The notes under the pieces were generated by a model. That model saw nothing but the letters and a program-made list of their open reading frames with translations, ran no database searches and was not told the origin of the DNA. Positions 1 to 43,944 of a stretch of 43,944 bases of DNA are shown in pieces. Both the position numbers and the translations under genes were made by a program. Numbering within the stretch: the stretch's first letter is position 1; each line of letters begins with the position of its first letter. The stretch covers positions 1 through 43,944 of the IMG/VR virus record IMGVR_UViG_3300042397_001280; one strand, written 5' to 3'. Source of the stretch: a virus.

Positions 1-1
1 G

Positions 2-223
2 CCTCTTGGTGCCAATCGCGAGAGCAAGATCATCGCGTTGGCGAAGGACTATTTCGATGCAGGAAAAGAGCCGGATTGGGTGCTTAAGCAGACTTGCGGC
101 CCAAACAAGCGGATGAAGAGCGAGGTGGTGAGGCTGGCCCTCAACATGGGGAAGATCACCTCAAAGCAGGCCAATGAGCTGCGCGAGCAGCACAACCTTA
201 TCAAGCGTGGTGCACAAAAGTGA
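2..223 (+). CDS. Hypothetical phage protein, 5' end cut off
   Basis: The frame is open from the first bases of the window to a TGA at 221-223, so the true start lies upstream. About 73 residues are visible. They are charged and likely helical, with many Lys, Arg and Glu, and no known motif. A TTG at 38 is in frame but has no convincing ribosome site, so the gene is treated as 5'-partial. Its stop overlaps the next ATG by one base (TGATG), as in a translationally coupled early operon. I do not recognise the family. Confidence 0.65.
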   Translation, partial: PLGANRESKIIALAKDYFDAGKEPDWVLKQTCGPNKRMKSEVVRLALNMGKITSKQANELREQHNLIKRGAQK

Positions 224-312
224 TGGCCGATTACGGGCTGGTCTTGGTGGGTTTCTGTCTTGGCTGGTTTGTGCTCTCGATACTCATAGCAGGAAAGGAT
301 GACGACGAATGA
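223..312 (+). CDS. 29-residue single-span membrane peptide
   Basis: This very short frame starts at an ATG sharing one base with the upstream stop and ends in a TGA overlapping the next ATG (ATGA at 309-312). It encodes a hydrophobic segment of about 19 residues (GLVLVGFCLGWFVLSILIA) followed by an acidic tail, GKDDDE. The double stop/start overlap and the clean membrane helix with a charged tail support a real gene. The function is unknown. Small membrane peptides of this kind occur in phage early operons. Confidence 0.5.
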   Translation: MADYGLVLVGFCLGWFVLSILIAGKDDDE

Positions 313-809
313 GTTTTGTAATTTTCCGAGATCAAAAGAGCTTCATGCAGTACTTCCGCCAGTTCCCGGGGGCTGATGTGGAGACGCTGTATAAGACACT
401 GGTCGATGAGGAGTACAAGGAATTGCAGGAGGCGTGGGTCGCTTACGAGCAGGCCCCAACCGCAGAGGCGGTAACAGAGATTGCCGACGCCTGCCTTGAC
501 CTGATCTACGTGGCAACCGGCCTCATGCACGGTCTCGGGCTCGACCCGCAGCCGCTCTGGAATGAGGTGCACCGCTCCAACGTCGACAAGATCAAGCACC
601 CCTGCGAGGCCTGCAATGAGAATGGGCAGGTTCCGCTCGAGCACGCTGATATCAGCTGCCCGGACTGCAAGGGGCAGCGCTTCATCTACGAGGCGCGCTA
701 CCGCGAGGACGGCAAGGTGCTGAAGCCGGATCACTGGCAGCCACCGCAGCTGCTTGGGATGGTCGCGGCTATGCGTGATGGCCAGTGGACCGGCGTGGTT
801 GTCGACTAG
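309..809 (+). CDS. MazG-like nucleotide pyrophosphohydrolase with zinc-ribbon insert
   Basis: The protein has 166 residues. The first 95 fit the all-alpha NTP pyrophosphatase (MazG/HisE-like) fold. They show an E34-E35-x-x-E38 motif and a second metal-binding motif, E57-x-x-D60, followed by the S-N-x-x-K element (S90-N91, K94). Such enzymes hydrolyse (d)NTPs or related nucleotides to the monophosphate and pyrophosphate. After residue 96 comes a small treble of two CxxC pairs, C99/C102 and C117/C120, like a DnaJ-type zinc ribbon, and then a short tail. The start overlaps the upstream stop. The substrate cannot be told. The family call is firm and the zinc ribbon is read directly from the spacing of its cysteines. 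Confidence 0.82.
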   Translation: MSFVIFRDQKSFMQYFRQFPGADVETLYKTLVDEEYKELQEAWVAYEQAPTAEAVTEIADACLDLIYVATGLMHGLGLDPQPLWNEVHRSNVDKIKHPCEACNENGQVPLEHADISCPDCKGQRFIYEARYREDGKVLKPDHWQPPQLLGMVAAMRDGQWTGVVVD

Positions 810-813
810 CGCC

Positions 814-1389
814 ATGCTGACCCGCATTCACGTCAACCAGCACGCCATCCGCCGCAAGGAGGAGCGCTGCATCACGGTGAAGCAGGGCAAGAGCAACACC
901 TATGCGCGGGAGGTGGTTATTCATGGCCCCTCTCGCGTGGTGTACCGCCCGGAGAAGCCGCTTTCGTGCGGCGCAAAGGTCTGGATGGAGACCGAGGCAC
1001 CGGTGGAGATCATCGACGCGGGGCCTCCGCCTGCGCCCAAGCCTGAGCGCGAGCGTGTGAAGCCCAAGCAGGGGCGCGAGAAGGATAACGCGCACCTCGC
1101 CTTCATCCGCCGGCTGCCGTGCCTTGCATGCACAGCTGAGGGGCACTCAGACGCGGCTCATGTGCGCTATGCGGACTTGGGCCGGGGCAAGTCGCACACC
1201 GGCATGGGCATGAAGCCCGATGACAAGTGGACGGTGCCCCTTTGCCGCGTCTGCCATGCGCTCCAGCACCGGCAGAACGAGCGAGCCTTTTGGGATGGTG
1301 CCGGCATCGATCCACTGGAAATGGCAGAGAACCTATACGAGTACAGCGGCGACGAGGCCAAGGCTCGCGCTCTGATCGCGAGCGCGTAA
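814..1389 (+). CDS. HNH-type zinc nuclease-like protein (DUF968/Ref-like)
   Basis: The protein has 191 residues counted from the ATG at 814, just after the upstream stop. A longer frame exists, but it would overlap the MazG-like gene. The N-terminal half, to about residue 95, is basic and proline-rich. The C-terminal half has metal-binding pairs C103-x2-C106 and C144-x2-C147-H148, plus histidines H111, H116 and H152 in the order expected of HNH/beta-beta-alpha-metal endonucleases such as the DUF968 and P1 Ref families. These are phage recombination-associated DNA nucleases. Active-site assignment is inferred from spacing. It lies directly upstream of the excisionase and integrase. Confidence 0.7.
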   Translation: MLTRIHVNQHAIRRKEERCITVKQGKSNTYAREVVIHGPSRVVYRPEKPLSCGAKVWMETEAPVEIIDAGPPPAPKPERERVKPKQGREKDNAHLAFIRRLPCLACTAEGHSDAAHVRYADLGRGKSHTGMGMKPDDKWTVPLCRVCHALQHRQNERAFWDGAGIDPLEMAENLYEYSGDEAKARALIASA

Positions 1390-1399
1390 GGAGCCAAAA

Positions 1400-1717
1400 A
1401 TGCGAGGCCCAATGAGGATTACGGCCCAGCGGGTAGCGTCTGAACTAGGTGTGTCGGTCCGCACAGTTCAGCGGTTGTGTACAAGCGGTTTTATCCCAAC
1501 CGCCGCTCAGTTCGGGCGGCGGTGGACCGTCGACGCGCAAGCGTTCACACAATGGCTGAAGGCTCGAGAGGAGAGCAGGCAATGGCATCGAAAGGACTGT
1601 ACAAGCGAGGCGAAACTTGGTGGGCCCGCATTTGGGTTCCCGCACAGCAAAGAGAGCATCGAGCAAGTCTATTCACGGTTGATGAGAGCGAAGCCGAAGC
1701 GAAGCTCGCAGCGCTGA
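1400..1717 (+). CDS. Excisionase-like DNA-binding protein
   Basis: The protein has 105 residues. The start is ATG 1400 with a good TAAGGAG site. Residues 5-55 form a MerR/Xis-type winged helix-turn-helix (ITAQRVASELGVSVRTVQRL, then a GRRW wing and a W-L ending), the standard excisionase/helix-turn-helix-17 architecture. Such proteins bend DNA at attachment sites and bias the integrase toward excision. After residue 60 the sequence looks less protein-like and runs for 136 bases over the integrase start in another frame, so only the N-terminal part may matter. The neighbouring integrase supports the role. Confidence 0.72.
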   Translation: MRGPMRITAQRVASELGVSVRTVQRLCTSGFIPTAAQFGRRWTVDAQAFTQWLKAREESRQWHRKDCTSEAKLGGPAFGFPHSKESIEQVYSRLMRAKPKRSSQR

Positions 1718-2766
1718 AGGCGGAGCTCGAGGAGTTCGACGGCGCGTCCCCCACATGGAAGGCGGCCATGGTGAATTGGGCGGAGCTGGTTTACTCCTCC
1801 GTTCATGACGACGACGGGCTGCGGCAGAGCACCCGGGAGGGATACCGCGAGCTCCTAATGGCCGTCTCCTCACAGTGGCGAGGCCGCAAGCTCAGCGAGA
1901 TCGGGCCCAAGGCCATTGGTGAGTGGGTCCGCCTGCGCAAGCGAGGCTTCACGTATCGCGACGAGGCGGGCGAGGAGCACACTCTGAGGCCCTGCGCCAA
2001 TGCCACCGCCCGCCGGTCGCTCACTGCAATCTCAAGCGTGTTCCGGGCCGCACAGGCGGCTGGCCTGTGCCACTCGAACCCGGTCAAGCTGTGGGACCGC
2101 AAGATCATCCCTGAGAAGCGCCGCTACTTCACCCCGCCGCTGGTGGAGGAGATCGAGCTGGTGCTGTCCTACGCCTCAGGCAACCTGCGTCGCGGCCTTG
2201 AGCTCTTGGCGAGCACCGGCATGCGGGAGAACGAGGCCAAGGGGCTCCAGTGGCGCGATGTGCGGCTCGAGGAGGGCTACCTACTGCTCCAGCCCACGAC
2301 CAAGGCTCGAAGGCCCCGGGTGGTGCGCCTGAGCACGCCGGGCGGCGATGCCGCTCGCACACTTTCCCGCACAAAGCGGCACCCGTTCGCACAGCACGTG
2401 ATCTGGCATGCCGGCGGGCAGCCCTATGCGTCGATCTCTGCGGCATTTGCCTGTGTTTTGCGCCGGGCGCGGGCCTGTGAGGAGATGGCGGGGAGGCCCT
2501 TCAGGGCGTTCCGGCTGCACGACCTGCGCCATGCGTTCGCCTGCCGGTGGTTGCTGGCCGGTGGCGACCTGTACGAGCTCTCGAAGCACCTTGGCCACAC
2601 CTCCGTGAAAACGACAGAGGGGTTCTACCTGTGCATGATCGAGGGGTATCAGGAGCGGGCGGCGGCGTACAAGGCCGGCGGGCGGTCGCACAATTTACCG
2701 CACGACTTTACCGGTTCTAACGTGGTGCCGTTCCACCCTGCGCTTGCGGTCGGGTCGGACTTGTAA
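1582..2766 (+). CDS. int: Tyrosine-family site-specific integrase
   Basis: The protein has 394 residues. ATG 1582 was chosen because a GAGAGGAGAGCAGG ribosome site lies just upstream and the protein then begins with the usual short beta region (GLYKRGETWWARIW). The order is a small arm-binding N-terminus (1-50), a core-binding SAM-like domain (about 55-180) and a catalytic domain. The catalytic set is visible: R215 (GMRENEA), H313-x-x-R316 (HDLRHAF), H339 (LGHTS) and nucleophile Y349. It catalyses integration and excision between attP and attB. It lies upstream of tRNA-Ser, the probable attachment locus. Confidence 0.95.
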   Translation: MASKGLYKRGETWWARIWVPAQQREHRASLFTVDESEAEAKLAALKAELEEFDGASPTWKAAMVNWAELVYSSVHDDDGLRQSTREGYRELLMAVSSQWRGRKLSEIGPKAIGEWVRLRKRGFTYRDEAGEEHTLRPCANATARRSLTAISSVFRAAQAAGLCHSNPVKLWDRKIIPEKRRYFTPPLVEEIELVLSYASGNLRRGLELLASTGMRENEAKGLQWRDVRLEEGYLLLQPTTKARRPRVVRLSTPGGDAARTLSRTKRHPFAQHVIWHAGGQPYASISAAFACVLRRARACEEMAGRPFRAFRLHDLRHAFACRWLLAGGDLYELSKHLGHTSVKTTEGFYLCMIEGYQERAAAYKAGGRSHNLPHDFTGSNVVPFHPALAVGSDL

Positions 2767-2786
2767 AGAAAACATGGACTTGCATC

Positions 2787-2833
2787 ACACGTTTCCAGAA
2801 CGTGTAAACCGGCGAAGCCTATACTTCGCCGGT
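2787..2833 (+). terminator. Two tandem hairpins after the integrase gene
   Basis: A 7-bp perfect inverted repeat (ACACGTT / AACGTGT, 5-base loop, 2787-2805) is followed at once by a 10-bp perfect one (ACCGGCGAAG / CTTCGCCGGT, 6-base loop, 2808-2833). The second is strong enough to act as a transcription terminator for int, although only a weak T-rich tail (TCTTG) follows. Either hairpin could also be part of the attachment region. Confidence 0.5.
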
Positions 2834-2875
2834 CTTGAAATCTCATATAGATGAGCACGGGTTCGATACTATTGC

Positions 2876-2966
2876 GGAGGGGTGGCAGAGTGGTTTAATG
2901 CAGCGCTCTTGAAAAGCGCCGAAGTTTCAAAGACTTCCGTGGGTTCAAATCCCACCCCCTCCGCCA
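2876..2966 (+). tRNA. tRNA-Ser (anticodon UGA)
   Basis: This is a complete class II tRNA. The 7-bp acceptor stem is GGAGGGG (2876-2882) with CCCCTCC (2956-2962), then discriminator G2963 and encoded CCA (2964-2966). The anticodon stem is GCGCT/AGCGC with loop CTTGAAA, giving anticodon TGA. A long variable arm follows, and the T stem is GTGGG/CCCAC around TTCAAAT. All serine-type features are present. Its position directly after int suggests that it is, or overlaps, the attachment site. It may instead supply the phage with a serine tRNA. Confidence 0.95.
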
Positions 2967-3037
2967 CGTCAAGCGCGTCTCGAGCGACAGGGCCGCCGGC
3001 ACAATCCACCGCACAATTCGGCGGGGCTTCGCACAAT
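2876..3037. other. Putative phage attachment (attP) region with GCACAAT direct repeats
   Basis: The tRNA gene next to int is followed within 71 bases by three identical direct repeats, GCACAAT, at 2999-3005, 3011-3017 and 3031-3037. A fourth copy lies on the other side of the tRNA at 2688-2694, in the end of int. Direct repeats flanking a tRNA next to an integrase gene are typical of arm-type integrase sites around an attP core. The core itself cannot be defined without the host attB sequence. Confidence 0.45.
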
Positions 3038-3048
3038 GGAGCCCCGCC
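3020..3048 (-). terminator. GC-rich hairpin after the leftmost minus-strand gene
   Basis: A perfect 9-bp inverted repeat (GGCGGGGCT / AGCCCCGCC) with an 11-base loop lies 8 bases beyond the stop of the gene at 3056. It would stop leftward transcription before the tRNA. No U-tract follows, so termination strength is uncertain. It overlaps the third GCACAAT repeat. Confidence 0.4.
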
Positions 3049-3055
3049 TCAGGTG

Positions 3056-3310
3056 TCAGAGGCGAGCCGGAGCCTCCCGCGAAAGCTGCTCGACGGTGCC
3101 ACTCAGAAACTGGCCGGATGAGGCCGACCAGAGCGAGCGGTCGGTTCCCATGATCCCAGCGCAGATGAGCCACCATCCGGTGCCATCCCCATAGGCGACG
3201 CAGTTCCATGAGCCGGCGCTTAACCGCTCGAAGATCGACCAGCGCCCAGTTGGGCCCTCGAGCGAGACGAAATCTGCGTCCTCGGGCACTTTGTTCCAAT
3301 CGAACGACAT
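3056..3310 (-). CDS. Hypothetical small protein in moron-like cassette
   Basis: The protein has 84 residues, starting at ATG 3310 with a strong AAGGAGG site, 3 bases after the stop of the upstream gene, so the two form a pair. It is rich in Trp and Gly (GRWSIF, GDGTGWWLI) and looks like a small compact beta protein. No signal peptide or membrane segment is seen and I know no matching family. It is the last gene of the leftward set before the attachment region and is probably expressed from the operator-controlled promoter at 3670-3695. Confidence 0.65.
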   Translation of the reverse strand: MSFDWNKVPEDADFVSLEGPTGRWSIFERLSAGSWNCVAYGDGTGWWLICAGIMGTDRSLWSASSGQFLSGTVEQLSREAPARL

Positions 3311-3313
3311 TGA

Positions 3314-3640
3314 TCAGGCCTCCTTCCGCGCCGCCTCGATGGCCCGAAGCCGGTCAAGGTTGCGCTGCGAGATTTTCCTCATCGCGGCCTCAACCTCCTC
3401 CTTGGCTATCTCGCAGAATGGTTTCAGCGCACGTTCTTCCATTCCATCGTTGAGGCCGGCCACTATGGCAGCGAGCAGGTTGCACACATTGCTCTCCGCT
3501 GCTTGCTCGCGGACGAGCTCTCTGGTCACTTTATTGCGCAAAAAGTACCCGCCTGAGCGGGCGGCCTTCAGAGCCTCATCTGCTCTGTCTTGAAAATCCG
3601 AATAGAAGGCATAGGCGATTTTTGTCATTGCAGTATTCAT
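3314..3640 (-). CDS. Hypothetical helical protein in moron-like cassette
   Basis: The protein has 108 residues. ATG 3640 fits AAGGAG at 9 bases. An in-frame GTG six bases upstream would sit too close to that site. The protein is mostly helical and charged (DRADEALKAA, REQAAES, EVEAAMRKISQRNL) with no motif I recognise. It is preceded by its own promoter-like sequence with an overlapping palindrome and by a terminator that isolates it from the gene upstream. It is therefore likely an accessory gene with independent control. Confidence 0.65.
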   Translation of the reverse strand: MNTAMTKIAYAFYSDFQDRADEALKAARSGGYFLRNKVTRELVREQAAESNVCNLLAAIVAGLNDGMEERALKPFCEIAKEEVEAAMRKISQRNLDRLRAIEAARKEA

Positions 3641-3669
3641 GGTCACTTTCTCCTTGTTGGTGCAGCGTC

Positions 3670-3695
3670 GGTATCACAAAATTGATACTGGTCAA
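3670..3695 (-). promoter_or_regulatory. Promoter-like sequence with lambda-CI-like operator (site 1)
   Basis: Read on the minus strand, TTGACC (3690-3695) is followed by the palindrome GTATCA-ATTTTG-TGATAC (3671-3688) and a -10-like GATACC (3670-3675). The half-site TATCA..TGATA resembles lambda CI operator half-sites (TATCACCG). The palindrome fills the space between -35 and -10, the position of a classic repressor operator. Spacing between boxes is short (14 bases), so the exact -10 is uncertain. Confidence 0.5.
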
Positions 3696-3716
3696 GGGAG
3701 AAAGTGACGGGCGGAT

Positions 3717-3747
3717 AAAAAAAGGCCCCGGGGTTTCCCGAGGCCTT
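3717..3747 (-). terminator. Rho-independent terminator
   Basis: On the minus strand an AAGGCC/GGCCTT stem is extended by CGGG/CCCG with one C-A mismatch and a 4-base loop, then followed by a run of seven T. It lies 6 bases past the stop of the gene at 3754. It is nearly identical in design and sequence to the terminator at 4138-4169. Confidence 0.85.
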
Positions 3748-3753
3748 CTTCCG

Positions 3754-4044
3754 TTAAGAGGCTTTGCGCCGCTTTTTTGGGAGCTTCACAGTCCTCATCT
3801 CGAGGGTCTGGATCGGGTACTCGGCCTCAGTGGCTGAGTGAACCCCACAGTCATCCCACCAGACTTGATCGTTGCCGGTCACATCGTAGAGGTTGACCTT
3901 CACCTCGACACCATCGAGCTTGTAGAGGTGCCCCCAATCGCTCACCAGAAACTCTGTCGCGAGGGTCACCGCCTCATCGGGATCGCTGTGTCTTCCAAAG
4001 CTGGAGCCGCCTCCGATAAGTACGATTGCGAGGTAATCTTTCAT
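3754..4044 (-). CDS. Hypothetical small acidic-to-neutral protein, single-gene cassette
   Basis: The protein has 96 residues, starting at ATG 4044 with a perfect AAGGAG site. The N-terminus (MKDYLAIVLIGGGSSFGR) and the sections VSDWGHLYKLDG, VKVNLYDVTG and VWWDDCGVH read as a compact alpha/beta fold, and the last 12 residues are basic. I have the impression that similar sequences occur as uncharacterised phage proteins, but I cannot assign a function. It has its own promoter and operator (4094-4120) and its own terminator (3717-3747), the classical layout of a moron. Confidence 0.7.
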   Translation of the reverse strand: MKDYLAIVLIGGGSSFGRHSDPDEAVTLATEFLVSDWGHLYKLDGVEVKVNLYDVTGNDQVWWDDCGVHSATEAEYPIQTLEMRTVKLPKKRRKAS

Positions 4045-4093
4045 TCTTTTTCTCCTTCTATAGCCGCCTATCCATGGCTGCTATAAAAGTCTC

Positions 4094-4120
4094 ATTATCA
4101 CAACGGTGATACTTTGTCAA
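4094..4120 (-). promoter_or_regulatory. Promoter with lambda-CI-like operator (site 2)
   Basis: On the minus strand a perfect -35 TTGACA (4115-4120) is followed by the palindrome TATCAC-CGTT-GTGATA (4096-4111) and a -10-like GATAAT (4094-4099). The palindrome closely matches the lambda CI operator half-site TATCACCG, here with 16-bp overall length. The operator lies in the spacer, so a bound repressor would exclude RNA polymerase. The spacer of 15 bases is shorter than ideal. Confidence 0.6.
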
Positions 4121-4137
4121 GGAAATGATGGACGCGC

Positions 4138-4169
4138 AAAAAAAGGGCCCCGGGATTTCCCGAGGCCCT
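4138..4169 (-). terminator. Rho-independent terminator of the lysis genes
   Basis: On the minus strand an AGGGCC-type stem (4144-4149 with 4164-4169) is continued by CGGG/CCCG with one C-A mismatch and an ATTT loop, then followed by seven T. It ends leftward transcription after the spanin genes and separates them from the moron-like cassettes. Confidence 0.85.
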
Positions 4170-4206
4170 AGATCAGAAAGTTGGACGAGTGCATGTGTCC
4201 GACACC

Positions 4207-4470
4207 TCACTTAGTTGCGGTCGGCGTGCTTTGCAAGGCCTCACTTAGCGCCTTGTGCCTTGCGCGGCACGTTTCATAGAGCAGCACAGCATCGACCTCC
4301 CACTCGAGCCGAGCGGGGTCTACAAGCGGCTCAGGCGGCTGGCTGATCGCCGGGCACAGTACGAGCAGGCTTGGCGGTATCCGGGCGGGAGCCGGTTGCT
4401 CCGGCATCGATGAGCAGGCGGCGAGCGGCAGGAGGAGCAGCGCACTCCACAGGCGGGGCAGGAACGTCAC
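4207..4470 (-). CDS. Outer-membrane spanin lipoprotein (Rz1-like)
   Basis: The protein has 87 residues, starting at GTG 4470 with a GGGAG site 8 bases upstream. The signal peptide (LWSALLLLPLAAC) ends in a lipobox LAAC, so Cys becomes lipidated and the mature protein sits in the outer membrane. Proline-rich stretches (PEQPAPARIPPSL, SQPPEPL) follow, as in Rz1. It is encoded in a different frame inside and beyond the Rz gene, a known arrangement of phage spanin pairs. The two spanins bridge the envelope and fuse the membranes in the last step of lysis. The mature part is longer than lambda Rz1 and ends in a helical segment. Confidence 0.85.
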   Translation of the reverse strand: MTFLPRLWSALLLLPLAACSSMPEQPAPARIPPSLLVLCPAISQPPEPLVDPARLEWEVDAVLLYETCRARHKALSEALQSTPTATK

Positions 4471-4735
4471 GGTAAATCTCCCGAATGGTTGAGCGGCTCT
4501 CGATACGTTTCTGGTCGATGAGCGCCCGGGTGGTTTCGAGCTCAGAGGCCTTGGCGTCGAGCTTGGCCTGCGCCTTGTCGCGAGCGAGCTCAGCCTTGCG
4601 CACCTCCTCGAGGTTGTCGCTGTCCGCCTTCCACGAGCGGACGTTCCAGCCGGCTGCAAAGGCGGCCACGATAAGCAGGAAGGATACGAGCAGGCCTGCG
4701 GCGATCTTGCGCGGCAATAGCGGATCAATCATCAC
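4331..4735 (-). CDS. Inner-membrane spanin (Rz-like)
   Basis: The protein has 134 residues. An N-terminal membrane anchor (residues about 10-30, AAGLLVSFLLIVAAFAAGW) is followed by a periplasmic coiled coil (about 35-85, with EEVRKAELARDKAQAKLDAK) and a proline-rich tail. This is the usual i-spanin layout. Its 3' part overlaps the Rz1-like gene in another frame. The start overlaps the stop of the holin candidate (ATGA, 4732-4735). Together with Rz1 it would span the periplasm at lysis. Confidence 0.85.
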   Translation of the reverse strand: MMIDPLLPRKIAAGLLVSFLLIVAAFAAGWNVRSWKADSDNLEEVRKAELARDKAQAKLDAKASELETTRALIDQKRIESRSTIREIYRDVPAPPVECAAPPAARRLLIDAGATGSRPDTAKPARTVPGDQPAA

Positions 4736-5034
4736 TCGTCTCCCTCAGCTTCGAACTCAGCACCATCGCGGCCCACAGAGCCCTTGAGGCGACCCACAGG
4801 CCCACCGATGAGGAGGCCAACGATTACGGCCATCATTGCGCTGAGGAGGCCCACAAGGACCATCCCGAATACGGTGATGCGCTGGCCATCCGTAGAGGCC
4901 GACCAGCCGCCCAGCCAGAGGATGAGAACCACGCCCAAGGCGAACAGGCCGCAGAACACGCCCGCAGCCGACGCGAGGGCCATGGCGAGGGCCCGCTGCC
5001 CTTCAGTGAATGTGGTTGGGCCCGGTAGCTTCAT
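4732..5034 (-). CDS. Two-helix membrane protein, candidate holin
   Basis: The protein has 100 residues. Two long hydrophobic segments (about 14-43 and 53-78) are separated by a short turn (SASTDGQR) and followed by a charged, acidic C-terminal tail (FEAEGDE). Class II holins have this topology and size. The gene overlaps the spanin gene downstream and the kinase gene upstream by 4 bases each. The role is inferred from context and topology only. It could be another small membrane protein. Confidence 0.6.
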   Translation of the reverse strand: MKLPGPTTFTEGQRALAMALASAAGVFCGLFALGVVLILWLGGWSASTDGQRITVFGMVLVGLLSAMMAVIVGLLIGGPVGRLKGSVGRDGAEFEAEGDE

Positions 5035-5561
5035 GAAGCCCTCATTAGCGCGTCCACACTGCGCAGCAAAGCGCTGATCGTGGTCGAGTTCATGATGTAG
5101 TGGTCCTCCTTGATACCCTGCATCGCGAGCTCGCTTGGATGCTGAATGATCTCCACGCCCGGGCGGTGGACGCGCCAGAGCACACCGCCGAGCTCGTGGA
5201 CCGCTTCAGCCTCATTCGGAAAGCGAACGTCGTCAACCGCTACAGGCCCATCGATCTTGGTTGTGAGATCGCGCCAAGCATCGACCCATATATTCCCGTA
5301 GAGCCGGCGGCGTCCCCATTCAGTGCCAAGGGTCTGCATCATGTAGCGCGGCGTCATACCATTGAACCGCTCCATAGGCTCTTCCTTCAGGCGGCCATCG
5401 ACCTCTTCATCGGTGAGGCCAATGCCGTGCTTGAGCATCTTTTTGAGCGGCTCTGCGAAGCGCGTCCGCGTGTAGCCATAGTTCTCTGCCAAGTGCTTCG
5501 CGACGATTGTCTTGCCGCTGCCAGCGAGGCCGATAATGCCAATGATTTTGGAGCGGCGCAT
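5031..5561 (-). CDS. Deoxynucleoside monophosphate kinase
   Basis: The protein has 176 residues. ATG 5561 has AAGGAG 6 bases upstream. A TTG 15 bases further up is too close to the site. A Walker A P-loop lies at G11-T18 (GLAGSGKT). Later features are a lid/substrate region with the charged stretch KEEPMERFNG, the typical phage dNMP-kinase segment TPRYMMQTLGTEWGR, and VDDVRFPNEAEAV, where the Asp-Asp resembles a Walker B element. The enzyme phosphorylates dNMPs to dNDPs to feed phage DNA synthesis. Finding it between tail-tip and lysis genes is somewhat unusual but seen in other phages. Confidence 0.85.
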   Translation of the reverse strand: MRRSKIIGIIGLAGSGKTIVAKHLAENYGYTRTRFAEPLKKMLKHGIGLTDEEVDGRLKEEPMERFNGMTPRYMMQTLGTEWGRRRLYGNIWVDAWRDLTTKIDGPVAVDDVRFPNEAEAVHELGGVLWRVHRPGVEIIQHPSELAMQGIKEDHYIMNSTTISALLRSVDALMRAS

Positions 5562-5572
5562 ATATTGCTCCT

Positions 5573-6322
5573 TCAATAAAATGTCTGTGGAACTGGGATG
5601 TTTGTTACATCAATCACCAGTAGCTTAGATGGGGTGTTCCAGTCTGGAGGTATGGTGTAGCTATTTGAGCTTCCAAGTGAAAGGGTCACATCATCAAAAC
5701 TGGCGTTCGATGTAGTAGCCGTCTGAAAGGAGTTTGTTAGAACTCCGCCATATAGCTTGCACTCATTGAAAAGACCCAAGTCGCCGCAAAAATTGAAGCC
5801 ATCCCAAAATTCTGCGGCACCACTGTCAAAGCAATAAACATCACCTCTTGTGGCATATCCACCCATCGAGGCGTTGGCTATAGCTAGGGTCTTTCCAGTG
5901 TGCGTAACAGTTTCGGTCCCCGAATTACTCCCCGTCAGCATATTCAGAACCTGCATTGGGAAGAAGTTGCTATTGAAGGTTCGAACACCACTCGCGTTAA
6001 ATATCTCGATACCGTAGCTGCCGGCGTTAGCCGGTAGAGACTGCGCATAATCAAAAACATAATATGTGTATGAAGTGCCTATCGGGGCGTCTGTGATATA
6101 TGTGCTGCTACCAGCTTTTGCGGCTGTATATCCAGCCATTTGTATCGCCACTATAGGGTTTGTTATTCCAGTCACATCAACCGTGAGGGAAGAGGTTGGC
6201 GTATTGCCAACGGTGCGGAATGTGGTTGTGCCTGTTCCTGTTTTCCTGCAAAACCAGCAGATCATTTCCGAGTTGGCCTGCAAGGTTCCATCAGCGGCAT
6301 ATATTTCTATCCCGTAAGCCAT
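5573..6322 (-). CDS. Small tail-tip/fibre-associated beta protein A
   Basis: The protein has 249 residues, starting at ATG 6322, 3 bases after the stop of the similar gene upstream. A longer frame exists, but the protein pattern starts here (MAYGIEIYAADGTLQ). It contains a motif, YGIEIxxAxG, at the N-terminus and again in the middle (YGIEIFNASGVRTFNSN). The downstream gene has a related opening (GLEAWNASGV). The protein is rich in Ser, Thr, Gly and aromatic residues, like tail-tip or fibre-associated beta domains. I suspect relation to small proteins found after J genes in other phages (DUF6453-like) but this is not certain. Its AT content is higher than the neighbours'. Confidence 0.65.
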   Translation of the reverse strand: MAYGIEIYAADGTLQANSEMICWFCRKTGTGTTTFRTVGNTPTSSLTVDVTGITNPIVAIQMAGYTAAKAGSSTYITDAPIGTSYTYYVFDYAQSLPANAGSYGIEIFNASGVRTFNSNFFPMQVLNMLTGSNSGTETVTHTGKTLAIANASMGGYATRGDVYCFDSGAAEFWDGFNFCGDLGLFNECKLYGGVLTNSFQTATTSNASFDDVTLSLGSSNSYTIPPDWNTPSKLLVIDVTNIPVPQTFY

Positions 6323-6324
6323 AA

Positions 6325-6651
6325 TTAAAAAATCCCGTATGTGAATATTGTGTTTGGCCTCGTTTCGCTGCCGGGCGCTTGAGTGCCATTTGGGAACGAC
6401 CAAGTTAGAGTGTTGCCGCTGAAGCTGAATATCGCTGTGTTGCCATTGGGGTCAATTCCGCCGGTAATAGGCATCGCGAATGGCGTGTGACCCGAATATT
6501 GGGTGAACCTCGCGTCAGTGATCGTGCCCGACACAGCTGTCCCGGTATGGCTATTACCTATGCTTGCTGTGCCAAAAAACTTAGCCACCCTTGTGGTGAT
6601 GCTAATTGTTTTGACGCCACTGGCATTCCAAGCCTCAAGACCTACAGCCAT
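6325..6651 (-). CDS. Small tail-tip/fibre-associated beta protein B
   Basis: The protein has 108 residues. It opens with MAVGLEAWNASGVKTISI, matching the internal motif of the next gene (YGIEIFNASGVRTFNS), so the two are paralogues or share a domain. The rest is Thr/Gly-rich and probably all beta. It lies directly after the giant fibre gene and was probably formed with it as a tail-tip accessory. No enzymatic motif is present. Confidence 0.65.
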   Translation of the reverse strand: MAVGLEAWNASGVKTISITTRVAKFFGTASIGNSHTGTAVSGTITDARFTQYSGHTPFAMPITGGIDPNGNTAIFSFSGNTLTWSFPNGTQAPGSETRPNTIFTYGIF

Positions 6652-6663
6652 CTACCTTTCCCC

Positions 6664-9600
6664 TTATAGCGACAAGTCGCCTATTTTGACGCGAATACCA
6701 GTGGTGTCGCTGGTACTTGTTCCGTCGAACACCTTGATAATATTGTCTTTTATTTGAACCCTTGCGCCTGTAGTTGCGGTTTGCAGAGTTCCTACGGTCG
6801 CCGAGATAGCTGAGAGCGATGTGACGTTAATCTTGGCTGCCGTAACCGCACCGGCGTTGATCTTGTCCGCAGTGACCGCGTTCGCATTGATCTTTTCGGC
6901 GGTGATCGCGTTGGCAGCCACCTTGTTGGCGATGATTGCCCCGTCCGCGATGATATCGGCCTCAACAACCTCCTCGAGGCGAAGGTCTTGACATGCCTGA
7001 AAGACAAGGCCGCTGCCGGAGCTGTAGTTGAACCAAATACCAATTTTCACAGAGCGGGTGTTGGCCGGTATCTCGCGGCCAGTGCCGGGGCCAAATTGGC
7101 CACCCTGCCGCGTCCACACGCCGGTCGGCGGCTGGCCACCATACGTGTAGCCAGACTTGGAGCCACCCCAGCCAGTGACGCCGCTCCCAATGTAGGCCCC
7201 GTTCTGGTCGTAGAACTCCACGTAGATGTACATGTTGCGGGCGTTGCCGGCGGACGCATACAGGTTCGCGCTGAGGCGATAGCGCTTGCCCGGACCAATC
7301 GGATAGCTCTTTACAGACTGGTTTTGCTGGTCCGTACCAACACTCGAGCCGATGTACGTGTTTGCGACCGCACCAGCCTCGCCGGTCCCGCTCAAGAACG
7401 AGGTGTTTGGCGTCAATTCCCACGCGCTAGGGTCTTGGAACATCGGATCGTCGCTGATCGAATTGGCAGTAGCCGTGACGAGCAGCTTCGAGGTCGTGAT
7501 TGAGTTTGAAGCAATCTTGGCGGCGGTGATCGCGTTGGCGGCGATCTTGTTGGCGACTATCGCGCCGTCAACAATGAGATCGGCCTCAGACATTTCTTCA
7601 AGGCGGAAATCCGTTACCTCGTGGTATCCCGTGGTGCCAGTCCAGTTGAGGATGGCGCGCAGGCGGACTGATTTCACCGAAGCAGAAGGCTGGTAGAAGC
7701 CGGAATAGCGCGTCCATGTCGAGGAAGGGGCGAAGCCCTCTAGGTTCGAAATGAATATCTGGTTCCCGACCTGATCGACAAGGCGAAGGTATGAAACACC
7801 CGCGCCGCCTACAGTGCGAACAAATGCCGTGAGGCGATACTTCTTGCTGCTCGATACCGGATACAGCTTCGAGGTTTCGATGCCAGATGCACCAGAGTTT
7901 GAGACGCCAACAGTGCCAGCATTGGAGCGATAAGCACTATCACCAGATGGCGCGTCGGTGATCGTAACCCGCGTGGCCGTGGTGCCGTGCTCGCCATCCT
8001 TCCATGCGGTCGGGTCTTGGCAGAGGGGGTCGTCATTGATCGCAGCACCGCGTCCCGTGACAACAAGGGCGTTGGTCGCGATAGAGCCAGCCGCGATTTT
8101 GCCGGCAGTTATGGCATTCGCTGCGATCTTATCCGCTGTGACGGCATTGGCAGCAATCTTATCCGCCTCGACCGCACTGGCATTAATTTTGACTGCCGTG
8201 ACGGCATTGGCCGCGATTTCCGATGCGCCAATGGCCCCGGCAGCGATATTGCCTGCGACGATAGTGTCGGTGGCGATCTGGTTTGAGGTGATCGTGCTCG
8301 CGGCGATCTCATTGGCCGTGATGGTGTTCGCGGCAATCTTTGCCGCCGTTACCGCGTTGGCAGCCAGCTTGTCTGTGACAATCGCGCCATTCTGGATCAG
8401 CGTCGACGGCAGGACTTCCTCAATGCGGTAGTCCGCCATGTAAACGGTGTCAGTGGCGGTCGATCCGTAATTCTGAAGCATGGCAAGGCGAATGAACTTC
8501 GCCCCTGCGGGTGCGGTGAATGCCTGCCCCGGACCAAAGACAACCGAATAGAACGTCCATGTAGATGGGAACGGTTGGTTGCCGCGCCCCCAATAATGAT
8601 AGGTGCCTGAGTTCCAGCCCGTTCCGCCGCCAGAGAGATAGGCTCCAGTCGCATTCATGAAGGCTGCGGTAATGTAGTGGAGAGATGCGCCTGTCTGGCG
8701 GGCCCAAAGCGAGATGCGGTAGACCTTCGAGCTATCAATCGGGATTATCTCAGACGACCAATCCGCCCCTGTGCTGCCAGAGTACTGGAGCACCGAAGTC
8801 CCGACCGGGCTATCATTCTGAGTTGTGTTGGTGAACTGCGTGTTCGCCGCAAGAAGGGTGCTTCCACCAATCCCCAAGAGCCAAGCATCGGTGGCCATTT
8901 GCGGATCGCGGTTTAGCGCCATACCTGCGGCGACAATGGCCAGCTTCGACGCGGTGATTGAGTTGGCGGCCAGCTTATCGGTGGACACCGCACCCGCCTG
9001 AATTTTGCCAGCGGTAACTGCATTCGCCGCTATCTTGTCGGCTGTGACCGCGTTGGACGCGATCTTGTCTGCCTCTACAGCGGCGGCGTTGATCTTAACT
9101 GCCGTGACTGCATTCGCCGCGATCTTGTCGGCTTCCACCGCACCGGCATTGATCTTTACGGCGGTGACTGCATTAGCGGCGATCTTGTCCGCCTCCACAG
9201 CGCCGGCATTGATTTTCCCAGCGGTAACAGCATTGGCAGCTATCTTGTCCGCCTCTACGGCACCGGCATTGATCTTTACGGCTGTGACCGCGTTGGCGGC
9301 GATCTTGTCGGCTTCAACAGCGCCAGCATTAATTTTAACGGCGGTGACTGCATTGGCAGCGATTTTGTCTGCTTCCACTGCGCCGGCGTTAATCTTCGCA
9401 GCGGTGACTGCATTGGCAGCGATCTTGTCGGCCTCTACAGCTCCGGTCGCGATCTTCCCGGCAACAACAGCGCCGGCAATAATCTTGTTGCTAGTAACAG
9501 CGTCATTGGCGATTTCTGTTGCAGTGATGCTCGATGGCAGGATTTCATCTGGACGAGGCGCGTAGGCAGAGACGAGCTCGCCCTGTTCGACCTGAGGAGC

Positions 9601-12600
9601 GCAGATTTCGAGGATGCCACCTGAGGTAATCGTGTAGGCCGGCGGAGGGCCGGCCTCGATAAGGGATATGTAGAACTCGCTGTTCGGCGTATTAGCATTG
9701 TTTGCCGGGACAGCGCGCCAGACATAGCGCTGCCACGTTCCTTCCACCAACGGAGGGTTTTCGACCTGCGTTGCGGATGCGAAGCCCATATTCGAGAAAA
9801 GGGCCGACATGGTTTTGCCCACAGCTGCGGCGTTGCCAGCGCGTGCCCAAAAGCTGAGCATGTATGTCAGTCCGGGCTGCCACAGGCCCGCATATTGCCC
9901 GGTGGCCGTGTTGCCATACACGCCAAACGTCTGGTTGGTGTTGGCGTTGGCAGTGAGCCGCACATAGTTCGTTCCGAAGAGCCCGCCGGCGACCACCCGA
10001 TGCGTGATCGAGATGCCTTGGTTGTTGTATACGGCCCAAGACGCCGGAAGCGACCCATTGGTGTCTATGGTTCCGGTGAAATTCTTGAAACCACTATTGG
10101 CGAGCAGGTTCCCGCCGCCGACTACGCCAGTGATTTTGGTGGCTGCGACCGAGGCGATCTGCGTGTTCGCAATCGTTCCGGTGAGGTCGGTGGTCGGGAC
10201 GGTGGCGACGTAAGCTGAGCCGTTCCAGCGGTACAGCTTGTTGTCAGCCGTGTTGAATATACTGCGCGTAGACTGCGATGCCGGGACGGACGAGACCACA
10301 GTCACTGGCTCAATACCTGCGGCAAATTTGCCGGAGGTCAGTGCGCCATCCGCAATCTGCGCGGTCGCAATCGTTCCAGTCAGGTCGGTGGTTGGGATGG
10401 TGGCGACGTAAGTCGATCCATTCCAGCGGTACAGCTTGTTGTCGCTCGTATTAAATACGCTGCGTGTAGACAGCGATGCCGGCAGGGATGAAACCACGGT
10501 CACCGGCTCAATACCTGTGGCGAACTTCCCTGAAGTCAGCGCGCCATCTGCAATCTGCGCGCTCGAAATCGTTCCATTAAGGTCACCGGTATCGACGACG
10601 GCGGAGTAAGCGCCCCCAACCCACCGGTAGAGCTTGCCGGTGCCGGTGAGATAGATCGTGCTGGTGGTCTGGCTAGTCGGTAAAGCGCTACCGGTGAAAA
10701 CGCCCACCGGCTCAATACCTGCGGCGAACTTGGCCGAGGACACTGCCCCATTACCAATTTTTACCGCAGTTATCGCGCTGTCCGCAATCTTGGCGGTTGA
10801 GATGGTAGCGTCGGTGATCTTCGCAGCGGTAATCGCGCTGTCCGCAATTTTGATGGTGGCAATCGCGCCATCGGCTATTTTGCCGGAGCCAACTTGGCCA
10901 TCACCAATTTTGCCTGAGGTGATCGCACCGTCCGCGATCTGAGTTGAGCCAAGCGTCCCGGAAACATCCGCCGCAGCAACAGATGCGATGTATGCGTTTG
11001 TGGGCGCGCCGATATACCGGTAGAGCTTGCCATCGGTGTTGAGGAAAACCACACGGCCAGCGAAATTGTTCGTGGTCGGCAGCGCTCCTACGATCTCGTA
11101 CCCGCCCTTTGCTTTTGAGAGCGAGACGACCTTATCGAGTGTCACACCAGCATAGGCACCTGATCCCGTGGCGCGGATGGTGAGAGACGCCGTGTCCTCG
11201 TTGGCATCAAAGCCGCCGGTGATACTGTAGTCGCGCAGGTTGTAAGAGACAGTGAGGTTCTGCGGGTTGCCGCTCACACCCGTAGCGAGCGTGAAGGAGC
11301 TGCTGATATCCGTGTTGCCACTGAATATGCGGAAGCTACCGCTCGCGCCGGTGTATGAAGTGACGGTGCCATCTGCAAAGGCAAAGAGTTGAATGGCCTC
11401 ATTGGTGACGTAGCCGCTAATTGCAGCCGTTCCCGGGTCGCCAACGCCACCAGTCTTAGACTTGGCGAGGCTCAGCACCTTTTGGATCGTCGCTCCTCCA
11501 AACACCGCTTGCAGCGTTGCGGACGCGGTGTCGGCAGTCATGGCCGAAACGGAATAAACACCTGTAGTGCCGTTAATCGATACCGTGCAGTTAGTGCTCG
11601 AGGAGACGGTAAAGGTGGAGTTCGTTGTGCGGTCTGTGAGGCCTTGGAAAACCTTGAACGTGCCGCCCGCCGGCGCGAAATCAGAAACCACGCCAGTGGC
11701 GGTCGCCGCCAGTGTTACAGCCTCATTGGTAAGGAAGCCCACGATGGCGTCGTTACCCGGGTCACCCTTTGCTCCTGCTTGCAGGCGCACCACAGTGGTG
11801 CTGTCTGTGAAGCCACTCAGCGTAGCCGAGACAGTCACGTAAGCGGTATTGGCATGCGTCGAGAAGAGCGTGTTGCTTAACGTCCGAGCGTTGCCGCTGC
11901 CTCCAAGCGTAATAGTCCCGAGGTTCGCATTGGCCGCGCTAAATGCAGTAGCGGTAAACGCGGCAGTGCCAGATAGGTTCTGAAGGTTTGCCGTGAAAGT
12001 GATGGTTTGCGATGCGGGCGACGCCGAGCCCAACCCATCAAAAGTGATGGCCTGAGCTGTGCTCGTCAACGTGAGTATGGACGCATTGTTGCCGGGGACG
12101 CCCTGCCGCGATTTCGATAGGTTCAGAACCTTATCGATGGTTACGCCACCAAACACCGCCCGAAGAGTGGCTGTTGCAGTGTCCGCAGACATGGCGGTAA
12201 CGCTGTAAACACCAGCCGCACTTATGGATACAGTGGCATTGCTGCTCGACTGGACCGTGTATGTTGGCGATCCGGTGCGATCCGTAATGCCTTCAAACAC
12301 CCTGAAGGTGCCTCCAGCCGGAGCAAAGTCGCTCACAGTTCCATCGGTCGCCGCTGCAAGAGTAGCGGCCTCGTTTGTCAAGAAGCCAGTAATCGGCTGT
12401 GTTCCCGGAGCGCCTGCTTGCAGGCGGACCACAGTCGTGGTGTCTGAGAGCCCGCTAAGCGTTGCAGTGACGACCACATAGGCCGTCCCGGCGTTCCCGG
12501 TAAACAGCGCACTAGTGAGCGTCCGAGTGTTGCCGGTGCCATCGAGGGTGATGTTACTGAGGTTCAGCCCCGCTGAGTTATATGCAACCGCCGCGAACGT

Positions 12601-15600
12601 GGCTGTGCCAGTGACGTTTTGTAGGTTCGCAGTGAATGTGATCGATTGGCTGGCCGGGCTCAGGTTCCCGGTGCCATCGAACGTCATGGTCTGCGCTGTG
12701 CTGGTCAGCGTAAGAACAGAGGCGGGGTTGCCGGGGACGCCCTGCCGCGATTTCGATAGGCTGAGCGCCTTATCGATTGTGACCCCGCCGTAAACAGCCC
12801 GCAGGGTCGCTGTGGCGGTGTCTGCGCTCATCGCGGTGACGGTGTACACACCTGCGGTGCTGATTGAGATGGTGACGTTGCTGCTCGACTGGACCGTGTA
12901 CGTTACGGATGTTCCAGTGCGGTCGGTGAGGCCCTCGAAGACCTTGAAGGTTCCCCCGGCAGGGGTAAAGCTGCTTACCGTGCCATCCGTCGCTGCGGCG
13001 AGCGTGGCAGCCTCATTCGTGAGGAAGCCTGTAATAGGCTGCGCGCCGGGGGCACCCGCTGCGAGGCGAACAATGGTGGTGGTGTCGCTGAAGCCAGAGG
13101 CGGTCGCAGTCACCACTACGTAGGCAGCCGCTCCAAAATTAGCGAGCGAGAGGGAGCGCGAGTTGCCCGTCCCAGTGAGGGTGACGGTCCCGAGGCTCGT
13201 GCCGGCAGCGTTGTAACCGGTGGCGTCGAATGTAACGGCAGCGCCGATGTTTTGCAGGTTCGCCGTGAGTGTAATCGACTGCGAAGAGGGTGATGCGGCC
13301 CCACTGCCGTCATAGGTGAAGGTTTGTGCGGAGCTCGATAGGGTCAGTACGGACGCAGGGTTGCCTTGCGCACCAGTGCGCGCCTTGGTGACAGAAAATA
13401 CCTTGTTGACAGACTGGCCGTTATAGGTCGCCGTGATCGTGAGCGTTCCGGTCTCCGCGCTCATGGCGGTGACGCGGTAATACCCCTTGGGCTTACCAGC
13501 CACAGGCGTGTCAGCGGCAGTGTTGACGGTGCCCGTGCAGCCCGAGGCAGTCGCACTGAGCGTGGCGCTGGCCAGCACATTGGTAGGGCCATCGGTGACG
13601 GATAGTTGCCCCTCAGCCGTGAGGAATGAGCTCACAACGCCCGCCGCGTCCGCCGGCAGGTTTACAGCCTCGCTGCTCAGCGTGCCAAGCAGCACGCGGT
13701 TGAGGGCGGTCGTCGATACGGGGCCCACGAATGCCGTTGAAACGCCAGAGGTGTTGAGCGATTTCAGCCAGTAGAAGCGCACGCCATCGGCTGAGGAGAG
13801 CCCGAGACGCGAGTACTTGTTTGCCGAGGTTTCGGCCACCTTTGTAGCCGTGGCGCTATTCGACGTTGTGTTTTCGTAGATTTCCACCTGCCAGAAGTCA
13901 TCGCTGGTGGAGTTGGTCCACGCGAGATCGATGCCACCGGGGATGGCCGTGGCTGAGAGCCCGGTAGGCAGGTTCGGGGCACTGAGCTTACCCACCACGG
14001 TGTGCGTCACTGACGTACTCCAGTCGGATGGCTGGCCATCGACCGGTACGGCGCGGGAGCGGAGCTCGTAGACAGCGCCCACCTCAACGCCATCAATGTA
14101 CCCAAAGCCATTGGCGCGCTCCACGGTGGTCGTATGCCATGCCGAGGAGTTCTGGATGCGGTGCTGCACCTCGAAGTAATCGACGCGAGCCGTGGAGCTT
14201 TCGGGCTGTTGGAGCTGCGTGAGGATGCGGTACGAGAGCGAGCCATCCGGGTTCGTGATGACAACGCTATCATCCGAGCGGACCGCGCTGATAAACACCT
14301 TGGGAACGTCGGTGGTGGTGCTCTCAGAGGGCAGGCTCAGGAGGGTATTAAAGGCCGGGATGGTGCCGGTGTCAGCCGTGTGCACGGCATCTGCGGCGTC
14401 CACCATGTGAACGGTACAGGCGAAGTCGTCATCCGCGTCGATCTTCTTGATGATCATCGGCGCGCTTTCCTTGGTCGCTTCGCCAAAGATCACGAGGTCG
14501 CCGATATCAGGCGCTGCGGTGGTGACTGCCGGGGTGGTGAGGGTCACCGTATTTGCATAGCCCTCGCCCGGGTTATTGATGCTCAGGAGGACCGAGTTGC
14601 CGGTGACCTGCCGGGCCCGGATCACATAGCTCTTGCCGGCCTCAAAATAGAGATCATCCTCGAAGGTGATCGTGGCGACCTTGCCGGTGCCGTCCAGCGT
14701 GTAGCTCCGCACGCGAGTGGCGGCGATGCCGATGGCGATGGCGTCGTGGCTGAAGCGCACGAGATCGCCAACGGTGCAGCGGAGAGCCTCGATATCCATC
14801 GAGACGGAGTGCTCTTCCGGGCGCAACCGGGCGACCGCCATGTGGTAGCGGGCCTCGCGGAAGGCTTGAGTGGCTGAGGTGCAGCCTTGGAGCTCGAGCG
14901 TCTCGAACTTGGTGGCATTCGCGGCGGTATAGCCATCGTAATAAACGATGCGCTCGTCGCGCTGATACCCCATATCCTTGTTGAAGAACGTAACGCGCAT
15001 TGCATGCGGATAGTCGATAAACGACTTGACGCCGCTGTAGCCAAAAGAGTTGCGCGGAGTGATGTGCTGCACAGGCACGGTCTGCGGAATGTCGCGAACG
15101 ATGCTGTGCTTGCCATCGCGCACAATCGGGAATGCGCGGGCATTCGAGGCGACCCGGCGCATGTTGTCGAAAATAGACCCACCCTCGAGCACGTCGCTAT
15201 AGCTCCAGCGCGGCTCAGTTGCGTTCGGCGCAGTGGCATCGCAGGCGTCCGCCCACGCCTTGATGGTGGTAAGGTCAATGCGATCATCGGTAAGCAGGGT
15301 TTCTCCGCCGCGACGGCGCAGCAAGTCTGCATAGGCCCATGCCGGGTTGGCGGAGAGCTGATAGCTCCACGTGCTGCCATTCCAGACAGGCAGGTAGCTA
15401 GTGGCCTCGCACGAGATGGTCTGCGGCACGCCGTTAAGCTGGTTCGATGCCTTCATCCGAATAGCGATCAGGGCCACGTTCTTCTGGAGAACGGGGTAGT
15501 CAGGCCGGATCGAGCGCAGGCATGTCCAGTAGGAAACGTCGACGTACTTATCGCCGCTGTTTGCGGTAATGCGGCGCAGGCGGACAGTGTACTGGCCTGC

Positions 15601-16836
15601 GCTTGGGAGTTTCACGCGGCCCGAGCGCCGGATCGCAGAACTGTCAGCGGCCTTCGCGGTGATCTGACCGTTGGTGCCAAATCCGTCGTCCTGTGAGTTA
15701 TCCCAAACGGCGTTCACCCATGTGGTTCCACCGACCGGGCGATACTGCACCTCAACAATAACGGTCGCCTGCTTCTTGTTGCCCTTGTTGTCGAAGTAGA
15801 ACAGGCCTTGAGGGAAGGCAAGATCGACGGAGAACTCGACGCTGTTAACAGCTGTTGTGCGCTCTACCCAGTCGTTGCTGGTGGTCGCCGAGAACGGGCC
15901 ATACGCCTGTGTGTCCGGGTTGTAGGTGTAGTATTCACCGCCATAGCCGTACCCACCGGGATAGTAGCCGGTGCTCTGGAATGGCTCGAGGCGGATAGAG
16001 AGGTTCTCTTCTGTCACCGTGCGGGTGAACAGCGTGAGATCGGCGTCGGTGCTCCAGCCCTCGCGCACCTCGTACTCGACGTTCTTAAATGCGGTGATCG
16101 GCGTCTCGCCAATCTTGATGTTCTCGATTTTAAGCGGACCCCAGCCCACGACCAGCGCCATGCGCAAGTACTCATCATCGCCCTGAAGCTCCGAGTAAGG
16201 GCGGGCGGCCATCATCGGGAAAAGGCGGCGCTTACCAAAGAGACGCGGGACGTTCGCGAAGGGAGAGAACTGGTTTGAAGTCGAGGTGAGATCGAACCTC
16301 GGATCGTCCTGTGTCATGCTGCCAAGGCTAGGCGGCGGGATCAGTGCGTTAAGGGCGAGGAAGCCCACGACGTTTATTGCCGTCATTACGCCGGCGACAA
16401 GGAGTTTTCCGCCGAGGGTTGCGGTGATTGTTCCGGCAGTCGCGGAGCCGCCAGCAATGGTTGCGGCGATCTGCGGCGCGAACTGCCATGCGACGACCGC
16501 AATTGCGATCAGCGCGATCATCTTGAAGATGTCTTTACCGCTCTTGCCCGGGACGACGCGGATGTAGACGTTCTGCCCGGCCTTTACGCGAGTGGTCGCC
16601 CACTGTTCGCGAGAGATTTCGATATCATTGATCCAGACGCGCAGATACTGGCTGTATTCAGCCGGCAGCTTGACGGCGGCCTGCTGCACAACGGTTTCAA
16701 GTGTCGATCCTTCGACAACCGCCGCGTACTGCACCGCACTCGCAAACGGGCTTGTGTGGAAAATGGCCGGGAGGGTTTTGCCACCCTCGATGATGGTGGC
16801 CTGTTCCTCGTGCAGCTGTTCGATCTCAGTGCTCAT
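6664..16836 (-). CDS. Giant tail-tip / host-specificity protein (lambda gpJ-type) with fibre repeats
   Basis: The protein has 3390 residues, about three times lambda J. Residues 1-100 look like a ubiquitin-like beta-grasp domain (LRVWINDIEISREQW, then IRVVPG), followed by a hydrophobic Gly/Ala stretch (about 105-170) as in lambda gpI. This suggests an I-J fusion. Residues about 185-870 form the conserved J core (FANVPRLFGKRRLFP opening). Fibronectin III-like domains follow (about 870-1045). Then come three to four large Ig-like repeats of about 215 residues (1050-1900), KLYRW modules (1910-2230), and four jelly-roll-like modules (about 2236-2430, 2640-2810, 2930-3080, 3115-3300) separated by runs of IAANAVTADK-type repeats. 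The C-terminus is IRVKIGDLSL. It should form the tail tip and carry receptor binding. It overlaps NlpC/P60 by 4 bases. Confidence 0.92.
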   Translation of the reverse strand: MSTEIEQLHEEQATIIEGGKTLPAIFHTSPFASAVQYAAVVEGSTLETVVQQAAVKLPAEYSQYLRVWINDIEISREQWATTRVKAGQNVYIRVVPGKSGKDIFKMIALIAIAVVAWQFAPQIAATIAGGSATAGTITATLGGKLLVAGVMTAINVVGFLALNALIPPPSLGSMTQDDPRFDLTSTSNQFSPFANVPRLFGKRRLFPMMAARPYSELQGDDEYLRMALVVGWGPLKIENIKIGETPITAFKNVEYEVREGWSTDADLTLFTRTVTEENLSIRLEPFQSTGYYPGGYGYGGEYYTYNPDTQAYGPFSATTSNDWVERTTAVNSVEFSVDLAFPQGLFYFDNKGNKKQATVIVEVQYRPVGGTTWVNAVWDNSQDDGFGTNGQITAKAADSSAIRRSGRVKLPSAGQYTVRLRRITANSGDKYVDVSYWTCLRSIRPDYPVLQKNVALIAIRMKASNQLNGVPQTISCEATSYLPVWNGSTWSYQLSANPAWAYADLLRRRGGETLLTDDRIDLTTIKAWADACDATAPNATEPRWSYSDVLEGGSIFDNMRRVASNARAFPIVRDGKHSIVRDIPQTVPVQHITPRNSFGYSGVKSFIDYPHAMRVTFFNKDMGYQRDERIVYYDGYTAANATKFETLELQGCTSATQAFREARYHMAVARLRPEEHSVSMDIEALRCTVGDLVRFSHDAIAIGIAATRVRSYTLDGTGKVATITFEDDLYFEAGKSYVIRARQVTGNSVLLSINNPGEGYANTVTLTTPAVTTAAPDIGDLVIFGEATKESAPMIIKKIDADDDFACTVHMVDAADAVHTADTGTIPAFNTLLSLPSESTTTDVPKVFISAVRSDDSVVITNPDGSLSYRILTQLQQPESSTARVDYFEVQHRIQNSSAWHTTTVERANGFGYIDGVEVGAVYELRSRAVPVDGQPSDWSTSVTHTVVGKLSAPNLPTGLSATAIPGGIDLAWTNSTSDDFWQVEIYENTTSNSATATKVAETSANKYSRLGLSSADGVRFYWLKSLNTSGVSTAFVGPVSTTALNRVLLGTLSSEAVNLPADAAGVVSSFLTAEGQLSVTDGPTNVLASATLSATASGCTGTVNTAADTPVAGKPKGYYRVTAMSAETGTLTITATYNGQSVNKVFSVTKARTGAQGNPASVLTLSSSAQTFTYDGSGAASPSSQSITLTANLQNIGAAVTFDATGYNAAGTSLGTVTLTGTGNSRSLSLANFGAAAYVVVTATASGFSDTTTIVRLAAGAPGAQPITGFLTNEAATLAAATDGTVSSFTPAGGTFKVFEGLTDRTGTSVTYTVQSSSNVTISISTAGVYTVTAMSADTATATLRAVYGGVTIDKALSLSKSRQGVPGNPASVLTLTSTAQTMTFDGTGNLSPASQSITFTANLQNVTGTATFAAVAYNSAGLNLSNITLDGTGNTRTLTSALFTGNAGTAYVVVTATLSGLSDTTTVVRLQAGAPGTQPITGFLTNEAATLAAATDGTVSDFAPAGGTFRVFEGITDRTGSPTYTVQSSSNATVSISAAGVYSVTAMSADTATATLRAVFGGVTIDKVLNLSKSRQGVPGNNASILTLTSTAQAITFDGLGSASPASQTITFTANLQNLSGTAAFTATAFSAANANLGTITLGGSGNARTLSNTLFSTHANTAYVTVSATLSGFTDSTTVVRLQAGAKGDPGNDAIVGFLTNEAVTLAATATGVVSDFAPAGGTFKVFQGLTDRTTNSTFTVSSSTNCTVSINGTTGVYSVSAMTADTASATLQAVFGGATIQKVLSLAKSKTGGVGDPGTAAISGYVTNEAIQLFAFADGTVTSYTGASGSFRIFSGNTDISSSFTLATGVSGNPQNLTVSYNLRDYSITGGFDANEDTASLTIRATGSGAYAGVTLDKVVSLSKAKGGYEIVGALPTTNNFAGRVVFLNTDGKLYRYIGAPTNAYIASVAAADVSGTLGSTQIADGAITSGKIGDGQVGSGKIADGAIATIKIADSAITAAKITDATISTAKIADSAITAVKIGNGAVSSAKFAAGIEPVGVFTGSALPTSQTTSTIYLTGTGKLYRWVGGAYSAVVDTGDLNGTISSAQIADGALTSGKFATGIEPVTVVSSLPASLSTRSVFNTSDNKLYRWNGSTYVATIPTTDLTGTIATAQIADGALTSGKFAAGIEPVTVVSSVPASQSTRSIFNTADNKLYRWNGSAYVATVPTTDLTGTIANTQIASVAATKITGVVGGGNLLANSGFKNFTGTIDTNGSLPASWAVYNNQGISITHRVVAGGLFGTNYVRLTANANTNQTFGVYGNTATGQYAGLWQPGLTYMLSFWARAGNAAAVGKTMSALFSNMGFASATQVENPPLVEGTWQRYVWRAVPANNANTPNSEFYISLIEAGPPPAYTITSGGILEICAPQVEQGELVSAYAPRPDEILPSSITATEIANDAVTSNKIIAGAVVAGKIATGAVEADKIAANAVTAAKINAGAVEADKIAANAVTAVKINAGAVEADKIAANAVTAVKINAGAVEADKIAANAVTAGKINAGAVEADKIAANAVTAVKINAGAVEADKIAANAVTAVKINAAAVEADKIASNAVTADKIAANAVTAGKIQAGAVSTDKLAANSITASKLAIVAAGMALNRDPQMATDAWLLGIGGSTLLAANTQFTNTTQNDSPVGTSVLQYSGSTGADWSSEIIPIDSSKVYRISLWARQTGASLHYITAAFMNATGAYLSGGGTGWNSGTYHYWGRGNQPFPSTWTFYSVVFGPGQAFTAPAGAKFIRLAMLQNYGSTATDTVYMADYRIEEVLPSTLIQNGAIVTDKLAANAVTAAKIAANTITANEIAASTITSNQIATDTIVAGNIAAGAIGASEIAANAVTAVKINASAVEADKIAANAVTADKIAANAITAGKIAAGSIATNALVVTGRGAAINDDPLCQDPTAWKDGEHGTTATRVTITDAPSGDSAYRSNAGTVGVSNSGASGIETSKLYPVSSSKKYRLTAFVRTVGGAGVSYLRLVDQVGNQIFISNLEGFAPSSTWTRYSGFYQPSASVKSVRLRAILNWTGTTGYHEVTDFRLEEMSEADLIVDGAIVANKIAANAITAAKIASNSITTSKLLVTATANSISDDPMFQDPSAWELTPNTSFLSGTGEAGAVANTYIGSSVGTDQQNQSVKSYPIGPGKRYRLSANLYASAGNARNMYIYVEFYDQNGAYIGSGVTGWGGSKSGYTYGGQPPTGVWTRQGGQFGPGTGREIPANTRSVKIGIWFNYSSGSGLVFQACQDLRLEEVVEADIIADGAIIANKVAANAITAEKINANAVTADKINAGAVTAAKINVTSLSAISATVGTLQTATTGARVQIKDNIIKVFDGTSTSDTTGIRVKIGDLSL
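9001..9480 (-). repeat. 60-bp tandem coding repeat (20-residue AVEADKIAANAV unit)
   Basis: Seven to eight head-to-tail units of exactly 60 bp lie inside the giant fibre gene. They encode 20-residue units (AVEADKIAANAVTAVKINAG). The protein is almost invariant, but the DNA copies differ at many third positions (for example GATCTTTACGGC against AATTTTAACGGC), so purifying selection acts on the protein. Shorter runs of the same repeat occur near 8050-8400, 7500-7590 and 6830-6960. Confidence 0.9.
11394..13680 (-). repeat. Large tandem repeats of about 645 bp in the fibre gene
   Basis: The phrase encoding FLTNEAATLAA recurs near 13010, 12370, 11720 and, diverged, near 13665 and 11395. Units of about 640-650 bp (about 215 residues) each hold an Ig-like segment (ASVLTLTSTAQ..., QSITFTANLQN) and a KVFEGLTDRTG segment. 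Three full units and a partial one are present. The copies have diverged at DNA level but keep collagen-like linkers such as GAPGAQP. Confidence 0.8.
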
Positions 16837-17252
16837 TTGCCCTCGTACCTATAGAAGCCCGAAATACGCTTACCCCATGTGATCGAGTGATAGTTCTCGA
16901 CCACCACGCCCGCGTCCTCATGCGTGTGAAGCATTAAGCCCGGCGCAACAACAATCCCTACATGGAACGGATAGCCCCTCATCCGCAAGGCAATACCGTC
17001 TCCAGCCTCTTCTTTTCCGGCCTCTACCTGCCGAAACATGGAGGCGTACTCGATGGCGTCCGTGCCAATGACTGCGGGCCGCTGTCCCTTGTACCAATCC
17101 GCCCCCTCATATTTTGGAGGCTCGAAGCCAAACTGCTCGCGCCAGACGAGGTTGAGCAGCCCCCAGCAATCACAGCCATCGCGGTCGCGACCGTGCGTGA
17201 GATAGGGAATGCCAACATAGTCAGCGACCCATTGAGGGATGGTGTCCTGCAT
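16833..17252 (-). CDS. NlpC/P60-type tail assembly peptidase (lambda gpK-like)
   Basis: The protein has 139 residues. The catalytic cysteine is C29 in GCDCWGL and the histidine is H97 in YPFHVGIVV, the standard NlpC/P60 papain-like pattern. A third polar residue probably lies in the HTHEDAG or ENYH region. Such proteins sit at the tail tip and cut peptidoglycan bridges during DNA entry or take part in tail assembly. The start shares a base with the DUF1833 stop and the end overlaps the J start, matching the L-K-I-J order of lambda with I and J fused here. Confidence 0.9.
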   Translation of the reverse strand: MQDTIPQWVADYVGIPYLTHGRDRDGCDCWGLLNLVWREQFGFEPPKYEGADWYKGQRPAVIGTDAIEYASMFRQVEAGKEEAGDGIALRMRGYPFHVGIVVAPGLMLHTHEDAGVVVENYHSITWGKRISGFYRYEGK

Positions 17253-17719
17253 TAGAAGAGCCCGGGAAAGCGTGATGGCGTCATGCTGTACGTGATCGGC
17301 TCCGAGAACAGGTTCTCGAACAGAAGCTCGCCCTCGATAACGGAGGCGTCGTACTTCACATTGCGCAGCGTGAGGTTGGGGAAGCTGATCTCCACGGTGT
17401 CTGGTTGGGAGGCGAGGATCACCTCGATAGTCACGGTCGGTGCGCTATCGATGCTGCGCACAGTGGCAATCGCTGTGCGGTCCACGTTATCGAAGCGCAG
17501 CATCGCCTTGGGTAGGCTGTCCGGGTCTTGCCCGGGCATCACGATCTCGAACGGGAAAGCCTGATAGAGGTTGCCCCGCGAGGTTATGTCCTCGTTGTTG
17601 TTGACCACCCGAATAGGCGTGGCCAGTGTGCTGTGCGCAATCGTGAGCAGGACGAGCCATACCTCGCCAGTCTCCTGCGCGTGGATAGAGGTCGTGGCTG
17701 TGGTTGTAAGGCTCCGCAT
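17252..17719 (-). CDS. Tail-tip protein, DUF1833 family (lambda gpL-like position)
   Basis: The protein has 155 residues. Typical elements are an opening with IHAQETGEVWLVLLTI, then RVVNNNEDITSRG, LRFDNVDR and EVILASQPDTVEI, as in DUF1833 tail proteins of siphoviruses. It is beta-rich with no enzymatic motif. By position it corresponds to the lambda gpL slot between the distal tail protein and the NlpC protein. It probably forms part of the tail-tip ring. Confidence 0.8.
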   Translation of the reverse strand: MRSLTTTATTSIHAQETGEVWLVLLTIAHSTLATPIRVVNNNEDITSRGNLYQAFPFEIVMPGQDPDSLPKAMLRFDNVDRTAIATVRSIDSAPTVTIEVILASQPDTVEISFPNLTLRNVKYDASVIEGELLFENLFSEPITYSMTPSRFPGLF

Positions 17720-18076
17720 TTAGATGATCTCGACGTTGAACTGAGCGATGACGTTAATGCCACCAAAGGAGGTGAACTGCGGGGCAGGATTGCGGAACCG
17801 CATTGCAGTGGCCACCCGGGTGCGGGGATGAACCCAGTCGAACGGGATGGAGCCACCCTTGCAGGTGGTTTGCCAGAAGGTTTCGAAGGTCGCGGCCTGT
17901 GCTGAGGTCAGCATGAGCGACATTTGGAAGCGACGCAGGGACTTAGTGAAGCGCCGGCGAATTTTGGCGGGGCCAGCCTCCATCTGCGTTTCAATCGTCT
18001 GATCCTGCAAGCTCTCTTGATAGCCGCCCTCGAGGACAAACTGAGGCAGGGTTGCTGGCCAAGTCGGGTTGGGCAT
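17720..18076 (-). CDS. Minor tail protein (lambda gpM-like position)
   Basis: The protein has 118 residues. The opening WPATLPQFVLEGGYQES, the helix SAQAATFETFWQTTCKGG and the C-terminal beta region (FTSFGGINVIAQFNVEII) are seen in small phage minor tail proteins downstream of the tape measure gene. It starts one base inside the tape measure stop (TAATG). It may be a distal tail protein that joins tube and tip. The family is not certain. Confidence 0.7.
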   Translation of the reverse strand: MPNPTWPATLPQFVLEGGYQESLQDQTIETQMEAGPAKIRRRFTKSLRRFQMSLMLTSAQAATFETFWQTTCKGGSIPFDWVHPRTRVATAMRFRNPAPQFTSFGGINVIAQFNVEII

Positions 18077-21000
18077 TATTTCCTCGCTAGTTGACGGTTT
18101 GCTCCATAGCTCGCCTGCATTTCGCGGTCGAGATCACCTGAGCGAATTTGACGGCGGACTTCATCGCGGATGAGGACAGAGATCATCCGCTTGCCATCCG
18201 GGCCACGGCGCTCCTGCGTCTGAACCCGCTCTGCATTCGAGCCTGAGCGCATGTCATTGATGACAACGGTTGTTCCACCGTCGCTGCCTCCAGCTTCCAC
18301 GCCGAGCTTCCCATTCGCCCCACGCTTGAGCGGCAGGATCGCCTCCGGGCCAGCCTCGCCCATGAGGCCAGTGCCGCCAGCAAAGGCAAAGATGGTCGGC
18401 GAGGAGACAATCCGGTTGGTGAATACGCCACCGTTTGCAAATCCTGTCGGCCCGCCGCCGATTGGGACAGCCCAGCCCCCTGAGCTTCCGGTTACACTGC
18501 CCGCAGACGCGCCGGGGAGGCCGCCGCCAAAGACACCGCCGATAATGCTTGTAAGGATTTTCTGCGCGGCCATCTGCATCAGGCCACGAATAAGCTCTTG
18601 CACCGGGCGAATGGCCAGCTGGTACACCATGTCGTTGCCCAGCTCTTTGAATATGCCGCCCATACCCTTCAGGAAGGTGCCGCCGGCGGTCTTGAGGCCC
18701 CGGTCGAATGCAACATCAAAGGAGTTGCTGAGTAGATCGCCCACGCGGTCTGCGGTGCCTTCCCACTTGCGGATGAAGTTCCGTTTCCGCGTCTCCTCCT
18801 CAGTAATCACTTGTTCACGCCGGGCGTTGGCCTCCTCACGGACCATCTGCTCCGCACCAAAGCCGCTCTTTGTATCAATGCCCTGAGCCTCAAGCTCCCG
18901 ACGCCGCTGAAGCAGGCGGAGCTGGATTTCGTACTCACTGCTGGTGAGGCCTGCGAGCTTAAAGCGCTCCTCGATGAACCTCATTTCCTCCTCTTGGGAG
19001 CGGACCATCTGGCGCTGGCTGAGAAGCTGCTGGTTGGCGAACTCCTCCCGACGTGATTTCTCAAGCGCTGCGCGCTGCGCGGGATCAGCGACGCTGTCGA
19101 GCTCAGTTTTCAACTGCGCTTCAAACTTGACAACATCTTGCGAGCGAGCATCGGGCGCAGCGGCCAGCAATGCGGCAGACAGAGCCGCCTGTTGCTGTGC
19201 AGCCAGAATTTTCTGTGCGGCTGCGGCTCGGTCTGCGGCCTCAGCCTGCCTGCGGAGCGCTGCGGTGTAATCTGCAACCGCCTTGATTGCGGCTGGCGAA
19301 TTGGCCTTGCCGAAGGTCTCGATCTCGTAATTAAGCGCCTTCTGCGCGATCTCGACCTCGCGGATTTCCAAGCGGGACTTGCCCATCGCGGCAGTCAGCG
19401 CGTCTTGCTGCTTTGCCTGCCGCTCGAGCTGTGCGATCTGTTGTGTCGCCTGAAGGGAGCGCTGCTCCTCGAGCAACTTGCGCGTCTCAGTACCAGTGCC
19501 CTTCTTGTCGCGCTCAGCGGCAGCTGCTTGAGTGGCGAACTCAATACCACCGCCAAATTCACCGCCCTCGACCGCCTTGCGGAGGTCGCCAACGGTGCGC
19601 CGGAGCTGTTCGATCTGGCTTACGCTTGAAGCGCCACCACCACGAGAGCCACCCCCGGTGCGTGCCTTCCTGAGATCGGCGAGCGCTTCCTGCACACCCT
19701 GTTCGATGACGCGGACATTTTCATCCGCCTGAGGTAGTTCGCCCTTCAGCTTCTCGCGGTTTGCTGTGGCTGTGGCCGCGTTCCCCTTCGCAACCAGAAC
19801 CTCAGTTTGAGCGGCGGCAATGCGGAATGGATTGCCAGACGCCATCGCTGCCTGCATTTTCGCTATCGCAACGGTGACCAAGGAGAATGCGGTCATCTCC
19901 GCCGTTGCCGCGTCGATATTCTTTTTGCGCAACTCTTCGCGGGCGGCCTGCGCCTCTTTGAGCTTCGCCGTAAAATTCTCATGCTCTTTAGTGAGGCGAT
20001 TGACCTCTTGCTGTTGCTTGTCGTAGCCAGCGGCTTTCACCGCATTGACGGCATCGGTGATCGATTTTTGGCGTTGCTGGTCAGCGAGGGCGGCGTCCTC
20101 TGTTGCCTTCTTCGCTGCATCATCCTTGGCGGCTGCTTGTAGGGCCTCGAGCTCTTTCTTCAGCCGTTCAATGCCGCGTGTGCGGGCATTGATACCGCCC
20201 TCCATAAACCGGACATCCTGCCCAGCCGCCAAGGCGCGGTTGTAACGCTCCTGCTCGTCTGCGAGGGCTGCCTTCGCGGCAGCGAGCTGCTTGGTTTTTG
20301 CGGTGAGCTCTTCAGATACTGTAGGGTCTTCAAACGCATTATTAGCGGCCTCGAGAGCGCGCTCACCAATCCCGATGATGCCCTGTGCGATGGCCGAGGC
20401 GTTTAGGGCCTCAGCGATTTTCGCCTTCAGCATGTCCCACTGGTTCGCCATGCGGTTCATGGCGCGCTCAGTGGTATCAGGGAGCTTTTCGAAGTCCTCC
20501 CTCACCTTATCGGTCTGAGATAGGAGGGCCTTGAATACCTTGTCGCCGGTGAGCTGTCCTTCAGCACCCATGCGGCGGAGTTCGCCAACGCCGACGCCGA
20601 GGCCGTCCGCAATCGCCTTGGCGAGCGAGGGCATGCTCTCCATGATCGAGCGCAATTCGTCGCCATTCAGCCGGCCAGAGGCGATGGCCTGCGAGAACTG
20701 GATCATCGCGCCCTGCATTTCGCCGCCCGATGTGTTCGATATCGCGCCGAGCTTCTGCACGGTGGACATGAGCGTTTCGATCTCTTCAGTCGAGACCGCA
20801 AGGCTGTCCTTGTTGCGCAGGATGCGTTCGAAGCCGCCCAAGGCGCTATCGAGGGAGACGCCAGCCTCGTTGGCGCTGTCGATCACACGCGCCATAGAAG
20901 CTGCGGCGGCATCCTGATCCTTAAGGACCAGATTGATGCGCGCCTGATAGGCCGTGAAGCGGTCCTGCACCTGAGCGAGCGGCAGGATCATGGTGTTGAA

Positions 21001-21603
21001 GGCAACGCCGGCGGCGGCGGCTGTGGCTGCTACAGCTGCAAGGCCGATGCCCACAGGGCCCAGTGCCGCTCCGAGGCGGGTTGCCATGCCGGCGATACCC
21101 TCCATAGCACCGCCCACGCCCGCACGGCCAGTGAGGATGCCCCCGAGGTTGCCTGCCTCGTCTCCGAGCCCCCTGAGGCGCTCCAGAGTGCCTGCGAAGC
21201 CTGCGCCCGGCTGTTGGGTAGGCTGCGCGGTGCGGAAGGCCTCAGCCTGCCGTTTGGCGTCCGCATAGGCGGCACCAACCTGCTTGATGTAGTTCGCGTG
21301 CTGTTGTGCGCTGAGCTTGCCCTGATCTAGGGCTGCGTTGAGCGATTTCTGCGCGCTCTCGAAAGCCTTTGTGGCCTGCTCCTCCATGCGCAGCGACTGG
21401 ATATAGCGCTGCGCAGAGGCCTCAGCCTGCTTGGACGCGGTGATGGTCTTGTTGAGGGCGGCATCGGCTGTGTCATGCGCTGCTTTACGCCGCCCCTCAG
21501 CGGTGACGAGGTTGCCGGCGGCGTCCGCTACCTCATGCAGGGCCTTTTTGCCCTTTTCAAGCTCAGAGGTATTGAGCGAGAACCCAAGTTTGAAATCCGC
21601 CAT
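18076..21603 (-). CDS. Tape measure protein
   Basis: The protein has 1175 residues. The order is an N-terminal coiled coil (about 1-130), Gly/Ala-rich hydrophobic helices (about 180-215), the conserved tape-measure domain (about 220-400, with NGDELRSIMESMPSLAKAI and GELRRMGAEGQLTGDKVF), long Ala/Gln/Glu-rich coiled coils (400-950), and a Gly-rich C-terminal domain (FANGGVFTN, LMGEAGPEAILPL) like lambda gpH. The protein sets tail length. At roughly 0.15 nm per residue it predicts a tail near 170-180 nm. It follows the G/GT chaperone genes, as usual. Confidence 0.95.
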   Translation of the reverse strand: MADFKLGFSLNTSELEKGKKALHEVADAAGNLVTAEGRRKAAHDTADAALNKTITASKQAEASAQRYIQSLRMEEQATKAFESAQKSLNAALDQGKLSAQQHANYIKQVGAAYADAKRQAEAFRTAQPTQQPGAGFAGTLERLRGLGDEAGNLGGILTGRAGVGGAMEGIAGMATRLGAALGPVGIGLAAVAATAAAAGVAFNTMILPLAQVQDRFTAYQARINLVLKDQDAAAASMARVIDSANEAGVSLDSALGGFERILRNKDSLAVSTEEIETLMSTVQKLGAISNTSGGEMQGAMIQFSQAIASGRLNGDELRSIMESMPSLAKAIADGLGVGVGELRRMGAEGQLTGDKVFKALLSQTDKVREDFEKLPDTTERAMNRMANQWDMLKAKIAEALNASAIAQGIIGIGERALEAANNAFEDPTVSEELTAKTKQLAAAKAALADEQERYNRALAAGQDVRFMEGGINARTRGIERLKKELEALQAAAKDDAAKKATEDAALADQQRQKSITDAVNAVKAAGYDKQQQEVNRLTKEHENFTAKLKEAQAAREELRKKNIDAATAEMTAFSLVTVAIAKMQAAMASGNPFRIAAAQTEVLVAKGNAATATANREKLKGELPQADENVRVIEQGVQEALADLRKARTGGGSRGGGASSVSQIEQLRRTVGDLRKAVEGGEFGGGIEFATQAAAAERDKKGTGTETRKLLEEQRSLQATQQIAQLERQAKQQDALTAAMGKSRLEIREVEIAQKALNYEIETFGKANSPAAIKAVADYTAALRRQAEAADRAAAAQKILAAQQQAALSAALLAAAPDARSQDVVKFEAQLKTELDSVADPAQRAALEKSRREEFANQQLLSQRQMVRSQEEEMRFIEERFKLAGLTSSEYEIQLRLLQRRRELEAQGIDTKSGFGAEQMVREEANARREQVITEEETRKRNFIRKWEGTADRVGDLLSNSFDVAFDRGLKTAGGTFLKGMGGIFKELGNDMVYQLAIRPVQELIRGLMQMAAQKILTSIIGGVFGGGLPGASAGSVTGSSGGWAVPIGGGPTGFANGGVFTNRIVSSPTIFAFAGGTGLMGEAGPEAILPLKRGANGKLGVEAGGSDGGTTVVINDMRSGSNAERVQTQERRGPDGKRMISVLIRDEVRRQIRSGDLDREMQASYGANRQLARK

Positions 21604-21614
21604 CGGTCACTCCG

Positions 21615-21959
21615 TCATTCGCTCTTTGAGGTCTCCTCGAGGTACACCTCATCGAGCATTCGTATCGTTTCCACCTCCCACGGTGTTAACGCTGTTCGCG
21701 TCAACTGACAGTAGGCGTGAAAGTCGTTCCACGAAATAGGGTTTGCACCAAATCCGTTATACGACCGGCCCCTATGGAGTTGGATGAAATGGTTCCACAG
21801 GTAAACAAGCGCCGCCGGGAGTGATGGCCGTTCCAGTTCCTTGCCAGTGGCCTTTGCAATCGCCGCGTAGTGGTCTCCCATAGCGGAGCCACCAACATTG
21901 CGAGTAAGGCCAAACTGGAAGCGGCCATAAGCGATTAGCTCCTCGGTGACGCCTTGATA
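21615..21959 (-). CDS. Tail assembly chaperone, frameshift extension (T part of GT)
   Basis: This frame lies -1 relative to the G-like gene and is open from 22016, well upstream of the G stop. It reads YQGVTEELIAYGRFQFGL, then NVGGSAMGDHYAAIAKATG and onward to 21615. The internal ATG at 21881 would cut away obviously coding sequence, so expression by -1 frameshifting out of the G frame is more likely. The fusion product would have about 251 residues (137 from G and 114 from this frame). GT recruits the tape measure protein in lambda. The final segment, WNHFIQLHRGRSYNGFG, matches the phage GP14/DUF1799 style of T domains. Confidence 0.75.
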   Translation of the reverse strand, partial: YQGVTEELIAYGRFQFGLTRNVGGSAMGDHYAAIAKATGKELERPSLPAALVYLWNHFIQLHRGRSYNGFGANPISWNDFHAYCQLTRTALTPWEVETIRMLDEVYLEETSKSE

Positions 21960-22369
21960 AAATGCGTGCGGGTCGCCACGAATACGTCGACCTGTTCGCG
22001 CAGCACCGGGTAGCCCTCAAGCAGCTTGCGAGCGTTTTCCTTGGTGCAAGGAATTTCTTTGCCATCGGTGTCGAATACGTTCGACCAGCCCACCACGCAT
22101 GCGGTGATCAGCTCGAGGCCGTCCGCCTCCACCTCAGCGAAGTCGAGTTCGTTGAGCTTCTTGGCGTCGTTGGTGCGGGTGAGGCGCTTCTTCAGCTGCG
22201 CCCGGGAGATATCGCGGTACACCTCGCTATCGGGCCCAAGCAGCTTCACGGCGACGGGCTTGCCATTACGGGCGACCAGAGGCTCATCGGAGCCCATCAG
22301 CTTCACAATCATATCGACACCTTCCTCTGAGAGAGTTTTGGTATCGATGCCTGCGAGATCGAAATTCAT
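21935..22369 (-). CDS. Tail assembly chaperone (lambda gpG-like)
   Basis: The protein has 144 residues, starting at ATG 22369 with an AGAGGAAAG site. It is helical and acidic, with an N-terminal segment (KTLSEEGVDMIVKLMGSDEP), a small beta element and a helical C-terminus. It lies between the tail tube and tape measure genes, the position of gpG. A second frame continues after a probable slip site. It should coat the tape measure during tail assembly and be absent from virions. Confidence 0.75.
   Translation of the reverse strand: MNFDLAGIDTKTLSEEGVDMIVKLMGSDEPLVARNGKPVAVKLLGPDSEVYRDISRAQLKKRLTRTNDAKKLNELDFAEVEADGLELITACVVGWSNVFDTDGKEIPCTKENARKLLEGYPVLREQVDVFVATRTHFIKASPRS
21956..21962 (-). 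other. Probable -1 ribosomal slip site (T TTT ATC)
   Basis: In the G frame the codons CAT-TTT-ATC give a run of four T (21962-21959). The P-site Phe tRNA can slip one base back on UUU, after which TAT (Tyr) is read in the T frame. The allowed window is bounded by an in-frame stop (22019-22017) upstream and the G stop (21937-21935). This run is the best slippery sequence in the window, though not a perfect X-XXY-YYZ heptamer. Confidence 0.55.
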
Positions 22370-22388
22370 TTGCTTTCCTCTACTGGTA

Positions 22389-22414
22389 AGGCCCCGGGAT
22401 GAGCCCCGGGGCCT
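22389..22414 (-). terminator. GC-rich hairpin after the tail tube gene
   Basis: A perfect 10-bp inverted repeat, AGGCCCCGGG/CCCGGGGCCT, with a 6-base loop lies between the tail tube stop and the G start. It lacks a U-tract. It could attenuate transcription or protect the 3' end of the abundantly needed tail tube message. A similar hairpin follows the capsid gene. Confidence 0.5.
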
Positions 22415-22424
22415 GTGCTGGTGA

Positions 22425-23621
22425 TTACGTGTTCGAGCGCTGGACCACGAGGGAGCCGTCGTCGAAGCCAGTCTGGCCAGAGCTCAGGAGGCTCTGGAAC
22501 GGCGACTGGAGGATCACGCCGCCATCGGGGCCGACCGTTTTCGTTGCGCCCATGAGCTTCACGCGGTTGAAGCGGAAGGCCATGAAATCGGTGCCGTTCG
22601 CGTCGTCCATCTGGACAGCCAGCGCAACCTCAGTTTCGTTGATGAAATAGTTGAGGAGCGTCTGGTTCTCGAAGTACGCCGAGAGCGTGCCGTTTACGAC
22701 CGTGCGGCCATAAAAGATTTCCGGCACCAAGGTCGAACCCACAACCGGCTGGCTGTTGAGGTTGTTGCTCACGGTGAAGTCGAGCTGCGTCACGATAGCC
22801 GAGGGAGCACCTGCGACCGAAAGCGAGCCGTTCACGCCTGCGAGGATGTTGGAGGCCGTAGCAGCTGCCGGGCTTGCAAACACAGGGGCCTGAGCAGCTG
22901 AGGTGCTCAGCATGTTTACGCCCTGCACACCAAACGAGGCAGTGGCCATGCCGGTCGGCGGCAGCGACACCTGCATTTCTCCGATGCGGCAGCCAAGGAA
23001 CGTCTCAGACACATCGATGTCAGGGTAGAACTGCTCGATGGTGAATGAGCGCTGCGAGACGCCCGTGAGGAGCTTGCGGCCCTGCACGGTGATGCCCCAT
23101 GTAGCAGCTGCGGTGGCGGTGGCTGGAGCGGGGAACACTGTGATGGTGGTCGCCGTCATCGCCATGATGCGGAAGTTGCGGTTGACGTTCGCCGCCTGAC
23201 CGGTGACGCGGAACACATCGCCCACGCGCAGGCCGGAGGTGATGAACGAACCCGCCGAAGCCGTGAACGTGCCGGTCGTTGCGCCAGTAGTGGCGGCAAG
23301 CGTCGCGGTGCTCATGGTCGCAGTCGCCTGAGTGATGGCAACGCCAGCGGTCCACGTGCCGCGCAGTGATGCTTCGATGAAGTCATCATAAGTACGGGTG
23401 GAGAGTTCGCCCTGAATGTTGCCGGCGACGCGGCGCACGCCATGGCGGGCATCGAACACCTGCTGATCAGGGCGCACCTCGTTCGAGGTAAAGGCGTCCT
23501 TCGCGAGTGCGAGGGTTGAGGAGACACGGCGCAAGGTCTGGCCGGCGGCAACACTCTGCGTGCCGAGAACCGTTTCCGCACCGTAGCGGACTTCTACATT
23601 GACATTTGACTGAAGGGGCAT
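22425..23621 (-). CDS. Major tail tube protein
   Basis: The protein has 398 residues. The opening (MPLQSNVNVEVRYGAETVLGT) and the sections RPDQQVFDARHGVRRVAGNIQGELS and YDDFIEASLRGTW match the Phage_tube_2 type of tail tube proteins. An insert of about 70 residues rich in Ala and Thr (about 100-170) looks like an added Ig-like or decoration domain. Inferred position in the virion is the tail tube, polymerised around the tape measure. The neighbours, G chaperone and terminator protein, support this. Confidence 0.88.
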   Translation of the reverse strand: MPLQSNVNVEVRYGAETVLGTQSVAAGQTLRRVSSTLALAKDAFTSNEVRPDQQVFDARHGVRRVAGNIQGELSTRTYDDFIEASLRGTWTAGVAITQATATMSTATLAATTGATTGTFTASAGSFITSGLRVGDVFRVTGQAANVNRNFRIMAMTATTITVFPAPATATAAATWGITVQGRKLLTGVSQRSFTIEQFYPDIDVSETFLGCRIGEMQVSLPPTGMATASFGVQGVNMLSTSAAQAPVFASPAAATASNILAGVNGSLSVAGAPSAIVTQLDFTVSNNLNSQPVVGSTLVPEIFYGRTVVNGTLSAYFENQTLLNYFINETEVALAVQMDDANGTDFMAFRFNRVKLMGATKTVGPDGGVILQSPFQSLLSSGQTGFDDGSLVVQRSNT

Positions 23622-23664
23622 TGCTGCAACTCCTTGGCGTTAGCCCGGTGCGGGCGGGTTGAAA

Positions 23665-24084
23665 TTAGTTACTCGTGTGCCCGATGAGAGTGATGATCAC
23701 AGGACAGTTAATCCAGTCGGGCTCTGTGATTAACGCCATTCGCTCTGCCTGCTGTACCACGGCAGACGTTGAGTTGTAAGTGATAGAAGTTCCCGGGCGG
23801 AAAAGCTGGAGCAATGCGCCTGCAAGCGCGTCGATCTCGAGCGTGCCGGTGTTCGCCGGGTAATGAAGCGTGAAATTGGCGGTGACGGTGTGCGCGATCA
23901 CGCCACCAATCCCCGTGGCAGTCACGGTGGAGGAGATCGGGCGCACCTGCTCTGTCATGAACGGGGTGCCCTTGATCGGCTGGTACACACGGCCTTCCCA
24001 CGCCACGGCGATGGGGTTGGCGAGCGTCTGGAGCTTCTGCCGGATGCCTGAGCGCAGATTGGGGTGGAAGGTTATGGCGCTCAC
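23665..24084 (-). CDS. Tail terminator-like protein (DUF4128-like)
   Basis: The protein has 139 residues, starting at GTG 24084 overlapping the upstream TGA (GTGA). The N-terminus HPNLRSGIRQKLQTLANPIAVAWEGR, shortened here as LRSGIRQKLQTLANPIAVAW, and the later GTLEIDALAGALLQLFRPGT fit the phage tail terminator fold (lambda gpU-like, DUF4128). Such proteins cap the tail tube and stop its growth. The position before the tube gene is right. Confidence 0.7.
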   Translation of the reverse strand: MSAITFHPNLRSGIRQKLQTLANPIAVAWEGRVYQPIKGTPFMTEQVRPISSTVTATGIGGVIAHTVTANFTLHYPANTGTLEIDALAGALLQLFRPGTSITYNSTSAVVQQAERMALITEPDWINCPVIITLIGHTSN

Positions 24085-24497
24085 AGAGCCAGCTCCTTAA
24101 CGATTTTGGCAACGACGTTCTGCGCGTTCTTCATGTTGCTGGTCACCATGAAGCGCCCGGCCATCTTGGACGTGCCAAACTCAACGTGGAGCGCGTACTC
24201 CGCATTGTTTGTGAGGTAATAGGTATCGCCGGCCTTCATATCGGCGGCCACAATCCCCACGGTTGCCGCCACCTTCGAGGCAGCGGCTGCTCCTGAAATG
24301 GCGGTGCCTTGCCCAGCGGTGATGCCATTGAGCGAGGGCTGCCATGAGGAACGGAGGAAGCCGGTATCGACCGGCGTGTCGGTCACCACGTTTTCCGAGA
24401 GTTGCTGAGCGGTCTGGCGGGCAAGCGCGTCCATCGATACGCCAAACTTGTTCGCATAATCGGTGAGGTGCATCTTGAAGAGGCGGGCGTCGTTCAT
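24081..24497 (-). CDS. Head-tail completion/tail component protein (HK97 gp10-like)
   Basis: The protein has 138 residues. ATG 24497 lies one base after the upstream stop. A longer frame would overlap that gene without need. Typical residues are TPVDTGFLRSSW, YYLTNNAEYALHVEFGT and GRFMV near the end, the signature of HK97 gp10/minor tail completion proteins. It would join the connector to the tail tube. Confidence 0.82.
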   Translation of the reverse strand: MNDARLFKMHLTDYANKFGVSMDALARQTAQQLSENVVTDTPVDTGFLRSSWQPSLNGITAGQGTAISGAAAASKVAATVGIVAADMKAGDTYYLTNNAEYALHVEFGTSKMAGRFMVTSNMKNAQNVVAKIVKELAL

Positions 24498-24498
24498 A

Positions 24499-24864
24499 TC
24501 AGCGCTCCGCGTACACGAGGGCGTAGGGCGCGCCATCGGCAGCCGGGTTGAGCTCGCTCACCCATAGGACCGTCCAGCTGGAGCCGGCCCACAGAGCCTT
24601 ATCGCCGGGCAGCGGTACAGCGCCGCCTTGGGGGGCGCAGTGCAATTCAATGATGTTGCGACGCTCGAGCTTGCCAATGCGGAACTCCGCGCTCTTGCCG
24701 GGCGGGAGACCCACGGCCTTAAGGGTTAGGGTGGTGCTCGAGGTGGTTTCCTGTTGCGTTACGGGGTCGAAGCCCGCGCTGTTTGCCCGCGTGAACACCA
24801 CATCACTCCCCTTGGAAGCGATCAGGTTGTACGCCGTGGCAGAAGCTGCATCATAGGTCGCCAT
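24499..24864 (-). CDS. Head-tail connector/stopper candidate
   Basis: The protein has 121 residues. After a short helical start (YDAASATAYNLIASKG) the rest is predicted beta, with a GKLERRNIIELHC segment and a final WTVLWVSELNPAADGAPYALV. It lies between the DnaT-like connector and the gp10-like gene, where head-closure proteins are found. I assign it by position only. Confidence 0.55.
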   Translation of the reverse strand: MATYDAASATAYNLIASKGSDVVFTRANSAGFDPVTQQETTSSTTLTLKAVGLPPGKSAEFRIGKLERRNIIELHCAPQGGAVPLPGDKALWAGSSWTVLWVSELNPAADGAPYALVYAER

Positions 24865-24869
24865 GGGCG

Positions 24870-25451
24870 TTACTCGTCGTCAACACTGTACGAGGTGAGC
24901 GCGCCCGCGCCGGGGTTGTCCATCATGCCCACCCGCGCAAAATTGCCCTCATAGGCAGGCGCGTTCATGGGCTCATAGAGAATGGTGTCGGGGTCGCGGA
25001 GGTACGGCTCGAGCAGGTTCTTGGCGAACATGAAGAGCTTCCCAGCCGGCGCGTCGCCCGCATAGGTAACAGAGATCGGGCCCACGCTCTCAGAGACAAC
25101 CTTGCCGCCACGGTCAAGGTCTTTGTACAGCGGCTCACTGAGCCCCTTAAAGGCGAGCTCGCAGCACGCATGTTTTACGCGGTGAGGTACACCGGTGATG
25201 GTGTAATCGGACCAGTCAGTAAGATCGGAGCGAGGAAACTCGAGGGCTTGCGCAGGAACAAGGCGTGCGCCCTTGTAGCGGCCAATCGTGTCAATGTAGT
25301 CAGTCGCTCGACGGATTGAGTTTTCAATCGCGAAATCCTCCGCGTCCTCCCACCGGTATCCACGGGCGCTGCAAAATTCCTTGAAGTGAACTAGCCCAAC
25401 ATAGGCGTCGGCGTTGGCCAACCCAACTCCAGTTTCGACAATCAAGGACAT
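24870..25451 (-). CDS. Head-tail adaptor (so-called DnaT-like family)
   Basis: The protein has 193 residues. The opening MSLIVETGVGLANADAYVGL and the segment SIRRATDYIDTIGRYKGARL are diagnostic of the phage family often labelled DnaT-like ssDNA-binding protein. Its genomic place next to head and tail completion genes and its all-helical character point to a head-tail connector, not a replication protein. No replication gene is nearby. Confidence 0.78.
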   Translation of the reverse strand: MSLIVETGVGLANADAYVGLVHFKEFCSARGYRWEDAEDFAIENSIRRATDYIDTIGRYKGARLVPAQALEFPRSDLTDWSDYTITGVPHRVKHACCELAFKGLSEPLYKDLDRGGKVVSESVGPISVTYAGDAPAGKLFMFAKNLLEPYLRDPDTILYEPMNAPAYEGNFARVGMMDNPGAGALTSYSVDDE

Positions 25452-25459
25452 CGTCTACC

Positions 25460-25804
25460 TCACTGATATTTGGCCAGAGCGAGCTCCGCCTGTTTCTTCG
25501 CGTCCTCCCCCGTGAAGGGGCCTTCGATGTTGTCGCCGGCGCTGTTGGCGATGTACCAGCGGCCAAAGCCGCCGTTCTTCAGCCTGTGCTTCTCACCCTC
25601 TACGGGCGGCGGCGGTGCCTTCTTGCGCTGCTCCTGCGGCCTCTCATCGACCTCCAGAAGGTTCGCCTCAAACATGAGCTTGATGCGGCGCGGTTCGATG
25701 CCGGTCACGTCGACTGGATCATCGAAGTTGTAGTCCTCCCCATTCATGATGAAGGGGCGGCCTGCTTTGAACTTGCTTTCAGATGTATAGAAACGAGTTG
25801 CCAT
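25460..25804 (-). CDS. Hypothetical head-region protein
   Basis: The protein has 114 residues. The N-terminal half holds short beta segments (FKAGRPFIMNGEDYNFDD, RRIKLMFEANLLEVD). A linker rich in Pro and Lys (QRKKAPPPPVEG) and a C-terminal segment (GFGRWYIANSAGDNIEGPFTG) follow. The layout looks like two small domains. It sits just after the capsid gene. Phage proteins of this place sometimes carry a C-terminal KOW- or SH3-like fold, but I have no firm match. Confidence 0.6.
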   Translation of the reverse strand: MATRFYTSESKFKAGRPFIMNGEDYNFDDPVDVTGIEPRRIKLMFEANLLEVDERPQEQRKKAPPPPVEGEKHRLKNGGFGRWYIANSAGDNIEGPFTGEDAKKQAELALAKYQ

Positions 25805-25827
25805 GTCTGCTTTCTCACATGGTTAGG

Positions 25828-25852
25828 AGGGCGGGGTTTAAGGCCCCGCCCT
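25828..25852 (-). terminator. GC-rich hairpin after the major capsid gene
   Basis: A perfect 9-bp inverted repeat, AGGGCGGGG/CCCCGCCCT, with a 7-base loop begins 15 bases past the capsid stop on the minus strand. There is no U-tract. It may slow exonucleases or attenuate transcription so that the capsid message exceeds those of downstream genes. Confidence 0.5.
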
Positions 25853-25867
25853 TCCTTGTTGGGTCGA

Positions 25868-26851
25868 TTAGACCGCGTCGCTCCAGAACTGACCGAGGTC
25901 AGCCGAAACGAGCTTCATGTCGAAGCACATGTCGATCTCAACGCGGTCAGCGCTGCGATCTTCCATGCGGAACGACTTGATGCGGTTGCCATCCGCGCCC
26001 GAGCCAAGCAGGCCGGTCCACGAGAAGGTGTAGCCGGCGGTCGGCGTCATGAGGCCCGGAGCGCTCGTTGAGTAGGTGAGCAAGCAGTGGTTGCCACCAA
26101 TGAACGAGTGCGCGGCTGCAACGCCTTCAGCTGCGGTGTTTTCGATGGCGTTCATCACGAGGATTTCATCGACGCCAAACAGGGCTGCAAGAGCCTGCTT
26201 CGAAGCCATGGCAGGCGCACCAGCGGTCTGGCCATACTTCAGGCGGTCGATGATTTCCGGGTGATCGACAATGGCGTCATAGACAGCGCGGCCCATGATG
26301 AGCTTGTTCGGCTCGAAGCCGGTGCTCTGAGCGATTGCTGCCTTGCCAAGGCGAACGTCACGGATTGGGGTCGAGGTGGCATCATTCCACTTCTTGAACT
26401 GGTTGGCACCGGGAGTACCAGCCACACCAGCGCGGTTGTTGGTCCAGACGCCAGTCTTGAAGTAGGTGTTCGAGAACAGCTTCTCGCGCTTGATCAGCGC
26501 TTTGTGCGTCACGAACTCAGCCGCCTCGCGGTCGGGCGAAAGGACAGCATCCGCATTCGCACGGAGCTCATCGGGGATATCCTTGTGGAAGGAGAACCGA
26601 TTGGCAAAGTACGTCGGAGTGTTGTCCAGCGTGTAGCCACCGCCGGCAGAGGCGGTTGCGGGGGCGCGAAGCTGCATTTCATCGCGGTTGAAATCGCCAC
26701 GCTCATAGACGTAGTAACGGTCCGACTGCTTCTGAACAGGGATGTTCGGAAACACGCGGGTCGCCACAAAGTTCGCAGCGTTTTGCAGGAAGGCGATGCT
26801 GATGTTGGTCAGCGGCGCATTGACATGAACGTCACCGGGGGTCGGGGTCAT
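25868..26851 (-). CDS. Major capsid protein (HK97-fold)
   Basis: The protein has 327 residues. Evidence is an N-terminal arm (NAPLTNISIAFLQNAANFVA then RVFPNIPVQKQSDRYYVYER), and a core with FSFHKDIPDELRANAD, EAAEFVTHKALIKREKLFS and GRAVYDAIVDHPEIIDRLKY. This is the pattern of a common HK97-fold capsid family that lacks the long N-terminal delta domain and uses a separate scaffold. The gene has an excellent GGAG site and is flanked by cement and scaffold genes. It forms the icosahedral shell. Confidence 0.92.
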   Translation of the reverse strand: MTPTPGDVHVNAPLTNISIAFLQNAANFVATRVFPNIPVQKQSDRYYVYERGDFNRDEMQLRAPATASAGGGYTLDNTPTYFANRFSFHKDIPDELRANADAVLSPDREAAEFVTHKALIKREKLFSNTYFKTGVWTNNRAGVAGTPGANQFKKWNDATSTPIRDVRLGKAAIAQSTGFEPNKLIMGRAVYDAIVDHPEIIDRLKYGQTAGAPAMASKQALAALFGVDEILVMNAIENTAAEGVAAAHSFIGGNHCLLTYSTSAPGLMTPTAGYTFSWTGLLGSGADGNRIKSFRMEDRSADRVEIDMCFDMKLVSADLGQFWSDAV

Positions 26852-26882
26852 GGGTTATTGCTCCAATTCAAAAATGAGCCGC

Positions 26883-27248
26883 TTAGCCGAGGGCGACGCG
26901 GGTCATGAGGACAGGGATGATCTCGTTGACGGCACCGCCTGCGAGAGCAACACCAACAACCGCCTGACCGGTGGTTGCGGTAACGAGCTTGCCAGCCGCG
27001 TCGGTCGTCAGCTTTGCGCCGGCGGCCACCGTGGCACCGATGGCAGCCTTCGAAACGCCGTCATAGCAAACGGTCGCAGGCTGGCCGGTGTTCGGCTTGT
27101 TCTGGAGGATGCCAGCGCTGAGAGCGTTGGCACCGGCTGCGGCGGCAGCGCCGCTCGAGTTAACCACGACAGCGTGGAACTGCTTGCCCGTGAGGTCTGC
27201 ACCGGCGGGCAGGCTGAAGGAAGCCTTCAGGCCATTATCGAAAGACAT
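26883..27248 (-). CDS. Capsid decoration (cement) protein, DUF2190 family
   Basis: The protein has 121 residues. It is rich in Gly, Ala and Val and has the DUF2190 pattern: LTGKQFHAVVV near the start, CYDGVSKAAIGATVAAGAKL and TDAAGKLVTATTGQAVVGVA. Such proteins bind the outside of expanded capsids and stabilise them. The neighbours, scaffold upstream and capsid downstream, match the common order. Confidence 0.88.
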   Translation of the reverse strand: MSFDNGLKASFSLPAGADLTGKQFHAVVVNSSGAAAAAGANALSAGILQNKPNTGQPATVCYDGVSKAAIGATVAAGAKLTTDAAGKLVTATTGQAVVGVALAGGAVNEIIPVLMTRVALG

Positions 27249-27275
27249 GTGTCTATCTCCTATTAAGAGGGTTCG

Positions 27276-28193
27276 TTATGCCGCCCGGCGCTTGGCAACG
27301 TAGGCGTTGTAGAGATGCGGGTTCTCTTCAGTTGCCTTGGCGTATGCCTGTGCATCGGTGAGCTCAGGTTTGGCTTTCTTGATCTCATCGGCCTTAGCCT
27401 TGAGCATGGCCTCCGGGTCGCCATCTACGGCGGCGTCCGAGCCCATCGACTTGAAGAGAAGCGACTTCACCGATACTTCTGCAAGTGACTTGAGAAGGTT
27501 TTCGATGACACCGGCATCGGCCTCAGTTGTCATGCCCTTGCGGACGCGCAACAGAACGGGGCCCAGCTCATCCGCCTTACCGACGCCGAGCGATGCAGCC
27601 TTAGCCACAGCCTCATCCTCTTCAGCCTTAGCCTTCGCCTTAGCCAGCTCCTCAGTTGCCTTATCGGCTTCCTCGAGGCGCTTGCGAATGCTTTCGGGCA
27701 GCGACTTGATGACTTCCTCCTCAGAGGGGGCAGCCTCAGCTTCTTCGCTCGACTTGCTTACAGCTTCGAGCTCCGCGTCGCGGGTTTTGATAATCTCGTT
27801 GGCATCTGCGAGAGCCGCTTCTGCTTCGGTGGCGCGCTTTTCAAGCGTTTCCAGCCGTGCTTCGGCGTCCTCAAGAGCCTTGGACAGAGCTTCAATGTCC
27901 ATTACGTACTCCTTGAGAGAAGCGGCAGCCTCACCGGCTGCTTCAGGGTTGATCGGTTCACCGCCGACCACGGCATGCACCACATCCGGTGCAATCTCTT
28001 CGAGCGCCTTCTTCAGGCGCATTGCAACACCCACTTCCTCAGCGGAGGGCTGCTCTTCTTCTTCGTCCTCGTCCTCAGACTTGGCGGCCTTACCGCCTTT
28101 AGCCTTAACGATCAGGACGCGGGCCTGCTCGTTTGCGGGATCGTCAACGAGACTGATCTCTTCAATCGTCATTTCGCTCAAATCTTGAGCCAT
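27276..28193 (-). CDS. Scaffold-like coiled-coil protein carrying protease-tail motif
   Basis: The protein has 305 residues, starting at ATG 28193 with GGAGGAGTAAGG. The N-terminal segment IEEISLVDDPANEQARVLIV is the ISLVD-x-PAN element normally found at the end of XkdF/HK97-type prohead protease domains. After a Glu-rich stretch comes a long acidic coiled coil (about 95-200) and a helical C-terminus. This fits an assembly scaffold made next to its protease. It probably guides capsid assembly and is degraded by the protease encoded just upstream. The protease domain proper is not in this frame. Confidence 0.75.
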   Translation of the reverse strand: MAQDLSEMTIEEISLVDDPANEQARVLIVKAKGGKAAKSEDEDEEEEQPSAEEVGVAMRLKKALEEIAPDVVHAVVGGEPINPEAAGEAAASLKEYVMDIEALSKALEDAEARLETLEKRATEAEAALADANEIIKTRDAELEAVSKSSEEAEAAPSEEEVIKSLPESIRKRLEEADKATEELAKAKAKAEEDEAVAKAASLGVGKADELGPVLLRVRKGMTTEADAGVIENLLKSLAEVSVKSLLFKSMGSDAAVDGDPEAMLKAKADEIKKAKPELTDAQAYAKATEENPHLYNAYVAKRRAA

Positions 28194-28196
28194 GCC

Positions 28197-28592
28197 TTAC
28201 TCCTCCACTTTGGTGCGGCGGCCACGGCCACCTATAGAGAAGGCGCGGTAGACGCCTTTGCGGACTTTCTCTTGCACGCCGGGATCGGTGATGTGCATAC
28301 CAATCCACCAGCCCCTGCGGCCATCGCTCATGCCAACGGCCTTGGCGAAGGCGTCGTCGATGATTACGCTTTCGACCACCTCGCCAACGGCGTGACCGTT
28401 GTGCATGGCCTTGGCAACGCGGGCGTCGCAGACAAACTTGTGGGCTGCCTTGCGGAGCTCATCGATGGTGATGCGGTCACCTTGGTGATCAGTGACCACC
28501 TCGCCATCCTTCGAGACGACGTTCGCCCAGCCGCGCACATAGCGCCCGCTGTTATCAGCTTTCTCGAACTCAAAAGAGACCCCAAAGCCCAT
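28197..28592 (-). CDS. Prohead protease (XkdF-like, peptidase S78-type)
   Basis: The protein has 131 residues. ATG 28592 was preferred over an earlier in-frame start because GGAG lies 6 bases upstream and the domain starts here. The pattern VRGWANVVSKDGEVVTDHQG, then MHNGHAVGEVVES with H67, and GVYRAFSIGG with S119, is the Ser-His core of XkdF/herpes-assemblin-type proteases. A third residue is not clear. The enzyme matures the capsid by cutting scaffold and head proteins. It is short because its C-terminal strand region (SLVDDPAN) is in the next gene. Confidence 0.85.
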   Translation of the reverse strand: MGFGVSFEFEKADNSGRYVRGWANVVSKDGEVVTDHQGDRITIDELRKAAHKFVCDARVAKAMHNGHAVGEVVESVIIDDAFAKAVGMSDGRRGWWIGMHITDPGVQEKVRKGVYRAFSIGGRGRRTKVEE

Positions 28593-28701
28593 ATCGGCTC
28601 CACCATCACAAGCGTGCAAACGAGCGCAGATTGCGTCCGTTGCAATAGCCGTAACACGGTGAACACAGAGAAAAAAGAGCAATAGACGCTTTCGCGCACA
28701 T

Positions 28702-28726
28702 AAAAACGCCCGGGTATACCGGGCGT
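28702..28726 (-). terminator. Rho-independent terminator inside the head gene block
   Basis: On the minus strand a stem ACGCCCGG/CCGGGCGT with a short TATAC-type loop is followed by TTTTTA. It lies between the hypothetical gene at 28767 and the protease gene at 28592. It would separate transcription of the upstream head genes from the protease-capsid-tail block, which then needs read-through or its own promoter. Confidence 0.8.
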
Positions 28727-28766
28727 GATATCGACTAAGCGGTTAGTGTCAGCGGAGTGATTTCCA

Positions 28767-29285
28767 CTACTCGACTTCATCCTCTTCCCGAGGGGCGGGC
28801 ATACCGAGGAGAAGGATAAGGGCGTCCTCTACGAGGGCGTCCATGCGGAAAATTGCATCGCTATCTTCGATCTCGCCAGCCTCGTGCGGGATGATAGTCC
28901 CCTCTGTGAGGGATTTCGCGAGATATAGGAAATAGGCGTTCGCGGCGGTCTCGTTACTCTCACCGTCATCAATAGCGGCTGCGAGGTGAGCGCCAAGGCG
29001 GTCTGGCGTGTTCCATGCAGACTTGGCGTAATCAGAGCTGCCGCCCATAAAGATGCTTGCATGGGCCCGCGCCTGCTCCTTGATTTTCTCGAGGGCAACC
29101 TCGCCGGCAATCTTGTCGGCGTTGTAATCCGCCCGCAGCGCGATGATCGCTCCGAGATACTGGCGGATCAGGGCTTCTGCCACAGATGGAGACGTAAGGA
29201 GCTCACCATCGGGCACGACAAGGCCCATCTGCCCACGGTCGATGGCGCGTTCTTTGCTTCCTTCTACACTCTTACGGTCTGTCAT
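28767..29285 (-). CDS. Hypothetical head-region protein
   Basis: The protein has 172 residues, starting at ATG 29285 with an AGGGG site. It is acidic and helical (SPSVAEALIRQYLGAIIALR, VALEKIKEQARAHASIF) and ends in PAPREEDEVE. No motif is recognised. It lies between the polyvalent protein gene and the terminator, so it is the last gene of the first head transcription unit. It may be a partner of the polyvalent protein or another internal head protein, but there is no direct evidence. Confidence 0.6.
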   Translation of the reverse strand: MTDRKSVEGSKERAIDRGQMGLVVPDGELLTSPSVAEALIRQYLGAIIALRADYNADKIAGEVALEKIKEQARAHASIFMGGSSDYAKSAWNTPDRLGAHLAAAIDDGESNETAANAYFLYLAKSLTEGTIIPHEAGEIEDSDAIFRMDALVEDALILLLGMPAPREEDEVE

Positions 29286-29341
29286 AACTGCCCCTTAGAA
29301 TATCATAACTGTGTTTGCCAGCGCCTTGTGCGTCCGCTCCA

Positions 29342-32300
29342 TCACAGGGTCGTGAGGCCAACATCCGGTGGCAACATCAGCACCTTGATATCTGTGTAGC
29401 CGTCCTTCGTCTTTTTGGAGCTCAGTAGCACAAAGCGAGAGTTCGGGAGGGTGGTCACCTCCATTTCGCTTTGGAAGCGCTTTGAGCCAAAACTATCGAC
29501 TGCACGAGCGCCATCAGCATAAATGATCTCCATGCGGTGCTTGCCAAAGCCCTTGGTTGCAGTCGCATACCGCGATGTGGGCATTGGTCCATTCGCCTGT
29601 AGGACGGTCCCGGGCTCTGTTAGGAGTAGCTTCTTAGCCATATCCGCTGGCATATTCTGCCAGCGATATAGGCGCGTCCCGGCGGGTTGCGCGGTTGAGT
29701 GAGCAAGAGCTGCCTGTGTCAGCTCTGCCAGATTATGCTTCGAGCCGCCATCGGACGCTGTGTATCCGCCGTTCTGGTGATAGGTCTTACCCTCCCGGTA
29801 GGCGTTCGCGAGGGCGGAGTTATCGTGCATCATGTTAATGAAGTTCTTCGCCACCTCAGAGCCCTTGTCGTAATGTGGGTAGGCCGCCTTGCCCATGGCG
29901 TCGCTGTAGTCCTGCTCGCTGGCCGGCAGGAATTGCGAGATGTTGTCCACCTTGCCAAGAGCCATCCAGAAACCGAGCTGCTCATTCTTGGGCAGCGACG
30001 CAACGGTCGTGCCCAGCGGCTTCGAAGGGAATGCGCGGCTAATGGAATTTATGCTGGAGGCGCTCTGGCCTTCAAACACTTTCAGCGGGCGTGGCGGGCT
30101 CGCAACATCCTTCAGCGTCGCGACAGAGGCGTCGTAATAGCTGTTGACGAGCTTCGCCATAGCCTCTGAGACATGCTTCGTACCAAGCGCCTTGCCTGTC
30201 TCCTTATCGAGCTCTGTGAAGGTCATGTTTTGAAGAGCCGTGAGGTTGCCGGCCTTCAAGTGGGTTTCGATCTCGTTGACGAGCTTGTTGTTCTGATCAT
30301 TGACCCACGCCTTCGAGGACGCGGTGAAGAGGCCCGGCTTCTCCGGCAGCTCCACCTTCGCCATCGGAAGGTTTGAGGGGTCGAGCTTGGGCTTCGCTAC
30401 GCCCTTAGCGGGCGTGGTCTTTACTGTGGCCGCAGCAATCGTCGCCTGCGCCGCAGTCACGCCACCAAACAGAGCGGGATGCGCGTTCGATTTCTGGCCC
30501 GGCGTCACAACGTGCGGGGAGCCGAGCGCGGCGAGAACATCATTTGCGATCTGCGCCTGCTTTTTAGCGTAAGTGTTTGTCCCGTAACCGAGCGACAAAA
30601 TGCCTTTTACATCGCCAGCGGCAGAGAGCTTCTCGAGCACGTCAACCTTCGCGTTATGCGAAGAGGCATTCGTGTTATCCGCCGGTAGTTTCTTTGCAGC
30701 AAAATTTGGCATCGCCGGCAGAGCTTTCTCAGCGGCGTCCGTTGGCGTTGGCACAGCGGCGGGCTTCTGTAGCGCCATCTGCGCTTGCTGCACACGGGCG
30801 ACCACCACTGAGGCGTCTTGCTGCTCGAGCTTGGCGACCAGCGCACCGTGGTATGCGGCCATCACCTTGCCATTGGGGCTACCGGGCTTCCACGGCACGC
30901 CGCCGGCGTACTTGCCGGAGGTGGCCATGGCCTTCAGACCAGCGAGATCACCCTTCGCAGCAAGGCCCTCGGCCTTCTCCGCAAGCCCCTTGTAGTAGGT
31001 GTCGCCAAACTTCGCGGACGGGAACTCTGGCTTAGGGGGTATATCGATCTTGGGCGCTGCGGCAGCGATGGGCTCAGCTGCCTTGGCGTTGTCCGCTGCG
31101 AGCTTCAGCATGGCGTTCTGAGCGTGAACGGACAGGCTCGACGCGGCCATCGAAAAAGGCTTAATCGCGGGCACCGATGAGGCGAGCACATCGGCTCCTA
31201 CCTTCGCCATAGCGAGACCGCTGAGATCGCCGGCGCTGTATGCCTTGTCCATCTGCGCAGCGATCTTCTGAAGGTTCTGGTCGTTCGCATAGGTCGAGGT
31301 CAGAAGCGCGAGCTTCTCGGAGGCGGTCTTATTCGGGGCCTTGTACGAAACGCCGTTGGCAACGCCGTTCTTGGCGAGCGTAGAAATCGTATTGACCTCC
31401 TTCATCGCCTTAGCGAGCAGAGCAGCCTCCACCTCCTGCGTCGTCGGAGCGGGCTTCTCTTCCTTGGGAGCAGCGGCAGGCTGAGCCACACTCACGCCCA
31501 CGCCCATTTTGAATGGCAGGCCGGCCTTATCAAGGATCGCGTTCTTGCGGTCGATTAGGTTCTGAGCGAGCTTGTCCCGGAAGGCCTCATCACCGGGCCC
31601 GTAGGTTTTAACGAGGCTCTTGATGGTGTCGTCCGAGATGTTGTTCAGCTTCTCAGCGCTCGCCGCAAGATCGCTCGCCATCATCTTGCCGTAGACGGCC
31701 TTCTGGTGATCGTTCGTTTTGCGCATGCTCTCGAACTCAGGGGCGGACGGGTCGAGAAGGCCGCCGGTCGCACTCAAATCCTTCTTCTCGCCCTGTGCGC
31801 GGAACAGCAAAGCGCCACCCGGATCGATGTTGACGGCCTTGCCATCCTTTATCGCCGTATTTTCGAGCGCCGCTCCGAGAACGTCGTAGTTGGCGAGCCA
31901 CGCATGAATGGCAAAGTCACCGCGCACCGCGCCCATAGCGCCGAGGTCGGTGACTGAAAGTTTCGTGAGGCCATCGATCATCTTGGATGCGACGCCGAGG
32001 CCGCCTTCGTACTTACCCTCGAGCTCCACGAGCTTCATGTCGGGAGCGCCGGCCCCAGCTGCGAGCATGAGCTTGGCGGCCAGCACCTCGTTCTTCGAGC
32101 GGTCGGCCACGGTGGCGGCGTCTTGGTACTTCGCAGCGTTCGAGCCCTTCACCAGCCACTCTTGGCCGTTCTGTGTGTACAGCGCACCGGGGTTCGAGCC
32201 ACCGGGCTTCGGGCCTGTGACCGGGCCCATGTCAGAGAGCTTCTCTGGCCCCTTGATGCGGTCTGCCGTGGCGGCGGCCACAGGCTTTACGCTCGCGTCC

Positions 32301-33520
32301 TTTAGCAGCTGGATGCCGTACTGCGCGCCCATAGCGCCCCACTTAAGGTGCGATGAGCCCTTCTGGCCGGCATTGAAGGCATCGAGCTTGGAGATGTACT
32401 TACTAATGAGCTGCTTGACCGGCGCAACGTCACCCTTCTGAGCGGCAGCGTGCGCGGCGTTTACAGCCTTCTGGTATGCCGTATTCTTACCTGCGAGCCC
32501 GCCAGCGATCAGCGGGGGCATGGTGAGCCCGTCTGCGCCCATCGTTTTCCACTGGCCACCGAGCGGCGTCCCGCCCGGCCAGCGCGGCTGGTTCTGCCAC
32601 GAGCCACCCTTGGCCTTGGCGAACTCCATCAAATCCTGAAGGTCGTCGAGGATTTTCTTGTCATGGCTCATATTGAGCAGGGTCTTGGCATCCTTCATGG
32701 TTGCCAGACGCACTGCTTGGCTCTCCCAGCCCATATCCTTGGGGGTGCCGCCCACGCGCTCAGCGATGTACATGCGGGCGCGGCTGGTGGTGCGGTCGTA
32801 ATCACCGAGCACACCGGTGATCTTGATCTTGAGGCCAGTCTCTTCGAAGGCCTCCTTAATCGCGTTCTGTTGCATGGTGAGCCCGCTCTCAACGGTGCCC
32901 TTGGGATAGGTCTGCTTGTACCCACCAAACTCGTTCGTGGGCTTTGTCAGCCAGACGCGGCCATCGCTCTCCATGATCAGCACGCCTGCGCCGGTGGACT
33001 TGCCATCGGTCGGCTTGTTGAACGGGAACAGGGCTTCGAGGCGCTCGTTATTGCCGCCCACCGCGTGCCAGCCTTCCTTGGGCGGGCTCCACGATTTCAT
33101 CGGGACGCCGTTGAGGGTCGAAGGCGTATCACCGCCCGGCGTGAATGTCGCCGTGGCGTTCTTGTTGCCCCACGTGTCCTTGCTCGAGGGCTTTGTGGGG
33201 TAATTCACCGTGACCGGGTTGCCCTTGTCATCGACGCCAGCCGGGTGAGGCTTAGCGCCCGAAGGAGGAGCTGAGGGCTTCTTGTAGCTGCCCCAGCCCG
33301 GCCCGCCGACCTCGAGGAACGTGTTGCCACCGCTCTTGAACGGCGCGGGCTCAGACGGGTTGCCAAAGGAGTTCGTGCCCTTTGGGGCAAACTGCCCGCC
33401 CTTACTCGAACCTGAGGGGTGGCGGCTGTATCCACCGCTCATTTTCTTCGCCTTCAGCAACTCGAGGCGGGCCCGAGTGAGTGCGAGGTGCGTTTTCAGG
33501 TTCTCAGTGGCATCGGACAC
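29342..33520 (-). CDS. Polyvalent head-associated protein: NUDIX, kinase-like and ADP-ribosyltransferase domains
   Basis: The protein has 1392 residues. GTG 33520 has GAGGA 8 bases upstream. A TTG just before it is too close. It has a short N-terminus with RHPSGSSKGGQF (33-44), then a NUDIX domain (about 160-290) whose box runs from G208 and keeps E223, E226 and E227 but has Leu and Lys at two usual positions. The motif returns as RWPGGTPLGGQW (about 310-322). A HipA/PI3K-like kinase region (about 440-650) has K458, E478, D546, N554 and D566 (NIDPGGALLF). Residues 650-1240 are Ala/Lys-rich helical linkers repeating AxxGDxxxL. The C-terminal ADP-ribosyltransferase (about 1230-1385) has R1286 (LYRW), S1316 (PTS) and E1352-M-E1354. 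It lies beside the Mu F-like gene and may be injected with the DNA. Confidence 0.78.
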   Translation of the reverse strand: MSDATENLKTHLALTRARLELLKAKKMSGGYSRHPSGSSKGGQFAPKGTNSFGNPSEPAPFKSGGNTFLEVGGPGWGSYKKPSAPPSGAKPHPAGVDDKGNPVTVNYPTKPSSKDTWGNKNATATFTPGGDTPSTLNGVPMKSWSPPKEGWHAVGGNNERLEALFPFNKPTDGKSTGAGVLIMESDGRVWLTKPTNEFGGYKQTYPKGTVESGLTMQQNAIKEAFEETGLKIKITGVLGDYDRTTSRARMYIAERVGGTPKDMGWESQAVRLATMKDAKTLLNMSHDKKILDDLQDLMEFAKAKGGSWQNQPRWPGGTPLGGQWKTMGADGLTMPPLIAGGLAGKNTAYQKAVNAAHAAAQKGDVAPVKQLISKYISKLDAFNAGQKGSSHLKWGAMGAQYGIQLLKDASVKPVAAATADRIKGPEKLSDMGPVTGPKPGGSNPGALYTQNGQEWLVKGSNAAKYQDAATVADRSKNEVLAAKLMLAAGAGAPDMKLVELEGKYEGGLGVASKMIDGLTKLSVTDLGAMGAVRGDFAIHAWLANYDVLGAALENTAIKDGKAVNIDPGGALLFRAQGEKKDLSATGGLLDPSAPEFESMRKTNDHQKAVYGKMMASDLAASAEKLNNISDDTIKSLVKTYGPGDEAFRDKLAQNLIDRKNAILDKAGLPFKMGVGVSVAQPAAAPKEEKPAPTTQEVEAALLAKAMKEVNTISTLAKNGVANGVSYKAPNKTASEKLALLTSTYANDQNLQKIAAQMDKAYSAGDLSGLAMAKVGADVLASSVPAIKPFSMAASSLSVHAQNAMLKLAADNAKAAEPIAAAAPKIDIPPKPEFPSAKFGDTYYKGLAEKAEGLAAKGDLAGLKAMATSGKYAGGVPWKPGSPNGKVMAAYHGALVAKLEQQDASVVVARVQQAQMALQKPAAVPTPTDAAEKALPAMPNFAAKKLPADNTNASSHNAKVDVLEKLSAAGDVKGILSLGYGTNTYAKKQAQIANDVLAALGSPHVVTPGQKSNAHPALFGGVTAAQATIAAATVKTTPAKGVAKPKLDPSNLPMAKVELPEKPGLFTASSKAWVNDQNNKLVNEIETHLKAGNLTALQNMTFTELDKETGKALGTKHVSEAMAKLVNSYYDASVATLKDVASPPRPLKVFEGQSASSINSISRAFPSKPLGTTVASLPKNEQLGFWMALGKVDNISQFLPASEQDYSDAMGKAAYPHYDKGSEVAKNFINMMHDNSALANAYREGKTYHQNGGYTASDGGSKHNLAELTQAALAHSTAQPAGTRLYRWQNMPADMAKKLLLTEPGTVLQANGPMPTSRYATATKGFGKHRMEIIYADGARAVDSFGSKRFQSEMEVTTLPNSRFVLLSSKKTKDGYTDIKVLMLPPDVGLTTL

Positions 33521-33531
33521 GATCAAATTCC

Positions 33532-34080
33532 TCAGTAGACGGCGGTATTTTTCATAGCCTTGTTGCCCTTCTGGCGATAGGCTTTCTTCTTGGCCTTGGG
33601 ATTTTTCGCAGTGGCGGTCGGTACATGAACATCACCCGCGTCGGGGCCCATTTTCTCAACGCGATTGAGGACACCCTGAGCCCAACTCTTGCCAGCATTG
33701 CCGCCCCACAGAAGCCACGCGATAGTGCCGGCGGTCGGGCCGCCATCGGTTTCCTTCTCATCGGGGCGATAGTTCTTCTGGTGGCGGCTGAAGAAAGCGG
33801 CCATGCGCTTCACCGTGGCGAGGCTGATCGCGTCGCCGTTCTTCAGGTTGGTGGCCCGTTGCACGCCGGAGCCGATACCCTCTGCGGATGCTTCACTGTT
33901 TGTGATGCCGCCGCGCTTCCATTTCTCGCGCAGTTCGAGGCCACGCCGAGCGGCGCTGCGGACGCCATCGGGCGGCGTGAAACTGCTTTCGCTCTTGATC
34001 AGTCGGATCGACGCGGCACAGGCACGCGCCTTGATGATCGCAATGCGCTCCATAAACTCCGCTTGTGCTTCAGGTGTCAT
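33532..34080 (-). CDS. Head-region protein with conserved phage C-terminal domain of unknown function
   Basis: The protein has 182 residues. ATG 34080 has AGGGGA upstream and fits better than an ATG 15 bases earlier. Residues 38-150 carry a pattern I have seen repeatedly attached to phage head proteins: FTPPDGVRSAARRGLELREK, SLATVKRMAAFFSRHQKNYR and GTIAWLLWGGNAG. The tail is very basic (KAKKKAYRQKGNK). No function is known to me. It ends 11 bases before the polyvalent gene, so the two are coupled and perhaps packaged together. Confidence 0.65.
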   Translation of the reverse strand: MTPEAQAEFMERIAIIKARACAASIRLIKSESSFTPPDGVRSAARRGLELREKWKRGGITNSEASAEGIGSGVQRATNLKNGDAISLATVKRMAAFFSRHQKNYRPDEKETDGGPTAGTIAWLLWGGNAGKSWAQGVLNRVEKMGPDAGDVHVPTATAKNPKAKKKAYRQKGNKAMKNTAVY

Positions 34081-34093
34081 ACAATCCCCTGTC

Positions 34094-34261
34094 ATGAATA
34101 GGCTTGGTGATCTTGATATCTACAAAGAGCTCAAAGCCGTCCAGACCAAACTGGAGGCGATGGCGGAGCTCGCCATGTCGACGCGCTCCAGAACGACACT
34201 GCGGGCGGCATCAAAGATCATCGGCAAGCTCGCCTCAGCCTTCTTCAAGTCCGCCTTCTAA
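34094..34261 (+). CDS. Possible 55-residue antisense-strand protein
   Basis: A plus-strand frame fills the 178-base gap between two minus-strand head genes. It starts at ATG 34094, facing the minus-strand start at 34080, and ends at a TAA that overlaps the minus-strand stop at 34258-34260. The product reads as a plausible helical peptide (DLDIYKELKAVQTKLEAMAEL, given here by its first 20, with a basic-hydrophobic C-terminus). There is no clear ribosome site. It may be a real small gene or chance. Confidence 0.35.
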   Translation: MNRLGDLDIYKELKAVQTKLEAMAELAMSTRSRTTLRAASKIIGKLASAFFKSAF

Positions 34262-35400
34262 GGCTTCTCTCCTTCGAGCTGCTTGGGTTCGTACACGCGG
34301 TAGAACACCGTGCAGCGGCAATTGGGGTGCATCGGGGGCAACATCTGCGGCCCATCGGGTGTGATGAAGCTCTGTTGGTGCTTGATGCCCTTGGGCGGAT
34401 TGAGGCCCGGGATCGGCCCGCACACTTGGCAGAGCCGCTCATCTGCGGACACGATCCATTTCTTGCGCGTCAAATCCTCTTTGACAACCCCCTTATCGAG
34501 CGCTTGCTGCCAAGCGTCCTGAATGCCCATGTTTGTGGTGCGGATCGCCTCAGTGCGGGCGATGGTCCGAGAGCGGTAGGCCAGATATTTGCGTTGGTAC
34601 GCGGCCACCATCTTGTCGATCTGCTCAGGCTTCAGCGGCTTGCCACTCTCGAGGGCGCGCTTCAGCTGCCCGTCGTAGCGGAAGTCGCGCAGCCGGCGCT
34701 GGCCGATGCCGTCGAGCGGGCTGCCGTCCTCGCCGGGCCGGAGCACCTGCGTCCCATTCACCTGATCGATCTTGTTGCCAAGGCCCCATGAACCTGCGCT
34801 GCGCTTCAGGTGGAACGTCTCAAGCTCCTTGCGGTAGTTGTACACCGCCTGCGCCTGCTTATCGGTCAGGCCGATGATGCCCTTGATCTGCCGCGCAACA
34901 GCCTTGGGGTTCTTGCCGTCCTTCATGCCTTGCGTGAGGTACTGGCGGATGCCTTCGCGGGTGCCGTCCGATATCTGCCGGATGAGGCGCAACGAATAGG
35001 TTTGCAGCCACGTGATCAGGCGGGGGTTGAGCGAGTTGAAAGCGAACGAGACGCCCTTCACCTGAAGCGCCACCTGTGCTGCGGCCATCGCGCCAGCGGC
35101 GTTCGCACCGGTGTGCAGCGAGCTCGTGACACCTTCGAATGCGGCAATGCTTGCGGGGAGGTCGAGTAGCTCGAGCACCTTGCCAACGTCGCCAGCTTCC
35201 AGAGCCGTGATGATGGCGTCCACATCGGCTTTGCCTTGCTGCTTTACAAAGGCATCGAGGATCGCCTTGGCGAGCTCCGGCTCGAGCTTGGAAGCGAGCG
35301 CCTCCGCGTCGCCTTCACTGCGCCGCGCCTTGTAAATAATCGAGCGAGGGCTCTTGCGGCTACTCGCCAGTCCACCGAATGAGCTTCCACGCAACAGCAT
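34258..35400 (-). CDS. Minor head protein, Mu F-like (phage head morphogenesis)
   Basis: The protein has 380 residues. The C-terminal 150 residues carry the Mu gpF domain: SRTIARTEAIRTTNMGIQDA, KKWIVSADERLCQVCGPIPG with its CxxC pair, and PPMHPNCRCTVFYRV with the closing HPNCRC. These Cys and His residues probably bind zinc. The N-terminal part is helical. Such proteins are minor head proteins near the portal. Unusually, about 7 kb of other genes separates it from the portal gene. A GAAGGA site lies 11 bases before the ATG. Confidence 0.9.
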   Translation of the reverse strand: MLLRGSSFGGLASSRKSPRSIIYKARRSEGDAEALASKLEPELAKAILDAFVKQQGKADVDAIITALEAGDVGKVLELLDLPASIAAFEGVTSSLHTGANAAGAMAAAQVALQVKGVSFAFNSLNPRLITWLQTYSLRLIRQISDGTREGIRQYLTQGMKDGKNPKAVARQIKGIIGLTDKQAQAVYNYRKELETFHLKRSAGSWGLGNKIDQVNGTQVLRPGEDGSPLDGIGQRRLRDFRYDGQLKRALESGKPLKPEQIDKMVAAYQRKYLAYRSRTIARTEAIRTTNMGIQDAWQQALDKGVVKEDLTRKKWIVSADERLCQVCGPIPGLNPPKGIKHQQSFITPDGPQMLPPMHPNCRCTVFYRVYEPKQLEGEKP

Positions 35401-35403
35401 CGA

Positions 35404-35474
35404 GTATCACATCCTTCACATTTTTCTCTTGCGTACCCTCCACCTCGACGCTATCAGTGTCAGCACAGTGATAA
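35404..35474. promoter_or_regulatory. Divergent intergenic region with operator-like half-sites
   Basis: The 96-base gap between the minus-strand Mu F-like start (35400) and the plus-strand start at 35497 holds GTATCAC at 35404-35410. An imperfect inverted repeat, TATCAGTG...CAGTGATA (35452-35473), also occurs there. The half-sites match those of the operators at 3671 and 4096. It is the natural place for promoters of both flanking gene sets. I see no clear -35/-10 pair. Confidence 0.4.
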
Positions 35475-35496
35475 CGAGCAGAGGGAACTCATCGAA

Positions 35497-35634
35497 ATGA
35501 TACCGACTACCGTAGAGCATAAAAGCCGCCGCAACAATGGCGTTACGTGGCGAACCGTCACATGGACCTTCGTGGCTCTTGGGCCCGTTTACATGATCGG
35601 GCGCTGGATTGTCAGCGCTGCATGGGGGGTCTGA
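35497..35634 (+). CDS. 45-residue single-span membrane protein
   Basis: It starts at ATG 35497 with AGAGGGA 10 bases upstream and is separated from the next start by one base. A basic N-terminus (EHKSRRNNG) is followed by one hydrophobic helix (TWTFVALGPVYMIGRWIV). The topology is probably N-terminus inside. It is the first gene of the plus-strand accessory block. The function is unknown. Confidence 0.5.
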   Translation: MIPTTVEHKSRRNNGVTWRTVTWTFVALGPVYMIGRWIVSAAWGV

Positions 35635-35635
35635 A

Positions 35636-35818
35636 ATGAGCGACAACCTCGAGCAAATGAAACAGCGCCTTGATGAGTACGACGCGCAAGAGGCGTTGCT
35701 GCGCACGCTGAAGGCAGACCTCGCAAAGCAGTGCTCCGAATACGGGCGATCCAACGGGATGCCGTTCTTCACCATCGACCATCTGCGCCGGCAGCTTGTG
35801 AGCGTGGGAGCGCGCTGA
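35636..35818 (+). CDS. Hypothetical small coiled-coil protein
   Basis: The protein has 60 residues from ATG 35636, one base after the upstream stop. A heptad-like N-terminal helix (DNLEQMKQRLDEYDAQEALL) is followed by a short basic end. It may be a dimeric regulator or modulator. No family is recognised. It is in an operon with the next gene, which starts two bases after its stop. Confidence 0.6.
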   Translation: MSDNLEQMKQRLDEYDAQEALLRTLKADLAKQCSEYGRSNGMPFFTIDHLRRQLVSVGAR

Positions 35819-35819
35819 G

Positions 35820-36050
35820 ATGGAATGGATCATCACCGCATCTGGCCGCCTGTGCCAGACAACGCTGCCACACATGCAAGAGCGGCAGACCACAGAGACC
35901 GAGCTCTCTGCGCGGTACGGCTCTCAGGCCCTCGCAATCGCAATATTCGAAACTGGGAAGCTGCACGGCCCAATGACGCCAGAGAGGCAAGAGGCCGCGA
36001 TCAGATGGGCCTATGGCGACCGCCTGAGGAAGCAGTCCTATGGCTGGTGA
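35820..36050 (+). CDS. Hypothetical small protein
   Basis: The protein has 76 residues. It starts at ATG 35820, right after the previous stop, and overlaps the next start by 11 bases, as expected of a tightly packed operon. The sequence (ETELSARYGSQALAIAIFE, PERQEAAIRWAYGDRLRK) looks globular and helical. No function assigned. Confidence 0.55.
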   Translation: MEWIITASGRLCQTTLPHMQERQTTETELSARYGSQALAIAIFETGKLHGPMTPERQEAAIRWAYGDRLRKQSYGW

Positions 36051-36636
36051 TCAGGTCACGCGCCTCAATCGCGCCTATCGCATTGAGGAGACCGAGCACT
36101 GGTCAACACTTCGCCGTAACGGTGCGTCGCACAAGTTGCACCTTGGCGGCTTAGGCCAATGCTGCTCGACCAATATCGAGTTCGCCAATGGCGGCTCCTC
36201 CGATGTGGAGTGGCTCGACGCGCTTGGAAAGCATTGGGTCGCCACAGGCGAGAGCCCCGTTTCAGCGTGCAGAAAGTCGACGGCGGTTCTGTTGCAGGAG
36301 GCGGCTGAGGCGGCACAGAGCGAATTACATGGAGGAAAAACAATCATGATGGATTTTGTGGAATGGAAGCCCAAGCAGCATGGCGAAAAGCCGCCCTACT
36401 GGAAGAGCGAGATGCCTTGGGCGATATCGCCTGCCGTCCCGGCCACCGCGAGCAGGGAACCAGTGTGGCTGGCCGGCACGATTTACTCCGTGCCGAGCGA
36501 CGCCGTGCAGGCACCTCCGGTAGTGCGCGTTGACCGCATAGGCCTCGAGTGGCTGTCGAGCGAATTACAGCGGTACAGCGCGGAGGAGCTGGCGGCTTAC
36601 GGGATCACTCTCGCAGCACTGGAGAAGCAACCATGA
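36040..36636 (+). CDS. Hypothetical protein, possibly two products
   Basis: The protein has 198 residues. The first half has Trp/Cys-containing segments (EHWSTLRRNGASHKLHLGG, GQCCSTNIEF). Inside the frame a strong GGAGG site at 36331 precedes ATG 36346, so a second product of 97 residues beginning MMDFVEWKPKQ could be made from the same frame. The end, LAALEKQP, also closes the gene at 37036, which shows shared ancestry of the gene ends. No motif recognised. Confidence 0.5.
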   Translation: MAGDQVTRLNRAYRIEETEHWSTLRRNGASHKLHLGGLGQCCSTNIEFANGGSSDVEWLDALGKHWVATGESPVSACRKSTAVLLQEAAEAAQSELHGGKTIMMDFVEWKPKQHGEKPPYWKSEMPWAISPAVPATASREPVWLAGTIYSVPSDAVQAPPVVRVDRIGLEWLSSELQRYSAEELAAYGITLAALEKQP

Positions 36637-36827
36637 CTGATGAAGAACTCATCCGTGCGCAGGTCTTCCAAGAGATACGCGAGGCAACTGAACGGGATGA
36701 TGTGGTTGAGGCGGGCTTGCTGGAATACGAAGGTGAATATGCGCTCGACAACAAGGTTTTGCGTGATGGTATGCGGCACTCAATGAAAGCCATGCTCGAC
36801 CAGATCGAAAGGACACAGAAACCATGA
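36633..36827 (+). CDS. Hypothetical acidic small protein
   Basis: The protein has 64 residues. Start ATG 36633 overlaps the previous stop (ATGA). It opens MTDEELIRAQVFQEIREATE and is predicted helical and acidic. The same opening MTDEEL starts the next gene. No function is known. The small size and acidity would suit a protein-binding modulator, but this is speculation. Confidence 0.55.
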   Translation: MTDEELIRAQVFQEIREATERDDVVEAGLLEYEGEYALDNKVLRDGMRHSMKAMLDQIERTQKP

Positions 36828-37036
36828 CTGATGAAGAACTGGTTAAGTGGCTCCGAAACGAGCATCGCAAATATGTGGCGGGGACAACTGTAACCACAAC
36901 AGGATATTCGCAAGCTGCCGACCGCATCGAAGCCCTCACCGCCGCGCTGATAAAAATCCGCGAACATAACAATACCTATGGCGGATCGTCTTACATCTTG
37001 CGGATTATTGAAGCAGAACTGGAGAAGCAACCATGA
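36824..37036 (+). CDS. Hypothetical small helical protein, paralogous start
   Basis: The protein has 70 residues. It overlaps the upstream stop (ATGA at 36824-36827). MTDEELVKWLRNEHRKYVAG is followed by ADRIEALTAALIKIREHNN, a common phage helical pattern seen in short early proteins, and it ends AELEKQP. The junction DNA matches those of the neighbours, suggesting cassette duplication. Confidence 0.6.
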   Translation: MTDEELVKWLRNEHRKYVAGTTVTTTGYSQAADRIEALTAALIKIREHNNTYGGSSYILRIIEAELEKQP

Positions 37037-37095
37037 CCACAGAAACTAGAGGACCGGCTTATTTCGAGCACGGGCAAGAAGGAAAGGCAGATTGA
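37033..37095 (+). CDS. 20-residue peptide in the small-gene operon
   Basis: A frame from ATG 37033, overlapping the upstream stop, to TGA 37093-37095, which overlaps the next ATG. The product is MTTETRGPAYFEHGQEGKAD. The overlaps on both sides are the main support. It may be a remnant of a longer gene or serve only to couple translation. Confidence 0.35.
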   Translation: MTTETRGPAYFEHGQEGKAD

Positions 37096-37301
37096 TGAGG
37101 ATAACAGTGTCATTTGCATGGAATGAAACTGAAGGAGAAGGCCGGATTAGCAAGGCAGACAAGCGTCGCCTGCTAGAGCTCGCCAAAACAGACTGGATCA
37201 CCGCAGCGGACTTTACGCAAGATGTGATGTACGACGCCGAAAACCTCTATAACGAGGTAATGGCTACCGCACGCGCCAACGCTAAATACCCCGGCGTTTG
37301 A
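37095..37301 (+). CDS. Hypothetical small protein at end of plus-strand block
   Basis: The protein has 68 residues. ATG 37095 shares one base with the preceding stop. It opens with a strand-like MRITVSFAW and continues with charged helices (ISKADKRRLLELAKTDWITA and NEVMATARANAKYPGV). Its end overlaps, tail to tail, the end of the minus-strand phosphoesterase gene by 20 bases, so the two gene sets are convergent without a visible terminator between them. Confidence 0.55.
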   Translation: MRITVSFAWNETEGEGRISKADKRRLLELAKTDWITAADFTQDVMYDAENLYNEVMATARANAKYPGV

Positions 37302-38352
37302 ACTTTAGGTAATCCGCGCCTTCGAAGGGGTCTGAGAAGCACATGAGCCTCTTCGGCCCCTCAGGCGCGTCTGGATCGACCACAGCGAGGATAGAGTGCC
37401 CATGGCTCTGTGAGCCAAAGCCGTGGAGATCGGCATAGTGATCGATCACCTTGTAGCCACGCGCCCGGGCGAGCCAAAAAATATTCCCACGGTGGTTGTG
37501 CTCGCCATTGAATAGGGCCCAATTGTGCTTGTGGCCGGCGACGTACAGGTGGGCATGGTCGCCCCATAGGGCTTCCTTCATCGGCCCGTGCAGCGGGTTC
37601 CACTGCGAGTGCCCGGGGAAGTCGTGCGAGGCATGCACCCTCAGCTCGACGCCGTTGGGCGAAACGAGCGTGAACTTGGCACCCCATTCCTCCATGGCAA
37701 CAGCTTCAGGGCGGAACCGCTCGAGCGTCTCAGAGCCCACTGGACCCGGCCATGTGTCATGGTTGCCCATGAGCCAGAGGAACCACGGCACCCCACTGTC
37801 ATTGAACAGCCACTTCACCAGCTTGCGTGCGGTGCTTGAGGAGGTGTCCTGCTCTGCCCACAGGCGTGCGAGACGCCCCATCCAGTTGTTCGTGGTGTCC
37901 CCCACGTTCACGGCGTAAAGCGCCTCTGTGTCCCGGGCGAGCTCGCAGTGCCGGCGGAACAGCGACCAGTCGCAGCCATTGTCATCGATGTGAGGATCGC
38001 CAAAGAACATGAGGGCGTATGGACCGGCAACAGGCACGGTGAACTTGCGCCACAGCTTCGCGTCGCGGTGCGCCTTGCGCCGCTCGAAGCGCTTCACGAG
38101 GGAGTTGATGAGCTCCTCAGGCGGAATGTCGTCGTCTGGAAGGGCTGCGGCCATGGGAATAGCCGAGTGCTGGACCGGAGGCAGCCTTACAAAGGCCTCA
38201 CGGGACCAGAGGCCAAGCGAACGGGCCTTCTTGCAGCGGCTCTCGAAAGCGCCTTCTGTGATGCCTGCGACCGGCGCGCCTTCACGGCAAGCAGCGCGGA
38301 CATTTCCTTTGTGTTTGTTGATGAGCTGAGCGGCGTACTCGTATTCCGCCAT
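37282..38352 (-). CDS. Calcineurin-like metallophosphoesterase
   Basis: The protein has 356 residues from ATG 38352. Earlier in-frame starts are possible, as no good ribosome site is seen. An N-terminal region (about 1-60, YEYAAQLINKHKGNVRAACR) looks like a DNA-binding or adaptor helix-turn-helix. The phosphoesterase domain has the metal motifs GDPHIDD, GDTTNN, GNHD, HASHD and AGHKHN. The GDxxN form at the second motif differs from the usual GDxxD. It may hydrolyse phosphodiesters or phosphomonoesters of nucleotides or nucleic acid. The substrate is unknown. It lies in the block between portal and the Mu F-like gene. Confidence 0.88.
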   Translation of the reverse strand: MAEYEYAAQLINKHKGNVRAACREGAPVAGITEGAFESRCKKARSLGLWSREAFVRLPPVQHSAIPMAAALPDDDIPPEELINSLVKRFERRKAHRDAKLWRKFTVPVAGPYALMFFGDPHIDDNGCDWSLFRRHCELARDTEALYAVNVGDTTNNWMGRLARLWAEQDTSSSTARKLVKWLFNDSGVPWFLWLMGNHDTWPGPVGSETLERFRPEAVAMEEWGAKFTLVSPNGVELRVHASHDFPGHSQWNPLHGPMKEALWGDHAHLYVAGHKHNWALFNGEHNHRGNIFWLARARGYKVIDHYADLHGFGSQSHGHSILAVVDPDAPEGPKRLMCFSDPFEGADYLKFKRRGI

Positions 38353-38419
38353 CGTCACGGTGTTTCGCAATTTTTCGTTCCCGCATGGGCGGGGAAGCGA
38401 GCCAGCAAGGGAATTTTGA

Positions 38420-38608
38420 TTAGGTGCGGTCGGCTTTCCCGTCGAGTTTGTCCTCGATCCGGCGGAGGTGCGCCACGATCTGATCAAATTGCTTATCTGA
38501 GTGCTCGATACTTACCTCGAGCCGAACTATGCGACTGTTCAACGCAACCCAAACGCCGATGAGAGCTCCGAGGAAGGCGAGCAATTGAATAACCGTCTCA
38601 ACGGGCAT
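38420..38608 (-). CDS. Small membrane protein with coiled coil (holin-like)
   Basis: The protein has 62 residues, starting at ATG 38608 with GGAG. A single N-terminal membrane helix (VIQLLAFLGALIGVWVALNS) is followed by a coiled coil (about 28-58, RIVRLEVSIEHSDKQFDQIV). This layout is found in small phage membrane proteins related to holins or to XhlA-like lysis accessories, though here the helix comes first. It might be part of lysis control or of the tail. The role is open. Confidence 0.65.
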   Translation of the reverse strand: MPVETVIQLLAFLGALIGVWVALNSRIVRLEVSIEHSDKQFDQIVAHLRRIEDKLDGKADRT

Positions 38609-38747
38609 CCGAGCAACTCCAAATTGGCGTTTGATTAAGTTGCACTATTCGATATCGAGAATTGCGGTCTCTTGCAACGCTAAAGGCGTCGGCAATTGCC
38701 CCAAAGGGCAATAATTTGTCCGTCAATGGCCACAGAGCCGCCCGGGC

Positions 38748-41375
38748 TCAGGCAGCCACATCAATCGAGAGGACGCGATCATCGACCGAGGCGACGATGT
38801 ATTCGGCACTGGCCTGCATATTGATCCGACCGTCCGCCACGGCCATCACGATCTCAGCCACAGCGGTCGCCACATAGATGTAATCGGCAGCCGCAAGGGC
38901 ATTGATGCCCTGCACCTCGATGGCGACGTTTATGTCATCCGCAACAACCAGCGTCGCGATATCGCCGCCGGCGGTGGCCACTGCCGAGATCGCAGCGGCA
39001 AGAGCCTTGACCAGTTGGAGCTGTGCACTGGCTGAGCCCTGAGCCGCCACAGCTCCTTGCAGGGAGATTGCCTTGGTGATGCCGCCTGAGGCTTGCGCAG
39101 AGCTTGTGGGAGCGCCTGAGAGCAGCTTTCCGAGGCGCGCATCGGCCAAGGACACCACATTGCCCGCAGCGGCCCCGCCGAGCGGCTTGGCGAGGCCGAG
39201 CGAGGCCTGTGTGGTGCTTCCCACCTGCCCGGTGGCGGCCAGCGGCTTCGCAACGGTGATCGCGCCAGACGCCGCCGCGTTGGTGGCTGCGGTGGCCGTG
39301 AGTAGTTTACCGACCGTAATCGCCGCAGATGCTGCGGAGGATACCTGCGCGGAGCCGATGAGAGGCGTCGCGCCCAAAGTGCCAGAGGCGGTGCTCTGAG
39401 CGTTGGCAGAGCCCGACAGGTTCGCCGTGCGGGCCAGCGATGCAGTCGCAGCGGCAGTCGTTGCAGCCGAGCCGCTCAGGGTGAGCGTGACGGCGATGGT
39501 AGCCGAGGCCGCAGCGGATACCGAGGCCGTGGCAAATGCTGCGAACCCGACCGTCGCGCCGCCGGTGATCGAGGCGGTGCTCGAGAGTGCGCCGGCCAGC
39601 GGCTTTGTGAGCGTGATCGCGCCGCTCGACGCCGAGGTGGCAGCAACACTCGCGCCGATGGGCTTTGTGACCGCGAGCCCCGCGCTGCCGATGTTGGAGA
39701 CGACAACAGCGCCGCCCATGATGGGAATAATGAGGCTGAGCGAGCCAGTGGCCGTGGCAGAAACAGAGACAGACGCGGCGAGGCCAGCGGAGCCAAGGAG
39801 ATCGCCAGTAGCACTCGAGTTCGAGATCGCTGAGCCGCCGAGCGACTTGGTGACAGCTGCGCCCGCAGTGGCCGTGGCAACAGTGGCCCCGGTCGCAGAC
39901 AGGTTCGCGCCCCGGAACAGGGTGCCCGATGCGCCGGCAGATACCAGCGCAGAGCCAAAGGCGGCAAACGATACGTTGACCGCGCCGGTCGCCGAGGCGG
40001 TAACTGCGCTCGAGGCCCCGAGGGTCTTTGTGACGCCGAGAGGCGCGCTCAGGATCGAGGCGAGAGCAGCGGCAGAGCCATCGAGAGGCTTGACCAGCGA
40101 GATCGCCGCGCTCGAGGTGGCCTGCACTGCGCCGGCTGCGCCCAGCGGCTTTGTGATATCAATCGACGCGCTCGCAGCGGCCTGCACCGAGGCTGAGGCC
40201 GAGAGCGCCTTTACAACCTCAAGCCCCGCGCTCGAGATCGAGGCAAGGGAAGAGGCAGAGCCGCCAAGGAGCTTGGCAACCCCGAGGCTCGCGGTCGTCG
40301 ACGCCTGTACCGCACCAGAGCCCTCGACTGGCTTGCTAATAGAGAGGGCCGCGCTGGCAGAGGACGCCACCGCGCCGGAGCCTGCCAGCGTTGCCGTTTT
40401 CGATAGCGCAGCACTGGCAGAGGCCTCAGACGAGGCGGTGCCATCCAGCGTGACGACAAACGCGACAACGGGCGTGTAGAAAGCGTTGTCGTTCTCGAAC
40501 AGCGCGTCTTGCGTTAGGCTTTGGGCATTACCGGCCTGTGTGACTTCCGCAGCGTAGAACTGGTTGGCGTTATCGAGCCGCGTGCCTTGAGTAAGCGTGC
40601 GCTCAGTGGTGATGGACGCGGCGTAGAACGTGTTCCCGTTATTGAACCGCGTGCCTTGGTTAAGCGTGGTCGCCACACTTTCAACCAGCGCAAGGAATAT
40701 GCCTGCCGTATCGCCAGAAACAGCCAGCGTTGGGTTCGAGGTCTGCGCGGTCGCCGTGACAATGCGGAACTCGCCGCGAACCAAGATTGCATCCGCTGTA
40801 GAACTGGAGCGGTTGGCCGTGATTGCCGTGAAGCTCGTTGACGGCGTGATCTGTGTTGTGCTGTTCGCCTCTTTACCCAAGGCGCGGAAATAAAGACGGG
40901 CAAGCGATGGAAGGCCGGTAAAGGCAACACTACCGAAGCCGTTTGAGGCATCTACACCATTGGTGATCGCTGCCACATTTTGAACGATGGGGACGTTTGC
41001 GGCCTTGCTGAAGACCCACATCGACGCGGCTTTTTGGACGCGGGCCGAAGCAAAGGTGATAGTCGCCGGATCGCCTTGGCGTATTTCGCCACCGGCACCG
41101 GGAATATACAAGAACGCGGCGGTCGTAACGCCAGCCGCAGCCGCGCCGTTACCGTTGGTGAACTCTGCTAGTTTGCTCCAAGTGCCGCCGTCTTCGTTGG
41201 ATACAGAAAGAACGTCATTGCTAACGCTGTCTGTTGTGGTGGTGTTATCACAGGAAACGACCAGAATGGCGAACTGGCCGGTCCCGTTAATGTCACGGGC
41301 CGCATTAACATTGAGGGTGGTCGAGGAGGTGGCACTTACGCCAGTCCCCCCGTTGCCAACACTAGCAATCGCCAT
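38748..41375 (-). CDS. Repeat-built fibre-like structural protein
   Basis: The protein has 875 residues. Residues 1-240 form a beta-rich domain (Gly, Thr, Ser; possibly a lectin-like fold). Residues about 240-305 hold three copies of L-x-Q-x-x-x-F/L-x-N-x-N-x-FY (LNQGTRFNNGNTFYAA and two more). Residues about 307-809 consist of some 25 repeats of 20-21 residues with consensus LxhTKxLxGSAxVxASASA. The last 60 residues differ (VVADDINVAIEVQGINALAA). The repeats suggest a long rod or solenoid. With the three small beta proteins upstream it probably forms an appendage of head or tail. Extreme Ala/Ser content is the main oddity. Confidence 0.78.
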   Translation of the reverse strand: MAIASVGNGGTGVSATSSTTLNVNAARDINGTGQFAILVVSCDNTTTTDSVSNDVLSVSNEDGGTWSKLAEFTNGNGAAAAGVTTAAFLYIPGAGGEIRQGDPATITFASARVQKAASMWVFSKAANVPIVQNVAAITNGVDASNGFGSVAFTGLPSLARLYFRALGKEANSTTQITPSTSFTAITANRSSSTADAILVRGEFRIVTATAQTSNPTLAVSGDTAGIFLALVESVATTLNQGTRFNNGNTFYAASITTERTLTQGTRLDNANQFYAAEVTQAGNAQSLTQDALFENDNAFYTPVVAFVVTLDGTASSEASASAALSKTATLAGSGAVASSASAALSISKPVEGSGAVQASTTASLGVAKLLGGSASSLASISSAGLEVVKALSASASVQAAASASIDITKPLGAAGAVQATSSAAISLVKPLDGSAAALASILSAPLGVTKTLGASSAVTASATGAVNVSFAAFGSALVSAGASGTLFRGANLSATGATVATATAGAAVTKSLGGSAISNSSATGDLLGSAGLAASVSVSATATGSLSLIIPIMGGAVVVSNIGSAGLAVTKPIGASVAATSASSGAITLTKPLAGALSSTASITGGATVGFAAFATASVSAAASATIAVTLTLSGSAATTAAATASLARTANLSGSANAQSTASGTLGATPLIGSAQVSSAASAAITVGKLLTATAATNAAASGAITVAKPLAATGQVGSTTQASLGLAKPLGGAAAGNVVSLADARLGKLLSGAPTSSAQASGGITKAISLQGAVAAQGSASAQLQLVKALAAAISAVATAGGDIATLVVADDINVAIEVQGINALAAADYIYVATAVAEIVMAVADGRINMQASAEYIVASVDDRVLSIDVAA
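38930..40455 (-). repeat. 60-63 bp tandem coding repeats in the fibre-like gene
   Basis: About 25 head-to-tail copies each encode 20-21 residues rich in Ala, Ser and Gly, with a recurring KxL or KPLxGS core. DNA copies are diverged, so this is an old array. The unit length equals that of the giant tail fibre's 60-bp repeats. Confidence 0.85.
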
Positions 41376-41386
41376 TGCTTACCCCC

Positions 41387-41794
41387 TTACAGGGCGAAAA
41401 TGCCCGTCGCATTCCAAGTAATGCTGATATTTCCGCCGTTGGGAGTGACAGGAAGGCCGGTTACGCCTGTATCGATAAACGCGACCAGCGGCGAGGTAGC
41501 GGCGGTTCCTGTGTCGATATAGATCACGAGCGCCTCAACAGAGGCACCCGTGACGTTATTGAATGTCACATCTGCGGCGTCAAAAACCCCGTTGGTGAAC
41601 GTCTTTGACCCCAGAACCTGAGGCGTCCCGATGATGGCCGCCCCCGGTATCGATGAGAAAAACTGGTGCGCCGCACTGTACGTATAGTTAGCGGTGTCAA
41701 CCAGCGCCACCTCAACGGTGCCCGTCGAGAGGTTATTGTTCGCAGCGAACTGGAGAAGGCTCTGCTTCCACAGCGGATAGATCGCGTTGGCCAT
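41387..41794 (-). CDS. Small fibre-associated beta protein
   Basis: The protein has 135 residues. The pattern IYPLWKQSLLQFAANNNLST, then VEVALVDTANYTYSAAHQFF and ASVEALVIYIDTGTAATSPL is seen in small phage proteins next to tail fibre genes. It lies between a fibre-type adaptor and the repeat protein. It is likely structural. The fold is probably all beta after the first helix. Confidence 0.7.
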   Translation of the reverse strand: MANAIYPLWKQSLLQFAANNNLSTGTVEVALVDTANYTYSAAHQFFSSIPGAAIIGTPQVLGSKTFTNGVFDAADVTFNNVTGASVEALVIYIDTGTAATSPLVAFIDTGVTGLPVTPNGGNISITWNATGIFAL

Positions 41795-41811
41795 CTCAGC
41801 CCCCCATGAAC

Positions 41812-42249
41812 TTAGTTATCGATCTGCACCGACAGGCTCGAGATCGGGAAGCGCACATCGTCGCCCACGTTGATGGTCTTGGCGTTGTTGAGCGCGCCGT
41901 AGAACATCAAGTTGCCGCCGGTCGCCGCGTCGTACACACCGAAGTGGCCAACAGTGCCCCATGAGGCGGTCGGCGTCGGGAATGCAATCGCACCGTTGTT
42001 CGAGGTGGTGCCGTTCGTGCCGCTCGAGGCGGTGGTCGAAGCAGCGGCCTGAGTACCAGCCCAGTTGGCAAGGCTCGAGGCTACAGCGACGCGAGCATAG
42101 GCGTTGCCAGCAACCTCAGTACCACCACCGGTTTCGCCCGGTGCTGCGGTGAGCAGGCCGACATGCAGGGTAGCCGGCGGAGTGTACGTCTGGCCACGGA
42201 ACAGCCAGTCGATGATTTTGTTTTCGAGATAATCTGACATTGCAGCCAT
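41812..42249 (-). CDS. Phage tail-fibre-type protein
   Basis: The protein has 145 residues, starting at ATG 42249 with AAGGAG. The opening SDYLENKIIDWLFRGQTYTP, followed by PPATLHVGLLTAAPGETGGG and EVAGNAYARVAVASS, is the signature of a common phage family annotated tail fibre protein. It is related in plan to the next gene downstream. It may form trimers or rings that anchor the repeat protein. The location beside the portal rather than the tail genes leaves open a role as head fibre. Confidence 0.8.
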   Translation of the reverse strand: MAAMSDYLENKIIDWLFRGQTYTPPATLHVGLLTAAPGETGGGTEVAGNAYARVAVASSLANWAGTQAAASTTASSGTNGTTSNNGAIAFPTPTASWGTVGHFGVYDAATGGNLMFYGALNNAKTINVGDDVRFPISSLSVQIDN

Positions 42250-42260
42250 GATGGAACTCC

Positions 42261-42593
42261 TTAGATTGGATCACGCACAAAGAATTTGAGCTTGTCATAG
42301 ACGGTCTGCCGCTCTCCGTCAAAGAGCACTTCAACCTCGCCATCGTAATAACCCGGTTGAACAGCCCCGGAGGTCGCGGGGAAGGCGAAGGTCACTATCC
42401 CCGTGCTGCCATCACCGTCCTTCGTGGCAGTCACCGAGGTGAGCGCAACCTCCGAGTTCACAGAGCGGAAATTCACAAGGACGCTCACAGTTGCGCTCGA
42501 GAGGTCAACCGCCTCGCCGAGGTCGTTGGTGAGGGTGAGCTTGATACGAGGGCGGTGATCGCCCTTCACGATTTTGATCACATTCTCGTTCAT
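42261..42593 (-). CDS. Baseplate/fibre N-domain-like beta protein
   Basis: The protein has 110 residues. The opening IKIVKGDHRPRIKLTLTNDL with LSSATVSVLVNFRS and PGYYDGEVEVLFDGERQTVY is the pattern of an Ig-like/BppU N-terminal-type domain found in phage appendages. The start overlaps the portal stop (ATGA 42590-42593). The gene is thus co-translated with the portal, a point in favour of a head-associated appendage. Confidence 0.75.
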   Translation of the reverse strand: MNENVIKIVKGDHRPRIKLTLTNDLGEAVDLSSATVSVLVNFRSVNSEVALTSVTATKDGDGSTGIVTFAFPATSGAVQPGYYDGEVEVLFDGERQTVYDKLKFFVRDPI

Positions 42594-43944
42594 GCCTCAG
42601 GCTCCTCTTCACCGGCTGCCGGCGGCTCAGGCTGCGTCAGCGGGTTATCCTCATCTCCAATCTCGAGCTCGCCATCCTCAGGGGCCAGCGGCAGGCCAGC
42701 GGCCTCACGTAGGTGGTTCTCGAGCTCGCGGTCGGGGAACATCTGCGCACCAGCCGTGGACATTTGCTGGATGAAGGCAGAGAGCTGCCCAAGATCGGGC
42801 TTCTCGAGATCGCCCGGCACCATCATCGGCATGAGCTCATGGTCGAAGCCATTGAGACGCCACAGGCGCGGCAGCAGGTGGCGGTTGAACGTATCGGCGA
42901 TGTTGTGGAGGAATGCACCGATGGCCGTCGCAAACACCTCAGTCTTGTTCGAGGAGAGCGCGAACGAGCCGGTGGCACCCTGCCCAAGGAAGATGAAATC
43001 GGCCAAGACGGTGGTTGCGATGGCGCGGTTGTAGCGGTCTACGACCTTGGTCGTGTCGAACTGGCGTGATCCGCCGGTTGAGAGCAGCTTGAAATCGAAC
43101 AGCAGGTTGCCGTCCTTGTCGCGATCCGAGGGAAGCAGAAGGCCCTCATGGTTGTCGCGCTTCACGGACTTGAGCAGCTGCTTGAAGCGCTCCGCCATGA
43201 TCTTATCCGTGGCGTCTGCCCCTTGGCTAAGCATACGGCCCGGGATCAATGCGACAGGCAGGCCGGCGAGATCACGCTCGATACCCACGCCCTCGAGCTC
43301 CTCAATTTTCTTCTTGAAGTACCACGGGCGGTAAGCATTGCGCAGGATCGAGCGTCCCTCAGGGTTCTGCCGCTCCTCAGTGGTGCGGAACAGGAGCAGC
43401 TTTTCGATAGGGATGCACACCATCGAGCCGCTGTAGGGTTGCTGGAACATGCCATCGATGGAGCCGTCCTCCTCGTCGATCAGCCACTTTGGGATCGTGT
43501 TCTGAGCGCGCAGCGAGAGGGCCCGGACGCCGATGCGGCCATCATTGAAGGCGGAGCGGCCTGTGCCATTGGGCGCGTCTGGCCCATTGCGCTTCTTCCA
43601 GATGATCTCGAGCGGTGCATAGCCATACACAAACATCGAGCACACCTCAGCGATCACCGAGGACCACGAGGAGCTCATGTCGTGCATCACGCCTTCAACG
43701 AAATCCTTGGCCTCTTCTGCCTCAGGGGTGTCGTCGGCTGCCTGTACGCGCCATTCCACCTGCCGGATGAGCATGGTGACGGCGAACAGCAGCGCGCCCA
43801 CCACAGGGTCGTTATCCGACATTTCGCGGTAGATGCGAGACGCATTGGTCGAGCTGAGCTCCTTGAGGAACTCTTCTTGCACATATCCGCCAAACTGGCG
43901 CAGGCCCGAGTTACCGATACTGGTCGGGTCGTATTCAAGTTTCC
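42590..43944 (-). CDS. Portal protein, N-terminus cut off
   Basis: About 451 residues are visible. The frame stays open to the window end (…DPTSIGNSGLRQFGGYVQEE), so the start lies beyond. The pattern DNDPVVGALLFAVTMLIRQV, EVCSMFVYGYAPLEIIWKKR, EGRSILRNAYRPWYFKKKIE and QFDTTKVVDRYNRAIATTVL is that of Mu gp29/DUF935-type portal proteins. The C-terminus is Pro/Glu-rich. It forms the ring at the capsid vertex through which DNA is packaged. Terminase genes are expected just outside the window. Confidence 0.92.
   Translation of the reverse strand, partial: KLEYDPTSIGNSGLRQFGGYVQEEFLKELSSTNASRIYREMSDNDPVVGALLFAVTMLIRQVEWRVQAADDTPEAEEAKDFVEGVMHDMSSSWSSVIAEVCSMFVYGYAPLEIIWKKRNGPDAPNGTGRSAFNDGRIGVRALSLRAQNTIPKWLIDEEDGSIDGMFQQPYSGSMVCIPIEKLLLFRTTEERQNPEGRSILRNAYRPWYFKKKIEELEGVGIERDLAGLPVALIPGRMLSQGADATDKIMAERFKQLLKSVKRDNHEGLLLPSDRDKDGNLLFDFKLLSTGGSRQFDTTKVVDRYNRAIATTVLADFIFLGQGATGSFALSSNKTEVFATAIGAFLHNIADTFNRHLLPRLWRLNGFDHELMPMMVPGDLEKPDLGQLSAFIQQMSTAGAQMFPDRELENHLREAAGLPLAPEDGELEIGDEDNPLTQPEPPAAGEEEPEA

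What the first reader, a model, noticed from the sequence alone, without database searches (positions are those of the whole stretch)
29342..33520. A predicted NUDIX-kinase-ADP-ribosyltransferase protein among the head genes
Three enzyme signatures lie in one 1392-residue frame: a NUDIX box with E223/E226/E227, a HipA/PI3K-like kinase set (K458, E478, D546, N554, D566) and a C-terminal ADP-ribosyltransferase triad (R1286, S1316, E1352-x-E1354). Two copies of a P-x-G-x-x-x-GGQF/W motif flank the NUDIX domain. T4 Alt is a packaged, injected ADP-ribosyltransferase, and polyvalent phage head proteins are known. A transferase able to add ADP-ribose, a kinase, and a NUDIX domain able to hydrolyse ADP-ribose or capped nucleotides, all delivered together, would be a self-contained host-reprogramming system. 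Delivery and targets are inference.
Basis: partly seen in the sequence, partly recalled or inferred. Interest (0 to 1): 0.88.

Follow-up and report, generated by a model that had tools for sequence, protein, structure and literature searches.

The report
Phage three-enzyme effector with swappable toxin
A phage gene in the head-building cluster encodes one large protein with a NUDIX hydrolase, a HipA/CtkA-like kinase and an arginine-type ADP-ribosyltransferase; hundreds of phages carry related kinase proteins, and in many of them the ADP-ribosyltransferase is swapped between phages together with a previously unnamed small partner gene, as in toxin-antidote systems.

Summary
Window 29342-33526, minus strand, is one 1394-aa ORF with three real enzyme domains. 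NUDIX passes Pfam. The kinase model (pLDDT 95.8) matches CtkA, PI4KII and HipA, and all five catalytic residues are invariant in 64 homologues. The C-terminal model (92.5) is a C3/Vip2-type ADP-ribosyltransferase (ART) with E-x-E in 35/35 homologues. At least 588 viral-contig stretches encode the kinase domain. (1) A family of ~160-200-aa proteins with no known match (window 28767-29285) directly follows the ART gene in most relatives; partner-only and ART-only scans find the two together wherever the contig allows the check. (2) NUDIX-kinase and ART-partner evolve as two modules: in a relative with 97-99% identical flanks, ART (24% identity) and partner (27%) are replaced together. (3) MuF lies just upstream in 21/22 fused loci, and some relatives fuse MuF to this protein. 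Best reading: a head-packaged, injected multi-enzyme effector whose ART travels with a cognate inhibitor or chaperone. Packaging rests on context plus one GenBank record marking orthologues particle-associated. Activities, targets and partner function are untested. New variant of MuF polymorphic toxins/polyvalent effectors.

The parts
29342..33526 (-). effector ORF, 1394 aa: NUDIX - HipA/CtkA-like kinase - helical linker - ADP-ribosyltransferase
   Evidence: dN/dS
33389..33418 (-). first P-x-G-x3-GGQF motif (aa 37-46), before the NUDIX module
32645..32995 (-). NUDIX domain (aa 178-294); conserved module aa 80-300
   Evidence: PF00293 43.4 bits; profile hit to Aquifex Ap4A hydrolase 2e-13; alignment A2
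32549..32578 (-). second motif PGGTPLGGQW (aa 317-326), between NUDIX and kinase modules
31502..32245 (-). HipA/CtkA/PI4K-like kinase domain (aa 428-675)
   Evidence: model pLDDT 95.8; CtkA Z 16.4, PI4KII 13, MavQ 12.7, HipT/HipA about 11; invariant catalytic set
29945..31501 (-). linker aa 676-1194, with a repeat element shared by the relatives (aa 950-1019, partial second copy 1078-1104)
29363..29944 (-). ADP-ribosyltransferase domain (aa 1195-1388), R-S-ExE type
   Evidence: PF03496 in 13/15 homologues; PDB profile hits; model Z 15.4 to C3 exoenzyme, 13.4 to Vip2
28767..29285 (-). partner gene, 172 aa, acidic, family without database match; directly after the ART
   Evidence: no Pfam/PHROG/PDB match
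28763..30440 (-). exchange cassette: ART-coding end of the effector gene plus the partner gene, replaced as one block in L001
33532..34095 (-). 187-aa ORF between MuF and effector (PHROG 2859, unknown function)
34258..35400 (-). MuF head-morphogenesis protein
   Evidence: PF04233, PHROG 3517
28197..28682 (-). XkdF-like head maturation protease domain (PF14550)
25868..26851 (-). major capsid protein
   Evidence: PHROG 1005 2e-87

Best explanation
The protein is a late-expressed multi-enzyme effector that is loaded into the phage head, through or next to MuF, and released into the next host with the DNA. Its constant part is a NUDIX hydrolase plus a HipA/CtkA-fold kinase. Its variable C-terminal part is an arginine-type (E-x-E) mono-ADP-ribosyltransferase. 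The ART is encoded and exchanged together with the following 172-aa acidic protein, which most likely binds the ART in the producing cell as a cognate inhibitor (immunity protein) or loading chaperone until it is packaged. In the new host the ART would modify arginines of host proteins, as T4 Alt does, while kinase and NUDIX act on separate host proteins or nucleotides. Shown: domain identities, folds, catalytic residues, purifying selection, tight ART-partner linkage, joint exchange, head-gene context. Inferred: packaging in this phage, injection, enzyme activities, targets, partner function.
For: NUDIX Pfam match. Kinase model and fold matches; HipA_C in 8/15 homologues. ART by Pfam (13/15 homologues), PDB profile and fold. 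MuF upstream in 21/22 fused loci; MuF in the same chain as the kinase in L067 and L074 and as NUDIX, kinase and ART in L078. The orthologous ART, partner and NUDIX genes of Yersinia phage fHe-Yen8-01 are annotated particle-associated. Partner within 300 bp after 47 of 56 ART-kinase chains, 26/27 of the fused type. Partner-only scan: all 18 loci have the ART just upstream; ART-only scan: 21 of 22 loci have the partner, the 22nd contig ends. Distance correlations ART-partner 0.78 and kinase-NUDIX 0.75, but kinase-ART 0.26 and NUDIX-ART 0.16; bootstrap difference between partner-ART and partner-kinase 0.35 (0.17-0.50). Cassette swap: ART 24% and partner 27% identical between flanks 97-99% identical.
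Against: No experiment shows this protein in a virion, any enzyme activity or any toxicity. The particle-associated tag covers 52 of 136 genes of fHe-Yen8-01, including primase and methyltransferases. The partner is itself tagged particle-associated there, which a pure immunity protein need not be. Eight distant ART-kinase chains have no detectable partner (leaving out L064 whose partner lies in an overlapping ORF). In L119 the partner lies in one open frame with NUDIX, which could mean an adaptor role. The first NUDIX-box glutamate is lost in most members.
Confidence: 0.62

Rival explanations
1. The partner is not an inhibitor but a head-loading chaperone or structural adaptor that takes the ART end into the capsid; the ART is not toxic enough to need an antidote.
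For: Partner is annotated particle-associated in fHe-Yen8-01; one open frame joins it to NUDIX in L119.
Against: Covariation is with the ART much more than with the NUDIX-kinase part; the precedent Bxa is neutralised by the binding inhibitor Bsi (PMC11699363).
Confidence: 0.3
2. The three enzymes form one pathway on one substrate: the ART attaches ADP-ribose and the NUDIX trims it to phosphoribose (as NUDT16 can, and as the SidE phosphodiesterase does in a related way; both from general knowledge), so that host hydrolases cannot undo it; the kinase adds phosphate or regulates the others.
For: Same chain or adjacent genes in most relatives.
Against: NUDIX and kinase are inherited separately from the ART; kinase-NUDIX without ART in Pseudomonas genomes; NUDIX profile closest to Ap4A and RppH enzymes.
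Confidence: 0.1
3. The protein acts late inside the producing cell (lysis or superinfection control) and its place among head genes only reflects late transcription.
For: No virion data exist for this phage.
Against: MuF fusions in one chain; MuF adjacency in 21/22; orthologues annotated particle-associated.
Confidence: 0.12
4. Ordinary polyvalent or MuF polymorphic toxin with nothing beyond what is published.
For: Polyvalent effectors (PMC5512222), phage ART and Nudix packaging (PMC9503650), MuF-ART toxin with immunity proteins (PMC11699363).
Against: No paper found in the open library combines a HipA-like kinase with NUDIX and ART; the polyvalent kinases described lack the C-lobe and the described polyvalent ARTs are H-Y-D type; the partner family has no database match.
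Confidence: 0.3

Closest known systems
MuF polymorphic toxins, in particular Bxa/Bsi/BAH of a Bacteroides stercoris prophage (PMC11699363; family in PMC5576092)
   Same: C-terminal arginine-type ART in a head-gene cluster, followed by a small gene; exchangeable C-terminal toxins; MuF linkage
   Different: Here MuF is a separate gene, with NUDIX and kinase ahead of the ART; no ADP-ribosyl hydrolase gene recognised next to it; partner family has no match to known families
Polyvalent proteins (PMC5512222)
   Same: Several enzyme domains in one large phage protein beside virion genes
   Different: ART is R-S-E (Vip2/C3-like), not H-Y-D; kinase is full-length HipA/CtkA-like, not the C-lobe-less type; linked partner gene
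Phage T4 Alt
   Same: Phage ART of the E-x-E, arginine type, expected to be packaged and injected (Alt's properties from the literature)
   Different: Multi-enzyme chain with a partner gene; packaging and RNA polymerase target not shown here
CtkA / HipA-family kinases
   Same: Fold and catalytic residue order; CtkA is the top structural match (Z 16.4)
   Different: Embedded in a phage effector, 14-16% identity, no HipB-type antitoxin identified next to it
Nudix Ap4A hydrolase / RppH
   Same: Profile similarity (2e-13 and 3e-5) and the RE-x2-EE metal residues
   Different: Substrate unknown; first box glutamate replaced by Leu

Membership tests
NUDIX hydrolase superfamily | Pfam PF00293 above curated cut-off and metal-binding E-x2-EE | tested here: met
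   43.4 bits vs 21.1; E225/E228/E229 invariant
NUDIX hydrolase superfamily | complete box G-x5-E-x7-RE-x2-EE-x-G | tested here: not met
   G-x5-E glutamate is Leu in 13 of 14 members aligned, the window included; affects the specificity claim, not the fold
HipA/CtkA/PI3K-like kinase clade | fold match over the whole domain | tested here: met
   CtkA Z 16.4 over 213 residues; PI4KII, MavQ, HipT, HipA Z 9-13
HipA/CtkA/PI3K-like kinase clade | catalytic K, E, D, N, D conserved | tested here: met
   64/64
HipA toxin (Pfam HipA_C) | HipA_C above the curated cut-off | tested here: not met
   13.5 bits vs 30.5 for the window; 8/15 homologues match weakly, best 1.5e-4
R-S-E ADP-ribosyltransferases (C3/Vip2/Alt-like) | fold plus R, S-T-S-like and E-x-E motifs | tested here: met
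   PF03496 in 13/15 homologues though not the window sequence itself
R-S-E ADP-ribosyltransferases (C3/Vip2/Alt-like) | NAD-dependent transfer | not testable with these tools
   needs an enzyme assay
Polyvalent proteins | several enzyme domains in one chain beside virion genes | tested here: met
Polyvalent proteins | ART of the H-Y-D clade; kinase lacking the C-lobe (as described in PMC5512222) | tested here: not met
   R-S-ExE ART; kinase model matches CtkA across its whole length
MuF polymorphic toxin | MuF domain N-terminal in the same protein | tested here: not met
   separate gene 34258-35400 in the window; met in relatives L067, L074, L078
MuF polymorphic toxin | toxin end exchanged together with a small downstream gene | tested here: met
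MuF polymorphic toxin | small gene neutralises the toxin | not testable with these tools
   needs a co-expression test
T4 Alt-type packaged ART | present in virions and injected | tested here: inconclusive
   annotation of orthologues in fHe-Yen8-01 only

The most novel reading that the evidence does not exclude
A large, widespread class of head-delivered phage effectors in which a constant NUDIX-kinase carrier is armed with interchangeable ART-plus-antidote cassettes; the antidote is a new family of ART inhibitors carried in the particle and shed in the new host.
Probability: 0.3. Interest if true: 0.78.

Novelty: new variant of a known kind. Interest (0 to 1): 0.64.

Why it matters
It makes head-delivered effectors testable in cultivated phages (ST4, Dolphis, Mecenats66, fHe-Yen8-01 carry orthologues). 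It adds a HipA/CtkA-like kinase to the set of predicted injected enzymes. It points to a new protein family that probably controls ADP-ribosyltransferases, and to modular exchange of such toxins between near-identical phages.

Tried and rejected
Pfam scan of the window protein alone shows only NUDIX; ART and kinase needed family alignments and models. PDB sequence profiles for the kinase gave nothing significant (the CBS-protein hit at E 0.18 and 1.2 is treated as chance). A broad ART alignment could not be used for a collection scan; a narrower one worked. PHROG 3953 'exonuclease' match at aa 1063-1133 (E 0.04) rejected as chance. Idea that the GGQF motif marks all head proteins: in the window it is otherwise seen only once, in the 3390-aa ORF at 6664-16836, so it marks mainly this system. 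No near DNA relative among named phages. No paper found on fHe-Yen8-01.
Full report
What is there. It sits between a MuF head-morphogenesis gene (34258-35400) with a 187-aa ORF on one side, and the partner gene, an XkdF-like protease domain, a 305-aa ORF and the major capsid gene on the other. Homologous proteins start with a similar stretch before the first motif, which agrees with the TTG/GTG start. Between the window and the near relative L001, dN/dS is 0.04 over NUDIX and 0.045 over the kinase, so the protein is real and constrained.

NUDIX. PF00293 scores 43.4 bits against a cut-off of 21.1. A profile of 14 relatives finds Aquifex Ap4A hydrolase (2e-13) and RppH (3e-5) in the PDB. The metal-binding glutamates are invariant; the first glutamate of the classic box is Leu in 13 of 14. 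The substrate cannot be told; ADP-ribose, capped RNA and Ap4A are all open.

Kinase. Sequence searches give only weak HipA_C matches (8/15 homologues, best 1.5e-4). The predicted structure is very confident (pLDDT 95.8, pTM 0.93) and matches H. pylori CtkA best (Foldseek 7.6e-06; Z 16.4 over 213 residues), then PI4KII, CotH, MavQ, HipT and HipA. K460, E480, D548, N556 and D568 are invariant in 64/64. A scan of viral contigs found 588 stretches encoding this domain, and one of genome contigs 145.

ADP-ribosyltransferase. Pfam ADPrib_exo_Tox matches 13 of 15 homologues (best 3.4e-15); the profile finds Lmo0066, Vip2, Vis and SpvB in the PDB. The model (pLDDT 92.5) matches C3 exoenzyme (Z 15.4), iota toxin and Vip2 over aa 1195-1388. 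Both glutamates of E-x-E are present in 35/35, the Arg in 32/35. From general knowledge of the family, E-x-E suggests arginine as the acceptor.

Architecture. Relatives show NUDIX-kinase-ART in one chain, kinase-ART plus separate NUDIX (Aeromonas ST4, Dolphis, Mecenats66, fHe-Yen8-01), kinase then NUDIX, and kinase alone. MuF lies within 3.5 kb upstream of 21 of 22 fused chains. In L067 and L074 MuF and the kinase share a chain; L078 holds MuF (25.3 bits, below the Pfam cut-off of 29.6), NUDIX, kinase and ART in one 2043-aa chain. In fHe-Yen8-01 the ADP-ribosyltransferase, partner and NUDIX genes are all marked particle-associated, but so are 52 of its 136 genes by my count, some of them not structural, so this is moderate evidence.

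The partner gene. Directly after the ART gene lies a 172-aa acidic ORF (28767-29285). Homologues stand at the same place in most relatives, align as one family (L30, G81, W91, N92, G161 conserved) and have no convincing Pfam, PHROG or PDB match. It follows within 300 bp in 47 of 56 non-redundant ART-kinase chains and in 26 of 27 of the fused type. Scanning by the partner alone gave 18 loci, all with the ART just upstream; scanning by the ART alone gave 22, of which 21 have the partner and one contig ends (L003, L056 and L070). In L119 partner and NUDIX share one open frame.

Exchange. In 34 loci, pairwise distances of kinase and NUDIX correlate (0.75), as do ART and partner (0.78), whereas kinase-ART (0.26) and NUDIX-ART (0.16) hardly do; the partial Mantel value of partner with ART given kinase is 0.76 (p 0.0005). 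This survives removal of close relatives and of the window itself, and the bootstrap interval of the difference excludes zero. The permutation does not model phylogeny, so I lean on the direct case: against L001, MuF, the 187-aa ORF, the XkdF-like gene, the 305-aa ORF and the capsid gene are 98-99.6% identical in DNA and the NUDIX and kinase parts 98-99% in protein, but the ART is 24% and the partner 27% identical; DNA similarity is lost between about 30440 and 28762, the latter five bases beyond the partner's stop codon. L001's own ART and partner are both nearest to those of L012, while its kinase and NUDIX are nearest to the window.

The motif. P-x-G-x3-GGQF/W occurs before NUDIX and again before the kinase in 23 of 31 NUDIX-first chains and is about 86-fold denser in ORFs of this system than elsewhere. 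In L037, where NUDIX and kinase-ART are separate genes, each has one near its N-terminus. I infer a tag at the head of each module, possibly for loading or processing; this is untested.

Mechanism. Most likely the protein is made late, held with its partner, loaded with or next to MuF, and injected. The partner is either an ART inhibitor, for which the Bxa/Bsi pair is the precedent (PMC11699363), or a loading chaperone. The ART would modify host arginines; kinase and NUDIX probably act on their own targets, since they are inherited apart from the ART.

Comparison. MuF polymorphic toxins (PMC5576092, PMC11699363) and polyvalent proteins (PMC5512222), with the survey of viral NAD-ADP-ribose systems (PMC9503650), cover the general idea. 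They do not describe this kinase type with NUDIX and ART, nor this partner family, as far as the open library shows. Verdict: new variant of a known kind.

Noticed in passing
L116, L117, L125, L171 (Pseudomonas syringae group and relatives): Kinase and NUDIX domains occur in one 560-773-aa protein without an ART detected and without a MuF gene detected nearby; could be a host-acquired or effector-like derivative.
   Followed up: partly
L146, L148, L150-L152, L173, L176 and similar bacterial contigs: Stand-alone 230-310-aa versions of the same kinase domain in bacterial genomes (Methylomonas and others), function unknown.
   Followed up: no
L005:3693-7287: A near-identical relative has the kinase domain split over two frames (frameshift or assembly error).
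   Followed up: no
window 38748-41375: 875-aa Ala/Ser/Thr-rich ORF with many degenerate repeats, no PHROG match, between head genes.
   Followed up: partly
window 37282-38487: DNA repair exonuclease-like (PHROG 7339) ORF inside the head cluster.
   Followed up: partly
window 6664-16836: 3390-aa ORF with several copies of an F-A-P-A-G-G-T-F-like repeat and one PTGVWTRQGGQF motif near its C-terminus.
   Followed up: no
L067, L077, L082, L098: Kinase-bearing proteins (L067 with MuF) whose C-terminal regions have no convincing Pfam match; possible other toxin types.
   Followed up: partly
L047:763-2460: 566-aa unknown ORF between MuF and effector that also carries a PAGTPGAKGGQF motif; possible second packaged protein.
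   Followed up: partly
window 2876-2966: tRNA-Ser (tga) gene on the plus strand.
   Followed up: no
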